A stretch of 64,000 bases of DNA, taken from NCBI GenBank assembly GCA_013306675.1, contig JABLUY010000137.1, positions 1 to 64,000 of the forward strand, read 5' to 3'. The notes under the pieces are model-generated. The model ran no database searches and was not told the origin of the DNA. It saw only the letters and a list, made by a program, of their open reading frames with translations. This stretch comes from Thraustochytrium sp. TN22 (Eukaryota; Sar; Bigyra; Thraustochytrida; Thraustochytriidae). Below are positions 1 to 64,000 of the stretch, in pieces. The position numbers were made by a program, and so were the translations under genes. Positions within the stretch are counted from its first letter, which is position 1. Each line of letters begins with the position of its first letter.

Positions 1-79
1 CAAGTCAAAGCGAGTCAGGACTTCCCAACCTACCTAGTTTAGAAGCCCTTGCGCAGGGTCGTCCTTGCGCACGCCGAGC

Positions 80-3000
80 ATGTGGCGCGGCGGCGCGGGC
101 GCGGGCGTGGGCGCGGGCGCGGCGGCCGCGGGCGCGGGCGCGGGCGGCGGCGGCGGCGGCGAGCACGAGCACGAGCACGAGCATGAGTTCGAGGTGCAGG
201 AGCAGGGCGCGAGCCGCGGCACGACGCTGCTAAAGGTGGTGTCGGTGGGCGGCAAGCACAAGCTGATGCTGCTGGATGACTTTGGAAGCACGACCGCGAC
301 GTTGACGCTGCGCGACGTGAGCTCAATCTACGTGGTGGACGAGCAGACGGTGCGGCTGAAGAAGACCGGGTCGATTCTCTTCAAGGTGACGCTTTCGTTC
401 AGTAACAGCGCGGTGCTCGAGCAGTTTCTGGACCTGGTGCGCGAGCTGCGGCCGGCGCTGGAGCGCCTCATCACCTTCAAGGGCAACAACCGGCAGCGGT
501 ACAATCAGCACGATGCGGACGAGGACGAGGACACGATGCAGGTCACGACGAGTCTGCGCGATGACTTTGCAGACCGCACCGAACCAGACAGGCCAGCCTC
601 GTACGTGCACGCGCCGCAGGACGCCGCGGGCGGGGCCTTTGCTGGCAGCCTGGACTCGGATTCGGAAGAATCCGAGGACGACGAGGATGACGAGGACACG
701 GTAATGCGCGCCAAGCCCAGGCAGTCGTACGCGGATAGGGAGGACGGGCAGGAGGCCGCCGGCGAGAAGGCGCGCGAGACTGGCGTGCAACGGGCCGAGG
801 CGGAGCGCGAGGCCGAGGAGGCCGAGGTGCACGCCAAGGCGCGCACAATGAAGAAGACGCTGGAGCGCACCCTGCGGCGAGACATGCTCAAGGCGGAGTG
901 GCAGCAGCTCCAAGTGCGCCGCTACAACCAGTTCGGCCAGGGTGAGCCCGCGAGCCTGCTCGTGTCGACCAAGCGCGGCCTGCTGCAGCTCATCAGCAAC
1001 ATCACGGGCGACGTCCTGGCGGCGTACCGGCTGAACGAGATTGTCGCGCTCGTGCAGCACGGGTACAACGCGGTCGGCCTCTCGCTCTATCTGCGCACAG
1101 ACGGGACGGCGCTCAGCGAGGAGGACGTCGTGCACCTGGTGGAGGCCCTGCCGGGGGACCGCGCCGCGACCGAGGCCAGGGAGGCCGCGGTCGCGGCGGC
1201 CGCCGCAGCCGCCGCCGAACGCGCTGCGTCGCGCGGGGGGGCGTCGCGCCGCGAGCGGACCGCGTCCCCGCCGCCTCCTTCGTCACCGCGCGAGCACGCC
1301 GTCCAGGAGGCCACGGACGAGGCTGGCGAGGCCACGGCGCCGGCTGCGCCGCGCGCGTCGGCGTCGCGCTCGCGTCTGTCGCTGCGCACGCGGGCGCAGC
1401 GCACGCGGTCGCTGACGCTGGTCACGGCCAAGGCGACGCGGTCCTCCGCGCGGCTGCCGCTGAGGCGCGTGCTGGAGAACCTCATGTTCGAGTCGCACGA
1501 TGAGCTGCGCGACGTGAGCAAGCTGCTCAAGCGCGTGCTGTCGGGGCGCGTCAAGGTGGAGATGCGCCGCACGCTGAATAGCTCGTCGTGCGGCGTGGAC
1601 TTCCAGGGCGGCTGGTCCGTCTTTCGCGGCGTCTACGAGCGCAAGAAGGGCCTGCGCACGCTCGCCGTGAACCCGTTCCTCGGCCACATTTACCTATTCA
1701 AGCGGACACGCGCCGAGCTCATCACCATGAACTCGAAGCAGAAGTTCGCCGTGAGCGTCGTGAAGCCCGCGCAGCTGATCACGCGCCTCGTGCCCAAGCA
1801 CCTGACCCGCGTCGAGGTGGACTTCCAGGGCGTCAACCTGGACCCGGAGCAGGTGGACGACGACCCGCGCGCCTTTGGCAACCGCGTGGGCGCCTTCGAC
1901 ACGGTAGACGCCGGCGTACGCTCGCTGGAGGAGTCGCAGCGCGACGAGTGGAAGTTCGTCTGCCTGGAAGCGCCCGAGGAGGCGCAGGCGCGCGCCAACT
2001 CGCGCCGTCTCTCCGCCGTGGCCGAGTCCTCGCACCGCCACCCAGTCAAGCGCATGTCGGTGCAGCGCTCGCGGCGTCATGAGGTGGCAAATGCCGCGCC
2101 CACACCGGCCGACGTGGCCGCGACGGCGGCCGCCGGCGCCGATGGCGACGAGGTGGAGGCCTTTCGGTTCTCTTTCGACTGCCGCACAACGGCGGAGGCG
2201 AACCGCTTGCTGGCGGCGCTGAATGCGCTGCGCGAGGCGAGCGGGCGCAAGAACTTGGTCGAGGAGAGCCAGCGCCACGCGAGCCGCGAGCACACCGGGT
2301 CCGCGATCTCGCGCACGCTGCGGCGCGCCCGGCACTCGGTCAAGCATGTTCCAGCGACGCCTGTGCTGGACATCGCCGACGCGGCCTTCTTGCAGCAGGC
2401 CGCCTGGGCCGGCGTGGAGCAGGCCTGGTTCGCCTCGGACGCTCGTGTCTTTGTCGGCACCTTTAACGTCGGCGACGCCTCGGCGCCAAAGTCCTCGGGC
2501 GCGCTGAACGAGTGGATCCCAGCGCCGCCCGACGTGTCCACGCCGCTCGGCGCACGCGCCGACGCCGAGGCCTTCCGCATCTACGCGATCGGTCTGCAGG
2601 AGGTGAGCTCCAAGTACGACGAGTGGCAGCGCGCCATCTCCGCGCACCTTGGCCCGCGCTACGAGCGTGCCATCAGCGTGCGCATGTGGGAGGTCGTCCT
2701 CCTGGTCTTTGTGCACCTGGACGAGCTCCCGCACGTGAACTCGTACACGGCCGGCTCGGTCAAGACTGGTCTGCGCCTCGGCGTGGGCGGCGTGCAGCTC
2801 GGCAACAAGGGCGGCGTCGGCGTTGGCTTCCGCTGGCGCGATGTGCCGGTCTGCTTCATCAATGCGCACCTATCGGCGCAGCAGCACAAGGTATCGGAGC
2901 GCAACCTCAACTACACGCAGATCATGGCCAAGCTGCACCTCCAAGGCACGGCGGCGCGCGTGGACGCCTTCCCACTCGAGCCGACCCTCTGCTTCGAGCA

Positions 3001-5794
3001 CGTTTTCTTCCTGGGCGACCTAAACTACCGCGTGGAGCTTGACTTCAAGGCGGCAGCCAAGGCCACCACGCTGCGCAACTACCACCTGCTGCACCTCAAC
3101 GATCAGCTCGAGCACCAGCTCCGCGAGGGCACGGCGTTCTACGGCTTCACTTCGCCGCTCCCAGAGTTCGCGCCAACGTACCGCTGGAAGCGCGGTCGCC
3201 GCGAGCTCAGCAACAAGAAGGAGCAGCCGCCCTCGTATACAGATCGCGTACTCTGGCACTCGTATCCGGGATCTCGCGAAGCCGTCAAGCTGGACCGCTA
3301 CTTTAGCGCGGATAGCCTCATGATCTCGGACCATCGCCCGGTCGGCGCGTTCTTCACGCTCTCGCTGCGCCATGAGTACAGCTGGCCCATTCACCCGCTC
3401 ACGACGCGCGAGATCACCATGCGCCCCGTGACCGACGCCCCTGCCGAGTCCTCGCTCGTGAGCGGCCGTCACCACGGAGACCTCTCGCAGGCCGCGCAGC
3501 TGGAGGCAATCGTGCAGCGCGAGCAGGGCGTCGGGCATTTACTGCCGCACAACCTCCTCCACCCGCACCTCCACCATCAGCAGCAACAACAGCAACAGGA
3601 GCGCCCGGCGGGCGAGGGCCCGCTCGGTGCCAATCAGCACGTGGTGCACCATGGCACCGGGTCGACGTTGCGTCGCATCGCCGAGCGGGTCAGCAAGCGT
3701 GGCGGCGCCTTAATGGGCGTGAGCAAGCAGGCGCACAAGAGCCGACCCGCCGCGCTGGCCCCGCCCGAGGCGGTGGTGAGCGGACCGCGCCGTCAGCAGG
3801 CCATGATGCGCGAGGACGAGGGCGGCTGGACCTCGCGCGATGGCAACTTCTTCGTGGCGCCCCGCGAGGCCATCGGACTGGGCGCCCCGCGCATCCGACT
3901 CAACAACGTCGTGGTGAGCCTGAGCTCCGCGGACGACGGCACGCAGCTGCCTTCGTGGGTCCAGCTCTGCATCGCCTCGCCCGTGCTGCACCAAGTCGAG
4001 TGGTCCGCCGCGGCGGCCGGCACGGAGCTCAGCCCCGACGCGCGCAGCCGCCAGAACCGTACGCAGCGCTTCGCGTACCAGGGCATTGGCGCCTTCCAGG
4101 ACCTCTATTACGCGCTCGACCCTCAGATCGGCTTGCCCGTGCTCAAGCCGGTGCTCTTCGACCCCATCTTCCTCAAGTCGCAGCACCTGCTCATTCAAGT
4201 CGTCACGCCGTCGGGCAAGGACGAGGAGGCGCTCTCGCTGCACCACATCATGCTCACCTCGAAGGACCCGGCGGAGATGCAGGAGATCGTGTCCACGCTG
4301 CCGCGCTCGCGCCATGCCGCCTCGGTCAACGGCCAGTGCAGCATCTCGCTGCGGCACGTCGTCCACGCCGTCGGCCACCTCGTGGCGCGGAGCGGCCTTG
4401 AGGCCTGGACGGCGGCCAAGGCGCCCACTGTGTCCTTCTCGGAGCCCATTATCTGCGGCGGCTTGCAGATCGGCCGCATCATGGGCGAGATCTGCATTCT
4501 TCCGCCCACCGATGACGCGCGCCGCTCCGGCCGCGGCCTGCCGGGCTACGTGCCGAGCCCGGCCTCGGAGGAGGGCGTCTTCGGCAAGCTCGAGCTCCCG
4601 CCGCTCGTGCGCCAGGGCTTTGCGCAGGTCAAGTACCGCAAGGCGTACAGCCGTGTCTCCACGCGCGTCTTCGTGAGCCTCTACGAGGACGGCCGCACCT
4701 TTCTGACGAGCAAGCCCATCTCCTCGCGCGCCGCCAAGCACATGCGTCCCACCAACAACGTGCTGGCCGTGCTTGACATGCGCCACGTCGCCATCGACGA
4801 CCATCGCGAGCTCTCCTTTGTGCTCTCCGACTGCCGCCCGCTCGGCCCGGACGTGCGCGGCCTTGTTACCATGATTTGGGCCGTTGACTCACGGACCGAC
4901 AAGCTCGCCTGGATCGAGGCGCTCGAGTCCGTGCACAGCAGCACGCCCTTCCCGGCCGAGCCCGCGGAGCCGGAATCGGAACCCCGCCTGGGCATGAAGT
5001 ACGGCGCCACGCTGGACAGCTCGGCCTCCTCGCATGGCTTTGACTCGCTGCCGCGGCCCAACTTCAACATGCAAAAGGCCCAGTCTGCGGATGCCGCCAC
5101 GGCTGCTTCGGACCGGCACCGTCCCGAGCGGCGCCGCCATGGGCCGCCTCGCTCTGGCGTCCGCTCTGCGTCCCCCATGGCGCGGCGAGGCAAGGCTTCC
5201 AGCGAGGACGCCAGCGCGGATGGGTCCTCGACCCCGGACTATTACCGCACTCCGGTTGCTGGTGCCAGGCGCCATCACATGGCTGAGCTGCACGCGGCAT
5301 TCGACTCAACCGACCCCAGCGCGCTCGACGAGCTCGACGACGAGTCACTCACGGCGCTTTCCGAGGACGAGGGCGCCGGCGAGTTCGCGAACCGCCTCAC
5401 GCTCGCAGTCACCCGCCTCGCGCGTAAATCTGGCTTCCGCGCAGGAGTTCGGCATCGTGACTCCGACGAAGACGTCGATGACGGCGGCTTTGATGATGAC
5501 GACGATGATGATGGCGACGAGGACGACGAGGAATACCCTCCGCCGCCTCCACCGCGCGAGAGCGACGGATTGGCGTACCCGCCGCCGCCGCCGCCGCCGC
5601 CTGGATCTGTCTATCCCTCGCGGGCTCGCGGCAACATGGCGTCGCCGCCGCCGCCGCCCCCGCCGCCCCCGCCGATGGACGATGAAGGCACTGAGCTTGA
5701 CGAGGAAGACTCGTCGGGGCGCGGCAGCTCGGCCTCGCGGGGTCGCGGTCGCTGGACACTTACCTCGGTCCCACCGCCGCCCGGCAACGCGTAG
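80..5794 (+). CDS. Multidomain inositol polyphosphate 5-phosphatase
   Basis: Predicted 1904-residue protein that removes the 5-phosphate from phosphoinositides or soluble inositol phosphates at membranes. The catalytic domain (about residues 785-1095) has the family signatures: FVGTFNVGD, GLQEV, GNKGGVGVGF, NAHLSAQQHK, FLGDLNYR, PSYTDRVLW and SDHRPVGA, so it looks active. The N-terminal third holds two or three beta-rich segments that look PH-like (about 45-130, 290-360, 515-600), separated by acidic and Ala-rich linkers. After the catalytic domain come a C2-like stretch (about 1270-1400) and a PH-like segment (about 1510-1615, ending DKLAWIEALESV). The tail has poly-Asp and three poly-Pro blocks, possible SH3/EVH1 ligands. 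The start is the first ATG after an in-frame TAG at 35-37. The 5-phosphatase call is firm; the accessory domains are read by eye. Confidence 0.9.
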   Translation: MWRGGAGAGVGAGAAAAGAGAGGGGGGEHEHEHEHEFEVQEQGASRGTTLLKVVSVGGKHKLMLLDDFGSTTATLTLRDVSSIYVVDEQTVRLKKTGSILFKVTLSFSNSAVLEQFLDLVRELRPALERLITFKGNNRQRYNQHDADEDEDTMQVTTSLRDDFADRTEPDRPASYVHAPQDAAGGAFAGSLDSDSEESEDDEDDEDTVMRAKPRQSYADREDGQEAAGEKARETGVQRAEAEREAEEAEVHAKARTMKKTLERTLRRDMLKAEWQQLQVRRYNQFGQGEPASLLVSTKRGLLQLISNITGDVLAAYRLNEIVALVQHGYNAVGLSLYLRTDGTALSEEDVVHLVEALPGDRAATEAREAAVAAAAAAAAERAASRGGASRRERTASPPPPSSPREHAVQEATDEAGEATAPAAPRASASRSRLSLRTRAQRTRSLTLVTAKATRSSARLPLRRVLENLMFESHDELRDVSKLLKRVLSGRVKVEMRRTLNSSSCGVDFQGGWSVFRGVYERKKGLRTLAVNPFLGHIYLFKRTRAELITMNSKQKFAVSVVKPAQLITRLVPKHLTRVEVDFQGVNLDPEQVDDDPRAFGNRVGAFDTVDAGVRSLEESQRDEWKFVCLEAPEEAQARANSRRLSAVAESSHRHPVKRMSVQRSRRHEVANAAPTPADVAATAAAGADGDEVEAFRFSFDCRTTAEANRLLAALNALREASGRKNLVEESQRHASREHTGSAISRTLRRARHSVKHVPATPVLDIADAAFLQQAAWAGVEQAWFASDARVFVGTFNVGDASAPKSSGALNEWIPAPPDVSTPLGARADAEAFRIYAIGLQEVSSKYDEWQRAISAHLGPRYERAISVRMWEVVLLVFVHLDELPHVNSYTAGSVKTGLRLGVGGVQLGNKGGVGVGFRWRDVPVCFINAHLSAQQHKVSERNLNYTQIMAKLHLQGTAARVDAFPLEPTLCFEHVFFLGDLNYRVELDFKAAAKATTLRNYHLLHLNDQLEHQLREGTAFYGFTSPLPEFAPTYRWKRGRRELSNKKEQPPSYTDRVLWHSYPGSREAVKLDRYFSADSLMISDHRPVGAFFTLSLRHEYSWPIHPLTTREITMRPVTDAPAESSLVSGRHHGDLSQAAQLEAIVQREQGVGHLLPHNLLHPHLHHQQQQQQQERPAGEGPLGANQHVVHHGTGSTLRRIAERVSKRGGALMGVSKQAHKSRPAALAPPEAVVSGPRRQQAMMREDEGGWTSRDGNFFVAPREAIGLGAPRIRLNNVVVSLSSADDGTQLPSWVQLCIASPVLHQVEWSAAAAGTELSPDARSRQNRTQRFAYQGIGAFQDLYYALDPQIGLPVLKPVLFDPIFLKSQHLLIQVVTPSGKDEEALSLHHIMLTSKDPAEMQEIVSTLPRSRHAASVNGQCSISLRHVVHAVGHLVARSGLEAWTAAKAPTVSFSEPIICGGLQIGRIMGEICILPPTDDARRSGRGLPGYVPSPASEEGVFGKLELPPLVRQGFAQVKYRKAYSRVSTRVFVSLYEDGRTFLTSKPISSRAAKHMRPTNNVLAVLDMRHVAIDDHRELSFVLSDCRPLGPDVRGLVTMIWAVDSRTDKLAWIEALESVHSSTPFPAEPAEPESEPRLGMKYGATLDSSASSHGFDSLPRPNFNMQKAQSADAATAASDRHRPERRRHGPPRSGVRSASPMARRGKASSEDASADGSSTPDYYRTPVAGARRHHMAELHAAFDSTDPSALDELDDESLTALSEDEGAGEFANRLTLAVTRLARKSGFRAGVRHRDSDEDVDDGGFDDDDDDDGDEDDEEYPPPPPPRESDGLAYPPPPPPPPGSVYPSRARGNMASPPPPPPPPPPMDDEGTELDEEDSSGRGSSASRGRGRWTLTSVPPPPGNA

Positions 5795-6034
5795 TGGGTC
5801 TGTCTGTCTGTCTGCCAGTGTCTGTCTTTCCTCGCACCTCGTCAACAACTTCAACCACTCTCACCTCTCGGGCGTCTTCTCTCTTCCGCCGCCATCTTCG
5901 CGCCTTTTGCCTTCCACAACCTGTGTTTGTGTTTTTTGTGTGTGTCTGTGTTTTGTCATTCATTTCTATTTCGTTTTGCTGTGCTCTTCTCAGGCTGTTG
6001 TGTGTCCTCTCACTCGCTTTCCGTCGGCCCTTAA
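5795..6034. other. Convergent intergenic spacer
   Basis: Short spacer between the stop of the 5-phosphatase gene and the stop of the RCC1-like gene on the other strand. It is T-rich on the plus strand (CTGTCTGTCTG, TTTGTGTTTTTTGTGTG) compared with its GC-rich surroundings, which fits a 3' UTR and polyadenylation region. No gene seen. Confidence 0.5.
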
Positions 6035-7288
6035 CTATGCGCCGGCAACCACGCAGGCGGAGTGATCCGCGCCGGCGGCCACGGCGACAACCTTCTCACC
6101 GTCCAGCGAGTGAACCGGATGAGGCGTGGTGCGGTAGGCTGCTACAGACTCAAGACTATCGCCAGCAAGCTGGCCATTCCTGCCCTTGCCGAACGCGAGG
6201 ACCGCACCGTCCTCCATGAGCACCAGAGTGTGCGAGCCGCCGCATGCCACCTGCTTCACCTTACGGCCCTTGAGCGCGTGCACCTGGGTAGGCACAGACA
6301 GGTCGGTCTTGGAGCCGTGGCCCAGCCGGCCGTCTGATCCGCAGCCCCACGTGAATAGCGCGCCGTTCGCGTCCACCGCGGCGCAGTGCATGCTGCCGCA
6401 CGAGACCTGCACGACGCGCTCCCTATAGAGCGCCCGCACCAGCTGCGGCTCCGTCTGGACGCGCGCGTTGCTGCCCGTGCCAAGGCCCAACTTGCCGTAG
6501 TCGTCGTTGCCGCACGAGTACACCTTGCCAGACTCCGTAACGATAAGCAAGGCTTCCTCTCCCGCCGCCACCTGCGCGGCCTTCTCGCCGTTCAGCAGTT
6601 TGCTATCGATCGCCTTGAGCTGCTTCACCGCGTCGTAGGAGCCATGGCCCAGCACGCCTTGCCGCCCATTGCCGCACGTGTACACACGGCCGTCCTCTCC
6701 CACCGCTGCCGTAAAGGTGCGGCCGCACGCCACATCAATGAAGCGGACGCCCGCGGGCTCCAGCACCTCGTCGGGCCGGGTCGTGTCGCCCTCGCGCCCG
6801 AGCTCACCCGTCCAGTTGCGCCCGGCCGTCCACAACCGGCCCTTGCTGTCGAGCGCTGCCATGTGAAACTCGCCCAAGCTCAGCTTGTGCACGCCCTGGT
6901 TGCTCAGCTCTGGCAGGTGCACGGGCAGCGCGCAGTTCTCCACCGAGTCGCCCTGTCCGATGCTGCCGTGCATGGACCGCCCAAACGTGTACACCTCACC
7001 GCCGGTGCTCACGAAGCCAGAGCTCTGCCCAAAGGCCGCCACGGACGCCACCTCCACGTCGAGGTCGTCGCCCACCACCTCCGGCACGGCCACGTCCACG
7101 GACGACCCGAGCCCGAGCTGCCCGAAGTTGTTCGAGCCCCAGAGCCTCGCGTGCTGCAGCCCGCCGTCACACGACGCGCTGCGCGGCTCGTCGCCGCTCC
7201 ACGCGCTCGCTAGGGCCGCCAGCCCGCCGCCGCCGGCCAGGCCTGCCGCCGCGCGCCGCGCGACCGTGCCGGCGCCGCGCGTCCACAT
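6035..7288 (-). CDS. RCC1-repeat (seven-bladed propeller) protein
   Basis: 417-residue protein made of RCC1 repeats. Seven repeat cores are visible, each a strand-turn of the type LWGSNNFGQLGLG, VYTFGRSMHGSIGQG, LWTAGRNWTGELG, VYTCGNGRQGVLGHG, VYSCGNDDYGKLGLG, LFTWGCGSDGRLGHG and VLAFGKGRNGQLAG. That predicts a complete beta-propeller. The N-terminus (about 30 residues) is Arg/Ala/Gly-rich without acidic residues and could be a mitochondrial presequence, as in RCC1L/WBSCR16-type proteins; this is inference. Classical RCC1 is a nuclear RanGEF, but nothing here singles out that role. It starts at a good ATG (complement of 7286-7288) and converges on the 5-phosphatase gene. Confidence 0.85.
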   Translation of the reverse strand: MWTRGAGTVARRAAAGLAGGGGLAALASAWSGDEPRSASCDGGLQHARLWGSNNFGQLGLGSSVDVAVPEVVGDDLDVEVASVAAFGQSSGFVSTGGEVYTFGRSMHGSIGQGDSVENCALPVHLPELSNQGVHKLSLGEFHMAALDSKGRLWTAGRNWTGELGREGDTTRPDEVLEPAGVRFIDVACGRTFTAAVGEDGRVYTCGNGRQGVLGHGSYDAVKQLKAIDSKLLNGEKAAQVAAGEEALLIVTESGKVYSCGNDDYGKLGLGTGSNARVQTEPQLVRALYRERVVQVSCGSMHCAAVDANGALFTWGCGSDGRLGHGSKTDLSVPTQVHALKGRKVKQVACGGSHTLVLMEDGAVLAFGKGRNGQLAGDSLESVAAYRTTPHPVHSLDGEKVVAVAAGADHSACVVAGA

Positions 7289-7852
7289 GGTGGTCAGGGT
7301 CGAGGGTCGAGACGAGCTTGATGAGCCGCGAGGCCGGGACGCGGGTCGGGCTTGAAGCGCGCCTGCGCCCGTGTCCTCGCTCGGGCCCGGTGCTGCCGCG
7401 CGACTCGACCCTGGCGAGCCCCGCCAGCTACGCTCGCGCCCGTCTCGCTCGCGCGCGCCCGTCAGCAGCGCCGCGGCTTTGAGGTTCTGGATGGATCGGA
7501 GCCGCGAGCCGCAGTGCGTGCTGTGAGTGACATGATGTAGAAGCCAACTACTGCGGTTGGAGCCGCGGGAGCTCTCGCATGCACGCAGGATGGTTCGTCA
7601 CCGCCGTCGTGTGGCTGGACAGTTCGCAAGACAGATGGCCTGGTCTGGCAGTGCGTGTCTCACCTACCTGGCTATCAAGGTGGGGCGTTCCTCGTGCAGT
7701 GGCGGTACTGATCCCACCCAGTGGCACCACGATACCTTGTCGTACCCGTATCACTCGGATCTTCAAAAACTCTTTCAGGAGCCAAAGGCTCGCACCCACG
7801 CGTCGCAATCATCAACATCATCATCAACATCTTGACGCAGTGTGTGTCACAG
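7289..7852. other. Intergenic region, no gene seen
   Basis: This lies upstream of the RCC1-like gene and downstream of the myristoylated orphan, both on the minus strand. The part next to the RCC1 start (7289-7460) is GC-rich and probably promoter/5' UTR; the rest is lower in GC with a CATCATCAACATCATCATC stretch near 7810-7832. Only short overlapping ORFs in competing frames occur. Confidence 0.4.
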
Positions 7853-8497
7853 TCAGCCCTCGACGCGAGCATCGGTTGCCTCCGGCGCGGCAGGTTCCTC
7901 GTGTGGCCGGCGACCCACGCGGCGCCAAACACGGAAGCGACTTTTCTGGCGTGTGTAACCATCATGGTAGCCGACGTAGCGAGTGACGTGCCAGGACTCG
8001 ACCCACTTGCCGCCTTGATGCGGCGGGTCCATGTGGCGAATGGCCTTGGGGATCTCCATCTCCAAATCCGCGTGGAACCAAGGGCCCATGAACTTGGCAC
8101 CGCGGGCAGTCAGGCCGGACTGCTTCGGGTTGGGTACGTAGGCGGCCACCTTCTTGCGCTCCTCCTGGATGTACTCCACGACGAATAGCTCACTGGATCC
8201 CTCGATCGCGGCGAGGTTATACTGCTTCGCACAGGTGCACTTGACGCACCCGGGTGGCGGTACCTCCTTGGCGTTGTCGAACTGCACCGCGACGCCCAAG
8301 AAGTTGCGCTCGCCGGTCTGCGCTCGTCGCAGTTGTGGCACGGCCACGGTCCCTCGCGTCATCATCGACTTCCTCCCCCCGCTGCCGTGCTCATTCTTCG
8401 TCGCGCCTGGCGCGGCCGCTGCCCCGCCTAACGTGACGGCGGCGGTCTCGCCCTTTTTCTGCAGCGCCTTCTCCACTACGGAGCCTGCCGCACCCAT
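7853..8497 (-). CDS. Orphan protein with N-myristoylation signal
   Basis: 214-residue protein I do not recognise. The first in-frame ATG (complement of 8495-8497) gives MGAAGSVVEKALQKK. Gly2 with Ser6 and a following basic stretch match the N-myristoyltransferase consensus MGxxxS, so membrane attachment is likely. The ORF can be extended upstream only from a GTG, and that extension is Arg/Cys-rich shadow-like sequence, so I reject it. The middle has a CVKCTC cysteine cluster; the C-terminal half is rich in Trp, His and aromatic residues (GPWFHADLEM, WVESWHVTRYVGYHDGY), suggesting a small folded domain. The tail is basic then acidic. It is divergent from the giant calpain-like gene across about 0.8 kb. 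Confidence 0.7.
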   Translation of the reverse strand: MGAAGSVVEKALQKKGETAAVTLGGAAAAPGATKNEHGSGGRKSMMTRGTVAVPQLRRAQTGERNFLGVAVQFDNAKEVPPPGCVKCTCAKQYNLAAIEGSSELFVVEYIQEERKKVAAYVPNPKQSGLTARGAKFMGPWFHADLEMEIPKAIRHMDPPHQGGKWVESWHVTRYVGYHDGYTRQKSRFRVWRRVGRRPHEEPAAPEATDARVEG

Positions 8498-9282
8498 GGC
8501 GACGCCGCACAGGCTTGCCGACCACGAGCAAGCGCGCTCCTGGCGAGCGCGGCAAGCGAGCTGGCCGGTTCCTCGTCCGCCGCAAAGCCGCACTCGCGTC
8601 CGCGTCTACGTTCGGACGCGCAGTGACGACGACGACGACGACGACGAAGACCCGCCCGACTCCGAGTCGCTTCGCGCCGTCTTACATCTGCGAACGATGG
8701 ATGCAAGGCCCGCAAGCAATGGCCGACAGCTGACTTGAGCTTGCCTGACTCACAGAGAAGCCAAGAGAAAATGCGAACCAGGTGTGCGCCAGCGCGCAGC
8801 GCGTCCGCGCGAGTGGTGTGTGCCATGACTTGTGCACTGTCAGTTCGAGTCGCCATGTCCGAGTCCCGGACCGTTGAGAACGCGGGCCGCAGCACAACGC
8901 AGCACAACGCAGCACAACGCAGCACAACGCAGCACAACGCACAACGCAGCACAACGCAACGCAATGTGCCTGCCCTCTTCTCCGCCGCGCCGCTGGTTCT
9001 TTCCCTTTCTGTCTTGCGGTGATGGTGGTGTTGACCTCGTCCGGTAAGTTGAGGCAGCAAGTTGAGCCAGGCCGCCGGTGAGGACCGGGACTCGTGGGAC
9101 GGGCGACTGGCCGACCACTGTAGCAAGGCTAACCCAGCCAGCTTCGCAAGCGGCAGGGCTTGGTCGACGCACTTGCTACGCGGGGATTGTGCCCTTGTCT
9201 CCGTGCAGGCCGCATGGGCGAACAGGAGGGCCGAGGCAGACGTCGATTGGCCGGTGCGAGAGACCGCCCCGCACGCTGCGCC
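8498..9282. promoter_or_regulatory. Divergent intergenic/promoter region with minisatellite
   Basis: 785 bp separate the start codons of the myristoylated orphan (-) and the calpain-like giant (+), so both promoters and 5' UTRs should lie here. It contains a GAC/GACGAC run at 8625-8650 and the 10-bp tandem array at 8891-8965. No TATA box stands out. Assignment as regulatory rests only on gene orientation. Confidence 0.4.
8891..8965. repeat. 10-bp tandem repeat (AGCACAACGC)n
   Basis: Five perfect head-to-tail copies of AGCACAACGC at 8891-8940 are followed by a 7-bp partial unit, one more full copy and a partial one. It sits in the divergent promoter region between two genes and contains no ATG. 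Confidence 0.9.
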
Positions 9283-12200
9283 ATGGCCGCGAGGGCGCGG
9301 CCTACGTGCGCGGCGACGGCCTCGCCAAGGCAGCCTCCGCCAGCGCGCAGGCGGCGGCCGGGAGTCCTGCTTTCGGCGCTGCTCGTGGCGTCTTGTGGCG
9401 CGAGGCTGGCACACGCAGAGACGGCTGGGACGCGGGACACACTGAGCTGCGACGTGGACGGCGGCTGCACGAGCGCGCACGGGCAGACCAATGGAGGCAA
9501 TCTGACCATCGTCGTGCTGGAGGCGACTGGCGTGCCAGATGCGGACGGCTTTGGGCCCTTCGCAGGCCTCTCCGACCCGTACGTGGAGGTCGTGCTGGGC
9601 AACGTCTCGCGCTCGTCTTCGGCCGTGGAGAACTCGCTCGAGCCCGTATGGCCCGCCGACGGCAACGTGCTCTGGCTCAACACGCAGGCATCAGGCGAGA
9701 GCATGACGCTGCGCATCTGGGACGACGACGCGGGTCTCGAGTTTGCAGACGACTTGCTCTCCGAGGTCACCATCCATGTTCCGGAGTGTTCGTGCTTTGA
9801 GCTTTCCGAGGGGGAGGATGCAGAGTACACGTGCTCGCGGACGCGCTGCGTGGAGCGGGTATGGGTGCCGCTCACCGAGGATGCGGACTGCTCCGGGCGC
9901 ACGACCTCGCCGTGGAGCGACTCCGCGGACCGCGAGGCCTTTTGCGTTTTACTGGAGACAAGAATCGAGCCGTTCAAGATCGAGGTGACCTCCGTCGTCG
10001 AGCCCTGGGCTGCCACCACAGTGACCACCGCGGCCCATTCTGAAACAGATAGCACCGCGGAGCGCTGGGGGCGCATGTACGCGGGCGACAACACGGCGCT
10101 GGACGCCGGTTATCCGAGCTTTGTGGATCAGGCAGGCGGTCTCATGCTGCAAACCAACTTGACGCACGCGACGCTGGCCGATATGGGCACCTATCTTTCC
10201 TTCACCGCCAATCTTGACGCCACCGTCTACGTGTACACATATCAGCCCGAGACAGGTGAGTTTTTCACGCCCTCTTGGCTGCGCGATGACACCGTCTGGG
10301 CTTCGACGGCGTCCTATGTGACCATGGAGGGCAACGCCGACGTGAGGTACCGCGCGAAGCGCACGAGCCTCACTGCAGACGTCCCCGTTAGCATCGGCTA
10401 TCCGGTTCACGGCTTTGCCGACGCAGACGGCAACGCACAAGCAGTACCAGACCCGATGCACATGTACGTGGTTGTGGTTGTCATGACCACCTTCCAGGAG
10501 GTAGACGAGACGCCATACAGGACCGACTTCGAGAAGGATACCTTCGTGCCGCTCGTGCTGGAGACGCTGGTACTGGTGCTGCCGTTCGCCGTCATGCAGC
10601 GGTCCTTTTTCCGGCGCGTCGCCTGGCGCATGGATCGCATCGAGAGCGGCCTCCTGCAAGGCGCCGCGCGTGATGAGCGCACCAACCTCATCACTCTCGC
10701 GCTCAAGCCGTGGTACCTGAACGGATCGCCCGCAAACATTGACTTCCGCCGCAACCTGTATTTCCTCACCCTCGGCGCGCGCATGGCGCTGCTCGTGCCG
10801 GTCGGGCTCACCTTCTCGTACAGCCTGGCTATGGCCTTTGTGGCGGTGCCAGCGTCCGCCGGCTTGGCTGTCTTCTGCGTGGGCAACGGACTCGCCATCA
10901 TCGGCTACGCTTTTATCACCTGGAAACAAAGCGGCTGGCGCATGTCCCGCGCCCGCCTCGCAGGGTTCTCGCTGGGCGCCGCCTCCATCTACCTCTTCCT
11001 CTTCTTGGCCGTCTGCTTCGACATGCGCGTGCTGGACGCAGGCCAGCCCTTCTCCATCTTTAGCCTCTCCTGCGTAGCCTTCACGCTCAACGCCGTGCCC
11101 ATGATCGGCATCTTCTTCCTCGACAACGACCAGCTGCACCAGGCCTTTGCGCAGCTGCAGCGCGTGGTGAACAAGCACTCCAAGATGAGCGCCATCAAAA
11201 ACAAGTTCAACGCGCTCGGCACCATGGGGCTCAAGATGGCCCTGCTCAACCACGCTGCCAGCGAGAAGGCGGCGGCGGGCGACGCAGGCAAGCCGCCAGG
11301 CGGCGAGACTGCCAAGGTAAGCGGCGCCAAGGACCGCGCCCGCGCCAAGAAGCCGTTCGGCTCGCTCCTGGGCGGAGTCTTCACGATCGACGACTCCATC
11401 GCCGAGTTCGCCCTCTCCGACACGGTGCGCCGCTGGTTCACTGGCGGCCGTCGCCGCCGCCGCCAGCTCGTGCACCGCCTCTACGCCTGTGCGCTCGCGG
11501 TGCTTTTCGCGTACGCGTTCATCGTCTACACCAAGTGCGACGAGAAGTACCGTGCGCAGGGCTTTGGCTTCGCCTTTGCGGTCATCGTCCTCGACACGTC
11601 GCTCTTCGCGCTCCTGCGCGGCCCGTGCATGTGGGGCACAGGCAAGTACGTCACGCTGAGCTTTCTCGGACGCGCCACGCTCGCGCTCTGCGCGGGCGAG
11701 AACTGGATCGTCGGCATCGGCCTCGCATACTTCTTCTACGGCCTCGCGCTCGGCCAGGAGATCATCAATCAGCGCATGCAGACCTTCAGCTCGGATCGTG
11801 CGGGCTCTATCGCGTACTTTGGCCAGAGCCAGATGCGCCGCAAGCGCCGTTTTGACGTCAGTGCCATGCCGGAGTTCGTGCTCGCCGCGCTCAGCTTCTT
11901 CTTCCTCCTCGCGCTGCTTGCCTACGTCTTCGCCTACGACGACGCAGATTCTACCATGCCTACGATGAGCGTCCTAGGCCAGGAGTGGGACCTGTGGATC
12001 TTTGGCGTCGCCGCCTTTGTCGTGGTCACAGTCAGCGTTGTGCTAGGGCTCGCCAAGCGCGCGCTCATGCTCCAGCGCCAAGGCCTGCTCCGCACGCGCG
12101 TTTACCTGCTCTTCCGATGGTTCAGCTTGCCGATGCAGCTCGTTGCGCTCGCCGAGCTCCTTGTGGTCATGTCTGGCCTACTCCTCTACGCCATGACCTC

Positions 12201-15200
12201 CTCCACCTTCATCTTTGTCTCCTCGGTGTTTTTCCCGCTCATCTTCGCCGCCTCCCTCCGCGTGTACCTGCAGTGGAAGGCCAACGACTATCGCGTTTTC
12301 CAGCGCGCGAAGCTTCGCGTGCCGGATGACGATGACGATGACGACGATGACGATGATGATATCGACGATGATGGGGAGGAGGACGACCTCGGCCAGCAGG
12401 ACTCCTCGGAAGGGCCCGTCCACGGCCGGCTGCCCGGTCTGGCCCGCAAGAAGCGACGTTCGAAGCGGCGTATCGCGGACGACGATGACGACGACGACGA
12501 CTTCGACGACGACGAGGAAGACGACGACGAGGAGGACGAGGACGAGGAAGATGATGCCGTGAGCAAGCTGCAGAGCTCGCTCCGGGGCAACATCAAGGCG
12601 CTTAAAGAGAAGCAGAAGGAGGTGCGCGGCCGCCTTAGCATGCCCAAGCTCCCCTTCCGCAAGCCGATGCACCTTGCCCAAAAGGTCGATCGTTCCTTTG
12701 ATGAGGACGAGGATGAAGAGGAGGCCGAGAAGGCTACCAAGAATGCTGACGCCGATGGCGAGAGGAAGGAAGACGAGACGGGCGGCAAGGACGAGGTAGC
12801 CATGCCAGAAAAGACGGATTTAGCCGAGCCCGACCCGAAGGGGACTGCAGAAACCGGCGAAAGCGGTGGAGCCAAGGTCGAGGCTGTCGAGGACGACGCC
12901 CAGGCTGTCGAGGCCAAGGCACCGGACGCTTCGGCGGCCAGTGATCAGCAGGCGTCAGGCTGCGAGGATGAGGCCAAGGAACCGGCGTGCAGCGCTGAGG
13001 CTAAGGAGCCGTCATGCAGCAGCGTCGAGGCCAAGGACCCGGCGTGCAGCAGCGCTGAGGCTAACCCGAACGAGCCTGCGGAGGCCGAAACTGTCGCGTG
13101 TGAGACGCCCAAGAAGCGGCGGCCGCGGCGCTTCAAACCTCGGGGGCTGCCCAGCGTGAAGCGGCCCGCCTCTTTCAAGGAGGCCAGGGAGCTGGCCGCG
13201 CAAAAGTTCTCGAGCGCGAAGGCGAAGTGGCAGCGCCTTCGCGCAAAGGTCGTGACCAAGCTCAAGATATGGCTCGAGATCAGCGAGGAAGCGGACCCGG
13301 TCAAGATGACCGATATCGAGGCGCTTTGGCACGGCAAGCTAACTGTCGTGGACTACATGATGCTTCGCAGCATGGGCCTCGTGATGGCGCTGGTGGTTTT
13401 GTACAGCATGGTCATTGGGCGCACAGAGCAGAGCCTGCGCTGGGGCAACGCAGTATGGTTCGTCTTCTTGCTGCTGGTGTTCTCCTTGGTGCCGATGCGC
13501 AAATTCTACGGGACGCAGCGCATCACGCCTGACATGGTGCAGTGCTTCAAGGTGTCGGTCTTCCTCGAGGCGGTAGGAAGCCTCATCGTCTTCGTGGATA
13601 TACTAGAGGCGAGCGTGTCGCGACCCGGCACGCTCTGGCTCGTGCTTGGCTTGTTTCTGTGGCCGGCACTCCTGCTCTCGTGCGCAATCCTCCTCATCTG
13701 GCACGACGCGGACTGGAAGCTGACACCAGACCTGCAGCGCGTGCTGACGCTCTGCTTTCGGTACTTTTACTTTTGCTCGTTCATGGCCTTTATCTTCGCG
13801 AGTCCCATGGCGGGCGTCCTCTCAACGTTGCTGACCAGCATTGCAGTGGTGGTCATCCACCTCACGGAGGTTTGGGCCGCGAGCGGCTTCTTTCTGCCGC
13901 TGCGCTACCAGTTCGCGCTCAATGCTGCGCTGAACAGTGGATCGATTGGATCCGTGGCGCTGGTCCTGCTGCTCCAGAGCAACGACGCCATCTTCTTCGT
14001 ACTGTGCCTCGGCTTTCTGTGTCAGCTGGCGCGGCTCGGCATTCAGCTCGTGTCGCAGCTGCGCACCGGGTCGCGGAGCACGACCTTCTTCTTTTCGACC
14101 TTTATTTTCCCCGTGTACTGCCTGGATCCGATCTCAAACGACCTCGTGGAGCGCAATGAGGTTGGCATTCTACTCTTCAAGTTGCAGCTGACTGTCCTCC
14201 TGTGGGGCGTCTCGTGTACGGCGCTGGTGGATCCGCTGGACGTGGGTGTGGGCTTGGTGTCCTTCTCGTATGTGGCCGCGCTGACGCTCATCAGCTACCT
14301 CGTGTCGCGCACGCCCATCTGGATGGCGAGCGCCACGCTGTGCGTTGACGAGCAGGAGATTAAGGAGGCGGCCAAGCAGGCGCGCGCAGTCTTCGAGCAG
14401 CGCCGCGAGAACTTTGCCATCACATGCGAGGAGTACGAGCAGCGTGACCGCGAGGAGGCCAGGCTGAAGCAGGAGCTGGACAAGTTTGCGAGTTGGAATA
14501 TGGACAAGAAGGTGCGAAGCATTGAGTACGACCAGCGCTACACTGCCAAGGAAATGGTCGACGTACTGGGCAAAGCGCAGCGAAAGCTCTATCTGGACCG
14601 GCTCGGCAAGCCTCGTCGAGACCGCGCGCTGGACCTGCGGACCAGCTTTGCGGACGCGCTGGAGACCGCCAAGGGCCCGCTCGCGCCGCTCGTTTTGGGT
14701 GGCGCGCTGCGCACCTTGTACGAGATGTACAAGGATCCGGCATCGCTGCGCCGCAAGAACCGCGCCAAGTCGCGCAAGGGCCGTCGCGGCCAGGTCCACC
14801 CTGAGGGCGAAGCCGCGACGAAGATCCTAGGCGATGATTCCTCGGACGACGGCCTCGAGGCGGACCAGTTGGACCGCCTTGTGGACGAGCTGGGTCCCGG
14901 CGGCGACAAGCTCAAGATCTCCGTGAAGGACTGGGATCTTACGAGTGCGGATGACGACCTGGGCACGGTGGAAATCGACCTGGATGAGCTGGAGCCGGAC
15001 ACGATCCACATCGACTGGTACGAGTTAGACAGCGAGAACGAGAAGATCGAGGTGACAGGGGAGCTGCAGCTGCAGGTGGAAGTGGCGAACGTCTTTGGCG
15101 GCGAGTCGGGTGACCTAGACCTTCAAGTCCGCGTCGTTGTGCTGCGCGCGCGCGGACTGCGCGCGGCTGACAAGGGCGGGACCAGCGACCCATTCTGCAT

Positions 15201-18200
15201 TGTGGAGTGCGGCACATTTACCCGGCGCACACCAGTCGTGTACAGCACTCTGGAGCCCGACTGGACGACGTGCCGCGGCGGCGGGCGCTTCACGTTCCCG
15301 CCTGTAGACGACACGCTGCAGGTCGAGATTCGTGACAAGGACCTCTTCAAGTCAGACTTGCTGGGCGGCGTCGACCTATACCTGCCCGATCTGGTCGCCG
15401 GCGAGGAGCTGGTGGACAGCTACCCGCTGGAAGGCGGCCGCGGCAAGCAGCGCGCAACTGGCGAGGTAAAGCTGGCCGTCCTGCTGAGCGCGCCGGTCAA
15501 CGAGTATGGGCTCAAGGCATCCAAGGCGAGCCTTCAGGTGACGGTAGTCTCGGCCAAGGGCCTGCGCGCCGCAGACAAGGGCGGGACGAGCGATCCGTTC
15601 TGCGTGGTCAAGTGCGGCATGGACGCCTTCTCCACCTCGGTGGTGCGCAAGACGTTAGACCCCAAGTGGATTGAGGGGTACACGTTCAACCCGGACCCGT
15701 TCGCTGAGGAGGCGCAGGGCGCCGAGGGTGAGGACGGCGGCGATGACTTCGCGCAGGTGGAGATGCTGGACTCGTGGAAGCTGTACCAGCAGTTGCCGCG
15801 CCTGGACGCGGCGCTGGCGCGCGAGTACGCAGAGGAGATGCGCGCCAACACGCTGCTGCAGATGCTCGTGGTGGTCGCGAGTGAGGGGCGCAAGTCCAAG
15901 GAGGCTATCCTCTTCCAGCGTTTTCTGCGTGAGTACCGCTTCAAGCTGCTTGCCAACAAGATCGAGCCACCGCGCAGCATCTTTCGGTCCAAGTCGTGGG
16001 CCACGGTGGACGTCTGCCTCGTGGCGCTCTGGCTGCTGCGGCTGTCACCGGAGCAGCGCGAGCGCTTTTACGCGCTCAAGCAAGTCTTCGCCAAGGAGGT
16101 TGCGGCCGCCGAGGCACAGCGGCAGCAGGAGGACGACCAACTGGCCAGTCACGCGCAGCAGCTGGAGGCCTGGGCTGCGCAGCACGACCTGGCGGCGGCG
16201 CGCCGTCAGCAGGAGGACTTCGTGCAGCGGCGTGCGGCGCGCGAGCTGGCGAGCGGCAAGCCTGATGCGGATGCCTTCGACGAGCCGGAGCTTGTGGTGA
16301 ACGCGCGCGAGATGCTCGCGGAGATCGCGGCGGGCAAGCACACCCGCCAGGTCCAGCTGGAGGGCATGGCGGAGCCGGCGCCCATGTTCGAGGACCCGGA
16401 CTTTCCGGCGACGCCGGCGACCGTGGGAGGCATCGCCAACGAGGCATACCTGGCGGGCTGGAAGCGCGCGCGCGCCATCAATCCGGGTGTCGAGGTCTTC
16501 GCGGGAGGGACGGACCCGGATGATGTGGAGCAGGGCGTGCTCCATAATGGTTGGTTCTTGTCGGCGCTCGCGATGCTGGCGGCGTCCGGGTCCGTGGGCG
16601 ATGACCAGGTCGACCCGCTCATCGACAACCTCTTCGTGGTCAAGGCTCGCAACGATGTAGGCGCCTATGCGCTTCGTCTGTACAAGGGTGCGCACTGGCA
16701 GCTCATCTTGGTGGACGACCAGTTCCCGATCCTACAGGCCCGGCACAAGACGGAGCGCAATGCGGGCGTGGCCGTCAGCCATAGTCTTCGGTTCGAGGAG
16801 ATGTGGGTTTCGTTGCTGGAGAAGGCTTACGCCAAGTCCTTTGGCACCTACACCATGTTGGAGAACGGCTACGTGCACCAGGCGCTGCGCACGCTGACAG
16901 GGTTTGACGCGGAAGAGATCTTCTTGCACCAGGCCACGCAAGGCCCAGCGCGCACGCGGCTCTGGGAGAAGCTGCAGCGGTACTCGCGCAATGGCTTCCT
17001 CATGGGCTGCGGCACGATCGCCAATAACGCCGCGAACGCGGAGATGCTTGACTCGGGCCTGGTCTTTGGCGCCATCTATGCCATCTATCAGGTGCGCGAT
17101 CTGGACGGCCACAAACTGCTGCAGCTGCGCAACCCGCCGAGCGTGCGCACCGAGTGGAAGGGTGACTGGGGCGATGCCTCGCCGCTGTGGACGACGCGGC
17201 TCAAGAAGCGACTGGGCTGGACCGACGACGAGGACGACGGCACCTTCTGGATGAGCTTCGACGACTTCTGCCTCGCGTTCCGCTCGCTCTACGTGTGCCA
17301 CTACTACGACCCGCGCATCTGGCGGCTCGCCACGCTCTCGGGCTCGTGGTCCGGCCCCACCGCGGTGGGCCTGCCGAGCAAGCACAACCCGGAGGCGCGT
17401 GTGCAGCGCAACCCGCAGTGGGTCATTGACGTGCAGCGCCCGGTCGACATGCACATCAAGATCTCCCAGACGCACGCCGACGGCACTCTGGTGGACCTGG
17501 CGCAGCCCTTTGCGGCGCTCCTGCTGCGGTCGCCTGCGACGCGCGCGCGCCACGTGCGCCGCGTGCGTTCCCTGGCGCGCAGAGACCTCGTGGCATGGAC
17601 CGGGAACCCGGAGCGCTGCCACCAGCGCCACATGTACGTCTCCTTGCAGCCCGGGTACTACATACTCATGGTGTCGACCTACGCTGCGGACCAAGAAGGC
17701 CCGTTTTCTATCGAGGTGCACTCCTCCTTCGCCGTCGGCATCAGCCAGCTCTATCCGCGGCTGGAGAAGGTGCATGTACACCGCACCAAGCTGGTGCAGC
17801 CGAGCGTGGGCGTGGCCGCCACGCGCCGCGCGCGACTGCAGCGCCGCTTTCTGCTGACGCTGCAGCGCGCCATGGACGGCGCCGAGAAGCTCAAGGACCG
17901 GGCCGAGGTGCTCTCGGAGAAGTATATGAAGGTTCTGGACAAGAAGATGCAGCAACGTCTAGGCGTGAACCTGAACGCCTTCTTGCCGCCGCGCAGCGAC
18001 GATGCCTCGGATAGCGAAGGTGAGGAGGATGGAGAGAACGCTGAGCGCAGGCCCAGTGATGGCAGCGTCAAGCCCACGAACGAGGAGCTGGAGGCCATCC
18101 AGGACGTCATGTCAGCCAAGACGGAGGTGGAGGACGACCACGGTTTCGCGCGGCGCAACCCGCCGTCGGAAATTTCTGAGGTGGCCATCAACCAGATCTC

Positions 18201-18438
18201 CAGACAAGTCTCGGAGCAGGACGAGGTCATCTCGCATTCCGATCAGAAAGAGGCGGAGCTGGCTGCGACGACGACAGCTGCCGCCGACTCTCCATGGGTG
18301 GAGGCCTTCGACCCGGCGTCGTCCGTGCCCTACTACTGGAACCGGGAGACTGGGGAGACCCAGTGGGAGCGGCCTGAGGGCTTCGTCTCTGCTGCTGCTG
18401 ACTCGCAACCCGCGCCGGGTGACGCTGGCGCCCGGTAG
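9283..18438 (+). CDS. Giant membrane C2/pseudo-calpain/WW protein (DEK1-like layout)
   Basis: About 3051 residues in one exon. Order: signal peptide (core LLSALLVASC, cleavage near AHA); an N-terminal C2-like domain (9490-9800); about ten TM helices (10530-12270); a poly-Asp/Glu and Lys linker (12325-13260); eight to nine more TM helices (13350-14320); a charged helical region; two C2 domains sharing GLRAADKGGTSDPFC (15120-15400, 15530-15720); a calpain cysteine-protease-like domain (16390-17330) with a C2-like domain III after it; and a WW domain near the C-terminus (WVEAFDP to TQWERP, 18295-18372). Plant DEK1 and protist relatives also join many TM helices to a calpain core. Here the catalytic Cys position reads Gly (HNGWFL, codon 16549-16551) and the catalytic His position reads Ala (FGAIYAI, codon 17071-17073); the Asn is kept (LRNPP, 17131). 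It is therefore probably not a protease. ATG 9283 has a GCCATGG context and best fits the signal peptide; ATG 9214 is an alternative. Confidence 0.9.
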   Translation: MAARARPTCAATASPRQPPPARRRRPGVLLSALLVASCGARLAHAETAGTRDTLSCDVDGGCTSAHGQTNGGNLTIVVLEATGVPDADGFGPFAGLSDPYVEVVLGNVSRSSSAVENSLEPVWPADGNVLWLNTQASGESMTLRIWDDDAGLEFADDLLSEVTIHVPECSCFELSEGEDAEYTCSRTRCVERVWVPLTEDADCSGRTTSPWSDSADREAFCVLLETRIEPFKIEVTSVVEPWAATTVTTAAHSETDSTAERWGRMYAGDNTALDAGYPSFVDQAGGLMLQTNLTHATLADMGTYLSFTANLDATVYVYTYQPETGEFFTPSWLRDDTVWASTASYVTMEGNADVRYRAKRTSLTADVPVSIGYPVHGFADADGNAQAVPDPMHMYVVVVVMTTFQEVDETPYRTDFEKDTFVPLVLETLVLVLPFAVMQRSFFRRVAWRMDRIESGLLQGAARDERTNLITLALKPWYLNGSPANIDFRRNLYFLTLGARMALLVPVGLTFSYSLAMAFVAVPASAGLAVFCVGNGLAIIGYAFITWKQSGWRMSRARLAGFSLGAASIYLFLFLAVCFDMRVLDAGQPFSIFSLSCVAFTLNAVPMIGIFFLDNDQLHQAFAQLQRVVNKHSKMSAIKNKFNALGTMGLKMALLNHAASEKAAAGDAGKPPGGETAKVSGAKDRARAKKPFGSLLGGVFTIDDSIAEFALSDTVRRWFTGGRRRRRQLVHRLYACALAVLFAYAFIVYTKCDEKYRAQGFGFAFAVIVLDTSLFALLRGPCMWGTGKYVTLSFLGRATLALCAGENWIVGIGLAYFFYGLALGQEIINQRMQTFSSDRAGSIAYFGQSQMRRKRRFDVSAMPEFVLAALSFFFLLALLAYVFAYDDADSTMPTMSVLGQEWDLWIFGVAAFVVVTVSVVLGLAKRALMLQRQGLLRTRVYLLFRWFSLPMQLVALAELLVVMSGLLLYAMTSSTFIFVSSVFFPLIFAASLRVYLQWKANDYRVFQRAKLRVPDDDDDDDDDDDDIDDDGEEDDLGQQDSSEGPVHGRLPGLARKKRRSKRRIADDDDDDDDFDDDEEDDDEEDEDEEDDAVSKLQSSLRGNIKALKEKQKEVRGRLSMPKLPFRKPMHLAQKVDRSFDEDEDEEEAEKATKNADADGERKEDETGGKDEVAMPEKTDLAEPDPKGTAETGESGGAKVEAVEDDAQAVEAKAPDASAASDQQASGCEDEAKEPACSAEAKEPSCSSVEAKDPACSSAEANPNEPAEAETVACETPKKRRPRRFKPRGLPSVKRPASFKEARELAAQKFSSAKAKWQRLRAKVVTKLKIWLEISEEADPVKMTDIEALWHGKLTVVDYMMLRSMGLVMALVVLYSMVIGRTEQSLRWGNAVWFVFLLLVFSLVPMRKFYGTQRITPDMVQCFKVSVFLEAVGSLIVFVDILEASVSRPGTLWLVLGLFLWPALLLSCAILLIWHDADWKLTPDLQRVLTLCFRYFYFCSFMAFIFASPMAGVLSTLLTSIAVVVIHLTEVWAASGFFLPLRYQFALNAALNSGSIGSVALVLLLQSNDAIFFVLCLGFLCQLARLGIQLVSQLRTGSRSTTFFFSTFIFPVYCLDPISNDLVERNEVGILLFKLQLTVLLWGVSCTALVDPLDVGVGLVSFSYVAALTLISYLVSRTPIWMASATLCVDEQEIKEAAKQARAVFEQRRENFAITCEEYEQRDREEARLKQELDKFASWNMDKKVRSIEYDQRYTAKEMVDVLGKAQRKLYLDRLGKPRRDRALDLRTSFADALETAKGPLAPLVLGGALRTLYEMYKDPASLRRKNRAKSRKGRRGQVHPEGEAATKILGDDSSDDGLEADQLDRLVDELGPGGDKLKISVKDWDLTSADDDLGTVEIDLDELEPDTIHIDWYELDSENEKIEVTGELQLQVEVANVFGGESGDLDLQVRVVVLRARGLRAADKGGTSDPFCIVECGTFTRRTPVVYSTLEPDWTTCRGGGRFTFPPVDDTLQVEIRDKDLFKSDLLGGVDLYLPDLVAGEELVDSYPLEGGRGKQRATGEVKLAVLLSAPVNEYGLKASKASLQVTVVSAKGLRAADKGGTSDPFCVVKCGMDAFSTSVVRKTLDPKWIEGYTFNPDPFAEEAQGAEGEDGGDDFAQVEMLDSWKLYQQLPRLDAALAREYAEEMRANTLLQMLVVVASEGRKSKEAILFQRFLREYRFKLLANKIEPPRSIFRSKSWATVDVCLVALWLLRLSPEQRERFYALKQVFAKEVAAAEAQRQQEDDQLASHAQQLEAWAAQHDLAAARRQQEDFVQRRAARELASGKPDADAFDEPELVVNAREMLAEIAAGKHTRQVQLEGMAEPAPMFEDPDFPATPATVGGIANEAYLAGWKRARAINPGVEVFAGGTDPDDVEQGVLHNGWFLSALAMLAASGSVGDDQVDPLIDNLFVVKARNDVGAYALRLYKGAHWQLILVDDQFPILQARHKTERNAGVAVSHSLRFEEMWVSLLEKAYAKSFGTYTMLENGYVHQALRTLTGFDAEEIFLHQATQGPARTRLWEKLQRYSRNGFLMGCGTIANNAANAEMLDSGLVFGAIYAIYQVRDLDGHKLLQLRNPPSVRTEWKGDWGDASPLWTTRLKKRLGWTDDEDDGTFWMSFDDFCLAFRSLYVCHYYDPRIWRLATLSGSWSGPTAVGLPSKHNPEARVQRNPQWVIDVQRPVDMHIKISQTHADGTLVDLAQPFAALLLRSPATRARHVRRVRSLARRDLVAWTGNPERCHQRHMYVSLQPGYYILMVSTYAADQEGPFSIEVHSSFAVGISQLYPRLEKVHVHRTKLVQPSVGVAATRRARLQRRFLLTLQRAMDGAEKLKDRAEVLSEKYMKVLDKKMQQRLGVNLNAFLPPRSDDASDSEGEEDGENAERRPSDGSVKPTNEELEAIQDVMSAKTEVEDDHGFARRNPPSEISEVAINQISRQVSEQDEVISHSDQKEAELAATTTAAADSPWVEAFDPASSVPYYWNRETGETQWERPEGFVSAAADSQPAPGDAGAR
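12325..12570 (+). repeat. Poly-Asp/Glu coding low-complexity tracts
   Basis: Two GAC/GAT/GAG-rich runs inside the giant gene encode about 14 and 30 mostly acidic residues in the loop between the two membrane blocks. They are in frame and flanked by Lys/Arg-rich sequence, so they read as a flexible charged cytosolic loop. They may also be length-polymorphic microsatellites. Confidence 0.8.
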
Positions 18439-18606
18439 GCTAGCAGAAACCACCTTGAAATGGGAGAGAAAGAAAAAGACTCTTGTTGATTGTGAACAGA
18501 GATGAGAAAGACGTCACAAAAGCACACACAGGAGGTCTCTTGTCTTGTCTTGACCTTGAATAACGAAGAAGGAAGAAGAAGGCGACAAAGACTGAAAAGC
18601 CCAAAG

Positions 18607-21513
18607 CTATGAAGGAGGTGGAGGAGAAGACTCAGTGTCAGAAGAGAGCCAGCCGGCACTGATGAGATGGTTTTGGAGCACCTGGAGTGCAGGCGCGCCC
18701 ATGCGGCCGTTGTGACCGCAAGTGAGTGGCAGCAAGTGCATCTTGGGTGCTTCACGCTGCGTCGGGCGGCGACGGTGCTCCTCGACGCGGCGCTGCAGGT
18801 CCGCCATCTTGCGCAGACCGTCCGCGAGCAGGGCAAAGGCAGCGGGGACATCGACTTCGAGGCTCGAGCAGGCCGCGAGCGAGGCGCGGTCGTCGAGGAT
18901 GGAGGCGAAGATCTCGGCGGCGTGCGAGAGTGGCACGGGGTCCATGGCGCCGCAGACGCCGCGGAAACCCTTCACAGAGTACATGGTACGGCGGCCCTGG
19001 GCAATGTCCTTGGACGAGACGATGTCTTTGATGGCCGGCGCCCCGGGGCCCCACACGAGCAGGTTGGCGAGCCAGTCCTGCAGGGAGACCGCCCAGGTCT
19101 CTGCAGCACGGGCGAGGCTCGCGGCCGAGGCCGAGGCCGCACTGCTGGCGGCGGCCGTGGCGGCTGCGGCCGTGGTCGCGGCCGAGGCGGACGCGGCCGG
19201 GGCCGCCGCGGCGGGCTGCGCCGCGGAAAATTGCTGCCAGCCGTGGTAGAAGCGCGAGAGCGGGCTCCCGAGGCATTCGCCACAGCGGCCGTCGGCGAAC
19301 CAGAGAATGTGGACTGCGGACGAGAGCAGCTGCACGAGCGAGCGCAGGTGCGGTGCGCGCGCCGCCTGGCGCTGGGCGCGCAGGACGTCGACGCAGGCGA
19401 GCCCAAAGGAGACGGCAAATTCAGAGTCGCGCACCCAGGTCAGATCGAGCTGCGCCTCGGCCGCGGCGGGCGCGCCGAGGAGCGCGGCCGCCGTGGCCGC
19501 CAGGCGCTGCGCGTCGGCGGAACCGCTAGTGCCGGGGTCCGGTCGGCAGGCGGCGTGCACGATCTTGCGCGCCGTGCCGCTCTTGAGGGAGGCGTTGTTA
19601 GCGATGATCTCGTCGTTCGGGTCGCACGTGCAGACGCGGTAGAGCGATGCGGGCGCCGCGAGGAAGTTGCTTGCGTTGTCGGCCTCCCAGCCGATGTAGC
19701 GCAGCGCGGTGGCCGCCCAATTGCCCACCATATTTGATGCGGTGGTGGGCAGATCGCAGAGTGTGCGGTCCGCGACGAAAAAAGAGATGCCGAAGCGCTC
19801 CGCGTGGCGCGCCAGGTGGCAGGCCACGACGCCCCCAATGGACTCTGCGTGGACGCCAATCCAGCCAGGCTGTACGCCTTTGCGCTGCGTCAGGTACTCG
19901 ACGAGCGCCTCGCCGTCGCGCTGCAGCGAGTACGGCTTGGGCCAGCCTTCGCTGCGGCCGTAACCGCGGTAGTTGAAAAGGAGCACGTTGAAGCCGAGCT
20001 CCGTGTAAAAGTATACCCACTGGTTTTGCATGCCGGCAAACTCGTAAATGCCGCAGTTTGGGTTGCATATCAGCACCGTGCGCTGATCGGCCGCGAAGCG
20101 CGCGTCACGCGCAGGGATGAACATGGTGTCGATCTGCGCGCCACGGTAGCCGGAGACCCACGCCTGTTCCCCGTGGAGCCGCGTCTGCAGGCTGGCGCGC
20201 ATAAAGTCCAGGTTGGCAACGGCGGGCATGGGCCTGCGCGCTGCGCGGAAGTCCTCCAGCATCACGGCCAGCTTACCGCCCGTGAGCGCGAGCGTGCCGC
20301 CCTCCGCCGCGGCGTGAACCGCGGCCTGGACCTCCTCGCTCTCGTCATCCTCGCCGCTCTCCACGTCGGTCTCAGTCTCGGTCTCGACGCCAGGGTCCGC
20401 TGCGTCCGCGTCCGCGTCCGCGTCCGCCTTGAGCTTAGGTGCGAGGCCGCCCAGCTCGATGTCGCCGTTGTGGCCCGCTACGGCGTCGCCGCCGCCGAGC
20501 GGTACCTGGAGTGGGGCCTCCTTGACTTCCTCGAAACACACGGCCCGCTCGGCGCACTCCTTGATGGCGGCAGCCAGGTCGCCCATGATTAGCCAGGGCG
20601 CCTCGCGCAGCTCGCTCTCGGGGCGGCGCGAGGGCTGGATCGCCGGGAGCTCGAGCGGCGAGTCCGCGCACACCACGAGCGCCGCGTGGGCCCCGAGTGC
20701 GTCCACGCTGGGCGCTACGGACGCCTGAAAGGCGCCCGTCCCGCCAATCTGCAGGGAGTGCAGGGCGGGCAGCACGACGAGCTCCTCAAAGAGCGCGTCC
20801 AGCTCTGCCACCTGCTCAAGCGCCTGCAGGAGCTCCTCGCCCCCGTACTCTAGCTTGCCGCCTGGTTGCGCGTCCCGCACCGCGCGAAGCGTGGCCGCCA
20901 GCGGGCGCAGCGAGCTGACGGCCGCTTGCGTTCGCAGCCGGCTGAGCTCCGTGAGGCGCTCCTTGAGCTGCGGCGCAGGGAGTACGCGGGGACGAAGTGG
21001 GCCTCCATGCTGCTGCAGCATGCGCACGAGCAGCCTCATAAGGTGCACGTAGACCTCGAGGTGCTGCACGAGAGACTTGCGCACCTCGCGCGCGACATCG
21101 CGCTCCAGCCCGCGCTGCACGTTCGGCACCATGCCGGGGTACACGATGGCGCGTGCCACGTTGAAGACCAGTGCATACAGGCCAACTGCGACGGCCGCCA
21201 AGAACCCAGGGAGCGTTAGCAGCCACACCAGGCCCGCGAGTACCTCGCCTACGCCGATGAAGACCCCGTTCACCGTCGCATACACCACCGCTGTCCTGCG
21301 CGGATCTCGCACGACAGCCCGCAGGACCCCGGGCCACATTCTCTGCGCGAGCGACGAGCACGCCTTGGCGCCGGCCCCGTGCAGCTGCGCCTCCTCCAGC
21401 CGCAGCTGCCGCGCCTCCTCCTGTTGTTGTTGTTGTTGCTGCTGCAGGTGCAGCTGCTGCAGCTCGAGGTCGCCTTGCTGGCCCCCGGCCCTGGACGTGG
21501 CCGCCTCCGTCAT
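18607..21513 (-). CDS. Membrane-anchored alpha/beta hydrolase (ABHD12/16-like)
   Basis: 968-residue serine-hydrolase-like protein. It begins with a poly-Gln segment, then two or three hydrophobic helices (about 80-125, VYATVNGVFIGVGEVLAGLV onward) that should anchor it in a membrane. A long helical and acidic linker follows. The hydrolase core (about 465-620) has TVLICNPNCGIYEF as the oxyanion strand, LLFNYRGYGRSEG, and a nucleophile elbow HAESIGGVV with Ser558. The usual first Gly of GxSxG is Ala here. CGHNGRMG near the C-terminus supplies a plausible catalytic His; the Asp is not obvious. An Ala/Ser/Thr-rich insert lies in the C-terminal half. It resembles ABHD16/BAT5 or ABHD12 lipid hydrolases acting on lysophospholipids, but the size and inserts are unusual. 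It converges on the calpain-like gene and diverges from TCF25. Confidence 0.8.
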   Translation of the reverse strand: MTEAATSRAGGQQGDLELQQLHLQQQQQQQQEEARQLRLEEAQLHGAGAKACSSLAQRMWPGVLRAVVRDPRRTAVVYATVNGVFIGVGEVLAGLVWLLTLPGFLAAVAVGLYALVFNVARAIVYPGMVPNVQRGLERDVAREVRKSLVQHLEVYVHLMRLLVRMLQQHGGPLRPRVLPAPQLKERLTELSRLRTQAAVSSLRPLAATLRAVRDAQPGGKLEYGGEELLQALEQVAELDALFEELVVLPALHSLQIGGTGAFQASVAPSVDALGAHAALVVCADSPLELPAIQPSRRPESELREAPWLIMGDLAAAIKECAERAVCFEEVKEAPLQVPLGGGDAVAGHNGDIELGGLAPKLKADADADADAADPGVETETETDVESGEDDESEEVQAAVHAAAEGGTLALTGGKLAVMLEDFRAARRPMPAVANLDFMRASLQTRLHGEQAWVSGYRGAQIDTMFIPARDARFAADQRTVLICNPNCGIYEFAGMQNQWVYFYTELGFNVLLFNYRGYGRSEGWPKPYSLQRDGEALVEYLTQRKGVQPGWIGVHAESIGGVVACHLARHAERFGISFFVADRTLCDLPTTASNMVGNWAATALRYIGWEADNASNFLAAPASLYRVCTCDPNDEIIANNASLKSGTARKIVHAACRPDPGTSGSADAQRLAATAAALLGAPAAAEAQLDLTWVRDSEFAVSFGLACVDVLRAQRQAARAPHLRSLVQLLSSAVHILWFADGRCGECLGSPLSRFYHGWQQFSAAQPAAAAPAASASAATTAAAATAAASSAASASAASLARAAETWAVSLQDWLANLLVWGPGAPAIKDIVSSKDIAQGRRTMYSVKGFRGVCGAMDPVPLSHAAEIFASILDDRASLAACSSLEVDVPAAFALLADGLRKMADLQRRVEEHRRRPTQREAPKMHLLPLTCGHNGRMGAPALQVLQNHLISAGWLSSDTESSPPPPS

Positions 21514-22380
21514 GGCGCGGCGCGGTCCGTCGCGCGGCGCGGCGGGGTGCGGCGCAACGAGGCGAGGCGACGAGGCGAGGCGAGGCGAGGCGCGGCGCGG
21601 CCCGTCGCGCCGGGCCGTGCCTCTCGCGCGCGCGGCTTGGTTCGGGCTCTGGGCAGACTTGATTCCAGCGACTGCGTGAGCGACCAGGTCGTAACAAACT
21701 TATGAGCAAAGTGGCTCTCAAGCCGCGTACGTAGCACAAAAGAGCTGCGGGCAAGGACCGGGCAAGGCAGCCCACGATTTGGAGGAGCCACGGGTTTGCT
21801 GCCCACGCACTGGCACGCAGGCACCCGTGACGGCTTGCTTCGACGCATTCCCAGGCCTCCAATACGTAAGCCTCGCAGCACCTCTTCCAGTCCTTGGGTG
21901 TCCTTGCCTCCGTTTAGAGCGGGCGATGCTCACTCGCTATCCCCGCACAACATCCAGCTCATCGTGCTTCCCTTGAGGTCTCCCTTCGAGCCACGGTCGC
22001 GAAGAGAACGATGCCGATCATGCTCGGACCCTTCATCTCCTCCGAGGCCGGCCCTCCACACGCCTGAGCTTTTCCTCGTCTTCCTCCCAGCACTCACCGT
22101 CGCTGCTGCTCTCCTTCAAGTTCTCCGTAGGCTGCGGTCCTCCTCAAGCGCGTCGTCACCGTCGTCTCGTCCTTTGCCGTGGACCGTGGTGAAGGCCGCC
22201 TCGGCGCTGCGACGAAAGGTCTCTTCTTGCTCCGAAAAAAGCACGCCGCTCCGCGCCTCAGCTCGCCCACCGTCATTCCCTCGAGCACCCCGTCGCCATT
22301 CCCGTTTTGCTGCTCCAGACGCTGCCGTCCTCCTCCTCGAAATCGTCGTCGTCGCCGCCGTCGTAGTCGCCGCCGTCCTT

Positions 22381-22414
<34 letters not shown>

Positions 22415-22509
22415 GTCTGTGGTCGCGACCGAAGCCAGAACAAGAACTCCGATCGTAGGGCGGCGGCGCGAGCGCGGCGGCGCTGCGCGCGTGGCGGGCG
22501 GCGAGGACG
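21514..22509. promoter_or_regulatory. Divergent intergenic/promoter region
   Basis: Nearly 1 kb lies between the start codons of the hydrolase (-) and TCF25 (+). It contains GGCGAGGCGAGGCGAGG-type short repeats (21545-21600), a lower-GC middle (21700-22000) and a GTC triplet run at 22378-22415 close to the TCF25 start. No gene seen; promoter content is inferred from orientation. Confidence 0.4.
22378..22415. repeat. (GTC)n trinucleotide run
   Basis: About twelve consecutive GTC units lie 95 bp upstream of the TCF25 start codon, in the probable 5' UTR or core promoter. Degenerate GTC/GCC units extend it leftwards to about 22338. Confidence 0.85.
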
Positions 22510-24492
22510 ATGTCGGCGCGGCAGCGCAAGCGCATCCTGGAGCAGGAGCGGCGGCGCGCGGCGGCGCGCGAGGAAGCGGCGGCCAAAGCGGCGGCCATGG
22601 GCGAGGCGCAGGAGGACGAGGAAGACGAGGACTCGGAGGCGTCCGGCGGCAACGCGACGGGCGGCTTCGCGTTCCTGGCGCCGGACTCGGACGACGAGGA
22701 GTCCGGCGATGATTCTGACAACGAAGATGAGGAGGAGGAGCCGGGGGAGGACGCCAAGAAGACTCCGGCCGAGACGGAGGCCATGGCGCAGCAGTCTGCG
22801 AGTGAGGAGCCCAAGAAAGCAGCGGCGGCCAAGGCGGCGGCCAAGGCACCCACGCCACCGCCGCCGGCGGACGAGGACGAGGACGAGGACGAGCTGCTGG
22901 AGGCGGCCATTGCGCAGGCCAAGGCTGAGGCCGAAGCGCGTGCGGAGGATGCAGACGCGGACGGCGTGGAGCCCAACGCGCTGGCGCAGCTGCTGGCGGT
23001 GCGCAACTTCCGCGAGCTCAATCCGGATGCGGAGATGCGGCTGAAGCTGGGCAAGCTGGGCGCTGCGGCGGCCGCGGAGTCGACGGGCAGCGGAGCGCGC
23101 GCGCCGAGGCACGGGCGCGGCGCCGGCATCAAGCCACGCAATCTGTTCTGCACGACGAACAACGACGAGGCCTTTATGGTGCCAACGTTCGCGTCGGGCC
23201 ACGGCGGCGCACACATGCTCCGGATGGGCGAGGACGCGGACGGGGCGTCCGTCTTTTGCTTCGAGGTGTCGGCCTCGTACCGCTCTGCGCACCGCGAGTT
23301 CCAGGCGTGCCGCGCGAGCATGGATGCGAACCGCATCGTGGGCTTTTTGCAGTACAACCCGTGGCATGCGCCGGCACTCTTGCAAATGTATGAGGTCTAC
23401 CTGCAGACCTCGCAGCTGGAGACGGCGGAGCTCATGCTGCGGCGCGCGCTGTTCGCGCTCGAAGCCTGGCTGCACCCACGCTTCCCCGAGCTGCTGCTCG
23501 AGGGCCGCTGCCGGCTGCGCAGCGGCGAGGGCGTCGACGCGGAGAGCGCGGGGCTCAACGTCACCTTTGAGCGCGCGCTCTTCAAGTCTATGCTCCTGGC
23601 CGTGCGCCGCGGCTGCCACACCAGCGCGTGGTCGCTCGCCAAGACGCTCTACATCCTGGACCCGGGTCCGGATCGCCGCTTCAGTCTGCTGGTGCTGGAC
23701 CTCTTTGCGCTGCGTGCCGGCCAGCCGGACTTTGTGCTGGAGCTCTTTGACCTGAGCGCGCGCGCGCGCGCGCTACCCTCCTTTTGGTTCACGCGCGCCG
23801 TCGCGCTGCACCGCGCGGGCCGCGAGCGCGAGGCGAAGCAGGCCGCCACAGATGCAGTGCAGCGCTTCCCGGGGGCACTCGTTGAGATTGTTGCCACGCT
23901 GCGCGCCGCAGACGCCGACTCCGGCGTCGCGGCGGACGCCATGGTGCAGTCCGCCGTCGAGGCCTGCAAGGCCGCACATCAGGCGCGCCAGCCCTCGGCC
24001 GCGCTGGAGAAGCTCTACGCCTTCGCGGCGCGAATGGGTGTGGACATCTTCAAGGCGGCCATCGGCGGCGGCAACAACGCCTCGGTTGTGACCTGGCTCG
24101 CCTTTCAGGCCACCAAGACCGACCTCGCCGCAGCCACCGTCGCTGCTCAGGACGACAAGGAGGCGCAGCGCGCCGTCGCCACGCGCGAGCAATACTCCGC
24201 GGTCCGCTTCGCAGAGTTCGCGGACGAAGTCGGCGCCGTCAATGTGGTGGACGACGGCGCGGCCGACGCAGGCGCCGCGGGCCCCGGCCCTGACGCCGGC
24301 ATGGGTGGCTTTGACGAGGACATGCTCGCCGCCGCCGAGGCCTTTGGCATGCTCGAGGAGGGCGGCGGCGATCAGATCGACGCCGCCGGCGTGGAGCCCT
24401 CGCTGCTGCAGCGCCTCATGGACGTCTTCTTTCGGCGCGACGCGCCGGCCGAGGAGGGCGCCGATGGCGAGGACGATGTTGACGTGGACTGA
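22510..24492 (+). CDS. TCF25: TCF25/Rqc1 family, ribosome quality control factor
   Basis: 660-residue homologue of TCF25 (Nulp1) and yeast Rqc1. In yeast, Rqc1 works with Ltn1, Rqc2 and Cdc48 to clear nascent chains on stalled 60S subunits. Seen here: a basic N-terminal helix (SARQRKRILEQERRR), acidic low-complexity segments, the family segment RNLFCTTNNDEAFMVP (about 215-230), then the TPR-like helical body containing SMDANRIVGFLQYNPWHAPALL (split by eye), ALFALEAWLHPRFPEL and LYILDPGPDRRFS. The C-terminus is acidic and helical. Length is close to the animal proteins. It starts at the first ATG in the frame (22510) and ends only 55 bp from the stop of the convergent hydrolase copy A. Confidence 0.85.
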   Translation: MSARQRKRILEQERRRAAAREEAAAKAAAMGEAQEDEEDEDSEASGGNATGGFAFLAPDSDDEESGDDSDNEDEEEEPGEDAKKTPAETEAMAQQSASEEPKKAAAAKAAAKAPTPPPPADEDEDEDELLEAAIAQAKAEAEARAEDADADGVEPNALAQLLAVRNFRELNPDAEMRLKLGKLGAAAAAESTGSGARAPRHGRGAGIKPRNLFCTTNNDEAFMVPTFASGHGGAHMLRMGEDADGASVFCFEVSASYRSAHREFQACRASMDANRIVGFLQYNPWHAPALLQMYEVYLQTSQLETAELMLRRALFALEAWLHPRFPELLLEGRCRLRSGEGVDAESAGLNVTFERALFKSMLLAVRRGCHTSAWSLAKTLYILDPGPDRRFSLLVLDLFALRAGQPDFVLELFDLSARARALPSFWFTRAVALHRAGREREAKQAATDAVQRFPGALVEIVATLRAADADSGVAADAMVQSAVEACKAAHQARQPSAALEKLYAFAARMGVDIFKAAIGGGNNASVVTWLAFQATKTDLAAATVAAQDDKEAQRAVATREQYSAVRFAEFADEVGAVNVVDDGAADAGAAGPGPDAGMGGFDEDMLAAAEAFGMLEEGGGDQIDAAGVEPSLLQRLMDVFFRRDAPAEEGADGEDDVDVD

Positions 24493-24547
24493 TGGAGAGC
24501 CTAACCGTTTGAATACACATACACACACACACGCACATACAATAGCT

Positions 24548-25735
24548 TTACTTGCGCCGCGTTCGTTCCTCTCGAAGCAGGGTCGTGAAGTAGTTGGCGA
24601 GGACCTGGGCCGACCATGAGCGCAGCTCGCCGGTCGGGAAGTCCAGGCTGTGGCCTCCAGCGTTGGTGCGCAGGAGCACCAGTTGATCGCTGGCCTCGAA
24701 CTCGTCGTCCTGGATGTTGGCGCCAGACGCAAGCGTGTCGTTGCGCGCCACGACAAAGAGCGTTGGCCTCTCGATGCGGTGCAGCCACTGCCCGCAGCTC
24801 GCGTCGCGCAGGTACGCGGACGTGGACGCGTATCCGTGCGTGGGCGCGAATGTGCAGGAGATGAGCTCACGGAAGGTGCGCACTTTGGTGATCTTGTCCA
24901 GGTCATAGACCTCTGGTGCGGTCGCCAGCTGGGCGCGGTAGCTAAGGTACACATTTCGGAGCGCGCGAGTAAGGAGGCCATTCATGAGGCGACCTTGGAG
25001 GCTTGTCTCAATCTGCAAACCGGAGATGAGGAGGTCGGTGGACCCGCTCACGCACGAGGCGCCATCCAGGAGGCAGGCTGCCCCATCCTCGCCCATGAAC
25101 TTGGCAAGGTAGCAAGCGCCGATGGAGTAGCCAGCTGCGAAGAAGCGGCGAGCCTTGGGCCGTGCCGCGTGGATGTGTTGCACGACACGACGGATGTCCT
25201 GCGTGAAGCCAAAGTCCTCAAAGAACGGCGCGACGAGCTCGTTGCCGTTGCGGCCGCGCGGGTTCAGGCAAGCCACCAGAAAGCCTGCGTCGGCAAGCTC
25301 GCGCGCCGCCCGCCGCATTGTGCCGCTTTTGCTGCTGGCCGCGATCGAGGGCACGACCAGGACGACTGGCGCGTCCTCGCGGTCTTCGCCGAGCCAGTCG
25401 AGCGAGCAGGTGCCCGAGGGTACGAGCTCGGGGCAGCACGTGGCGCCTTTGGGGCGCTCCATTGCAGGGAGCTCGATGGTCTCGCGGCGGAAGCTCCCGC
25501 CGATGTCGTCCTCGCGCGGCATCTTGGACGGCACGAGCGTTTGGACCAAGCCCGTGGGCGCCCACCACGGCTCGGCATACGACGCGGCCACGGTGCCCAA
25601 TCCCTCGGCAATGCGCTGCGACTGAGTGCTGGAGACCTTGTAGGCGAGCCTCGTGGCGCTTGAGGCGCGACGCTGCACCAGTCGCGCAGCGAGCAGGCCC
25701 GCCGCGGTGGTGCACGCGGCCACAACGGAGCTCAT
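24548..25735 (-). CDS. ABHD1/3/EMB8-like alpha/beta hydrolase, copy A
   Basis: 395 residues, first of seven tandem paralogues. The N-terminus is a hydrophobic anchor (AACTTAAGLLAARL), so the enzyme probably sits on a membrane. The fold markers are VVLVVPSIAASSK (oxyanion strand), ACLNPRGRNGNEL, nucleophile elbow GYSIGACYLAKFMGEDG, acid in FVVARNDTL and histidine in NAGGHSLDFP. The Ser-Asp-His triad is complete. ABHD1/3 and yeast EEB1/EHT1/YMR210W relatives act on acyl esters or phospholipids; the substrate here is unknown. The usual HG after the oxyanion strand is PS here. A GTG extension was rejected for the ATG at the complement of 25733-25735. A block of roughly 280 bp (25127-25408) looks identical to copy D. 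Confidence 0.88.
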   Translation of the reverse strand: MSSVVAACTTAAGLLAARLVQRRASSATRLAYKVSSTQSQRIAEGLGTVAASYAEPWWAPTGLVQTLVPSKMPREDDIGGSFRRETIELPAMERPKGATCCPELVPSGTCSLDWLGEDREDAPVVLVVPSIAASSKSGTMRRAARELADAGFLVACLNPRGRNGNELVAPFFEDFGFTQDIRRVVQHIHAARPKARRFFAAGYSIGACYLAKFMGEDGAACLLDGASCVSGSTDLLISGLQIETSLQGRLMNGLLTRALRNVYLSYRAQLATAPEVYDLDKITKVRTFRELISCTFAPTHGYASTSAYLRDASCGQWLHRIERPTLFVVARNDTLASGANIQDDEFEASDQLVLLRTNAGGHSLDFPTGELRSWSAQVLANYFTTLLREERTRRK

Positions 25736-25983
25736 CGCCACCTACGCACCGACGCCGACGCAACGAGCGGGGAGGCCTTGTGCGACACCTCGCGAGCCGC
25801 AGCGACCGCGGCAGCGACCGCCGCAGCGCGCGAGTGCTCAAGCTCGAGCTCGAACGAGCGTCCGCTGCGCTTGCTTGCGTCAGGGTCTGGCGCGCATTAC
25901 CGTGGCCGCCGCGCTCAAGGGCTGGGTGCACTGCACTGCCTCCAGTGCCAGTGAGAGACGGACTCGGAGCCAAGTGACAACCG

Positions 25984-26055
25984 GCGCAGAGTGATGAACG
26001 AACCGGCTGAACCGGCCCGAGCGAGCCGGCTTGCGGCGCTGGGCAAAAGCCTTTG
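25984..26055. repeat. Array flank repeat R1, copy 1
   Basis: GATGAACGAACCGGCTGAAC followed by CGGCCCGAGCGAGCCGGC. Near-identical copies lie at 28784-28860 and 30977-31053, each beside a hydrolase 3' end, and a partial one at 26690-26733. It marks the edge of the duplicated unit. Confidence 0.85.
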
Positions 26056-26136
26056 CACACGGCAGGGCAGTTGAGATGAATCACGACTCTTCTGTGCTGG
26101 TAGCTCTCTCAGGCTGATGACTGACTGACGCTTAGG

Positions 26137-26691
26137 ACGGTCCTCCTTGAGCAACTAAGTTAACTATCAAGGGACGGCGTGCGACAGGGCCCGAAGGCGG
26201 AAGATCAACAAGAGCTACGTCTGGATGCCCGACCCGTCGGAACAGCTCGGGCGACTCCAGGGCGACTCCGGGCAAGCGGCAGAATCTCATCGAGACCTAG
26301 CTCGACCACTCGTTGTAAATACTTCGCACGCTGCCGTGAAGGCACCCAGTGCTTGACCGCGCAGATCCACGAGCTAATGCCTGACCAGCTCTACGCCAGC
26401 CATGGCGCTCACCATTTTGTACCCGCAACCAACAGTCTGGCACCGTGCCGCCCTGCGCCGCCCAGCAGACTCGCAACTCCGCTCGACCTGGCTTTCCAGC
26501 TCTCGGCTACATCTCAAGCCGTTTCACCCCGTTCCTTGCATGGCCGCCTCGGTCTACGCGGGGGCGGGGCTTTGTTGCGTCTCTGAGACCTGTCCATCTT
26601 TTCGCCAGTTCTCTGAAATCTGTGCTTCATCACTTATTAGCAACATCGTAGAGTAGGTCGTGAGGACTTGAGCGGACCAAGAGCGCAGGGA
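26137..26691 (-). pseudogene. Hydrolase 3'-end fragment split by an insertion
   Basis: 26137-26155 and 26639-26691 match the conserved 3' end of the hydrolase genes (TCCTCCTTGAGCAAC, then ATCGTAGAGTAGGTCGTGAG and GAGCGGACCAAGAGCGCAG). In the intact copies these two pieces are contiguous. About 483 bp of unrelated sequence separates them. The fragment covers only the last two to three dozen codons and is not a gene. It is preceded by the same CTCTCAGGCTGATGACTGAC flank that lies next to the intact copies. Confidence 0.75.
26156..26638. mobile_element. 483-bp insertion with flanking AGCAAC direct repeat
   Basis: The insert is bounded by AGCAAC at 26150-26155 and again at 26639-26644; intact paralogues have this hexamer once at the same place. 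That is what a target-site duplication predicts. The ends read TAAGTTAAC on the left and CACTTATT on the right, giving at best a very short imperfect terminal inverted repeat. No ORF in it looks real. It could be a small non-autonomous DNA transposon or filler DNA from another locus. A second copy elsewhere is needed to call the family. Confidence 0.5.
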
Positions 26692-26820
26692 GCCGGCTTG
26701 CGGCGCTGGTCAAAGCCCCGACACACGGCAAGACAGTCGAAATTGATAATGATTCTTTATTGATAATGATTCTTCCGTGCTGGTTGCGCTCTCAGGCTGA
26801 TGACTGACTGACGCTCACCA

Positions 26821-28038
26821 TTACAGCTTGGGGCGGGTTCTAGGGCGGTCCTCCTTGAGCATCATCGTGAAGTAGTTCGTGACAACCTGAGCGGACCAGG
26901 AGCGCAGCTCTCTAGTAGGAAAGTCCAGACTGTGGCCTCCAGCATTGGTGCGCAGGAGCACTAGGTGTTCGCTTGTGTCGAAATCGTCGTTCTGGATGTC
27001 GGTGCCAGGCGCGAGCGTGTCGTTGCCCGACACGACAAAGAGCGTAGGCCGCTCGATGCGGTGCAGCCACTGCCCGCAGCTCGCGTCGCGCAGGTACGCG
27101 GACGTGGATGCGTATCCGTGCGTGGGCGCGAACGTGCAGGAGATGAGCTCACGGCAGTCGCGCACCTTGGTGAGCTTGTCCAGATCGTAGATCTCCGGTG
27201 CGGTGGCCAGCTGAGCGCGAAACCTTAGAAACACGTTCCGAAGCGTGGTGGCAAGCAGGCCGTTCATGATACGGCCTTGGATGCCCGCCTGAACATGCAA
27301 TCCGGAAGTAACGAGGTCCGGGCACGCGCTCACGCACGAGGCGCCGTCCAGGAGGCAGGCGGCCCCGTCCTCGCCCATGAACTTGGCTAGGTAGCAGCTG
27401 CCGATGGAGTAGCCAGCCGCGAAGAAGCGGCGAGCCTTGGGCCGTGACCCGTGGATATGTTGCACGACACGACGAAGGTCCTGCGTGAAGCCAAAGTCCT
27501 CAAAGAACGGCGTGACGAGCTCATTGCCGTTGCGACCGCGCGGGTTCAGGCAGGCCACCAGGAAGCCCGCGTCCGCAAGCGCGCGGGCCGCCCGTCGAAT
27601 CGTGCTGCTCTTGCTGCTGGCCGCAATCGGGGGCACGATTAGGATGACTGGCGCGTCCTCGCGGTCCTCGCCGAGCCAGTCGAGCGAGCAGGTGCCCGCG
27701 GGTACAGATTCCGGGCAGCACGTCGCACCTTCCGGGCGCTTCATTGCCGGCAGCTCGATAAGCTCGCGGCGGAAGCTCTTGCCGACGTCCTTCTCGCGCG
27801 ACATCATGGCTGGCACGAGCGTTTGCACCAGGCCCGTGGGCGCCCACCACGGCTCGGTGTAGGAGGCTGCCACGCCATTGCGCAGGCCCTCAGCAATGCG
27901 CTGCGACTGCTCGCTGGCAGGATTGCAAACAATCTTCGTGCCACTCCTGATGCGCTGCTGCGCCAGCCGGGCCGCGAGCAGCACCGAGGACGCCGCAGTC
28001 GCTGCAGCGGCGAAGGACGCCACGTTGATGTCCGTCAT
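26821..28038 (-). CDS. ABHD1/3/EMB8-like alpha/beta hydrolase, copy B
   Basis: 405 residues. It begins MTDINVASFAAAATAASS, a hydrophobic membrane anchor, followed by the same fold as copy A: VILIVPPIAASSK, CLNPRGRNGNEL, elbow GYSIGSCYLAKFMGEDG, acid FVVSGNDTLAPG and GGHSLDFP. The triad is intact. The ORF extends upstream to 28260 only from a TTG; the extension is Arg/Ser-rich and shared only with the recent duplicate C, so the ATG at the complement of 28036-28038 is used. Its 5' half is almost identical in DNA to copy C (about 27780-28300 against 29910-30430), while the 3' half is more divergent, which suggests recent duplication or conversion. Confidence 0.87.
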   Translation of the reverse strand: MTDINVASFAAAATAASSVLLAARLAQQRIRSGTKIVCNPASEQSQRIAEGLRNGVAASYTEPWWAPTGLVQTLVPAMMSREKDVGKSFRRELIELPAMKRPEGATCCPESVPAGTCSLDWLGEDREDAPVILIVPPIAASSKSSTIRRAARALADAGFLVACLNPRGRNGNELVTPFFEDFGFTQDLRRVVQHIHGSRPKARRFFAAGYSIGSCYLAKFMGEDGAACLLDGASCVSACPDLVTSGLHVQAGIQGRIMNGLLATTLRNVFLRFRAQLATAPEIYDLDKLTKVRDCRELISCTFAPTHGYASTSAYLRDASCGQWLHRIERPTLFVVSGNDTLAPGTDIQNDDFDTSEHLVLLRTNAGGHSLDFPTRELRSWSAQVVTNYFTMMLKEDRPRTRPKL

Positions 28039-28667
28039 CAGCCCCGCAAGGTTCAGGCGCCTCCGCGCAAGGCACAGCCGATGTCGGCGCGGGGACGCCG
28101 AAGCCGAAGCCGACCGCGAGCGCCGTGTCCAAGTCGATGCTGGTTTCTCGTTTGCGTGCGACCTGGCAGCAGCCGACCGCGATTGCGTGGCCGCGCGTGG
28201 CCACCGGCAAATCACGATGTGTGCACGAGTGTCGGTAGTAATCGGCCCTGCAGGCTGCAAAGCAAAGGACGCGCATACAGTAGCTCGTTGTCCGTCAACG
28301 CATGCGGGCCGTGACTTACCGCGCGCGTGCAGGCTGCAGCTGAGAAGGGTCGCAGCGACGTGACAACCACGCCATCATGACTCGAACTCTGACAGACTCA
28401 TGCGAAGTTGTAGCGCTTCTCTCTCAGGCTTGCGGTGTGGCCGCAGTGCCCGCGTCCGGGGACCCTCCCCTGGACTCTCGTCATCCCACGCAGGATGTCT
28501 ACTACTGACTCCCCCCCCATCGGCGGCCTGAGGGTGATGATACGGTCCGGCGCGAAGAGATGGCGTAACGCGAGTAAGTCAGGTGTAAGGCGAAAAAGGT
28601 TGCGTGCTACTTGGAGTCGGAGAGTTGAGACAGAACCAAGTAGAAGGTAAGTTGGCTGGCTGGCTTT

Positions 28668-28780
28668 AACTCGCGCTGCGTCGGCGGGAGTCTTGAATCC
28701 CCTTTAGCGCGCGCGCGCGCGCCAAGGTGCAAGCGAAGAAGTCCCGGCGAGCTCGTCCAGGTCGCAGACGTCCGGAGCAG
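28668..28780 (-). pseudogene. Internal hydrolase fragment between copies B and C
   Basis: About 110 bp match the middle of copies E/F rather than neighbours B or C: TCTTGAATCC, the GCGCGCGCGCCAAGGTGCAAG block and GAGCTCGTCCAGGTCGCAGA correspond to the region coding VCDLDKLAEAKGMRDFL and the following TFARAKGFK. Flanking parts of the gene are missing. It ends directly at flank repeat R1. A decayed remnant of an E/F-type copy. Confidence 0.7.
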
Positions 28781-28783
28781 TGA

Positions 28784-28860
28784 GCGCAGAGTGATGAACG
28801 AGCCAGCCGAACCGGCCCGAGCGAGCCGGCGTATGGCGCTGGGCAAAGCTCTGGCACACG
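28784..28860. repeat. Array flank repeat R1, copy 2
   Basis: Second copy of the GATGAACGA...CCGAACCGGCCCGAGCGAGCCGG repeat, 2.8 kb from copy 1 and 2.19 kb from copy 3. It is followed, as in copy 3, by GCTGGGCAAAGCTCTGGCAC and the TCTCAGGCTGAT flank before the hydrolase stop codon. Confidence 0.85.
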
Positions 28861-28947
28861 ACAACATTGATCGATCTCGATTATTCCGGACCTGGGTACC
28901 AGTTCTTGCTCTCTCAGGCTGATCGTGAGACTGACTGACGCATGCCA

Positions 28948-30165
28948 TTACAGCTTGGCGCGTGAACTAGGGCGGTCCTCCTTGAGCAACATCGTAAAGT
29001 AGGTCGCGAGGACCTGAGCGGACCAAGAGCGCAGCTCGCTAGTTGGGAAGTCCAGGCTGTGGCCTCCCGCGTTGGTGCGCAGGAGCACCAGTTGATCGCT
29101 GGCCTCGAACTCGTCGTCCTGGATGTTGTCGCCAGACGCAAGCGTGTCGTTGCGCGCCACGACAAAGAGCGTAGGCCGCTCGACGCTGTGCAGCCACTGC
29201 CCGCAGCTGGCGTCGCGCAGGTACGCGGACGTGCACGCGTATCCGAGCATGGGCGCGAATGTGCAGGAGATGAGCTCACGGAAGGTGCGCACCTTGGTGA
29301 TCTTGTCCAGGTCGTAGACCTCCGGTGCGGTCGCCAGCTGCGTGCGGTAGCGAAGGTACACATTTTGGAGCGCGCGGGTAAGGAGGCCATTCATGAGGCG
29401 ACCTTGGAGGCTTTTCTCGACCTGCAAAGCAGAGATGAGGAGGTCGGTGGACCCGCTCACGCACGAGGCGCCGTCCAGGAGGCAGGCGGCCCCGTCCTCG
29501 CCGATGAACTTGACCAGGTAGCAAGCGCCGATGGAGTAGCCAGCTGCGAAGAATCGGCGAGCCTTGGGCCGTGTCGCGTGGATATGTTGCACGACACGAC
29601 GGATGTCCTGTGTGAAGCCAAAGTCCTCAAAGAACGGCGTGACGAGCTCATTGCCGTTGCGGCCGCGCGGGTTCAGGCAGGCCACCAGGAAGCCCGCGTC
29701 CACAAGTGCGCGCGCCGCCCGTCGAATCGTGCTGCTCTTGCTGCTGGCCGCAAGCGGGGGCACGACCAGGACGACTGGCGCGTCCTCGCGGTCCTCGCCG
29801 AGCCAGTCGAGCGAGCAGGTGCCCGCGGGTACAGATTCCGGGCAGCACGTAGCACCTTCCGGGCGCTTCATTGCCGGCAGCTCGATAAGCTCGCGGCGGA
29901 AGCTCTTGCCGACGTCCTTCTCGCGCGACATCATGGCTGGTACGAGCGTTTGCACCAGGCCCGTGGGCGCCCACCACGGCTCGGTGTAGGAGGCTGCCAC
30001 GCCATTGCGCAGGCCCTCAGCAATGCGCTGCGACTGCTCGCTGGCAGGATTGCAAACAATCTTCGTGCCACTCCTGATGCGCTGCTGCGCCAGCCGGGCC
30101 GCGAGCAGCACCGAGGACGCCGCAGTCGCTGTAGCGGCGAAGGACGCCACGTTGATGTCCGTCAT
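28948..30165 (-). CDS. ABHD1/3/EMB8-like alpha/beta hydrolase, copy C
   Basis: 405 residues, same start (MTDINVASFAATATAASS) and domain order as copy B. Elbow GYSIGACYLVKFIGEDG, acid FVVARNDTLASG, and GGHSLDFP give an intact triad. The N-terminal two thirds follow copy B, whereas the C-terminal part (IQDDEFEASDQLVLL) follows copy A, so the gene is a mosaic. Its last 90 bp and 3' flank look identical to copy D (28946-29037 against 31139-31230). An in-frame ATG at 30423 would add 86 residues, but the added part is Arg/Ser-rich and absent from the other paralogues, so I prefer 30165. Confidence 0.87.
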   Translation of the reverse strand: MTDINVASFAATATAASSVLLAARLAQQRIRSGTKIVCNPASEQSQRIAEGLRNGVAASYTEPWWAPTGLVQTLVPAMMSREKDVGKSFRRELIELPAMKRPEGATCCPESVPAGTCSLDWLGEDREDAPVVLVVPPLAASSKSSTIRRAARALVDAGFLVACLNPRGRNGNELVTPFFEDFGFTQDIRRVVQHIHATRPKARRFFAAGYSIGACYLVKFIGEDGAACLLDGASCVSGSTDLLISALQVEKSLQGRLMNGLLTRALQNVYLRYRTQLATAPEVYDLDKITKVRTFRELISCTFAPMLGYACTSAYLRDASCGQWLHSVERPTLFVVARNDTLASGDNIQDDEFEASDQLVLLRTNAGGHSLDFPTSELRSWSAQVLATYFTMLLKEDRPSSRAKL

Positions 30166-30834
30166 CAGCACCGCAAGGCTCAGGCGCCTCCGCGCAAGGC
30201 ACAGCCGATGTCGTCGCGGGGACGCCGAAGCCGAAGCCGACCGCGAGCGCCGTGTCCGAGTCGATGCTGGTTTCTCTTTTGCTTGCGACCTGGCAGCAGC
30301 CGACCGCGATTGCGTGGCCGCGCGTGGCCACCGGCAGATGCCAGTGTGCACGAGTGTCTGGCGGTAGTCCGAGTCGGCCCTGAAAGGCAAAGGACGCGCG
30401 TACAGTAGTAGCTCGTTGTCCATCAATGCATGCGGGCCGTAACTTACCGCGCGCGTGCCGCTGAGAGCCAGATCAACTTGAAGTGTAGCGACGGTAACGA
30501 CGACAACCACGCCATCATGACCCGAACTCTGATGCGACGTTCAAGTTGTAGCGCTTGCGGTCACGGTGTGCCCGCGTCCGGGACCCCCCCAGGGACTCTC
30601 AGCTCAGGCTCGTCCCACGCAGGATGTCTACCGTGACTCCAGCGGCCTGAGGGTGATAATACGGCCCGGCTTAATGCGAGTTAGTCAGGTGTAGGGCAAA
30701 AAGAGTTGCGTGCACGCTGTCGCTGTCGCTGTGCTACTTGGAGGCGGAGAGTGTGGTCTGGGAGAGATGAGCCGAGATCTGACAGTGAGTCTTGCCGGAT
30801 GGAACCAATCAAGAGGTAGCTAGCTGGCTGGCTT

Positions 30835-30971
30835 CAACTCGCTTTTCGCGCGTAGGCGGCGTCAGTCTTGAACCCCCTTTAGCGCGAGCGCGCGCCAAGG
30901 TGCATGCGAGGAAGCCCCGCATGCCCTTGGCCTCGGCGAGCTTGTCCAGGTCGCAGACGTCCGCGGCAGTG
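30835..30971 (-). pseudogene. Internal hydrolase fragment between copies C and D
   Basis: Reverse-strand reading gives VCDLDKLAEAKGMRGFLACT and a following Ala/Arg/Lys stretch, clearly related to VCDLDKLAEAKGMRDFLGCT of copy F. Both ends of the gene are gone. It occupies the position equivalent to the fragment at 28668-28780 and ends at repeat R1, so the two were probably duplicated together with genes B to D. Confidence 0.75.
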
Positions 30972-30976
30972 AGTGA

Positions 30977-31053
30977 GCGCAGAGTGACGAACGAACCAGC
31001 CGAACCGGCCCGAGCGAGCCGGCGTATGGCGCTGGGCAAAGCTCTGGCACACG
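30977..31053. repeat. Array flank repeat R1, copy 3
   Basis: Third copy of the R1 repeat, beside the 3' end of hydrolase copy D. It is very similar to copy 2 over its full length and through the adjoining CACACGACAACATTGAT segment. Confidence 0.85.
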
Positions 31054-31140
31054 ACAACATTGATTGATCTCGATTATTCCGTACCCGGGTACCGGTTCTT
31101 GCTCTCTCAGGCTGATCGTCAGACTGACTGACGCTCGACA

Positions 31141-32340
31141 TTACAGCTTGGCGCGTGAACTAGGGCGGTCCTCCTTGAGCAACATCGTAAAGTAGGTCGC
31201 GAGGACCTGAGCGGACCAAGAGCGCAGCTCGCCAGTTGGAAAGTCCAGACTGTGGCCTCCAGCATTGGCGCGCAGGAGCACCAGGTGTTCGCTGGTGTCG
31301 AAATCATCGTCCTGGATGTTGGCGCCAGACGCGAGCGTGTCGTTGCGCGCCACGACAAAGAGCGTAGGCCGCTCGATGCGGTGCAGCCACTGCCCGCAGC
31401 TCGCGTCGCGCAGGTACGCGGACGTGGACGCATATCCGTGCGTGGGCGCGAATGTGCAGGAGATGAGCTCACGGAAGGTGCGCACCTTGGTGATCTTGTC
31501 CAGGTCGTAGACCTCCGGTGCGGTCGCCAGCTGGGTGCGGTAGCGAAGGTACACGTTTCGGAGCGCGCGGGTAAGGAGGCCATCCATGAGACGGTCTTGG
31601 AAGCTTGTCTCGATCTGCAAACCGGAGATGAGGAGGTCGGGGGACACGCTCACGCACGAGGCGCCATCCAGGAGGCAGGCGGCCCCGTCCTCGCCCATGA
31701 ACTTGGCAAGGTAGCAAGCGCCGATGGAGTAGCCAGCTGCGAAGAAGCGGCGAGCCTTGGGCCGTGCCGCGTGGATGTGTTGCACGACACGACGGATGTC
31801 CTGCGTGAAGCCAAAGTCCTCAAAGAACGGCGCGACGAGCTCGTTGCCGTTGCGGCCGCGCGGGTTCAGGCAAGCCACCAGAAAGCCTGCGTCGGCAAGC
31901 TCGCGCGCCGCCCGCCGCATTGTGCCGCTTTTGCTGCTGGCCGCGATCGAGGGCACGACCAGGACGACTGGCGCGTCCTCGCGGTCTTCGCCGAGCCAGT
32001 CGAGCGAGCAGGTGCCCGCGGGCACGAGCTCGGGGCAGCACGTGGCGCCTTTGGGGCGCTCCATTGCAGGGAGCTCGATGGTCTCGCGGCGGAAGCTCCC
32101 GCCGATGTCGTCCTCGCGCGGCATCTTGGACGGCAGGAGCGTTTGGACCAAGCCCGTGAGCGCCCACCACGGCTCGGTGTACGAAGCTGCCACGCCGTTG
32201 CCCAGGCCCTCGGCGATGCGCTGCGACTGTTCGCTGGCAGGATTGCAAACAATCTTCGTGCCACTCCTGATGCGCTGCTGCGCCAGCCGGGCCGCGAGCA
32301 GGGCCGCCGCGGTGGTGCACGCGGCCACAGCGTAGCTCAT
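31141..32340 (-). CDS. ABHD1/3/EMB8-like alpha/beta hydrolase, copy D (mosaic)
   Basis: 399 residues with anchor AACTTAAALLAARL, elbow GYSIGACYLAKFMGEDG, acid FVVARNDTLASG and GGHSLDFP; triad intact. The DNA is a patchwork. The upstream region and first codons resemble copy A (32335-32500 against 25730-25893). Codons around RLAQQRIRSGTKIVCNPASE (32190-32302) match B and C. The central block (31729-32010) looks identical to copy A. The 3' end matches copy C, with an FDTSEHLVLL stretch as in copy B. This fits repeated gene conversion between neighbours. The start is the ATG at the complement of 32338-32340; the longer ORF begins at a TTG. Confidence 0.87.
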   Translation of the reverse strand: MSYAVAACTTAAALLAARLAQQRIRSGTKIVCNPASEQSQRIAEGLGNGVAASYTEPWWALTGLVQTLLPSKMPREDDIGGSFRRETIELPAMERPKGATCCPELVPAGTCSLDWLGEDREDAPVVLVVPSIAASSKSGTMRRAARELADAGFLVACLNPRGRNGNELVAPFFEDFGFTQDIRRVVQHIHAARPKARRFFAAGYSIGACYLAKFMGEDGAACLLDGASCVSVSPDLLISGLQIETSFQDRLMDGLLTRALRNVYLRYRTQLATAPEVYDLDKITKVRTFRELISCTFAPTHGYASTSAYLRDASCGQWLHRIERPTLFVVARNDTLASGANIQDDDFDTSEHLVLLRANAGGHSLDFPTGELRSWSAQVLATYFTMLLKEDRPSSRAKL

Positions 32341-32519
32341 TGCCACCTTCGCACCAACGCCGACGCAACGAAGGGGGAGGCCTTGTGCGACACCTCGCGC
32401 GAGCCGCAGGGGCCGCGGCAGCGACCGCCGTAGCGCGCGAGTGCTCAAGCTCAAGCTCGAGCGAGCGTGCGTGCGCTGCGCTTGTGTCAGGGTCTGCCGC
32501 GCTAAAGCCTCAGGGCTGG

Positions 32520-32780
32520 GTGCAGGCAGTCACTCACACGTTCTTGCCGGGACACGCAGTCGTGAGGCAGTGGTCGCTGCCGCCGCCAGCGCGTGCAGCG
32601 CAGTCTTGAAGTCCGTGCCGAGGCGAGAAGGGGGGACGCGCGGGTGAGCGCAGGCTGGCCGCGCTGCCGCGGCGACGCTGGATCGGTAGTGGGATTGCCT
32701 GCAGCGATGCGTGGCCGCCAACCCGGGAGACTTTCTCGCGATCACCCACTCCCTGAGTCACATCAGACGCGCCAAGTAGG
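32520..32780. repeat. Duplicated upstream region of copies D/E/F (copy 1)
   Basis: Sequence with GCGCAGGCTGGCCGCGCTGC, GCGACGCTGGATCGGTAG and CACTCCCTGAGTCACAT recurs upstream of copy E (34780-35022) and, shorter, copy F (37060-37265). These lie 5' of the hydrolase genes, so promoters were duplicated with the genes. Confidence 0.75.
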
Positions 32781-33071
32781 CCTACCAACGAGCGCGTTCA
32801 CACACTCACTGAGTCACTAGGCCTAGGCCTAGAAGTAGTCTTAGCAAGAGGGGCGGTTGCGAACTTGAAACGCTTTCAACGCTGGGCGGCAGCCCGGCGG
32901 ACAACTCACTGTCAGGGCGCAGGCATGTTTCTTGGCTTACGGTAATTTTCAATGGCCGCCAGAGCCTTGGCCGTGGCCTGGAGTGGAAATGTAGGCACTA
33001 GGCCTAAGCCTTTGCCGCTGTGGTATCGATCATTGGCGGTGTCTTCATTTATGCGCGATCACGCGCTATCC

Positions 33072-33434
33072 AATCTTGGCGCGAGGACCCTGGCGACCCT
33101 CCTTGAACAGAGTTGCAAGGTAGGGTAGGCCGACCAGGAGCGCATGCCATGGGTCGGAAATTTCATACAATGGCCGCCTGTGGCCGTGTGCAAAAGCATG
33201 AGATGGTCGCTTGTCTCGAACCCATCAGCGAAAGCAACCGCGTCGTTGCGCGCCACAACGTACAGAGCCGGACGTTGGATGCGATTCTGTCAACGACCAC
33301 AACTTGCCTCGCGCGCGTACGAGGAGGTTTCCTTGCAAGCGACGACGGGCGCAAACGTGCACGCGTAAATCTCGTCGGCAAGTCGCGCGCTGTAGATCTT
33401 GTCCTGATCGTAGACCTCCGGAGTAGTTGCCAGA
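33072..33434 (-). pseudogene. C-terminal hydrolase fragment between copies D and E
   Basis: About 360 bp matching the last 120-130 codons of the E/F type. Minus-strand reading shows ETSDHLMLLHTATGGH, equivalent to EASEHLLLLRTATGGH of copy E, then a segment equivalent to the FITAYND region read in shifted frames. Upstream coding sequence, including the catalytic serine region, is absent. The terminal part has no stop at the ancestral place. A dead duplicate whose partner is at 35342-35703. Confidence 0.8.
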
Positions 33435-33504
33435 ACGTCACCGTGGCGTGTGCACCATGTCTCATTTCAGTGAATGCGTGCAGCGTGAGGCTGGCAGAGT
33501 TTTT

Positions 33505-34716
33505 CTAAAGCTTGGCCTGCGGGACAGGGCGCTCCTCCTTGAGCAGCGCCCCAAAATAGTTCTTCAGAACCTGGGCGGACCAGGAGTGCTTGCTGCTGGT
33601 TGGGTAGTCCAGGCTGTGACCGCCAGTCGCTGTGCGGAGGAGCAAGAGGTGCTCGCTGGCCTCAAAGTCCTCCGCGAAGAAGTAGTTCCCCGGCGCAATG
33701 AGGTCGTTGTAGGCCGTAATGAAGAGCGCAGGGCGCTCGATTTCGTGCAGGAAGCTGCCGCAACTCGCTTCGCGCGCGTAGGCGGCGGCAGTCTTGAAGC
33801 CATTAGCGCGCGCGAAGGTACAAGCGAGGAAGTCCCGCATGCCCCTGGCCTCGGCGAGCTTGTCCAGGTCGCAGACCTCCGGGGCAGGGGCGAAGACCTC
33901 GCGCTTCCGCAGGTACATGGAACTGAGCCCCTTGGCAAGGACGGAGTTGAGGATGCGGCCCTGCACCGTGTTCTCCAGCGTCATGGCGCAGCTGACCAGG
34001 TCGAGCGAGCCGCTCACGATCGCCGCGCCATCGAGGCGGCAGGCCTTGCCCTCCTCGCCAAGGAACCTGGTCAAGTAGCAGCCACCGAGCGAGTAGCCAA
34101 CGGCGAAGAAGCGCTCAGCTGCCGGACGCATGGCACCGATGTGCTCCACGACGCGTCGCAGGTCTTCGGTGTAGCCGTAGCCGAAGAAGAAGGGCGAGAT
34201 GAGCTTGTTGCCGTTGTGACCGCGTGGGTTGTAGCACGCCACGAGGAAGCCGTCCGCGACGAGCTCACGCGCCAGGCGCCGCACGGTGCCGGTCTTGCTG
34301 CTCCCCAGCAAGGGCGGGAGCACCAGCACGACGGGTGCGTCCTCCCTGTCCTCGCCGACCCAGTCGAGTGAGACGATACCAGTCGGCACCACATCCGGGC
34401 AGCAGGTGGCGCGCTCGGGGCGCTGCAACTCGGGCAGCTCAATCACCTCGCGCCGAAAGCCTTTCGCCACGTCCGCCTCCTTCGGCATGACCAGGGCCGG
34501 CAGCATGGTCTGCAGCAGGCTCGAGGGCGCCCACCACGGCTCCGAGTACGAGGCGGCGACGGCGCCCAGGCCCATGGCCAGGCGCTGCGACTTCTCGCTG
34601 GACGTCTTGTAGACGATTTCCGTGCCGCTCATGATGCGCTGCTGCGCCAGCCTGGTCGCAAGCAGCACCAAGGAGGCCGCTGCCGCGTGGCCGGCGTAGA
34701 ACGTGAGCCCGTCCAT
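33505..34716 (-). CDS. ABHD1/3/EMB8-like alpha/beta hydrolase, copy E
   Basis: 403 residues. N-terminal anchor (YAGHAAAASLVLLATRLAQQ), then EPWWAPSSLLQT and GEDREDAPVVLVLPPLLGSSK with the oxyanion strand. The nucleophile elbow is GYSLGGCYLTRFLGEEG with Ser209, close to the EMB8/YheT pattern. Asp338 in FITAYNDLIAPG and His367 in ATGGHSLDYP complete the triad. It is closest to copy F (most differences conservative), forming a second subfamily distinct from A-D. Starts at an ATG (complement of 34714-34716) and stops at TAG. Its upstream region is duplicated at copies D and F. Confidence 0.88.
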   Translation of the reverse strand: MDGLTFYAGHAAAASLVLLATRLAQQRIMSGTEIVYKTSSEKSQRLAMGLGAVAASYSEPWWAPSSLLQTMLPALVMPKEADVAKGFRREVIELPELQRPERATCCPDVVPTGIVSLDWVGEDREDAPVVLVLPPLLGSSKTGTVRRLARELVADGFLVACYNPRGHNGNKLISPFFFGYGYTEDLRRVVEHIGAMRPAAERFFAVGYSLGGCYLTRFLGEEGKACRLDGAAIVSGSLDLVSCAMTLENTVQGRILNSVLAKGLSSMYLRKREVFAPAPEVCDLDKLAEARGMRDFLACTFARANGFKTAAAYAREASCGSFLHEIERPALFITAYNDLIAPGNYFFAEDFEASEHLLLLRTATGGHSLDYPTSSKHSWSAQVLKNYFGALLKEERPVPQAKL

Positions 34717-34779
34717 CGGCCCCGCCCTTGCAGGCGAGTGACAGGTCTTACCGGGACACGCGCGCGGGGTACGCAGTCG

Positions 34780-35022
34780 ACTGTCGTGAGTCAGTTCGCC
34801 GCCGCCGCCGCCAGCGCGCCACGGTGCCGCCGTGCAGCGCAGCGCGAAGTCTTGAAGTCCTTGGCGAGGCGAGAGGGGGGACGCGCGGGCGAGCGCAGGC
34901 CGGCCACGCTGCCGCGGCGACGCTGGATGGGTAACGGGATTACCTGCGGCGATGCGTGGCCGCCGGCCCAGGAGACTCTCTCGGGCTGCTCACTCCCTGA
35001 GTCACATTAGACGCACCAAGTA
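34780..35022. repeat. Duplicated upstream region of copies D/E/F (copy 2)
   Basis: Counterpart of 32520-32780: GCGCAGGCCGGCCACGCTGC, GCGACGCTGGATGGGTAACG and CACTCCCTGAGTCACATTAG. It lies 5' of hydrolase copy E. The similarity continues into the next spacer (TTGAAACGCTTTCCAACGCT; GAGCCTTGGCCGTGGCCTGG), matching 32856-32999. Confidence 0.75.
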
Positions 35023-35341
35023 GGCCAATGATCATGATAATAGTGAACGCGTTCGCAGTGGCACTCACTCACTCAGTCACTAAAATCAGTCTTAAAAAGC
35101 TTTTGTTTCACTTTGCAAGAGAGGCGGTTGCGAGCTTGAAACGCTTTCCAACGCTGGGCGGCGGCCCGCCTGGCCGGCGGACTCGGACAGCTCACAGTCA
35201 GGGCGCAGGCATATTTCTAGGCTTGCGGTGATTTCCAGTGGCCGCCGGAGCCTTGGCCGTGGCCTGGAGTAGGCACTAACGTGACGCCGCGATTTCACTC
35301 AGGCTGGCGGTGTCTCCATTCATGCGCGATCACGCGCTATC

Positions 35342-35703
35342 CATGCTTGGCGCGAGGACCCTGGCGACCCTCCTTGAGCAGAGTTGCAAGGTTGAAGGTA
35401 GTCCTGAGGACCATGGCCGACCAGGATGGGTCGGAAAGTCCATAGAATGGTCGCCAGTGGCCGTGCGCAGAAGCATGAGATGGTCGCTTGTCTTGAAGTC
35501 ATCGGCGGGTGCAACAGCGTCGTTGCGCGCCACAACGTTGGATGCGATGCTGTCAACGACCGCAACTTGCCTCGCGCGCGCACGAGGAGGTGTCCTTGCA
35601 AGCAATCACGAGGGTGGGCGCAAAGGTGCACGCGTGGATCTCGTCGGCAAGTCGCGCGCTGTGGATCTTGTTCAGATTATGGACCTCCGGGGCAGTAGCT
35701 AGC
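35342..35703 (-). pseudogene. C-terminal hydrolase fragment between copies E and F
   Basis: About 360 bp, sister of the fragment at 33072-33434. Minus-strand reading shows KTSDHLMLLRTATGDHSMDF, matching ASEHLLLLRTATGGHSLDY of the live copies. The glycine before the catalytic His is changed, and the acid region is out of frame with the histidine part. Only the C-terminal third is left. Both fragments share CATGCGCGATCACGCGCTAT just beyond their 3' ends, so they descend from one duplication. Confidence 0.8.
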
Positions 35704-35785
35704 TAGAACGTCACCGTGGCGTGTACACCTTGTCTCATTTCAGTGAATGCGTGCAGCGTGTGGCTGGCAGTGTTTTTTCTAAAAA

Positions 35786-36997
35786 TTAAAGCTTGGCCTG
35801 CGGGACAGGGCGCTCCTCCTTGAGCAGCGTCGCAAGGTAGTTCTTCAGAACCTGGGCGGACCAGGAGTGCTTGCTGCTGGTTGGGTAGTCCAGGCTGTGC
35901 CCGCCAGTCGCTGTGCGGAGGAGCAAGAGGTGCTCGCTGGCCTCAAAGTCCTCCGCGAAGAAGTAGTTTCCCGGCGCGATGAGATCGTTGTAGGCCGTAA
36001 TGAAGAGCGCAGGACGCTCGATGTCGTGCAGGAAGCTGCCGCAACTCGCTTCGCGCGCGTAGGCGGCGGCAGTCTTGAAGCCTTTAGCGCGCGCGAAGGT
36101 ACAACCGAGGAAGTCCCGCATGCCCTTGGCCTCGGCGAGCTTGTCCAGGTCGCAGACGTCGGGGGCAAGGGCGAAGACCTCGCGCTTCCGCAGGTACATG
36201 GCGCTGAGCCCCTTGGCAAGGACGGGATCGATGATGCGGCCCTGTACCGTGTTCTCCAGCGACATGGCGCAGCTGACCAAGTCGAGCGAGCAGCTCACGA
36301 TCGCCGCGCCATCGAGGCGGCAGGCCTTGCCCTCTTCGCCAAGGAACCTGGTCAAGTTGCAGCCACCGAGCGAGTAGCCAACGGCGAAGAAGCGCTCAGC
36401 TGCCGGGCGCATGGCACCGATGTGCTCCACGACGCGCCGCAGGTCTTCGGTGTAGCCGTAGCCGAAGAAGAAGGGTGAGATGAGCTCGTTGCCGTTGCGA
36501 CCGCGCGGGTTGTAGCACGCCACGAGGAAGCCGTCCGCGACGAGCTCACGCGCCAGGCGCCGCACGGTGCCGCTCTTGCTGCTTCCCAGCATGGACGGCA
36601 GCACCAGCACGACGGGCGCGTCCTCCCTATCCTCGCCGACCCAGTCGAGCGAAACGATACCGGCCGGCACCACCTCCGGGCAGCAGGTGGCGCCCTCGGG
36701 GCGCTGCAACTCGGGCAGCTCGATCACCTCGCGCCGAAAGCCTTTCGCCACGTCCGCCTCCTTCGGCATGACCAGGTCCGGCAGCATGGTCTGCAGCAGG
36801 CTCGTGGGCGCCCACCACGGCTCCGAGTACGAGGCGGCGACGGCGCCCAGGCCCAAGGCCAGGCGCTGCGACTGCTCGCTGGACGTCTTGTAGACGGTCT
36901 CCGTGCCGCTCATGATGCGCTGCTGCGCCAGCCTGGCCGCGAGCAGCACCAAGGAGGCCGCTGCCGCGTGGCCGGCGTAGGACGTGAGCCCATCCAT
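35786..36997 (-). CDS. ABHD1/3/EMB8-like alpha/beta hydrolase, copy F
   Basis: 403 residues, near-twin of copy E. It has the same anchor (YAGHAAAASLVLLAARLAQQ), VVLVLPSMLGSSK, CYNPRGRNGNEL, elbow GYSLGGCNLTRFLGEEG, acid FITAYNDLIAPG and histidine ATGGHSLDYP; the triad is complete. Differences from E cluster in the cap region (IIDPVLAKGLSAMYL, FALAPDVCDLDKL). The E and F units (fragment, gene, upstream region) repeat at about 2.27 kb, which indicates duplication of the whole unit. Confidence 0.88.
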   Translation of the reverse strand: MDGLTSYAGHAAAASLVLLAARLAQQRIMSGTETVYKTSSEQSQRLALGLGAVAASYSEPWWAPTSLLQTMLPDLVMPKEADVAKGFRREVIELPELQRPEGATCCPEVVPAGIVSLDWVGEDREDAPVVLVLPSMLGSSKSGTVRRLARELVADGFLVACYNPRGRNGNELISPFFFGYGYTEDLRRVVEHIGAMRPAAERFFAVGYSLGGCNLTRFLGEEGKACRLDGAAIVSCSLDLVSCAMSLENTVQGRIIDPVLAKGLSAMYLRKREVFALAPDVCDLDKLAEAKGMRDFLGCTFARAKGFKTAAAYAREASCGSFLHDIERPALFITAYNDLIAPGNYFFAEDFEASEHLLLLRTATGGHSLDYPTSSKHSWSAQVLKNYLATLLKEERPVPQAKL

Positions 36998-37059
36998 CAG
37001 CTCTTCAAGTTCAACTTGCAGTTCGGGTCACGGTCGCCGTGACGCGCGCGGGGTGCGCA

Positions 37060-37265
37060 GTCGCGAGTCAGTGGCCGCCGCGCCGCCAGCGCGTGCAGCG
37101 CAGTGCCGGCCGCCGTGCAGCGCAGCGCAGCGCGCCGTCTTGAGGTCCGTGGCGATGCGAGGGGGGGGGGGCGCGCGGGCGAGCGCAGGCCGGCCACGCG
37201 GCCGCGGCGACGCTATATGAGAAATGCGATTGCCTACACCGATGCGTGGCTACCTCAAGGCGCTC
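37060..37265. repeat. Duplicated upstream region of copies D/E/F (copy 3)
   Basis: Third and most diverged counterpart of the shared upstream region (GCGCAGGCCGGCCACGCGGC, GCGACGCTATATGAG, GATGCGTGGCTACC). It lies 5' of hydrolase copy F. A run of nine G residues sits inside it (37161-37170). Confidence 0.65.
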
Positions 37266-37592
37266 TCGCCTACACTCACTAGGCCTTGGCCTACCTGTGC
37301 AGCGAAATACTACCGTGAATTGTTTACTTTGAACGTGGCAAGAGCGGAGTGTGAATGTGGAACGCTGGCCCAGCTGGGCGGCGGCGGCGGGGAACTTAGG
37401 CCGCGCCGCGGGTACGTATCAAGTTCTCGTTGCATTGATGAGGCAGTGATTTGACCTTGAAGAGGGAAATGTGAGCGCTACACGTTTACAGTCAATCAGA
37501 ACCTTTGCCGCCGTGCAGTGGACCAAGCGCTTGACAAGGTGGGCAAACGCGCCAGCCCATTTTGAGATCTCTGCAGTGGAGGGCATCACTCA
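37266..37592. other. Spacer between hydrolase copies F and G
   Basis: No gene seen. The left part keeps faint similarity to the other spacers (GGAACGCTGGCCCAGCTGGG). Unlike the other spacers, I see no hydrolase fragment here. Lower GC than the genes. Confidence 0.4.
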
Positions 37593-38804
37593 TCAGAGCT
37601 TGCTGCTGGAAAGAGGAGGGTCCTCGTCGAGCAGCGTGGTGAAGTAGCGCGCAATGACGGGCCCCGACCAGGAGCGCAAGTCTCGCAAATCACCGGTGGG
37701 GAAGTTAAGGCTGTGCCCGCCGGAGGAGGTTCGCAGGAGGAGAAGGTGGTCATTGTTCTCAAAGTCCTCCTTGAAGATGAAGGCATCGTTGCAGATGATG
37801 TCGTTGCGTGCCGTCAGGAAGAGCGTAGGGCGGCGTATGTGCTCGAGCCAGATGTCGCTGCTGGCCGCGCGGGCATACGCGCGGACATTCTTGTAGCCGA
37901 CGGCGGGGGCAAAGGTACACTCGACGAATTCCTCGATGTTGCCGACCTTGGCCAGTTTGTCCAGGTCATACACTTCCGGGGCGGTAGCAAGGAGCTTCCG
38001 GTGGTGCATGAACATGCCGCGAAGGCCACTCCCGAGGAAGTAGTTCAGAATGCGGCCCTGCACGGTGCCCTCCAGGGAGACATTTTGGGCCAACATGTTG
38101 AAGGAGGTGCCAATGCAAGCCGCGCCATCCAGGCGGCAGGCATCACCTTCCTCGCCGAGGAACTTGGTCAGGTACGAACCGCCCATGGAGTAGCCCAGCG
38201 CGAAGAAGCGCCTCGCCGCGGGCCGCGATAGGCGAATGTGCTGGACCACGCGGCGCAGATCCTCCGTAAAGCCATAGTCAAAAAGGAAAGGAGACACGAG
38301 CTTGTTCCCGTTGCGGCCCCGCGGGTTGAGACAGGCGACCAAGAAGCCTGCCTCGGTCAGCTCGCGCGCCATGCATCGCACAATGCCGGCCTTGCTGCTG
38401 CCGACGACGGAGGGCAGGATGAGGATGACGGGGGCGTCCTCGCGGTCCTCGCCGAGCCAGTCCAAGGAGACGAGCCCGGGGGGCACCACCTCGGGGCAGC
38501 AGGTGGCGCCCTCGGGTCGCTGCAGCTCTGGGAGCTCGATGACCTCGCGCCGGAACTGCTTGCCGACGTCCTCCTCTGCGGACATGACGCCTGACAGCAG
38601 CGTCTGCAGCACGCAGGTGGGCGCCCACCAGGGCTCCGAGTACGAGCCAGCTACCTCGCTCAGACCGTCCGCAATTCGCTGCGACTGCTCGCTGCCCGCC
38701 TTGAACTCGAGCTCTGTCTCGTTTGTCGCGTGTCGATACGCCAGTCGCGCCGCAACTAGAGCAGCGGCGGCGGCCGCCGACACCACAGCGGAGCGCCCCT
38801 CCAT
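37593..38804 (-). CDS. ABHD1/3/EMB8-like alpha/beta hydrolase, copy G
   Basis: 403 residues, the most divergent member and the last of the array. It has an Ala-rich anchor (AAAAAALVAARLAYRHA), VILILPSVVGSSK, CLNPRGRNGNKL, elbow GYSMGGSYLTKFLGEEG with Ser206, acid FLTARNDIICND and histidine SSGGHSLNFP; the triad is intact. It lacks the repeats and fragments that flank the others, so it may represent the ancestral locus from which the E/F and A-D groups arose; that is inference. Starts at an ATG (complement of 38802-38804), stop TGA. Confidence 0.88.
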   Translation of the reverse strand: MEGRSAVVSAAAAAALVAARLAYRHATNETELEFKAGSEQSQRIADGLSEVAGSYSEPWWAPTCVLQTLLSGVMSAEEDVGKQFRREVIELPELQRPEGATCCPEVVPPGLVSLDWLGEDREDAPVILILPSVVGSSKAGIVRCMARELTEAGFLVACLNPRGRNGNKLVSPFLFDYGFTEDLRRVVQHIRLSRPAARRFFALGYSMGGSYLTKFLGEEGDACRLDGAACIGTSFNMLAQNVSLEGTVQGRILNYFLGSGLRGMFMHHRKLLATAPEVYDLDKLAKVGNIEEFVECTFAPAVGYKNVRAYARAASSDIWLEHIRRPTLFLTARNDIICNDAFIFKEDFENNDHLLLLRTSSGGHSLNFPTGDLRDLRSWSGPVIARYFTTLLDEDPPLSSSKL

Positions 38805-39462
38805 TTCAACTTCTTTGGGGATGCAAGCTTCCTCTCGAAGCGCTGGACTTGCGCGTGAAGCGCGGGTGCTCGCGTCGATATCGTGCCCACGCGAGCATCA
38901 ATTACGATCTTGACTGCGCCGCGCGGCGCTGCGCAAGGCCAGCTAGATAGGACAAACTTTGATAGTGAGATCCCAAGGATCCCAGGCACCCCCTGAGGAT
39001 CCCAGGCACCTCCTCTCCCAAATCAACGTGACGTAAACGCTCGGTCCGGGACCCGCTCGAGCGACGTCAAGTTAGACGCGGTGTGATGCGTAGGATCGGA
39101 GGAAGCGCAAAGCCTGGCCATACCCGACGTACCGCCGCGCCGGCGCCGTCACGGTGCGCCACCGTCGCCGGCGCCGCGTACCCTCTCACCAGCCTGGCCG
39201 CCCCGGCCCGCCGGCGGTCGAGGGCCGCCGGCAGCGTGACAGACAAGTGATAAGGCTCCAAGAAACGTTCTTCCATTCACATGTCAAGGATGGCGGCCAC
39301 TCGACTCGCCTTGAGCGGGTCAGCCTGACAAGCCTTGACAAGGAGATCGGAGAGAGTCACTGCAGCGGCTACGTGGGTGACTCGACAAAAGCCAGTAAGC
39401 GGCCGCGATCAAGGCCGCGACAGCTACGCCAACGACAGGGAGCCAACAACATACAATTTCAA
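38805..39462. other. Intergenic region with short direct repeat
   Basis: It spans the 5' side of hydrolase copy G and the 3' side of the RBM34-like gene. AGGATCCCAGGCACC occurs twice in tandem with 5-bp spacers at 38977-39015. Around 39132-39175 two GC-rich arms (CGCCGGCG...ACGGTG and CACCGTCGCCGGCG) could form an imperfect hairpin. No gene seen. Confidence 0.45.
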
Positions 39463-40932
39463 TCACTTGCGCTTCTGCTGGCGCTTGTTCTTCTGCGCCT
39501 GCGTGCGCTGCTTGTTGGACTTGTTGCGGATGCGGCGGCGGGCGGCGACGGCGCCCGTAAAGGTCGCGCGCGCGCCCTGGAAGGCGAGGCTAGGGACCTC
39601 GCTGCCACCGCTGCCGGCCCCGCCCGGTCCGCGCCGGTTCTGGTCGCGGCCGCCACGGCGTGCGTCTCCAGGACGACCAGGGCGGCCGCCGGGGACCGAG
39701 GGCCGCGCGCCCTCCTTTTGCACGCGCGTGATGCGCAGCGGCCGGCCCATGAGCTTCTCGCCGTTCAGCGAGAGCGCCTTGCCAACCATGCGCGACTGCG
39801 TGAAGAGCACAAAGGCAATACCCTTGCCGAGCTGCGACTTGCGGTCCCGCACAACGCGCACGTTGGCGACCTCAAGGTCGGCGTTCTCAAAAAACTCGCG
39901 CAGCTCCTCCTCGGTGGCGCGCGTCGGCATGTTGCCGACGAAGACGCTCAAGGTCGGTGCGAACTCGGTCTTGCCCTTGCCAAGCGCCGAGCCGACGCGG
40001 TCGACGCGCAGGTGGCGGCCGTGGAAGTCGGTGTCGTGCGCCTCCTCGACGGCGCGCTCCGCGCTCGCGGCCTCCTTGAAGACCACGTACGCGTTGCAGG
40101 TGGCGGCCTCGGCGTCGATGTTGTTCTTGGACGCAGCGACGCGCATCATGAGGCGGTACGAGGACTTGTGCGGGACGGCCGTGGCGGCGATGGGCACGGA
40201 CCGGAGGCGCAGAGACTCGATGGCGCCAAAGGTCGCGAAGCGCTTGCGCACCTCCGCGCGCACGCGCTTGAGCACGACGGTCTCCGAGTCCTCGCCCATG
40301 CGCAGCGGCACATTGCCGACAAAGACGGTGCGCGCGGCCACCTCGGGATCGTCCTTGTCACGCGCGCCCTGCGCGGTCTTCGAATCCTCCTCTTCGCCTT
40401 CCTGCGGCAGTTTCCCCTCCGCCTTGCGGGCAACCACGGCCGGCTCGGACGCCTCGTCCTCACCCTCGACCTCGTCCTCAATATCGCCCTCCTTCTGGAT
40501 GCCCTCCTCGGCGTCCTCCTCCTCCTCCTCCTCCTCCTCCTCGTCGTCGCTGCTGTCTCCCTCTTCGGCCTGATCCTCCTTCTCCTCCTCTTCCTCCTCC
40601 TCGGGCGAGGGCGGCGCCGCGGGCTTGCCCTTTGCCTTGCGCGCGGAAGCAGCAGCCTTCGTCTCGGCGCGCTTGGGCTCCTCAGCGGCCTCCTTGGCGG
40701 CCTTGACGTCCTCGTGCTTGGCGCCCTTCTTGCGCTTGCTCAGGTCACGCTTGGCCGCCGCCACGGGCGCCGCGGCCTCCGGCTCGGCCGAGGCCTCATC
40801 CTCGGCCGGCAGCCTGCGCTTCTTGGTCTTCTCCGGCTCCGGCGCCGAGAACCCGAGCCCGAGCCCGCCGCCGCTGCCGCCGCCGCCGAGCAGCTTGCCC
40901 AGGTCTCCGGGCTTGTACGTGGGGAGCGCCAT
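39463..40932 (-). CDS. Nucleolar two-RRM protein, RBM34/Nop12-like
   Basis: 489 residues. RBM34/Nop12 proteins act in the nucleolus in pre-60S rRNA maturation. Seen here: a short N-terminus (MALPTYKPGDLGKLLGG) followed by Lys-rich and long poly-Glu/Asp tracts, then RRM1 with RNP2 TVFVGNVPL and RNP1-like NAYVVFKEA, carrying a long internal loop, and RRM2 with LSVFVGNMPT and KGIAFVLFTQ. The C-terminus is Arg/Gly-rich then strongly basic (NKSNKQRTQAQKNKRQQKRK), typical of a nucleolar signal. The arrangement and RRM1 insertion fit RBM34/Nop12. The ORF extends upstream only from a non-ATG codon, into poly-Ala/Arg translation; the start is the ATG in GCCATGG (complement of 40930-40932). Confidence 0.85.
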   Translation of the reverse strand: MALPTYKPGDLGKLLGGGGSGGGLGLGFSAPEPEKTKKRRLPAEDEASAEPEAAAPVAAAKRDLSKRKKGAKHEDVKAAKEAAEEPKRAETKAAASARKAKGKPAAPPSPEEEEEEEKEDQAEEGDSSDDEEEEEEEEEDAEEGIQKEGDIEDEVEGEDEASEPAVVARKAEGKLPQEGEEEDSKTAQGARDKDDPEVAARTVFVGNVPLRMGEDSETVVLKRVRAEVRKRFATFGAIESLRLRSVPIAATAVPHKSSYRLMMRVAASKNNIDAEAATCNAYVVFKEAASAERAVEEAHDTDFHGRHLRVDRVGSALGKGKTEFAPTLSVFVGNMPTRATEEELREFFENADLEVANVRVVRDRKSQLGKGIAFVLFTQSRMVGKALSLNGEKLMGRPLRITRVQKEGARPSVPGGRPGRPGDARRGGRDQNRRGPGGAGSGGSEVPSLAFQGARATFTGAVAARRRIRNKSNKQRTQAQKNKRQQKRK

Positions 40933-41320
40933 GGCCGAGCGCGCCTCGCGACAACCCGCCCCTGCCCTTCGCGAGCTCGCGTGCTCGCGGCCGGCACAGG
41001 GCGCTCGCGGCCGGCCTGGCGCCGCGCGGGGGCTGCCTCCCGCGTCCCTCGCGCGCGGAGCGGCCGGGCGCGGCGCGCGGCGGGCGGCGGGGTCGCGGTT
41101 CTGCGCGGGGCCAGCCAGTGAATTTTTAGGCCGCTTAGGGACGCGCGCGGCCCGTCCCGCGCGCACAGCGCTGCAAAGAGAGAGAGAGAGAGAGAGAGAG
41201 CCTGAGAAGAAGAGAGACAGACAGAGTCTGATCGCTCGGAGGAGGGGCTCCGCGCGCGACGGGGGCGCGCGGGCCGCAGCGCACCGGCAGGCGAGGGCGC
41301 GGGCTGCCGCGCACGCCGCC
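40933..41320. promoter_or_regulatory. Short divergent promoter region
   Basis: 388 bp separate the start codons of the RBM34-like gene (-) and Hsp33 (+), so a compact bidirectional promoter is likely. It holds a (GA)n tract at 41177-41200 and is otherwise very GC-rich. No TATA box stands out. Confidence 0.45.
41177..41200. repeat. (AG)n microsatellite
   Basis: About twelve AG units in the divergent region, roughly 120 bp upstream of the Hsp33 start codon. Similar purine/pyrimidine tracts lie upstream of enolase (50466-50500), so such tracts may be a common promoter or 5' UTR element in this genome. Confidence 0.85.
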
Positions 41321-42435
41321 ATGAAGCGCGCGGTGTTCTACCAGAGTGAGTTGGGCTGGGCTGGGGATGACATGACCTGACATGGGCTGGGCGCGACCTC
41401 GGAGGCTGACTCGCCGCGCCGCGCTGCGCCTCTGGGCTGCTTTGCGCGTGCATGCGTGCTTGCGTGCGTGCGTGCTTGCGTGCTTGCGCAGCGCGCGACT
41501 TCGTGCTGCGGACGGAGCTGAGAGGGTGCCGGGTGAGCGTGACGAGATGCACGGACGCGCTGCGCGAGGCGCTGGTGCGCTGGGGCTGGACCGGCGAGGG
41601 CGTGGAGGTGCTGGGCGAGGGCGCAAAGGTGCCGGCGCCGCCGCCCGTGCCGCCGCCGCCCGTGGCGACGCGCCGCGAGGTGGCCGAGCAGGCGCTCGGA
41701 CCGCTGCTGGCCGGCGCGGTCGCGGTGAACGCCTTCCAAAAGGGCGAGGAGCGCCTCGAGACGCTGCTCCGCGACGCGGCCGGCAGGCCGCTCGCCCGCG
41801 TTGAGGCGACGCACTCGGGCCTGGTGCGAGCGGCCTTCTCGCCGGAGCCCTTCGCACAGGCGGACGGGCTGCCGCGGCCGGACTCGCTCATCGTGTCCAA
41901 GGTGCTTTACGATCAAGCCGAGCCTTACCTGTCAAGTGTTCAGGCGCCGAGCGTGCCGGAGCTCTGGGACGCCTTCTTCGAGCGTTCGGAGCAGATCCCG
42001 ACGCTCTCGCTTCAGCGCACGCGGCTCGCCGAGGACGGCACGGTGGACCTGTGCGCCGCGATCACGATCCAGGGTTTGGTGGGCGGCGAGGACTCGCCGC
42101 AGGAGCTCGTGGACTCCTTTCGCGACCAGCTTTCGGAACCCGCCGTGCTGGACGGCCTCCAGGGCGCTAACGGTGCGGACTGGCTGCGCTCTGTGCTGCC
42201 GGAATTGCCGGCGGACTTTGAGGTCAAAGAGCGCGACGATCCGGACCGCGGCAAGCTGCTCTCCGTGCAGCCGGTGACCTTCTTTTGCCCTTGCTCGCCA
42301 GAGCGCCTGGCGGCGCGCATTGCCGGTCTGAGCGAGGACCCGGCTTCGCTCTTCGAGGCGGACCAGGCTGCGCTGGAGGCCGTGTGCTCCTACTGCAACA
42401 GCAAGCACGACATTCCGCGTGAGATGGTACTGTAA
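41321..42435 (+). CDS. Hsp33-type redox-regulated chaperone (one intron)
   Basis: Two exons: 41321-41345 and 41492-42435, with a 146-bp intron (GTGAGT...GCAG). Splicing gives 322 residues starting MKRAVFYQTRDFVLRTELRG, which restores the usual Hsp33 N-terminus; without it the ORF starts from a non-ATG codon in repeat-derived sequence. Hsp33 is a holdase that is switched on when its zinc-binding cysteines are oxidised. The redox switch is present: C274-P-C276 and, 30 residues later, C307-S-Y-C310 near the C-terminus, matching the CxC/CxxC pattern. The body has the segments EQALGPLLAGAVAVNAF and ATHSGLVRAAF. Hsp33 is mainly bacterial and organellar; no clear targeting peptide is seen here. The splice model is by eye. 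Confidence 0.82.
41346..41491 (+). other. Predicted intron in the Hsp33 gene
   Basis: Donor GTGAGTTGGG after ACCAGA and acceptor TTGCGCAG before CGCGCGACTT. Its 3' half is a degenerate (GTGCTTGC/GTGCGTGC) repeat at 41450-41488. This is the only intron in the window supported by both consensus sites and restored homology. Confidence 0.65.
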
Positions 42436-42539
42436 ACAAGGACGAGAAGAAGACAAGACATGACAAGACAAACTCAAAAAGGCAAGCTCGTCATTGATCT
42501 CTTGGCGCTGTTCTCACTGTCTCAAACCAACGGCGGGGG

Positions 42540-43907
42540 CTAGGTCGCGGCTTCGAGCTTGGCCTCGTCGGCGTCGAGCTTGTAGGGCTTAAAGTCTTGG
42601 AGCACAGCAATGTACTCCGGAGAGGCCTCGACGTAGCAGTCGGCGCCCAGGTAGCGGTCCCGGTGCTTGTTGATGAAGCGCAGCAGGCCGTTGAGGATGC
42701 GGCGGTAGAGGTCAATTTCGTGCGGCAGAAGCTCCGAGGTGCGCAGCAGCTCGGGCAGGTTGTAAATGTAGCGCAGCAGGTGCTCGGCGCCGTAAATGTG
42801 CGTGAGGCGCTTCCCCTTGACGTTGCGAACGATGTTGGGCCGCGCGACCAGGTGGTCGTCCTCGTGGCCCGGGTTCTGCTCGCGAATGGCGTCATACTGG
42901 AGGAGCTCGAACTCGTAGAGCAAGTTGCTCTCGAGCGCGCGCTCGAAGAGAACGGCAAGCCCGTCCACGGTGGCCCGCAGGTCCTCCTCGGAAATCTTGC
43001 CCACACTCGAGGCCATGCCCATGGGCTGGCACGCGTGCTTGGTAAACTCCAGAAAGATCTGGTACACGGAGTGCTTCTTGGGCAGGCGCACAAGCGCGCG
43101 GCGCTGCGTGATACGCTCGAAGTCGTCGATGAGCGCGCGCTTGAGCGGGATCGGGATGGAGATGCGCATGACGCCCTCGGCCGCGGCCTCTGCCGCCGTC
43201 TTGCCGTCATGCAGCTCCGTGTCCGTGGCGTTGGGGTCGTCCGCGCCGTGGTCGTCGTTCGCGGTGCGCCCGCGCTTGCGGCGGCGGCCCAGTACGCTGC
43301 TGGCGCCAACCCCGCCGCCTGCCGCGCCAGCCTCGCGACGCTTGCGCGCGGACTGCCGCGCGTCCTGGAGCTTCTTCTCCCTTGCCTCGGCCTCCACCAG
43401 CTTCTTGAGCTGCGAGGATCGCTTCGCCATCTCAGGGCTGTCCTGCAGGATCTGCTTCACCCATCGGTCGTATCTGGACTTCCACCCGTGGAAGTGCACC
43501 TTGAACGGCTGATCAGGGCGCCCGGCAAGGTTCACGCGCATCACCTTCACCTGGTACAGCACGTACGGATACGTGTCAGACCCGGTGTCCTCGCGCACGT
43601 ATCCGGACGTGCCGCTCTTCACATCCTCGGTCTCGATGGCGCGCTCCACCTCGGCGCCCACCAGGTCCTCGTCCTCGTCCGCGTCCGCGTCCTCGCCCTC
43701 GTCCCCTTCCTCGTCCTCCTCCATCGCCTCGGCCTTGGAGCCGTTCTTCGCCTCGCCCTCTTCCTGCTCCTGCTCTTGCTGCTGCTGCTGCTGCTGCTGC
43801 TGGACATCATCCGCGTCCCCCTGCTCGCGCGCCGCGGCGGCGGCGCCCTGCTGCTCCTTCTCCACGACGTCCTTGCCGCGGCCAACGTCCTTCTTCTCGG
43901 CCGCCAT
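42540..43907 (-). CDS. MRG15/Eaf3-like chromodomain protein
   Basis: 455 residues. MRG15/Eaf3 proteins read H3K36 methylation and join NuA4/Tip60 acetyltransferase and Rpd3S/Sin3 deacetylase complexes. Seen here: poly-Gln and acidic N-terminal region; chromo-barrel (about 100-160) with YPYVLYQVKVMRV and FHGWKSRYDRWVKQ; a Lys/Arg-rich linker including GRRRKRGR; and an MRG domain (about 245-450) with IPIPLKRALIDDFERI, LVRLPKKHSVYQIFLEF, YGAEHLLRYIYNLPELL and a final YIAVLQDFKPY. The barrel aromatics that cage methyl-lysine appear to be present (Tyr/Trp positions). The start is the ATG in GCCATGGC (complement of 43905-43907); upstream extension begins at a TTG. Confidence 0.9.
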   Translation of the reverse strand: MAAEKKDVGRGKDVVEKEQQGAAAAAREQGDADDVQQQQQQQQQEQEQEEGEAKNGSKAEAMEEDEEGDEGEDADADEDEDLVGAEVERAIETEDVKSGTSGYVREDTGSDTYPYVLYQVKVMRVNLAGRPDQPFKVHFHGWKSRYDRWVKQILQDSPEMAKRSSQLKKLVEAEAREKKLQDARQSARKRREAGAAGGGVGASSVLGRRRKRGRTANDDHGADDPNATDTELHDGKTAAEAAAEGVMRISIPIPLKRALIDDFERITQRRALVRLPKKHSVYQIFLEFTKHACQPMGMASSVGKISEEDLRATVDGLAVLFERALESNLLYEFELLQYDAIREQNPGHEDDHLVARPNIVRNVKGKRLTHIYGAEHLLRYIYNLPELLRTSELLPHEIDLYRRILNGLLRFINKHRDRYLGADCYVEASPEYIAVLQDFKPYKLDADEAKLEAAT

Positions 43908-44672
43908 GGCGCCGGTCAGCAGCCGCGCGGACGCGAGCGCGAGCGCGAGCGCGGGCGCGGGCGCGGGCGCGGGTGCGCTCGCTCGCCGCCGTCCCCTTCG
44001 AGCGCGCCTCCGGCGGGCGGCCGAGCGCGCGCGCGCGGTCGAGCGCGGTCGCAGGCGAACTGATAGTTTGTTCAACCCAAATGATTCCAACCACGGCAGC
44101 CGCAGACTCGGAGCAGCGACTTGGCTCGTTCAAATCAAATTCAAATCCCCAACCGGGCTGGCTGGCGCGCGGGCGCGGGCGCTGGCGCTAGGCTGGCGCC
44201 GCAGCAGCGCGACAGGCGGGCGGCCTGCGCTGGCAGCGTCAGCCAGCCCCGTCGAGCCGTGAAGGCACCGCCGCTCCATCCTCGCTCATTGACGCTCGGG
44301 CGGAGAACCTGACGGCGTCGGGCAAGGGCGAGCGCTACGACGAGGCGGACTACGAGGCGGCCGCGCTCGGCCTGAAGATGTGGTCCGCGAGGCTCGCCAA
44401 GCAGACGAGGCGTGGCCCTGTCGCTGGAACGTGAGCGCGAGACGAGCGCGGAGAGCAGCTCGGGTTCGTTTGCCCGGTGCTCAAGCGGGCGAGTGGTGCG
44501 GCGGCGCGCAGAACCCCACCCAGGTCGCAGACGATACTCTCGCGCTCCGCGGCACGGCGCAGGCGCGGGCGCGGGCGCGGGCGCGGCGCGGGCGCGGGCG
44601 CGGGCGCGGCGCGGAGGCGCTCGAGGCGCTCGCGGCCGACTCGCGGGCGGGCAGGCGGGCGGGTAGCCCAGC
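43908..44672. promoter_or_regulatory. Divergent promoter region, MRG15/CSB
   Basis: 765 bp lie between the MRG15-like (-) and CSB-like (+) start codons. GCGCGGGCGCGG repeats occur near both genes (about 43930-43975 and 44560-44620). A lower-GC stretch at 44055-44160 separates them. No gene seen; a shared promoter region for two chromatin factors is inferred. Confidence 0.4.
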
Positions 44673-47600
44673 ATGGCCGAGACCTCCGGGGAGCATGGCG
44701 ACTCACGGCGAGGCGCAGGGGAGGCGCAGCGACGCGGCGGCAGCGGTGGCAGCGGCGGCGGCCGCGGCGGCGGCGGCGGCAGCAGCGAGAGCGTGCGCAT
44801 TCAGACGCAGGGCAGGGATGTGTTTAAGGAGGGCGGCACGGAGTTCGTGGGCAGCCAGGCGACCCTGAATAGCCTCGAGGCGCTGGGCATCCGCGCGTAC
44901 AACCAGGAAGAGGTGGAGCGCAACGTGGTGCAGCAGCTGGAGCGCCAAGAGGCGCAGCACGGCGTGCGACCTCTGACGAGCTTTCTAGACGACGCAGGGC
45001 TCGAGGCGCTGGTGTCAGCGGAGGGCTCCGAGGAGACCGTGGCGGTGGAGCGCTTGGAGCGCATGGCACTGCTGCTCGAGCGCGCGGCGTCCGAGCGTAT
45101 GCGCAACCGGCGCGCCAAGGAGGAAGAGGAGGACTACACGCGGGCCGACGAGCTGCAGGTGAAGCTCCAGCTGCTCCGGCTGCTGCAGCGCCGCGTGCAA
45201 AAGACGTTGGCCGAGCAGCAGCGGCGCCGCGACGCCGAGGCGCGGGCGCGCGCCGTGGAGCGCGCCCGTCAGGACGCCGCACGGCGCGCGCAGCTCGAAG
45301 AGGAGCGCGCACAGCGCCAGGCTGCCAGCAGCGACGCGCCGCGTGCGTCCACGAAGCGGCGCGCCGCAGCCGACCCGTTCGGGGCGAGGAAGAAGACCGC
45401 CGGCAAAGCGACCGCCGTGGAGGCGAGCAAGCGGCAGCGCGTGGCAGCGTCACTGGACGTGAGTGCAAGACCACCGACGCCGCCCAAGAAGGACCGCAAC
45501 CCGCAAGAGGCCGAGGGCAAGGCGAGTTCGGCCGACCTGGATGCCGCAAAGCAGGCCCGCAAGGAGGAGCGCAAACGCGCCAAGAAGGCCGCCAAGAAGG
45601 CCGCCAAAAGGGAGGCCAAGAAAAAGGCCTTGGCAAAGCAGCGCAAGCAAAGCGCCAAGAAGGCGAAGAAGGTCAGAGCGAAGCTGGAGGACGGCGCTGG
45701 CGCGGAGAGCGCGGGCGAGGGCCAAGTACAATGCCCGCTTTGTTTTCGGTACTTTTCGCCGGAGGCCATCGAGACGCACGCGAGCCGGTGCTCGACCCGG
45801 GGCGCCTCCTCCAGGAGCTCGCGCCGGGGCGCGCTTGGCGCAGATGTAAATGAGGACGAGGAGGACGAGGAGGACGAGCGCAAGGCCGTTAGCGACGCGG
45901 ATACGAGCAGTAGCGTGTCGTCGGTCTCGAGCGTAAGCTCGAGCGAGGACGAGGACGAGGACGATGAATCGAACGGTCTCGGATTGGAGGACGAGGACGG
46001 ACTCGAAGAGGGCGGCGCCGCGGCCCGCGAAAAGGGGCCCCGGCATGTGGAGGACGACCTGCTTGACGAGGATTTTGCGGTGCGCGTGACGGACGCAAAG
46101 CAGCGCGAGGCATTCTGGGCGTACCACTGGGAGACGGCGCGCGACGAGGGCAAGTCGGAGGCGGAGGCGGATGCTTACGCGCAGGAGATGGAGGACGCAG
46201 ACGCGGGCGCGGCGGATCTGGCGCAGCGCGAGGAGTCGCAGGAGAAGCAGCTCGAGGGCGGGCTGCGCGTGCCGCGGCGCACGTGGTCGCGACTCTTTGA
46301 CTACCAGCGCGATGCGATGCGGTGGTTCTGGGACCTGCATCGCAAGAGCACCGGCGGCATTCTAGGTGATGAGATGGGCCTGGGCAAGACGGTGCAGATG
46401 GGCTCGTTCTTGGGCGCGCTGGAGTGCTCGCAGATCTTCGAGCCGTCCATTGTCGCGTGCCCGGCCACGACGCTGGCGCAGTGGGTGTCGGAGCTCAAGA
46501 CCTGGGCGCCGCAGACGCGCATTTACGTGCTGCACTCGTCCGGCAAGGCCATGGCGGAGGGCGGGCTGAAGCGCGCGGAGATCATCAAGCGTGTGGTCAA
46601 GCACAAGGGCGTGCTAGTGACAACATACCAGGGGCTACGGTTGTCGAGCGACCTGCTGACGCGGCGGCGCTGGGGCTACGTCATCCTGGACGAGGGCCAC
46701 AAGATCCGCAACCCGGACGCGGCCATCACCATGGCGTGCAAGCAGCTGCAGACGTACCACCGCATCATCATGTCCGGGTCGCCGATTCAGAACAATTTGC
46801 GCGAGCTGTGGACGCTGGTGGACTTCGTGGCACCCGGCCTGCTGGGCACGCTGCCAATGTTCGAGCGCAACTTTGGCGTGCCCATCAACCAGGGCGGGTA
46901 CTCGTCTGCGACAGCGGCCCAGGTGCACGTGGCGTACCAGTGTGCCAAGGTGCTCAAGGAGACGATCGACCCACATCTGATCCGGCGTCTCAAAAAGGAT
47001 GTGGCGCAGAGCCTGCCGGAGAAGCACGAGCAGATCATCTTTTGTAACCTGACGCGCGTGCAGCGCAACGCGTACAAGACGTTTCTCGCGCGGCCCGAAG
47101 TGGACGAGCTGATCCACGCGTCGCGGGGCGGGTCCTCGTCACGCACGACTTTCAAATTGATCCGCGCGTTGCAGCACATTTGCAACCACCCTGATATTTA
47201 CTTTCAGAAGTTGCGAGCGGCGGCCGTGGCGCGCGGCAAGGATGCCTGGGAGGCGGTGCTGGCGAACGATGGCGACGACGGCATGGACCCAAGCTGGATT
47301 GGCGAGGAATCGCTGGAACGCCTGGTGAACCGGTCCGGCAAGATGATGGTGTTGCGCATCATCATGCGGAGCTGGAAACAGGAAGGTCACCGCGTGCTGC
47401 TCTTCTCGCAGGGCCGGCTCATGCTGAACATTCTGGAGCGCTTCTTGCAGCTCGAGGGCTACTCGTACCTGCGCATGGACGGCACGACGCAGGTGACGAC
47501 GCGTGGGCGGCTCATCAACCAGTTCAACGATGCCAAGAGCGGAGTCTTTGTGTTTTTGCTCACGACCAAGGTGGGCGGCCTGGGCATCAACCTGACGGGC

Positions 47601-48698
47601 GCGAACCGCGTGCTGATTTTTGATCCGGACTGGAACCCGAGCACCGATATGCAGGCGCGCGAGCGTGCGTGGCGCATCGGCCAGCGCCGCCAGGTGACCA
47701 TCTACCGGCTCATCACGGGCGGCACGATCGAGGAGAAGATCTACCACCGGCAGATCTTCAAGCAGTACTTGTCGAACAAGATCCTCACGGACGCGCGCCA
47801 GTCGCGCTTCACCAAGGTGTCCAACATGCGCGATCTCTTCACGCTGGACGAGTCCGGCGGCGAGGCGGCCACCCATGGCGGCGGTGGTGGTGGTGACAGT
47901 AGCACCGGCGGGAGCGGCAAGAAGCAGAAGAAACCGGTCAGCCTCGCACTGCGGCGCAAGCAGCGCGCCCGCGCGCTGCGGGAGGGTGCCACGAGCGTGG
48001 AGCCCGAGACAACCGAGCTCTCGGCGGAGGAGGTGGCGGCCAATGTGGCGGCTGCCGAGCGCGCCGTGCGCGGCACGGAGACCGCGGAGCTCTTTCGCGG
48101 GCATGAGACTGCGGAGGACGGCGCTGGAGAGGCCTCACAGGGGCAGCAGCACCAGGACGGCGGCATCATGCAGTCGCTTTTCTCGCACAGCGGGTTCCGC
48201 GAAGCCTTCGAGCACGGATTGGCGGAGCGTGCGGCGTCCGCGACGCCGGACCAGCGCATTCTGGCCGCCGAGGCCGCGCGCGTGGCACGCCGCGCTGCCG
48301 AAGCGCTGCGTCGCGACCAGGAGCGCACGCGGCGTGACGAGGGCTCGGTCGGCATCCCGACGTGGACGGGCCAGTCGGGCGACGCGGGCCGCTTTGGCGG
48401 CGCCGCCTCGGCCCAGCTCCTTCAGCGGCTGCGCGAGCAGGGCTCCTCCACAGCTGCGGCGGAGAGCCACATTCAGGCGATGCTCGCCGACACGGACGAC
48501 CCGCACATGCGCATGCTTCGCGAGCTCTTGGACTATTTGCGCTCCGGGCCTCGACCGCGCACCTCGGATGAGATCCTGGAGCGCTTCGCCAACCATCCTG
48601 CGAGTCCGGACCCAGAACTCTTTCGCCAGATGCTCCGCCAGCTCGCCGACCTCAAGCAGGGTCGTTGGCACGTCAAGCCTGCTTTTGCGCGTTCGTAG
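44673..48698 (+). CDS. CSB/ERCC6/Rad26-like SNF2 ATPase with UBZ4-type zinc finger
   Basis: 1341 residues. CSB/Rad26 binds stalled RNA polymerase II and starts transcription-coupled repair. The SNF2 ATPase spans about 545-1085: DEMGLGKTVQ (566-575), DEGH (673-676), MSGSPIQNNLRELW, FSQGRLML, MDGTTQVTTR and FDPDWNPSTDMQARERAWRI, then IYHRQIFKQYLSNKIL and the CSB-like SRFTKVSNMRDLFTL. The N-terminus has helical and Lys-rich segments. An extra element at 354-373, CPLCFRYFSPEAIETHASRC, fits C-x2-C-x11-H-x3-C, the Rad18-type (UBZ4) ubiquitin-binding finger. Human CSB binds ubiquitin through its C-terminus instead. A helical C-terminal segment (about 1270-1341) lies where CSB proteins have a winged helix. 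Starts at ATG 44673. Confidence 0.92.
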   Translation: MAETSGEHGDSRRGAGEAQRRGGSGGSGGGRGGGGGSSESVRIQTQGRDVFKEGGTEFVGSQATLNSLEALGIRAYNQEEVERNVVQQLERQEAQHGVRPLTSFLDDAGLEALVSAEGSEETVAVERLERMALLLERAASERMRNRRAKEEEEDYTRADELQVKLQLLRLLQRRVQKTLAEQQRRRDAEARARAVERARQDAARRAQLEEERAQRQAASSDAPRASTKRRAAADPFGARKKTAGKATAVEASKRQRVAASLDVSARPPTPPKKDRNPQEAEGKASSADLDAAKQARKEERKRAKKAAKKAAKREAKKKALAKQRKQSAKKAKKVRAKLEDGAGAESAGEGQVQCPLCFRYFSPEAIETHASRCSTRGASSRSSRRGALGADVNEDEEDEEDERKAVSDADTSSSVSSVSSVSSSEDEDEDDESNGLGLEDEDGLEEGGAAAREKGPRHVEDDLLDEDFAVRVTDAKQREAFWAYHWETARDEGKSEAEADAYAQEMEDADAGAADLAQREESQEKQLEGGLRVPRRTWSRLFDYQRDAMRWFWDLHRKSTGGILGDEMGLGKTVQMGSFLGALECSQIFEPSIVACPATTLAQWVSELKTWAPQTRIYVLHSSGKAMAEGGLKRAEIIKRVVKHKGVLVTTYQGLRLSSDLLTRRRWGYVILDEGHKIRNPDAAITMACKQLQTYHRIIMSGSPIQNNLRELWTLVDFVAPGLLGTLPMFERNFGVPINQGGYSSATAAQVHVAYQCAKVLKETIDPHLIRRLKKDVAQSLPEKHEQIIFCNLTRVQRNAYKTFLARPEVDELIHASRGGSSSRTTFKLIRALQHICNHPDIYFQKLRAAAVARGKDAWEAVLANDGDDGMDPSWIGEESLERLVNRSGKMMVLRIIMRSWKQEGHRVLLFSQGRLMLNILERFLQLEGYSYLRMDGTTQVTTRGRLINQFNDAKSGVFVFLLTTKVGGLGINLTGANRVLIFDPDWNPSTDMQARERAWRIGQRRQVTIYRLITGGTIEEKIYHRQIFKQYLSNKILTDARQSRFTKVSNMRDLFTLDESGGEAATHGGGGGGDSSTGGSGKKQKKPVSLALRRKQRARALREGATSVEPETTELSAEEVAANVAAAERAVRGTETAELFRGHETAEDGAGEASQGQQHQDGGIMQSLFSHSGFREAFEHGLAERAASATPDQRILAAEAARVARRAAEALRRDQERTRRDEGSVGIPTWTGQSGDAGRFGGAASAQLLQRLREQGSSTAAAESHIQAMLADTDDPHMRMLRELLDYLRSGPRPRTSDEILERFANHPASPDPELFRQMLRQLADLKQGRWHVKPAFARS

Positions 48699-48975
48699 AT
48701 GTCTAATAACTAACAGTAAGCGAGCGAGCAAGTCCGCGAGCGAGGTGAGTGTGGAAAAGGGAGCTTGCCGTCAATTATGGACGCCGCAGCAACGAGACGA
48801 GATAAGAAAAAGAGCGAGCTTGCCCTTGATCACGACGGTCACATCCTCAACGTAATAGATAGCGAACGAGGCCCTCTCACCATCCGACGTAATCTCTCTG
48901 TCTCTCTCCGTTTCCCTCATCTTGCAAGGGAGGATGATGACAAAGTAGCTATCCAAGTGATTGTCGCGAGTTAAC

Positions 48976-50370
48976 TTAGTTGCCCATCCACGAGGTGGTG
49001 CGGAAGTTCTCGCCAGCGTAGGAGGACTTGCCGGCGAGCTCCTCCTCGATGCGGAGGAGCTGGTTGTACTTGGCGTTACGGTCAGAGCGGGCCGGGGCGC
49101 CGGTCTTGATCTGGCCGGTGCAGAGGCCAACGGCGAGGTCGGCGATGGTGGCGTCCTCGGTCTCGCCGGAGCGGTGGGAGGTCATGACACCCCAGCCGGC
49201 CTGCTTGGCCATCTTGACGGCCTTGATGGACTCGGAGATGGAGCCGATCTGGTTCACCTTGAGAAGGAGGGCGTTGCAGGACTTCTCGGCGATGGCCTTC
49301 TTGATCTTCTCCGGGTTGGTGCAGAGGAGATCGTCACCAACGATCTGGAGCTCGGAGAGCTTGGCGGTGGTCTTGGCCCAGTCGCCCCAGGCGTCCTGGT
49401 CCATGGGGTCCTCGATGGTGACAATGGGGAAGTTGTCGGCGAGGTCGCGGTAGTACGCGATGAGCTGCTCCGGGGAGAGCACGTTGGCCGGGTCCTTGTT
49501 GGCGTTGAAGTGGTCGAGGTCGTAGTAGCCCTTCTTGTCGCCGTCAGCCACCATGAACTCGGAGCTGGCGACGTCGAGGCCGACCTTGACGCGGCCGCTG
49601 TAGCCGGCCTTGTCGACGGCGTCCATGAGGAGCTCGAGGCCCTCCTTGGCGTCGCACGGGGGGCCGAAGCCACCCTCGTCACCGATGAGCGTGGCGTCGC
49701 CGCCGTACTTGGACTTGATGACCTTCTTGAGGTTGTGGTAGCACTCGGCGCCGACCTGCATGGCCTCGGCGAAGGAGCTGGCGCCCGTGGGGATCATGAA
49801 GAACTCCTGGAAGGCGAGCGGGTTGCCGGCGTGGGAGCCGCCGTTGATGACGTTGAGCATGACGGTGGGCATGACAAAGTCCTTCTGGGTGTTGCCGGCG
49901 AGGTCGGCAAAGTGCTGGTAGAGGGGCACCTTCTTGGCGGCGGCGCCGGCCTTGGCGGCGGCCATGGAGACGGCAAGGATGGCGTTGGCGCCCAGGCGGC
50001 CCTTGTTCTTGGTGCCGTCGAGGTCGATCATGGCCTGGTCCAGGGCCTCCTGGTCCGTGACGTCCATGCCCTTGACCTTGCTGGCGATCTCCTTGTTGGC
50101 GTTCTCAACGGCCTTGAGCACGCCCTTACCCATGTAGCGCTTGCCGCCGTCGCGCAGCTCCACGGCCTCGTGGATACCGGTGGACGCGCCGCTCGGCACC
50201 ATGGCACGGAACATGCCGTCCTCGGTGGTCAGGTCCACCTCGACGGTCGGGTTGCCGCGCGAGTCCAGCACCTCGCGGGCGCGGAGGCCCGTGATGGTGG
50301 ACGCCTGGCGCGCCTGCGAGGACGCGGCCGCGGCCATGGCCCGCCGGCTCACCACCTGAGGAGCGAACAT
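48976..50370 (-). CDS. Enolase with mitochondrial-type presequence
   Basis: 464 residues. Converts 2-phosphoglycerate to phosphoenolpyruvate. The core is complete: [41 protein letters not shown], the DEGGFGPP segment, [21 protein letters not shown], signature [14 protein letters not shown] and [11 protein letters not shown]. Before the core there are about 27 extra residues ([20 protein letters not shown], then RQAST), rich in Arg, Ala and Ser with no acidic residue, which look like a mitochondrial presequence. Stramenopiles are known to place late glycolytic enzymes in mitochondria. A second in-frame ATG (complement of 50335-50337) has a strong GCCATGG context, so two N-termini are possible. 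Convergent with the CSB-like gene. Confidence 0.95.
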
Positions 50371-50463
50371 CTTGCTCTCGGTCTTGTTGTCTTGCTACTG
50401 CTGCTGCTTGCTGCCCGGAGCGAATCAGGTTTGGCTCGTCAGTCTCCTCTGCCCTCTCCGTCC

Positions 50464-50465
<2 letters not shown>

Positions 50466-50500
<35 letters not shown>
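50466..50500. repeat. (CT)n microsatellite
   Basis: About 17 CT units roughly 100 bp upstream of the enolase start codon, read as GA on the coding strand; probable 5' UTR or core promoter element. Confidence 0.9.
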
Positions 50501-50503
<3 letters not shown>

Positions 50504-51156
50504 TGCTCTCGCTCTGCCTGCGAAAATCCTCCGCCGCCCTGCGGTTCCGTCGGGGCCCGCCCTGCCCACCCGCGCGCTCTTGCTGCGCCGGTGCCAGCGC
50601 CGCCCCGACAAGCCGCCTGCGTCGTCGCCGCCGACTTCGATCACAAAGTGGCCTCCGCCGAAGCGCATCATCGCCCGTCCCGCGTCCCATCCTTGCGCGC
50701 CTTGTGCCCTCGCTCTCGGTGACGCGAGCCCAGCCAGGCTCGGCCAGCGCGCGAGCCCAGCCGCCACCGTGTCTCTCTCGTCCCTCTTGCTCCTGCCCTG
50801 CTCGCCGCCAGCCACGCGCTCCGCCCCGCTTCACACCGCCGCCCGCCTCTGGCAGGCGTAGAGGCTACGCCACCTCGCCTCAGCCGGCAGGCAGGCAGGC
50901 AGGCAGACACGCACGCACGCACGCACGGATGCGGGCGCGAGCAAGCAAGCGCGCACGTACGTCGTCCTGCCGCGGCCGTCTGCCTGCGCGCCCGCGCGCC
51001 CGCCCTGCCTGCCGCCGCCGGGGCCGTCATCGCCCCGACGGAACACGGTCACGGCAAGCTGCATTTTCAAAAAAAAAACCAGGCACCTCATCTCATCTCA
51101 TCTCCGCTCGCTCGCTCGCTTGCGCCCGCCGTCCCGCCCGCGCTCGCGCGCTCGCG

Positions 51157-51173
51157 CGCCGCCGCCGCCGTGC

Positions 51174-51213
<40 letters not shown>
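51157..51213. repeat. (CCG)n trinucleotide run
   Basis: A near-perfect run of about 19 CCG/GCC units, interrupted once by TGC, in the enolase/DPM1 intergenic region. Non-coding as far as I can see. Confidence 0.85.
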
Positions 51214-51577
51214 ACTCACCTGCCGCGCGCCCGGATTCCGCGATTGCCGCCGCGCGGGCGGCCAGCTCATCAAGATCCGAATGGATCTCGAATCACGATC
51301 ATCTCCCGGCCAAGTCTCCAGAGTCCACTGTCCAGCCAGCAAGGCTGAGCAAGCTGAGAGGCACGATCCTGCTCGCGCCGCATTCGTTAGCCAGCCAGGT
51401 AAGCTGCGGCGCTCACCACTGCTTGCCTGTGGCTGCTTGGCAGCGCAGTGCTTGCAAGTTGCAGCCTGCCGTCAGTGCCGTGCCTCGCAGTCTTGCTTAC
51501 GCGTGCCTCCCGGTAGCCGACTTTGATTCGTATCCACGACTCGGAGGCGCCCCCCGCGAATCGCCCGCGCCGCCAGC

Positions 51578-51643
51578 GCCAGTGGGCTATCTCCGCCCCG
51601 CCAGTGGGCTATCCGCGCCCGGCCAGTGGGCTATCGCGCTCTG
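51578..51643. repeat. 22-bp minisatellite, three units
   Basis: Three tandem 22-bp units begin at 51578, 51600 and 51622. Each starts GCCAGTGGGCTATC and ends in a more variable C/G-rich half. No gene overlaps it. Confidence 0.85.
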
Positions 51644-52133
51644 CCCACTTGCGCGGTCGCGCCCCGCTGTGCTTTCAGCTGGGGGGGACCGGCCGCGGCG
51701 CGCGCTGCTTGCGCGCTGCCGCAGGCCGGCCGCGGCGCGACGCGCAGCTACTTGCGCGGCGGCGCGGGGGACGCGGCGCGAGCTGGGGGGGAGGCCGAGC
51801 CCAGCCGCACGATGCCATTGGTCTGACTGTGAATGCGGCCTGGAGAGAGCAGAGCGGGTTGCGTGCGCCGCGGCGCGGGTTGTGCGCGCCGCGGCGCGGG
51901 TTGCGGCCAGCCTGGGCGCGGCGGGCCCGGGTACCAGTACGACTACGAGCACGGCGGCGCGGGCGGCGCGGCGGGCAGGAGCCTGAGACACGATTGCGCG
52001 CGGGGCGGCGGTCGTGGCGGCGGTCGTGGCGGCGGTCGTGGCGACGGTCGTGGCGCTGCTGCTGCGCGGCGGCCTGCCGGCGTGGGCGAGTAGGAGCTGG
52101 AGCGGCGGCGGCGGCGGCGGCGGCGAGAGCGCC

Positions 52134-52979
52134 ATGGCGGAGCTGCGCGGCGGCGGCGCCAGGGCCAAGGCGGGCGGCGCCAAGAAGGAGCTGTCGGTGG
52201 TGGTGCCGTGCTATGAGGAGGCGCTAAACGTGCGGCCGCTGTGCGAGCGGCTGTTCAGGGCGACGCGCGCGGCCGGCATCGAGGCGGAGCTGCTGCTGGT
52301 GGACGACTTCTCCGGCAAGGGCACCGAGGAGACGCGCAAGGTGGTGCAGACGCTCAAGAAGGAAGGCTACAACATCGACGTCGAGGTGCGCATGCCTGAG
52401 CAGGGCAAGGGCCTGAGCTCCGCGGTCGTGCTGGGGCTCGGGCTCGCCAAGTACGAGACCATGTTGGTGATGGACGCCGACCTGCAGCACGAGCCGGAGA
52501 GCGTGCCAGACGTGGCCGGGCCGATCCTGCGCGGCGAGGCCGATTTTGCCGTGGGAAGTCGCCACGTAGAGGGCGGCGGTGCTGAGGGCTTCCCGCTCGT
52601 GCGCCAGCTCATCAGCTTCGTCGCCACGGCGCTCGCCTACCCGTTGACGACGTGCACCGACCCGATGAGCGGCTTCTTCTCGCTCAGCAAGACCACTTTC
52701 AACCGCGGCCGCGACATCCTCAACCCGATGGGCTATAAGATCGGCCTTGAGCTCATGGTTCGCTGCCGCTGCGCGCACGTTCAGGACGTGCCCATCACCT
52801 TTCGCGACCGCGAGGCCGGCGAGTCCAAGCTCACCATGAAGCAGAACCTCTACTACCTGCAGCACCTCATGCACCTGTACTGGTTCAAGTTTGGCGTCCT
52901 CTTTCCCGCGGCGCTCGTCGTGCTCGTCGTGCTCGGCCTTGCTGTGCTTTTCTTCTTGCTCCAGATGCTTCTCTTTTGA
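52134..52979 (+). CDS. DPM1: Dolichol-phosphate mannosyltransferase (DPM1)
   Basis: 281 residues. Transfers mannose from GDP-Man to dolichol phosphate at the ER for N-glycans, GPI anchors and O-mannosylation. GT2 fold with LSVVVPCYEEALNV, LLLVDDFSGKGT, GKGLSSAVVLGL, MDADLQHEP (DxD motif), GSRHVEGGG, DPMSGFFSL and FRDREAGESKLT. The C-terminus is a hydrophobic helix (FPAALVVLVVLGLAVLFFLL), so this is the single-chain, membrane-anchored form as in yeast, not the human type that needs DPM2/DPM3. The start is ATG 52134 in GCCATGG; the ORF extends back to a GTG at 52014 through an Ala/Val repeat but has no upstream ATG. Confidence 0.92.
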   Translation: MAELRGGGARAKAGGAKKELSVVVPCYEEALNVRPLCERLFRATRAAGIEAELLLVDDFSGKGTEETRKVVQTLKKEGYNIDVEVRMPEQGKGLSSAVVLGLGLAKYETMLVMDADLQHEPESVPDVAGPILRGEADFAVGSRHVEGGGAEGFPLVRQLISFVATALAYPLTTCTDPMSGFFSLSKTTFNRGRDILNPMGYKIGLELMVRCRCAHVQDVPITFRDREAGESKLTMKQNLYYLQHLMHLYWFKFGVLFPAALVVLVVLGLAVLFFLLQMLLF

Positions 52980-53320
52980 TCTGTTCATCATGACGACCGA
53001 CCATCATGACGACCGACCCTCATGACGACCGACCACATGTACCGTAGTAGTGTTACAAGCAAGAACCCTTCGAAAACGTAGACTGGCAGCCACTTGGCCA
53101 GAGGAGCGGTAACTGTTCCATAGATGACAAGGTCCGCGTAAGCGCGGCTCTCCTGAGTCTCCTTACCTTGCCACTCGGGCGCCGGCGACCTGCGCCTCGA
53201 GGCCACGAAGCGCCACGAAGGCTAAGGTAGTTGTGTGCAGTGTTCCCTGGCCCCTGACTGAGGTTTCAAAGTTTCGAAGTCGCCGCAAAGCCGCAATACG
53301 TACGTACACCATCGAGCAGG
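52980..53320. other. Intergenic region, no gene supported
   Basis: Starts with three near-repeats of CATCATGACGACCGACC (52987-53036). A 72-codon minus-strand ORF with a hydrophobic centre (52988-53206) lacks an N-terminal ATG and is not called. The right part should hold the promoter of the next gene. Confidence 0.4.
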
Positions 53321-54079
53321 ATGGCGGGCGCGCGCAAGCGCAGCGCGCGGCAGACAGAGACGGCAGAGACCGCCGCAGCCGCCGGCACACCCGGCTCCGG
53401 CCACGCCGCCGCGGCCTCCGCCGCCGGCCATGGCGCCGGCGCGCAGGAGGGGCTCGACATGAAGCGGTACGCTAGCCTCGCGGTCTCGGACGGCTTCAAC
53501 GCGGCCTGCTGCTGGTACGCGGCCGTGGAGGCGGCGGCGCGCGGGCGTGTGGACGCCAGCGCGGGCCTGGGCATCGTGGCGCTCGCAGCGACCCTGGGCG
53601 CGCTGCGGTTCGGGCTCTCGCCGCGCCTCTTCGGCCAGGCGAACCAGCTTTGGACGCAGTTCGCCGGCCGCGTAGGCGTGCCGCTGCTGGGCGTGGGCTT
53701 CTTGCGCTCGCGGGCTGTCGCGCCGGCCGTGCTGGACTCGCATAACCTGGGCTTCCCGTACGGTGTGGCGGCGCTTCTCGTCACGGGTGCAGCCGTGAGT
53801 CGAATGCCGGGCGTCTCGCCGGAGCAGCAGCAGGCCTATACGACGGTCGCGGCGCTCTGCTCCATGGGCGGCGTCCTCTACGCGGAAGGCACGGCGAACG
53901 AGTCCGCGCTGGCCGCCGTTGGCACCTTTCTCGTGGCTGGCCTGCTGGTGGGCGCGGACCGCCATCGCTACGTTTTGGGTGTGCGCCGTGAGAATTGGTT
54001 CCACTATTTGCTCGGCGTCAGCATGGTGCTCTTCGCGCAGGCTCTCCCGTCAGCGATCTCCCAGATCGCGCTGTACTGA
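53321..54079 (+). CDS. Orphan polytopic membrane protein
   Basis: 252 residues, function not recognised. The first 45 residues are Ala/Gly/Thr-rich and probably disordered. The rest has five or six hydrophobic segments: around LAVSDGFNAACCWYAAV, AGLGIVALAATLGALRF, GFPYGVAALLVTGAAV, YTTVAALCSMGGVLYA, LAAVGTFLVAGLLVGA and FHYLLGVSMVLFAQAL, with short charged loops between. That predicts an integral membrane protein with both a compact size and small loops, reminiscent of small transporters or scaffold proteins. It starts at ATG 53321 and ends at TGA. Same strand as DPM1 and the next orphan. Confidence 0.7.
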   Translation: MAGARKRSARQTETAETAAAAGTPGSGHAAAASAAGHGAGAQEGLDMKRYASLAVSDGFNAACCWYAAVEAAARGRVDASAGLGIVALAATLGALRFGLSPRLFGQANQLWTQFAGRVGVPLLGVGFLRSRAVAPAVLDSHNLGFPYGVAALLVTGAAVSRMPGVSPEQQQAYTTVAALCSMGGVLYAEGTANESALAAVGTFLVAGLLVGADRHRYVLGVRRENWFHYLLGVSMVLFAQALPSAISQIALY

Positions 54080-54894
54080 CCAGGTGACCAGGCTGCGAGC
54101 TTGGCGGCATGTCGAGCGCACCACCAACGAATGACTCTCTTTTCCCTTTTCTGTTGCCAAGCGTCCTTGTTCTTGACGCCACGCTTCTCTCCGAGACGCC
54201 CGCCTCCCTGGCCTATGTCCTGATAGTGAGTGATCGAAAGGCGGTTTTCCCGACTCGCCGCCTGCTGCGCCCTGCACTGGGCCTGCAGCGGCCTGCAGCG
54301 AGGGAAAGATGGCCTTCCCGACCGGCCCCGTCCCCGTCGCCTAGGCTGCCGCGCCGCGGTCCCTCTCTCTCGCAGGTAGCCGGGCAACCAAGCACCAGGA
54401 CGCGGTCTGGGCCTCTCACAAGTCCGCGGGCGTCGGCGCTGCCCCAAGCCTTCCCCCACGGCTCTATGGGGCAGCGGCCCGCAGCGACGCCAGGCACCCG
54501 CCGTGGAGGGGCCCCGCCCTCTTCGCAGGCCGTTGCAGGTAGCGCCACGCGCCCCGCCGGTCCGGCGGGTCTGTGGGCAACCTTGTGGGCATGCGCATCG
54601 CGAAGCAGCGGCTCGGCGAGCGCCGGGCCCGCCCCCCCGCCGCCCCCCCGGCAGCCGCCCCGCCACGCGCCGCGCGCGCGCGCACTTGTGAAGACCCGAG
54701 ACGCCCAACAGGTGGGGGAGCGCGGCCAGCGCGTCGCGCCGCGACGGCGGCGGCGGTTGCACGCCCCGGCGCGAACTCAGCCGGGCAGGCCTGAGCACCG
54801 GCGGCGAGCGGCGCGGGACGCGGAGAGCGAAGCGGAGAAGCGAGGAGAACCGCAGGCGGGCGGCGGGCTGCGCGGGCTGGCATTCCGGACCCGC

Positions 54895-54923
<29 letters not shown>
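54080..54923. other. Intergenic region, no gene seen
   Basis: 844 bp between two same-strand orphan membrane genes. The first 150 bp are lower in GC, likely 3' UTR; the remainder is very GC-rich with CCG/GGC runs (54885-54920) and should include the promoter of the next gene. ORFs are short and overlapping. Confidence 0.4.
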
Positions 54924-54927
<4 letters not shown>

Positions 54928-56099
54928 CGCGGCGCACGGGACCGCTGCGGTGGCGGCGGAGCGCGGCGGCGGCGGGAAGGCACGGGGGGATGACGCCGAG
55001 CGCGACGGCGGCGGTATCCGCAACGGCGCGGCCGCGGCGGCGCGCCGTCACGGTGACGTCGCGCTGCGCGTGGAACGAGCTGGAAATCGGGCTGTGCGTG
55101 CTGGCCGCCATCGTGTACCTGCACGTGGCGCTGCTGTGGACATCTGAGGAGGCCGCGGAGGCTGCGGACGTGGAGCCACCGGAGCTGGGCGGCAACTTGA
55201 AGGAGGACCTCGCCTGCTCGGGCCGGCCGACGGCGGAGATCCAGCCGGCGATGCTCTGGCTGCAGGACGTGGCGCTGGACTGCCCCGAGGTGGCGGGCGG
55301 CGTCGCGACGCGCGCGCTGCAGGCGGCCATGGGAGCCGTGGCGGCCGACTGGTGGGCGCCCCAGGCGCTGGCGACCTGGGCGGCGCGCGGCCGCGAGCTC
55401 GCGGTCTACGGGCCCACCTTCTCGCGCGAGACGGCGCAGGCCACCTTTAGCAGCCAGGTTGAGGCGCCCAAGCACAACAGGAAGGCGGACGTGGGCAACA
55501 AACAGTGCTGGTTCGTGCCGCAGAACTGCAACGCAACGGCAGTCTTCGCGCTGGCACAATCTGCGCCGACGTGCCAGCGGCCTCAATGCATCAAGCCCGT
55601 GCGCGCGGACGTGCTCTTGCGCAGCGCACGGCGACCCAGACTTGAGGACGACGAGGACGAGCCGGTCGTGGCCGCCGGCGACGTCGACGCGGCCTCGGCA
55701 GCAGCAGCAGCATCACCAGCAGCAGCAGGAGGAGGAGGGACCAGGGCCTCGCGGGGCGCCGCAGGGAGCGGCTGGGCCGCGCCGGCCTACGAGGCCGCTG
55801 CAGTGGCCATGGCTTCCTTGGAACGGGCCTCGGACGCCGTGTGGGCGGCGATGTCGGGCGACAAGGGCGGCCTCGAGACCAAGGACATGTGGTTGTCGAC
55901 GCGGCTCGCGCAGCCTGGGGAGGTCGAGGCTTTCGCATTGCCTGAGAGGACGCCCCTTTTGGCCGGCGTGCAGCAGGCGCACCTCGGGCTGGAACACGTG
56001 CCGTGCGCCGAGCAGATCGAGCTGTTCATTCCTGCGGGCTCCTCGCCAGTCTGTGTTCAAAACCTCACGGTCATGGTCTGGCTCACGCCTGCACAGTAA
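54924..56099 (+). CDS. Orphan type II membrane protein with Cys-containing lumenal part
   Basis: 391 residues, not recognised. A basic N-terminus (about 45 residues, many Arg) is followed by one hydrophobic helix (IGLCVLAAIVYLHVALLW), so the protein should be a signal-anchored type II membrane protein with its C-terminal 320 residues in the lumen or outside. That part has paired cysteines (LACSG, LDCPE, KQCWFVPQNCN, PTCQRPQC, HVPCAEQ, SPVCVQN), consistent with disulfides, and sequons NAT and NLT. A low-complexity Asp/Ala/Gly loop sits in the middle (about 245-285). Start is the first ATG; alternative Met at residue 23. Confidence 0.7.
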
Positions 56100-57412
56100 A
56101 CTATAGCTCTCAAGAGAGCTCTCTAGCTATTTGCTCCAGCTCTGGCCAGCCAGTTAGCTCTAAGGGCGAGGCACTCCCTCTCTCTCTCTCTCGCTCTCTC
56201 TCAGCTAGCTACTACTAGCTGGCCAGCTGGTAAAAAGGATAGCGAATTGGTTGCAAGAGAGAGAATTCGCAGCGAGTGAGTGCGTCGTGCTGTTACGGTG
56301 AGGCGGCTCCGAGAATCGTTCAAGAAACTGCTGCAAGCTCAGGCTGCGAGAGTGTGGTGGTATAAGGCGAATGCGACGGCCGAGGATGGCAATGAGCGAC
56401 GTCGGTTGGCAGCCGCCATTCATGTTGACAAGAAGCGTGCTCGCCGTGGCCGCCCCCTGCCCCCCCCCCAAGCTGCCGCACCTGGTTTGAGCTCATGGCT
56501 GGAGTTGAGCTCATTACCAGCTGCTTGCTGCCTCCCTGCCTGCCTCAGGGTGGTACCACCAGTAGTGTGAGAAGCTCGCAAGCTTTCCGAGCGCGAGATG
56601 CGCGGCCTCCTCCGCGGTCTCCGCATCTGGCTGCTCCTCGTCACCGCAGGCTCCTTGCCAAGACTCGGAAAGCCTTGAACCACAGTTTCCGCACGGCGAA
56701 CCAGGCGTGCAGGCAAGCTGCTTGCTGGCTGCCAGCAGCCATGGTAGCCGGCTTCCTAAGCCACCTCTAGGCTCTTGCCCGCCCTGACCTCCTCCCAGGC
56801 GCTCGCTTTGGCCTCGCCTTTGCAGTGGCCTCGCCTCCTCATTGAGTCCTCAAGGCGCCGCGAACGCACGTTTGCGGCGCCCACGGTCGCTCGTCATGGT
56901 GGCCAAAATTAGCAGCCTTGGTGGCCGGCGGCAAGCTTGAGTCAGCTCGGCTCGCGCGCCAGGAATCAGGACCCGCTCGCTCCGCAGCCCGGGCCGAGGC
57001 TCGGCCGGTCGGCCAGGCGCGAGCGAGCTCTGCCTCCGCCGCCTGTTGGCTGCTCCGCCGCCGGTTGGCTGCGATCGCCAGTCAGTCGCTCGTCGCTCGC
57101 GCGTCCGCCCTCTCTGGCCGCTCTCTCCTCTCCGAGTCCGAGTCGTCCGTCTCGGCCTGCTTGTCTGGGTCTCGGTCTCGGTCTCCGTCTCGTCTCGCTC
57201 AGGCTGGCTGTGGCTGATGCCGGCCTCGCGCGCCGCGTCACCGCCGAGCAGCTGCGCGAGCGCGCCGCCGGCGCGGCTTGGCGCGGCTCGGCGCGGCTCG
57301 GCTCGCAGGCTAGCCAGCTAGCTACGTGTCGAGCCTGAGATCGTAGCTTGTCATCATGATGATGTCCTGCGTCAGAGCGTCTCGCCATCGCCTCCAATGT
57401 CCGTCAAGAGCG

Positions 57413-57448
<36 letters not shown>

Positions 57449-57473
57449 CAAGCAGGCAGGCAGGCAGGCAGGC
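57413..57473. repeat. (CAGG)n microsatellite
   Basis: About fifteen CAGG units with one CAAG interruption. The related GGGC/GGCA run lies at 58450-58487 and shorter ones near 50885-50910. Non-coding. Confidence 0.9.
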
Positions 57474-57891
57474 CGGGTGCGCGTCGCCCTCGGTCTGAAG
57501 ACTCTGAACGCAGAAAGGAGAGAGAGAGGGGGCAATCCGCCTCCGCCTGACCGCCTGCCGGCCGGCTGGTCGCCCGCCCTGGAGCGGCGACGGTAAGCGC
57601 CTGGCCCGTTCGGGAGCGAGCGAGGGAGCGCGGGCAGACTGACTGACCAGTGACAGATAGACAGACAGACGAACGGCCGTGGCTTGGCTCGGCGCGGCTC
57701 GAGCTCGACCCGGCTCGACTCGGCTCGGGTCGGCGCAGCTCGGGTCGGTCCGCAGCGCTCCGCAGTGCTCCACAGCCAGGGCGCCCAGAGGGCGAGTCCA
57801 TTGTGGGGTTTGTGGGGGTGTGGGGATCTGTGCGCCACGCCGCGCCGCTCTGTGGGGCGTGTGCTGTTGGCAGCCTCCGGCGGCTGCGCGC

Positions 57892-57906
57892 GTCATGAGT
57901 CATGAC
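57892..57906. promoter_or_regulatory. Palindrome with TGAGTCA core
   Basis: GTCATGAGTCATGAC: perfect 7-bp arms around one central G, containing a TGAGTCA bZIP/AP-1-like core. It is isolated in non-coding DNA, far from any start codon, so a regulatory role is only a possibility. Confidence 0.25.
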
Positions 57907-58794
57907 ACGGCTGCCAAGCCGCGTGCGGGCTCGGAGGTCGCGCGCCGGCCGCAGGACTCCGGGCCGAGGCAGCCAAGCCCGGGCCCGCCGATCGCCGTCG
58001 CGTGCACTGCACTCGGAGGCCCGGACGGCCGTTGGTTGCGATCACCGCTGGCTGGCCAAGAAGGGCCCGCGCAGTTCGGCCGGTCGACTGTTGGCCGTCT
58101 AGCCGAGGCGGGCCAAGGCGGCGCAGGCAGGCGCGCGTTGCCAAGCACTCACAGTGGAAGCAAGAGGCCCTGGCTTGTTGGCGAGGCTGCGGGATTACTA
58201 GTAGGCGGTCGCAGAGCGCTCGAGTCGAAGCTTTTCGACCCGACCGACCAGAGGGCGCGACGAAGCTGTTGCGCTGCAGCGGCGAAGCAGGGAAGAAGAG
58301 CAGCGGTGGAGGGACCGCAGACGGGCGGGCGCACAAGGCAGCGCGCAGCCAGCGCGGCAACCGCTTGCCCTGCTTGATCGATCGGCCAGCCAGGCGGCCG
58401 GGCCAGCGCCGAGTCACTGCGCTGACAGTGAGGTCATGTGGCAGTTGGCGCGGGCGGGCGGGCGGGCAGGCAGGCAGGCAGGGCCGGGCTTGCTTGCTCG
58501 GCTCGTTGCGTTGCGTGGCGTGTTCCTTGTCAGGTTCGAGAGAAAAGAAAGAAAAAGAGATGGATGATGGTCACGATGTGAAAGGCATAGTAGGTTCTCA
58601 GTTATCTAGAGTAAGAGCAAACGGAGTCCAAAATTGGCCGCGAGCCGGCTGGCTAGCGCGAAGGTACACAACACACGGGAGGAGGAACGAGGCCAGCGAA
58701 TTGCATCCACAGCAGGGCTTGCTTCGCTGCTGCTGCTGGTCGTCCGATACGCCTTGGATGAGCCGCGAGGGCTCGTGTGCCGACGTTCCGGCAC

Positions 58795-59817
58795 TTAGGT
58801 CGAGGCGCGGCGCTTCTTGGCGGAGCGATGGTCGCTGGGCTTGGCGAGCTTGGAGATGGAGGCGGCCGGGTCGGCGAGCACCTCCTTGACCGTGTCGCTG
58901 GACGGGATGTTGGCCTCGTCCACCAGCGTGCGGATGAGGGCAACGCGCTCCTTGGAGCAGGGAAAGTTGAAGCCCTTGAACTTGCGGCCGAAAAGCTCGC
59001 GCGCCTTGAGGTCAAACGCGAGCGCGGCGCGCAGCTCCGTGTCAAAGACGCCGAGGTGGATGCTCTTGTTCTCGGCGGCGTTCCACACGCGCGCGGTCCA
59101 GGTCTTGGCGCGCGAGTGCCACGAGACGCCGCGGTACTTGGACGAAGTCGGCTTGACCATCTTGAGGTCCTCCACGTTGGTGTCCATGAGGATGGACTGA
59201 TGCAGAGCGGCCAGGCTCTGCTGCGGCTTGCGCTTCTTGTTGTTCATGTCCTGGTCGCCGCCCAGGTTGGAGACGCCCAGGTTGGGCAGGCCGCCGATGG
59301 GCGTGTTGTGCCCCTCAAATGCAGGCGGCAGCGAATACGGGTTGCCGCTCTGCGGCGCCTGCTGGGGGGCCCAGCTTGGGCTGTCCAGGCTCTTGAGTGC
59401 ATGCAGCAGCCGGTGCGACGAAGACTTGGTGTCGTCGGTATGGTACTGCTGGTGCTGCTGCTGGTGCTGCTGGACCTGCTGCTGCTGGTTGTTGTTGTGG
59501 TTGTTGTTGTTCGTGGGCCGGCGCAGGAGCGAGCCGAGCGCCTCGAGGGCGTCACCCTCGTCGCTCTTGCTGGGAAGCTGCAGGTGCGGCGAGCCAAGGT
59601 CCTGCGAGCCATGCGTCGAGTTCATGAACGAGAGCGAGGGCGGCTGCTGGTTGCCGCTTGGCGTCTGCGCCTCGGTGCCGTTCGAGATCATCGTGCCGCA
59701 CTGCTGGTTGCCATTGCCGCCCGAAGGGTAGATCTGCTGGTTGTTGCCGCCCTCCGACGAGTACATCTGCTGCATGCCGTTCCACCCGAGCACGGGCCAC
59801 GTCGTGTAGTAACCCAT
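58795..59817 (-). CDS. AP2-domain transcription factor
   Basis: 340 residues. A single AP2/ERF-like DNA-binding domain lies at about 219-278: KYRGVSWHSRAKTWTARVW, then HLGVFDTELRAALAFDLKA and LFGRKFKGFNFP, matching the three-strand-plus-helix pattern. The N-terminal half is rich in Gln, Asn, Gly and Ser (runs such as NNNNHNNNQQQQ), like activation domains. A basic patch follows near HRSAKKRR at the C-terminus, a likely nuclear signal. AP2 factors are common in plants and apicomplexans and occur in stramenopiles. The ORF extends upstream only from a GTG; the start is the ATG at the complement of 59815-59817 (MGYYTTWPVLGW). It is isolated, with gene-free DNA on both sides. Confidence 0.87.
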   Translation of the reverse strand: MGYYTTWPVLGWNGMQQMYSSEGGNNQQIYPSGGNGNQQCGTMISNGTEAQTPSGNQQPPSLSFMNSTHGSQDLGSPHLQLPSKSDEGDALEALGSLLRRPTNNNNHNNNQQQQVQQHQQQHQQYHTDDTKSSSHRLLHALKSLDSPSWAPQQAPQSGNPYSLPPAFEGHNTPIGGLPNLGVSNLGGDQDMNNKKRKPQQSLAALHQSILMDTNVEDLKMVKPTSSKYRGVSWHSRAKTWTARVWNAAENKSIHLGVFDTELRAALAFDLKARELFGRKFKGFNFPCSKERVALIRTLVDEANIPSSDTVKEVLADPAASISKLAKPSDHRSAKKRRAST

Positions 59818-62800
59818 GGTGTTGCTGCTGCTGTTGTTCCAGCCGCTGCTGCCGTGCGCCAGCAGCCTGTCCACGAGCTGTCCGCCCGGCGCCGTCTTCG
59901 AGTGCTGCGCGACTGCCCTGCTGCCGCCCGCGCTGCTCTGCTGCCCTGCCTGTCTCTGTCTTGTTGCTGCCGCAGGCGAGTCTGGAGTTCCGGGTCTGCC
60001 GAAGCCCTGCTCCGGCTCGCCAAGCTGCTCTAGCTCGACCAGCCTTTCAGGCGCCCCGCGATCTACATCCCGTGAGGGGTGCCCGCAGTGGCGCCGCTGC
60101 GGGAGGGTCGGCCCGCAGTGCCGGCTGCGGGGCTCGCCACGAACGCTCGCCGGTCGAGTGCTTCAACTCTGCGACTCCGCGCCGCCGTCCGTCGAAGCGC
60201 CTTCCGCGCCGCTGCCGGCCTGCTTGCGCGCCCGCGCTGCCTGCCATCCCGCCTGCCTGCGAGTCTGGCCTCGGCTGAGCTAGGCTCTCGTACCCGCCGC
60301 CGTCACCGCTGCTCCCTCTCTCCCTCCTTCCCTCCTCTCCGTCCCTCCTCGGCGCCGCTTGCTCGCTCGTGCTCGCTCGCTCGCGCCGGCCACGCCTGGG
60401 CTGGGCCGGCTGGCTGCCCGGCCGCCTGGCCGCGGCCGGCGCGCGCGGCCGGCCTCGGCTCAGGCTGCGCCGAGGAGGCTGCGCCGAGGCCAGGTCTCAC
60501 TGACAGGCCCGGCCTGGCCTGGCCTGGCCTGCCAGGGGCGGCCTCGCGGCGCCCGCCTGGCCTCTCAGGGCGGGGCCATGGAGGCCTGTGCCCTGCCCTG
60601 TGACGGTGAGAGATGGCGCGGCGAGCGCGGCCGCGGCGGTGACGCTTTGCTTCCTGCTTGGCGGCTGCGAGCGCGCGCAATGCCGCGAGGCCTGCGAAGC
60701 CCGGCCGCCCGCCGAGGAATCTGAGAAGAGGGCTGAGAGCGCGCGGAGCGCAAGCGAGCGCGAAAGCCTAGGCTCGCCTCACCTCACCTCGCAGCCGCGC
60801 CCCGCGTCGCCCTGTGGTCAGAGGCGGCCGTGGCCGCCGCCGGAGCCAGCCGCGGCTCCAAGCCTTGGAGTGGGAGAGCGAGCGAAGGAGCAAGCGAGCG
60901 AGCGAGCGAGCGAGCGAGCGAGCGCCGCGAGCCTCTGCTAGCTACTATAGCTAGCCAGGTTGAAAGGATCACGATGGATGGGTGGCGGCGCCGAGGCGCC
61001 CCGGCGGGGCGGGTGAGCGAATGAGCGAGCGCAGCCAGGCCAGCGCCACGGGACCCTGGAAGCGCCTGGCTCGCTCGCTCGCTCCGGAGGCCGCGATGAG
61101 CTGACGATGCTGGCTGGCTGGTTGTCCGGCCGCCCGGCTGCCTGGCTGCCTGGCTGCAAATGGCATGCAACGTGCCGGCGAAGGGACAGCGCGCTGCGGG
61201 GCCAGGCCCCGGGAGAAGGGGGCCTGCGCGGATCTGGCAGCGGGTCAGGCAAAGCGCGCATAAGGGCTTGGCCCGCAGCGCGGCTAGGGCGGCCCCGCAG
61301 CGCATGGACTTTCGTCTGCACCGCAGCGCCAAGCTCCAGGGTGAGAGGGGCGTCTCGTCAGTGGTCCACTGGGCAGGCGGGCGGCTGGGACGGGGCCACG
61401 AGGTGCGCCGCGGCGGCGCCGCGGCTGGTGCGGGGCGGTCGTCGCCAGGCTGCGGCAACGGGCGTGGAGCAGGCGGGAGGCGGTCGGGCGCTCGACCCAC
61501 CCGGCAGCCCTGGGAGCGGGCGACGGCGCTCCTCACGACCGAGAGCTGATCCCGCTCCCGGAGCTTTCCCGCGCTGGCCGACGCAAACCGACCGCGCGCC
61601 GGCGGCCAACAGCGGCTCGCGAAGCGGAAGGCTCTGGTCCGCGCCCGATCGCAGGCTTCCTGAGTGCAAGTCTGCCCTGGGCTAAGGGGGGCGTGGCCCG
61701 CTGCTCCAGTGGCCCACTGACCAATTTTTCCGACTCCCCTCGACTCTCCAGAGCGGCCGCCGGCCGAGAAGCTGACCGGGAAGCTATCCCGACTAGGCAA
61801 GTTCCCGCAGCCAGCTAGGCAGCGCCGGCAGTGCGGCTCTAGTTCTTGCGCGGCTGTGGGCGCATCCGCTGCGGGCCAGGGCGCAAGGTGTCGCGGCGGT
61901 GGCGCGGGCGCTCGAGCAGGAGCGCCGCCGTCGGTATACTCGCGCAGACCCGCCTTGCGCCCCCTACCGCAGTGCCTGTCTCGCGCAGGCCTGGATTCCG
62001 CCAGGCCCTCGCCCGTCCCGCGCCGAGCGTTGGCCGCGGAAGCTGTTCGGACATGAAGTCCGCCCGCCCGCAAGCCTCGCAGCGTCCACAGGGGCGCGGT
62101 TTCTGCTGCGAACGGGAGCCTTTCTTTCCTGCAGCCACCGCTCACTGCGACGCCACGCCACGCCACGCCACGCCGAGCGGGCCGGGCCGGGCCGGGCCGG
62201 GCCACCGCGCCTCGGGCGGCGTGCGTGCTCTGCGCTGCGCACGTGACGCCACGCGATGCGATGCGGCGACGCAGTGGTAGCCACTGGCCTGCCTGGCCGC
62301 CAGGGCGTGGCTGACCGCACGGCGACTTGGACGCGGCCAGCGGTGATGCGCAGCAGCTCGTGCTGTGCGCCGCGTGCACTGATTGGCTGGTCGATCCGCC
62401 CTGGCCCTATCCGCCCTGGCCCTGGCTCGGCGTCCTTCGCAGACTGGCCGCCCGCCTGCGTGCAGCCTGGGTGCCAGCCTGTGTTGCTCCATGGGCAGGA
62501 CCGGAGCGCGCGCAATTCTGTGCGCGCGCGTCACTGGTGCTGGTCGGCGCCGCTAGAATAAGCTGCACCGCCTGCACTTTCGGCAGTCTTGGAGATGCCC
62601 TGGCATGCCAGGCCGGCCCGTACTGCCTCTTCGCACGAACCTCGCGCAAGGGCCTTCGGCCGACCGGCACCGCTCCCCCGAGCCTGGTCGCGGCCGCGGC
62701 TCCCCTGGCTGCTTCTCAGCTTCTCATGAAGATCATCCACCAGATGGGCTGTCGACGCGCTCAGGGCCGTCCTTGCAAGTGCTGCCGAGGAGCGGTGTGA

Positions 62801-64000
62801 AATTTGCAGCACAGGCTAGCGCCAGGCGCACGCCGGGCGCTCGCTCGGCGTAGAGGCGGCCAGTGCGGCCGATCTGAGCCGTGCGCGTTGCAGGGCTTGA
62901 CCTCCTCCGCCCGTGCGATTCGGGCGCGCGCGGCGTCCTACATACCTAACTCCTGTTGCCTGGAGTGTTCTTCAGGGCCAGCGTGAGCGCCATCTGGATG
63001 GATACTTGCGGCACATAGGCCTAGGGATTTTGCCTAGGAGCCGCGCCGCCCTTGCTCCGCCTGCGAGCGACCGTGCAGGGACCGTCGGAATCTGTGCGTC
63101 GCAGCTTTCCACAGTCATCCCTCCTGTGATGCCGTGCCTGCCTTGGCGTGCACCCTTTCCGACGGGCGCAGCCATTCGCTCAGCAGCGTACGCTGTAACT
63201 TCGAGGCGCACCGGGTCCACGACGGCACTGTGGGCGGTTTGTGAAGAATCGGGCCTCTGTAGGGGCTGTGTGAGCCAAACTGTGTGGGGGAGGCTAAGAG
63301 CGGGCTGCCACGCTGCGTGCGAGGGTGGGAACTCACTGGCAGGCAGAGAGAATCGTGCTCGACCGAGCAGACTCGGTCCCAGCTGTGGCGGGCATGATCG
63401 GGCATGATGAGGCAGAGCGTGATAATGCGTGTCGGCTGACTGGGCGCGCCGTGGCCGCTGCGCGACGGATTCTCGCAGGCACATTTCCCCCCCCGCAAAG
63501 CCGACCTTCAAGCTGCGTCGAAACGCTCATAGGTCGAGCGATTCCTCGCATCGTCCAGGCAACAATCTCGCGCGTTCAGGGCGGCCGTGTAGCCTAGTCT
63601 GCGCCGCTCGGGAATAGGAACAGGTAGAGCAACGATGGGGCGTGGGCGGCGGCTTGCCAACGGCCCGAGCCTCGGAGCCTAATACTGCACCCGCCCAGCG
63701 CTGCCTGGCGCGCCTTCGGCTAGTATGCGTGTGCCGTGATGGCCAAATCACTGCCGCTGTGCGTCACCCCTGCCGCCCAGACACAGGCACCTGCGAACGT
63801 GTGGGAGCTACAACCCAACAAATGAGGGCCACCATGCTTCCAGCCAAGAAGGCACTCTTGGGACCGGCGTCGCCGGCCGCCGTGCTGCCGTTCGGGCGGC
63901 TCGCTTGCTGAGGCATTGCGCTTGTCGTGTAGGCCGTTGGCAGGCAGTCGTGCTCTCTTCGTGTGTGCGTCGCGCGCCGACGCGACCAGGAACTCCTCCC
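59818..64000. other. 4.2-kb region without supported genes
   Basis: Upstream of the AP2 gene to the window end. The first 1-2 kb are extremely GC-rich with CCTGG/GGCCTGG repeats (60500-60545), a (GAGC)n tract (60893-60924) and CTGGCTGCCTGG-type runs (61110-61155). Further right there are GGGCC repeats (62175-62205). GC falls somewhat after about 62900. Long minus-strand ORFs here begin at non-ATG codons or are Arg/Ala/Pro-rich and show no recognisable domain. I see no tRNA-like T-arm. The AP2 promoter should lie at the left edge. Confidence 0.5.
60893..60924. repeat. (GAGC)n microsatellite
   Basis: Eight uninterrupted tetranucleotide units in the non-coding region right of the AP2 gene. Confidence 0.85.

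Follow-up and report, generated by a model that had tools for sequence, protein, structure and literature searches.

A membrane-anchored calpain of Thraustochytrium sp. TN22 whose catalytic Cys and His are replaced by Gly and Ala and whose calcium side-chain ligands are complete

The window, i.e., the whole stretch of 64,000 nucleotides from Thraustochytrium sp. TN22 that was analysed, carries the gene of a 3051-residue protein. We read it, with reasonable rather than high confidence, as a Type 4-style membrane-anchored calpain whose core has turned into a pseudo-enzyme and which would act as a Ca2+/lipid-gated membrane scaffold. An active calpain protease requires the residues Cys-His-Asn, and in the aligned sequence of the window core the respective positions are occupied by Gly, Ala and Asn. 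A possibly missing active site and a non-proteolytic role are already published for other calpains, as described in parts of three earlier studies (PMC3563603; PMC10762896; PMC13413365), and the window protein fits this known kind. What is new here is that PC1 contains no possible nucleophile, that the cleft Trp has been lost and that the Ca2+ side-chain ligands are complete.

The gene is located on contig C41 of a genome of 37.9 Mb in 453 contigs, and the large genes found in the window, including this one, are single open frames (Table 1). GC3 ranged from 0.79 to 0.89 in 11/11 bins across the 9283-18438 frame (ten of 900 bases and a last one of 156), which fits one unbroken coding sequence, while the GC content of the window DNA measured per 2-kb step is about 0.62-0.74. 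Among the neighbouring genes, seven alpha/beta hydrolase ORFs with a mutual identity of 57-92% lie in tandem on the minus strand (24548-38804), and another hydrolase ORF (18607-21513) gave no blastp match to this array at 1e-3.

Table 1. Coordinates of the membrane calpain gene, its domains and key residues, and of neighbouring genes in the window.
Feature	Position	Strand	Basis or remark
Whole gene, putative membrane pseudo-calpain	9283..18438	+	single open frame, 3051 aa, ATG to TAG
Signal-peptide-like hydrophobic segment, aa 27-45	9361..9417	+	Kyte-Doolittle 1.52; inference
N-terminal C2 domain, 91/104 model positions	9496..9786	+	Pfam C2 E 6.3e-11
First transmembrane group, aa 420-994	10540..12264	+	hydropathy
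Acidic 365-aa loop joining the two membrane groups	12265..13359	+	102 D/E, 61 K/R
Second transmembrane group, aa 1360-1674	13360..14304	+	hydropathy
Full linker C2 domain, aa 1948-2049	15124..15429	+	Pfam
CysPc, the calpain protease core, aa 2369-2673, lacking the catalytic Cys and His	16387..17301	+	Pfam and alignment
Asp2414, Ca site 1 ligand (Asp96 of CAPN2)	16522..16524	+	alignment
Gly2423 (GGT) at catalytic Cys position	16549..16551	+	alignment
Glu2506, Ca site 1 ligand (Glu175 of CAPN2)	16798..16800	+	alignment
Ala2597 (GCC) at catalytic His position	17071..17073	+	alignment
Asn2617, catalytic Asn retained	17131..17133	+	alignment
Pro2619 at cleft Trp position (NPW to NPP)	17137..17139	+	alignment
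Glu2624, Ca site 2 ligand (Glu292 of CAPN2)	17152..17154	+	alignment
Asp2631, Ca site 2 ligand (Asp299 of CAPN2)	17173..17175	+	alignment
Calpain beta-sandwich (CBSW / Calpain_III), weak	17341..17718	+	22.1 bits searched alone, cut-off 21
C-terminal WW domain, aa 3003-3031	18289..18375	+	Pfam E 6e-10
Exo_endo_phos2 phosphatase-like neighbour	65-5791	+	
RCC1 repeats neighbour	6035-7288	-	
TCF25 neighbour	22510-24489	+	
Hsp33 neighbour	41452-42432	+	
SNF2 helicase neighbour	44673-48695	+	

The chain opens with a signal-like segment and a C2 domain, continues with two membrane groups joined by an acidic loop and then a linker with C2 domains, and closes with the calpain core, a weakly matched beta-sandwich and a WW domain; written from the N- to the C-terminus, the layout assigned from sequence is C2-MEM-Linker(C2s)-CysPc-(weak CBSW)-WW. 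The membrane topology is predicted from hydropathy and charge. Kyte-Doolittle segments numbered 23, 20 and 18 at thresholds of 1.4, 1.6 and 1.8, respectively, and the set at 1.4 takes in the signal-peptide-like segment; the preliminary description of this DNA gave about 18-19 helices. By the same kind of prediction, the N-terminal C2 domain probably lies on the outer or lumenal side of the membrane. In the linker (approximately aa 1690-2360, between the membrane part and CysPc), partial C2 matches at approximately aa 1873-1920 and 2081-2143 flank the full domain. The three C2 domains originally proposed thus become four stretches in Pfam at a permissive E <= 1, namely one near-full and N-terminal, one full in the linker and two partial beside it. 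The WW domain was recovered as described. The calpain domain III-like region is marginal, since Calpain_III scored 22.1 bits (E 1.9e-4) with the region searched alone and 15.0 bits, under the cut-off of 21, with the whole protein; without CBSW the layout would be Type 3 rather than Type 4. No NCBIfam family was matched for the protein, and Pfam searches with its predicted extracellular, membrane and linker pieces added no family below E 0.1.

The calpain core is as recognisable as had been stated, with Peptidase_C2 matched over model positions 1-297 of 297 (E 3.2e-59). The active site was read from an alignment with rat m-calpain (PDB 1df0), to which the window core is 31% identical across 329 columns, and with eleven cores of the same genome, two of which are divergent. 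The printed sequence of 1df0 has Ser at the catalytic Cys position, which we take to be the known mutant. The alignment confirms the changes of Cys to Gly and of His to Ala, with Asn kept, at residues 2423, 2597 and 2617. As a bacterial control, 86 loci were used (80 selected from 153 GTDB hits, plus six on viral contigs); all of them matched and 55 contained a full-length core. Against the viral contigs, the window core alone found no relative, and a ten-core alignment found the six loci, 0/6 with a full-length core. The catalytic columns of the 55 full-length bacterial cores hold Cys in 53 (one Ser, one Thr), His in 54 (one Ser) and Asn in all 55, and the register of Gly2423 and Ala2597 is therefore firm.

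The loss extends beyond what was first described, as the cleft Trp is also gone: two places past Asn, Trp is found in 55/55 bacterial and 9/9 well-aligned own-genome cores, and Pro in the window core. Motifs around the active site have changed from GDCW to HNGW and from GHAY to GAIY. A Cys in register elsewhere, which had been named as evidence against a dead core, does not occur anywhere between aa 2245 (the nearest upstream of Gly2423) and aa 2576 (the first downstream), so none is able to substitute within PC1. Nevertheless, the calpain fold is predicted to be kept. Single-sequence prediction of the core gave a pLDDT of 35, and a 55-row alignment of the window core and 54 of the 55 bacterial cores was used for AlphaFold2 instead, resulting in a pLDDT of 78.1 and a pTM of 0.82. 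The predicted fold matched 40 PDB chains at E <= 0.001, and all 40 were calpains.

The list of Ca2+ ligands of the calpain core follows PMC4057710 (Table 3 and a figure legend). The window protein has each of the side-chain ligands Asp96, Glu175, Glu292 and Asp299 (numbered as in CAPN2), and the full set also occurs in one of the nine well-aligned paralogues, L010. Counted by strict letters, one of the four is found in one membrane paralogue and none in the other, and the Cys-less, well-aligned cores L015 and L014 have 1/4. In the column of Glu323, a backbone Ca2+ ligand according to the same parts of PMC4057710, the window protein has Thr. Three ligands were found in 45/55 bacterial cores (44 of these gapped at Asp299) and all four in 2/55, with Asp96, Glu175 and Glu292 retained in most and the Asp299 column usually a gap. 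Three ligand positions are thus conserved across calpains generally, and their conservation may be partly structural. From the aligned ligands we infer that the window core binds Ca2+.

In the genome, PF00648 matched at least 14 stretches, which were read as 12 genes including that of the window. A search for an active paralogue had been suggested; L011 (C97) and L017 (C316) are two membrane calpains of about 20-22 hydropathy segments each that keep Cys and His and carry Asp for Asn (LRDPW), at L011 4203-5282 and L017 5277-6683. Cys-His-Asn is intact in C409, C435, C224, C192 and C266, while the catalytic positions read Gly-His-Asp in C33 and Ala-Trp-Asp in C429. The divergent cores of C135 and C1 have no Cys at the catalytic place, the start of C135 lying outside the aligned segment and being read by eye. 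On this reading Cys is missing in 5/12 calpain genes. L014 and L015, with Gly and Ala for Cys, have no large membrane part.

In blastp, C97 and C316 are similar in their membrane parts (E 2.9e-16), and the membrane part of the window protein has no significant match to either (best E 1.5). The window protein was left unplaced by a core tree of 19 rows, which included 8 of the 55 bacterial cores and excluded the divergent C135 and C1; we therefore do not claim that it shares an ancestor with the two membrane paralogues. Separately, the cyanobacterial core L034 (Okeania sp.) carries Ser for Cys and clusters with rat m-calpain with 97/98 support. In addition, L010 (C435, 1087-6111, minus strand) is a single frame of 1675 aa in which a calpain core and beta-sandwich are joined to a HELP motif and beta-propellers of the EML type; it retains Cys-His-Asn as well as 4/4 Ca ligands. 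The terms WD40, EML and propeller are absent from the main text of PMC3563603.

It is very improbable that a sequencing error or a decaying pseudogene accounts for the changed active site. A single base separates GGT from TGT at the Cys position, but the Ala codon GCC is two bases away from a His codon, the neighbouring residues of both motifs are changed as well, 3052 codons run unbroken with even GC3, and a like loss has been reported from brown algae and oomycetes. Sequencing error at these two sites, which had been considered earlier, is thus unlikely. Alternatively, the core might still be a protease that uses a shifted, non-canonical Cys/His pair; the relevant passages of Fletcher et al., 2026 (PMC13413365) suggest either this or no protease activity for brown algal and oomycete members. 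Asn is kept in the window core, and the shifted His may be present as His2532, which sits 65 residues before Ala2597, the distance from shifted to canonical His in that study being 66-67 columns; however, His2532 was mapped onto the published column by spacing only. This residue (VH preceding ALxxLTG) occurs in 3/3 membrane calpains, 0/7 other own cores aligned and 2/55 bacterial cores. Since the two membrane paralogues carry it along with a normal His, a replacement role is unnecessary, and His2532 is unlikely to be a relocated catalytic His. The lack of a PC1 Cys, together with the full Ca2+ side-chain ligands, argues against the shifted-triad idea for the window protein, and we consider continued proteolysis improbable.

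Two further explanations accept that the core is inactive. Acting as a pseudo-protease partner, the window protein could regulate L011 and L017, e.g., through substrate competition or pairing. The similar number of membrane segments in these paralogues, their retained Cys and His (Asn being Asp) and the His2532 common to the three membrane calpains would suit such a relationship, which we nonetheless find doubtful, as the membrane parts of L011 and L017 are alike and differ from that of the window protein, and as the core tree leaves the latter unplaced. The core may also be unresponsive to Ca2+ and serve only as a folded spacer or protein-binding block; a parallel would be the trypanosomatid calpain-like domains, which are, in the part of PMC11322530 concerned, inactive for want of Cys and likely to make protein contacts. 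Ca ligands could persist for structural reasons in that case, but 4/4 side-chain ligands in the window core against 1/4 in the Cys-less L015 and L014 make a mere spacer unlikely.

A Type 4-style pseudo-enzyme gated by Ca2+ and lipid remains our preferred reading, and the window protein probably senses calcium without cutting proteins. The polytopic part would anchor the protein, with the N-terminal C2 domain outside and the remainder cytosolic. Upon a rise of Ca2+, the linker C2 domains would be driven onto acidic lipid and the calpain core would close around its two Ca2+ sites; the change in core shape could then expose or hide partner-binding surfaces instead of leading to cutting, and some partners may be bound via the WW domain. 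The outcome would be the proposed scaffold. The preliminary description had offered a non-proteolytic scaffold or a Ca/lipid-responsive membrane protein, of which the protease-dead, Ca/lipid-responsive version is the best reading, and a scaffold function is put forward conditionally. More tentatively, the protein may have evolved from a protease into a pure Ca2+ sensor by losing nucleophile, base and cleft Trp while keeping the two-site switch, sensing and cutting having been split from an ancestral membrane calpain shared with the paralogues. If this is true, closure of the calpain core would be a signal in itself, and the membrane paralogues that have Cys and His but have lost most Ca2+ ligands would do the cutting. 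The same genome also encodes these Cys/His-bearing membrane calpains, and the window protein would be a clean case for a calpain core acting as a Ca2+ switch without catalysis.

A number of studies bear on such proteins. Catalytic residues are lost in many protist calpains and in over 50% of the variants in Emiliania, Ectocarpus and trypanosomatids, according to sections of Zhao et al., 2012 (PMC3563603), which also describe stramenopile C2-TML-CysPc calpains, those of Albugo and Phytophthora having a WW domain. Types 1, 3 and 4 may miss active-site residues and have a putative non-proteolytic function, and plant DEK1 is the sole functionally studied membrane-anchored calpain, as stated in portions of PMC10762896. 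In the passages of PMC13413365 on brown algal and oomycete calpains, where the window protein is unnamed, the members examined lack the canonical Cys and His. At the Cys position, brown algae have S/T/A/G and oomycetes S/A/G; at the His position, A/S/T occur in the two groups alike, and most brown algae keep Asn. The same passages leave it open whether the membrane calpains of stramenopiles act as proteases, as shifted proteases or as pseudo-enzymes. A literature search for calpain and thraustochytrid found, by title and abstract, nothing on such a protein.

To our knowledge, mammalian calpain-6 and the trypanosomatid calpain-like proteins have no polytopic membrane part. They resemble the window protein in their Cys-less cores with non-proteolytic roles, as reported in parts of PMC3563603 and PMC11322530. 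DEK1 (Type 2), to which the protein had been likened, shares the membrane part with a long loop followed by linker, CysPc and CBSW; however, the DEK1 type keeps Cys-His-Asn where the window protein has G/A/N, and the Type 2 layout given in the same portions of PMC10762896 is without the N-terminal C2 and C-terminal WW domains that the window protein has. The likening to DEK1 is not fully apt. Type 4 as outlined there has the same domain order, CBSW being marginal in the window protein, which shows the N-terminal C2 domain (E 6.3e-11), 18-23 segments with a linker and the WW domain (E 6e-10), while C2 domains within the linker are not part of that outline; oomycete Type 4 members are likened to it by published description. 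Finally, the brown algal and oomycete calpains, as portrayed in the passages of PMC13413365, share with the window protein the change of Cys and His to small residues, an Asn that most brown algae keep, and C2 domains with many membrane segments. The shifted PC1 Cys noted in those members is absent from the window protein, which carries a WW domain; the brown algal layout given there is C2-TML-CysPc-C2.
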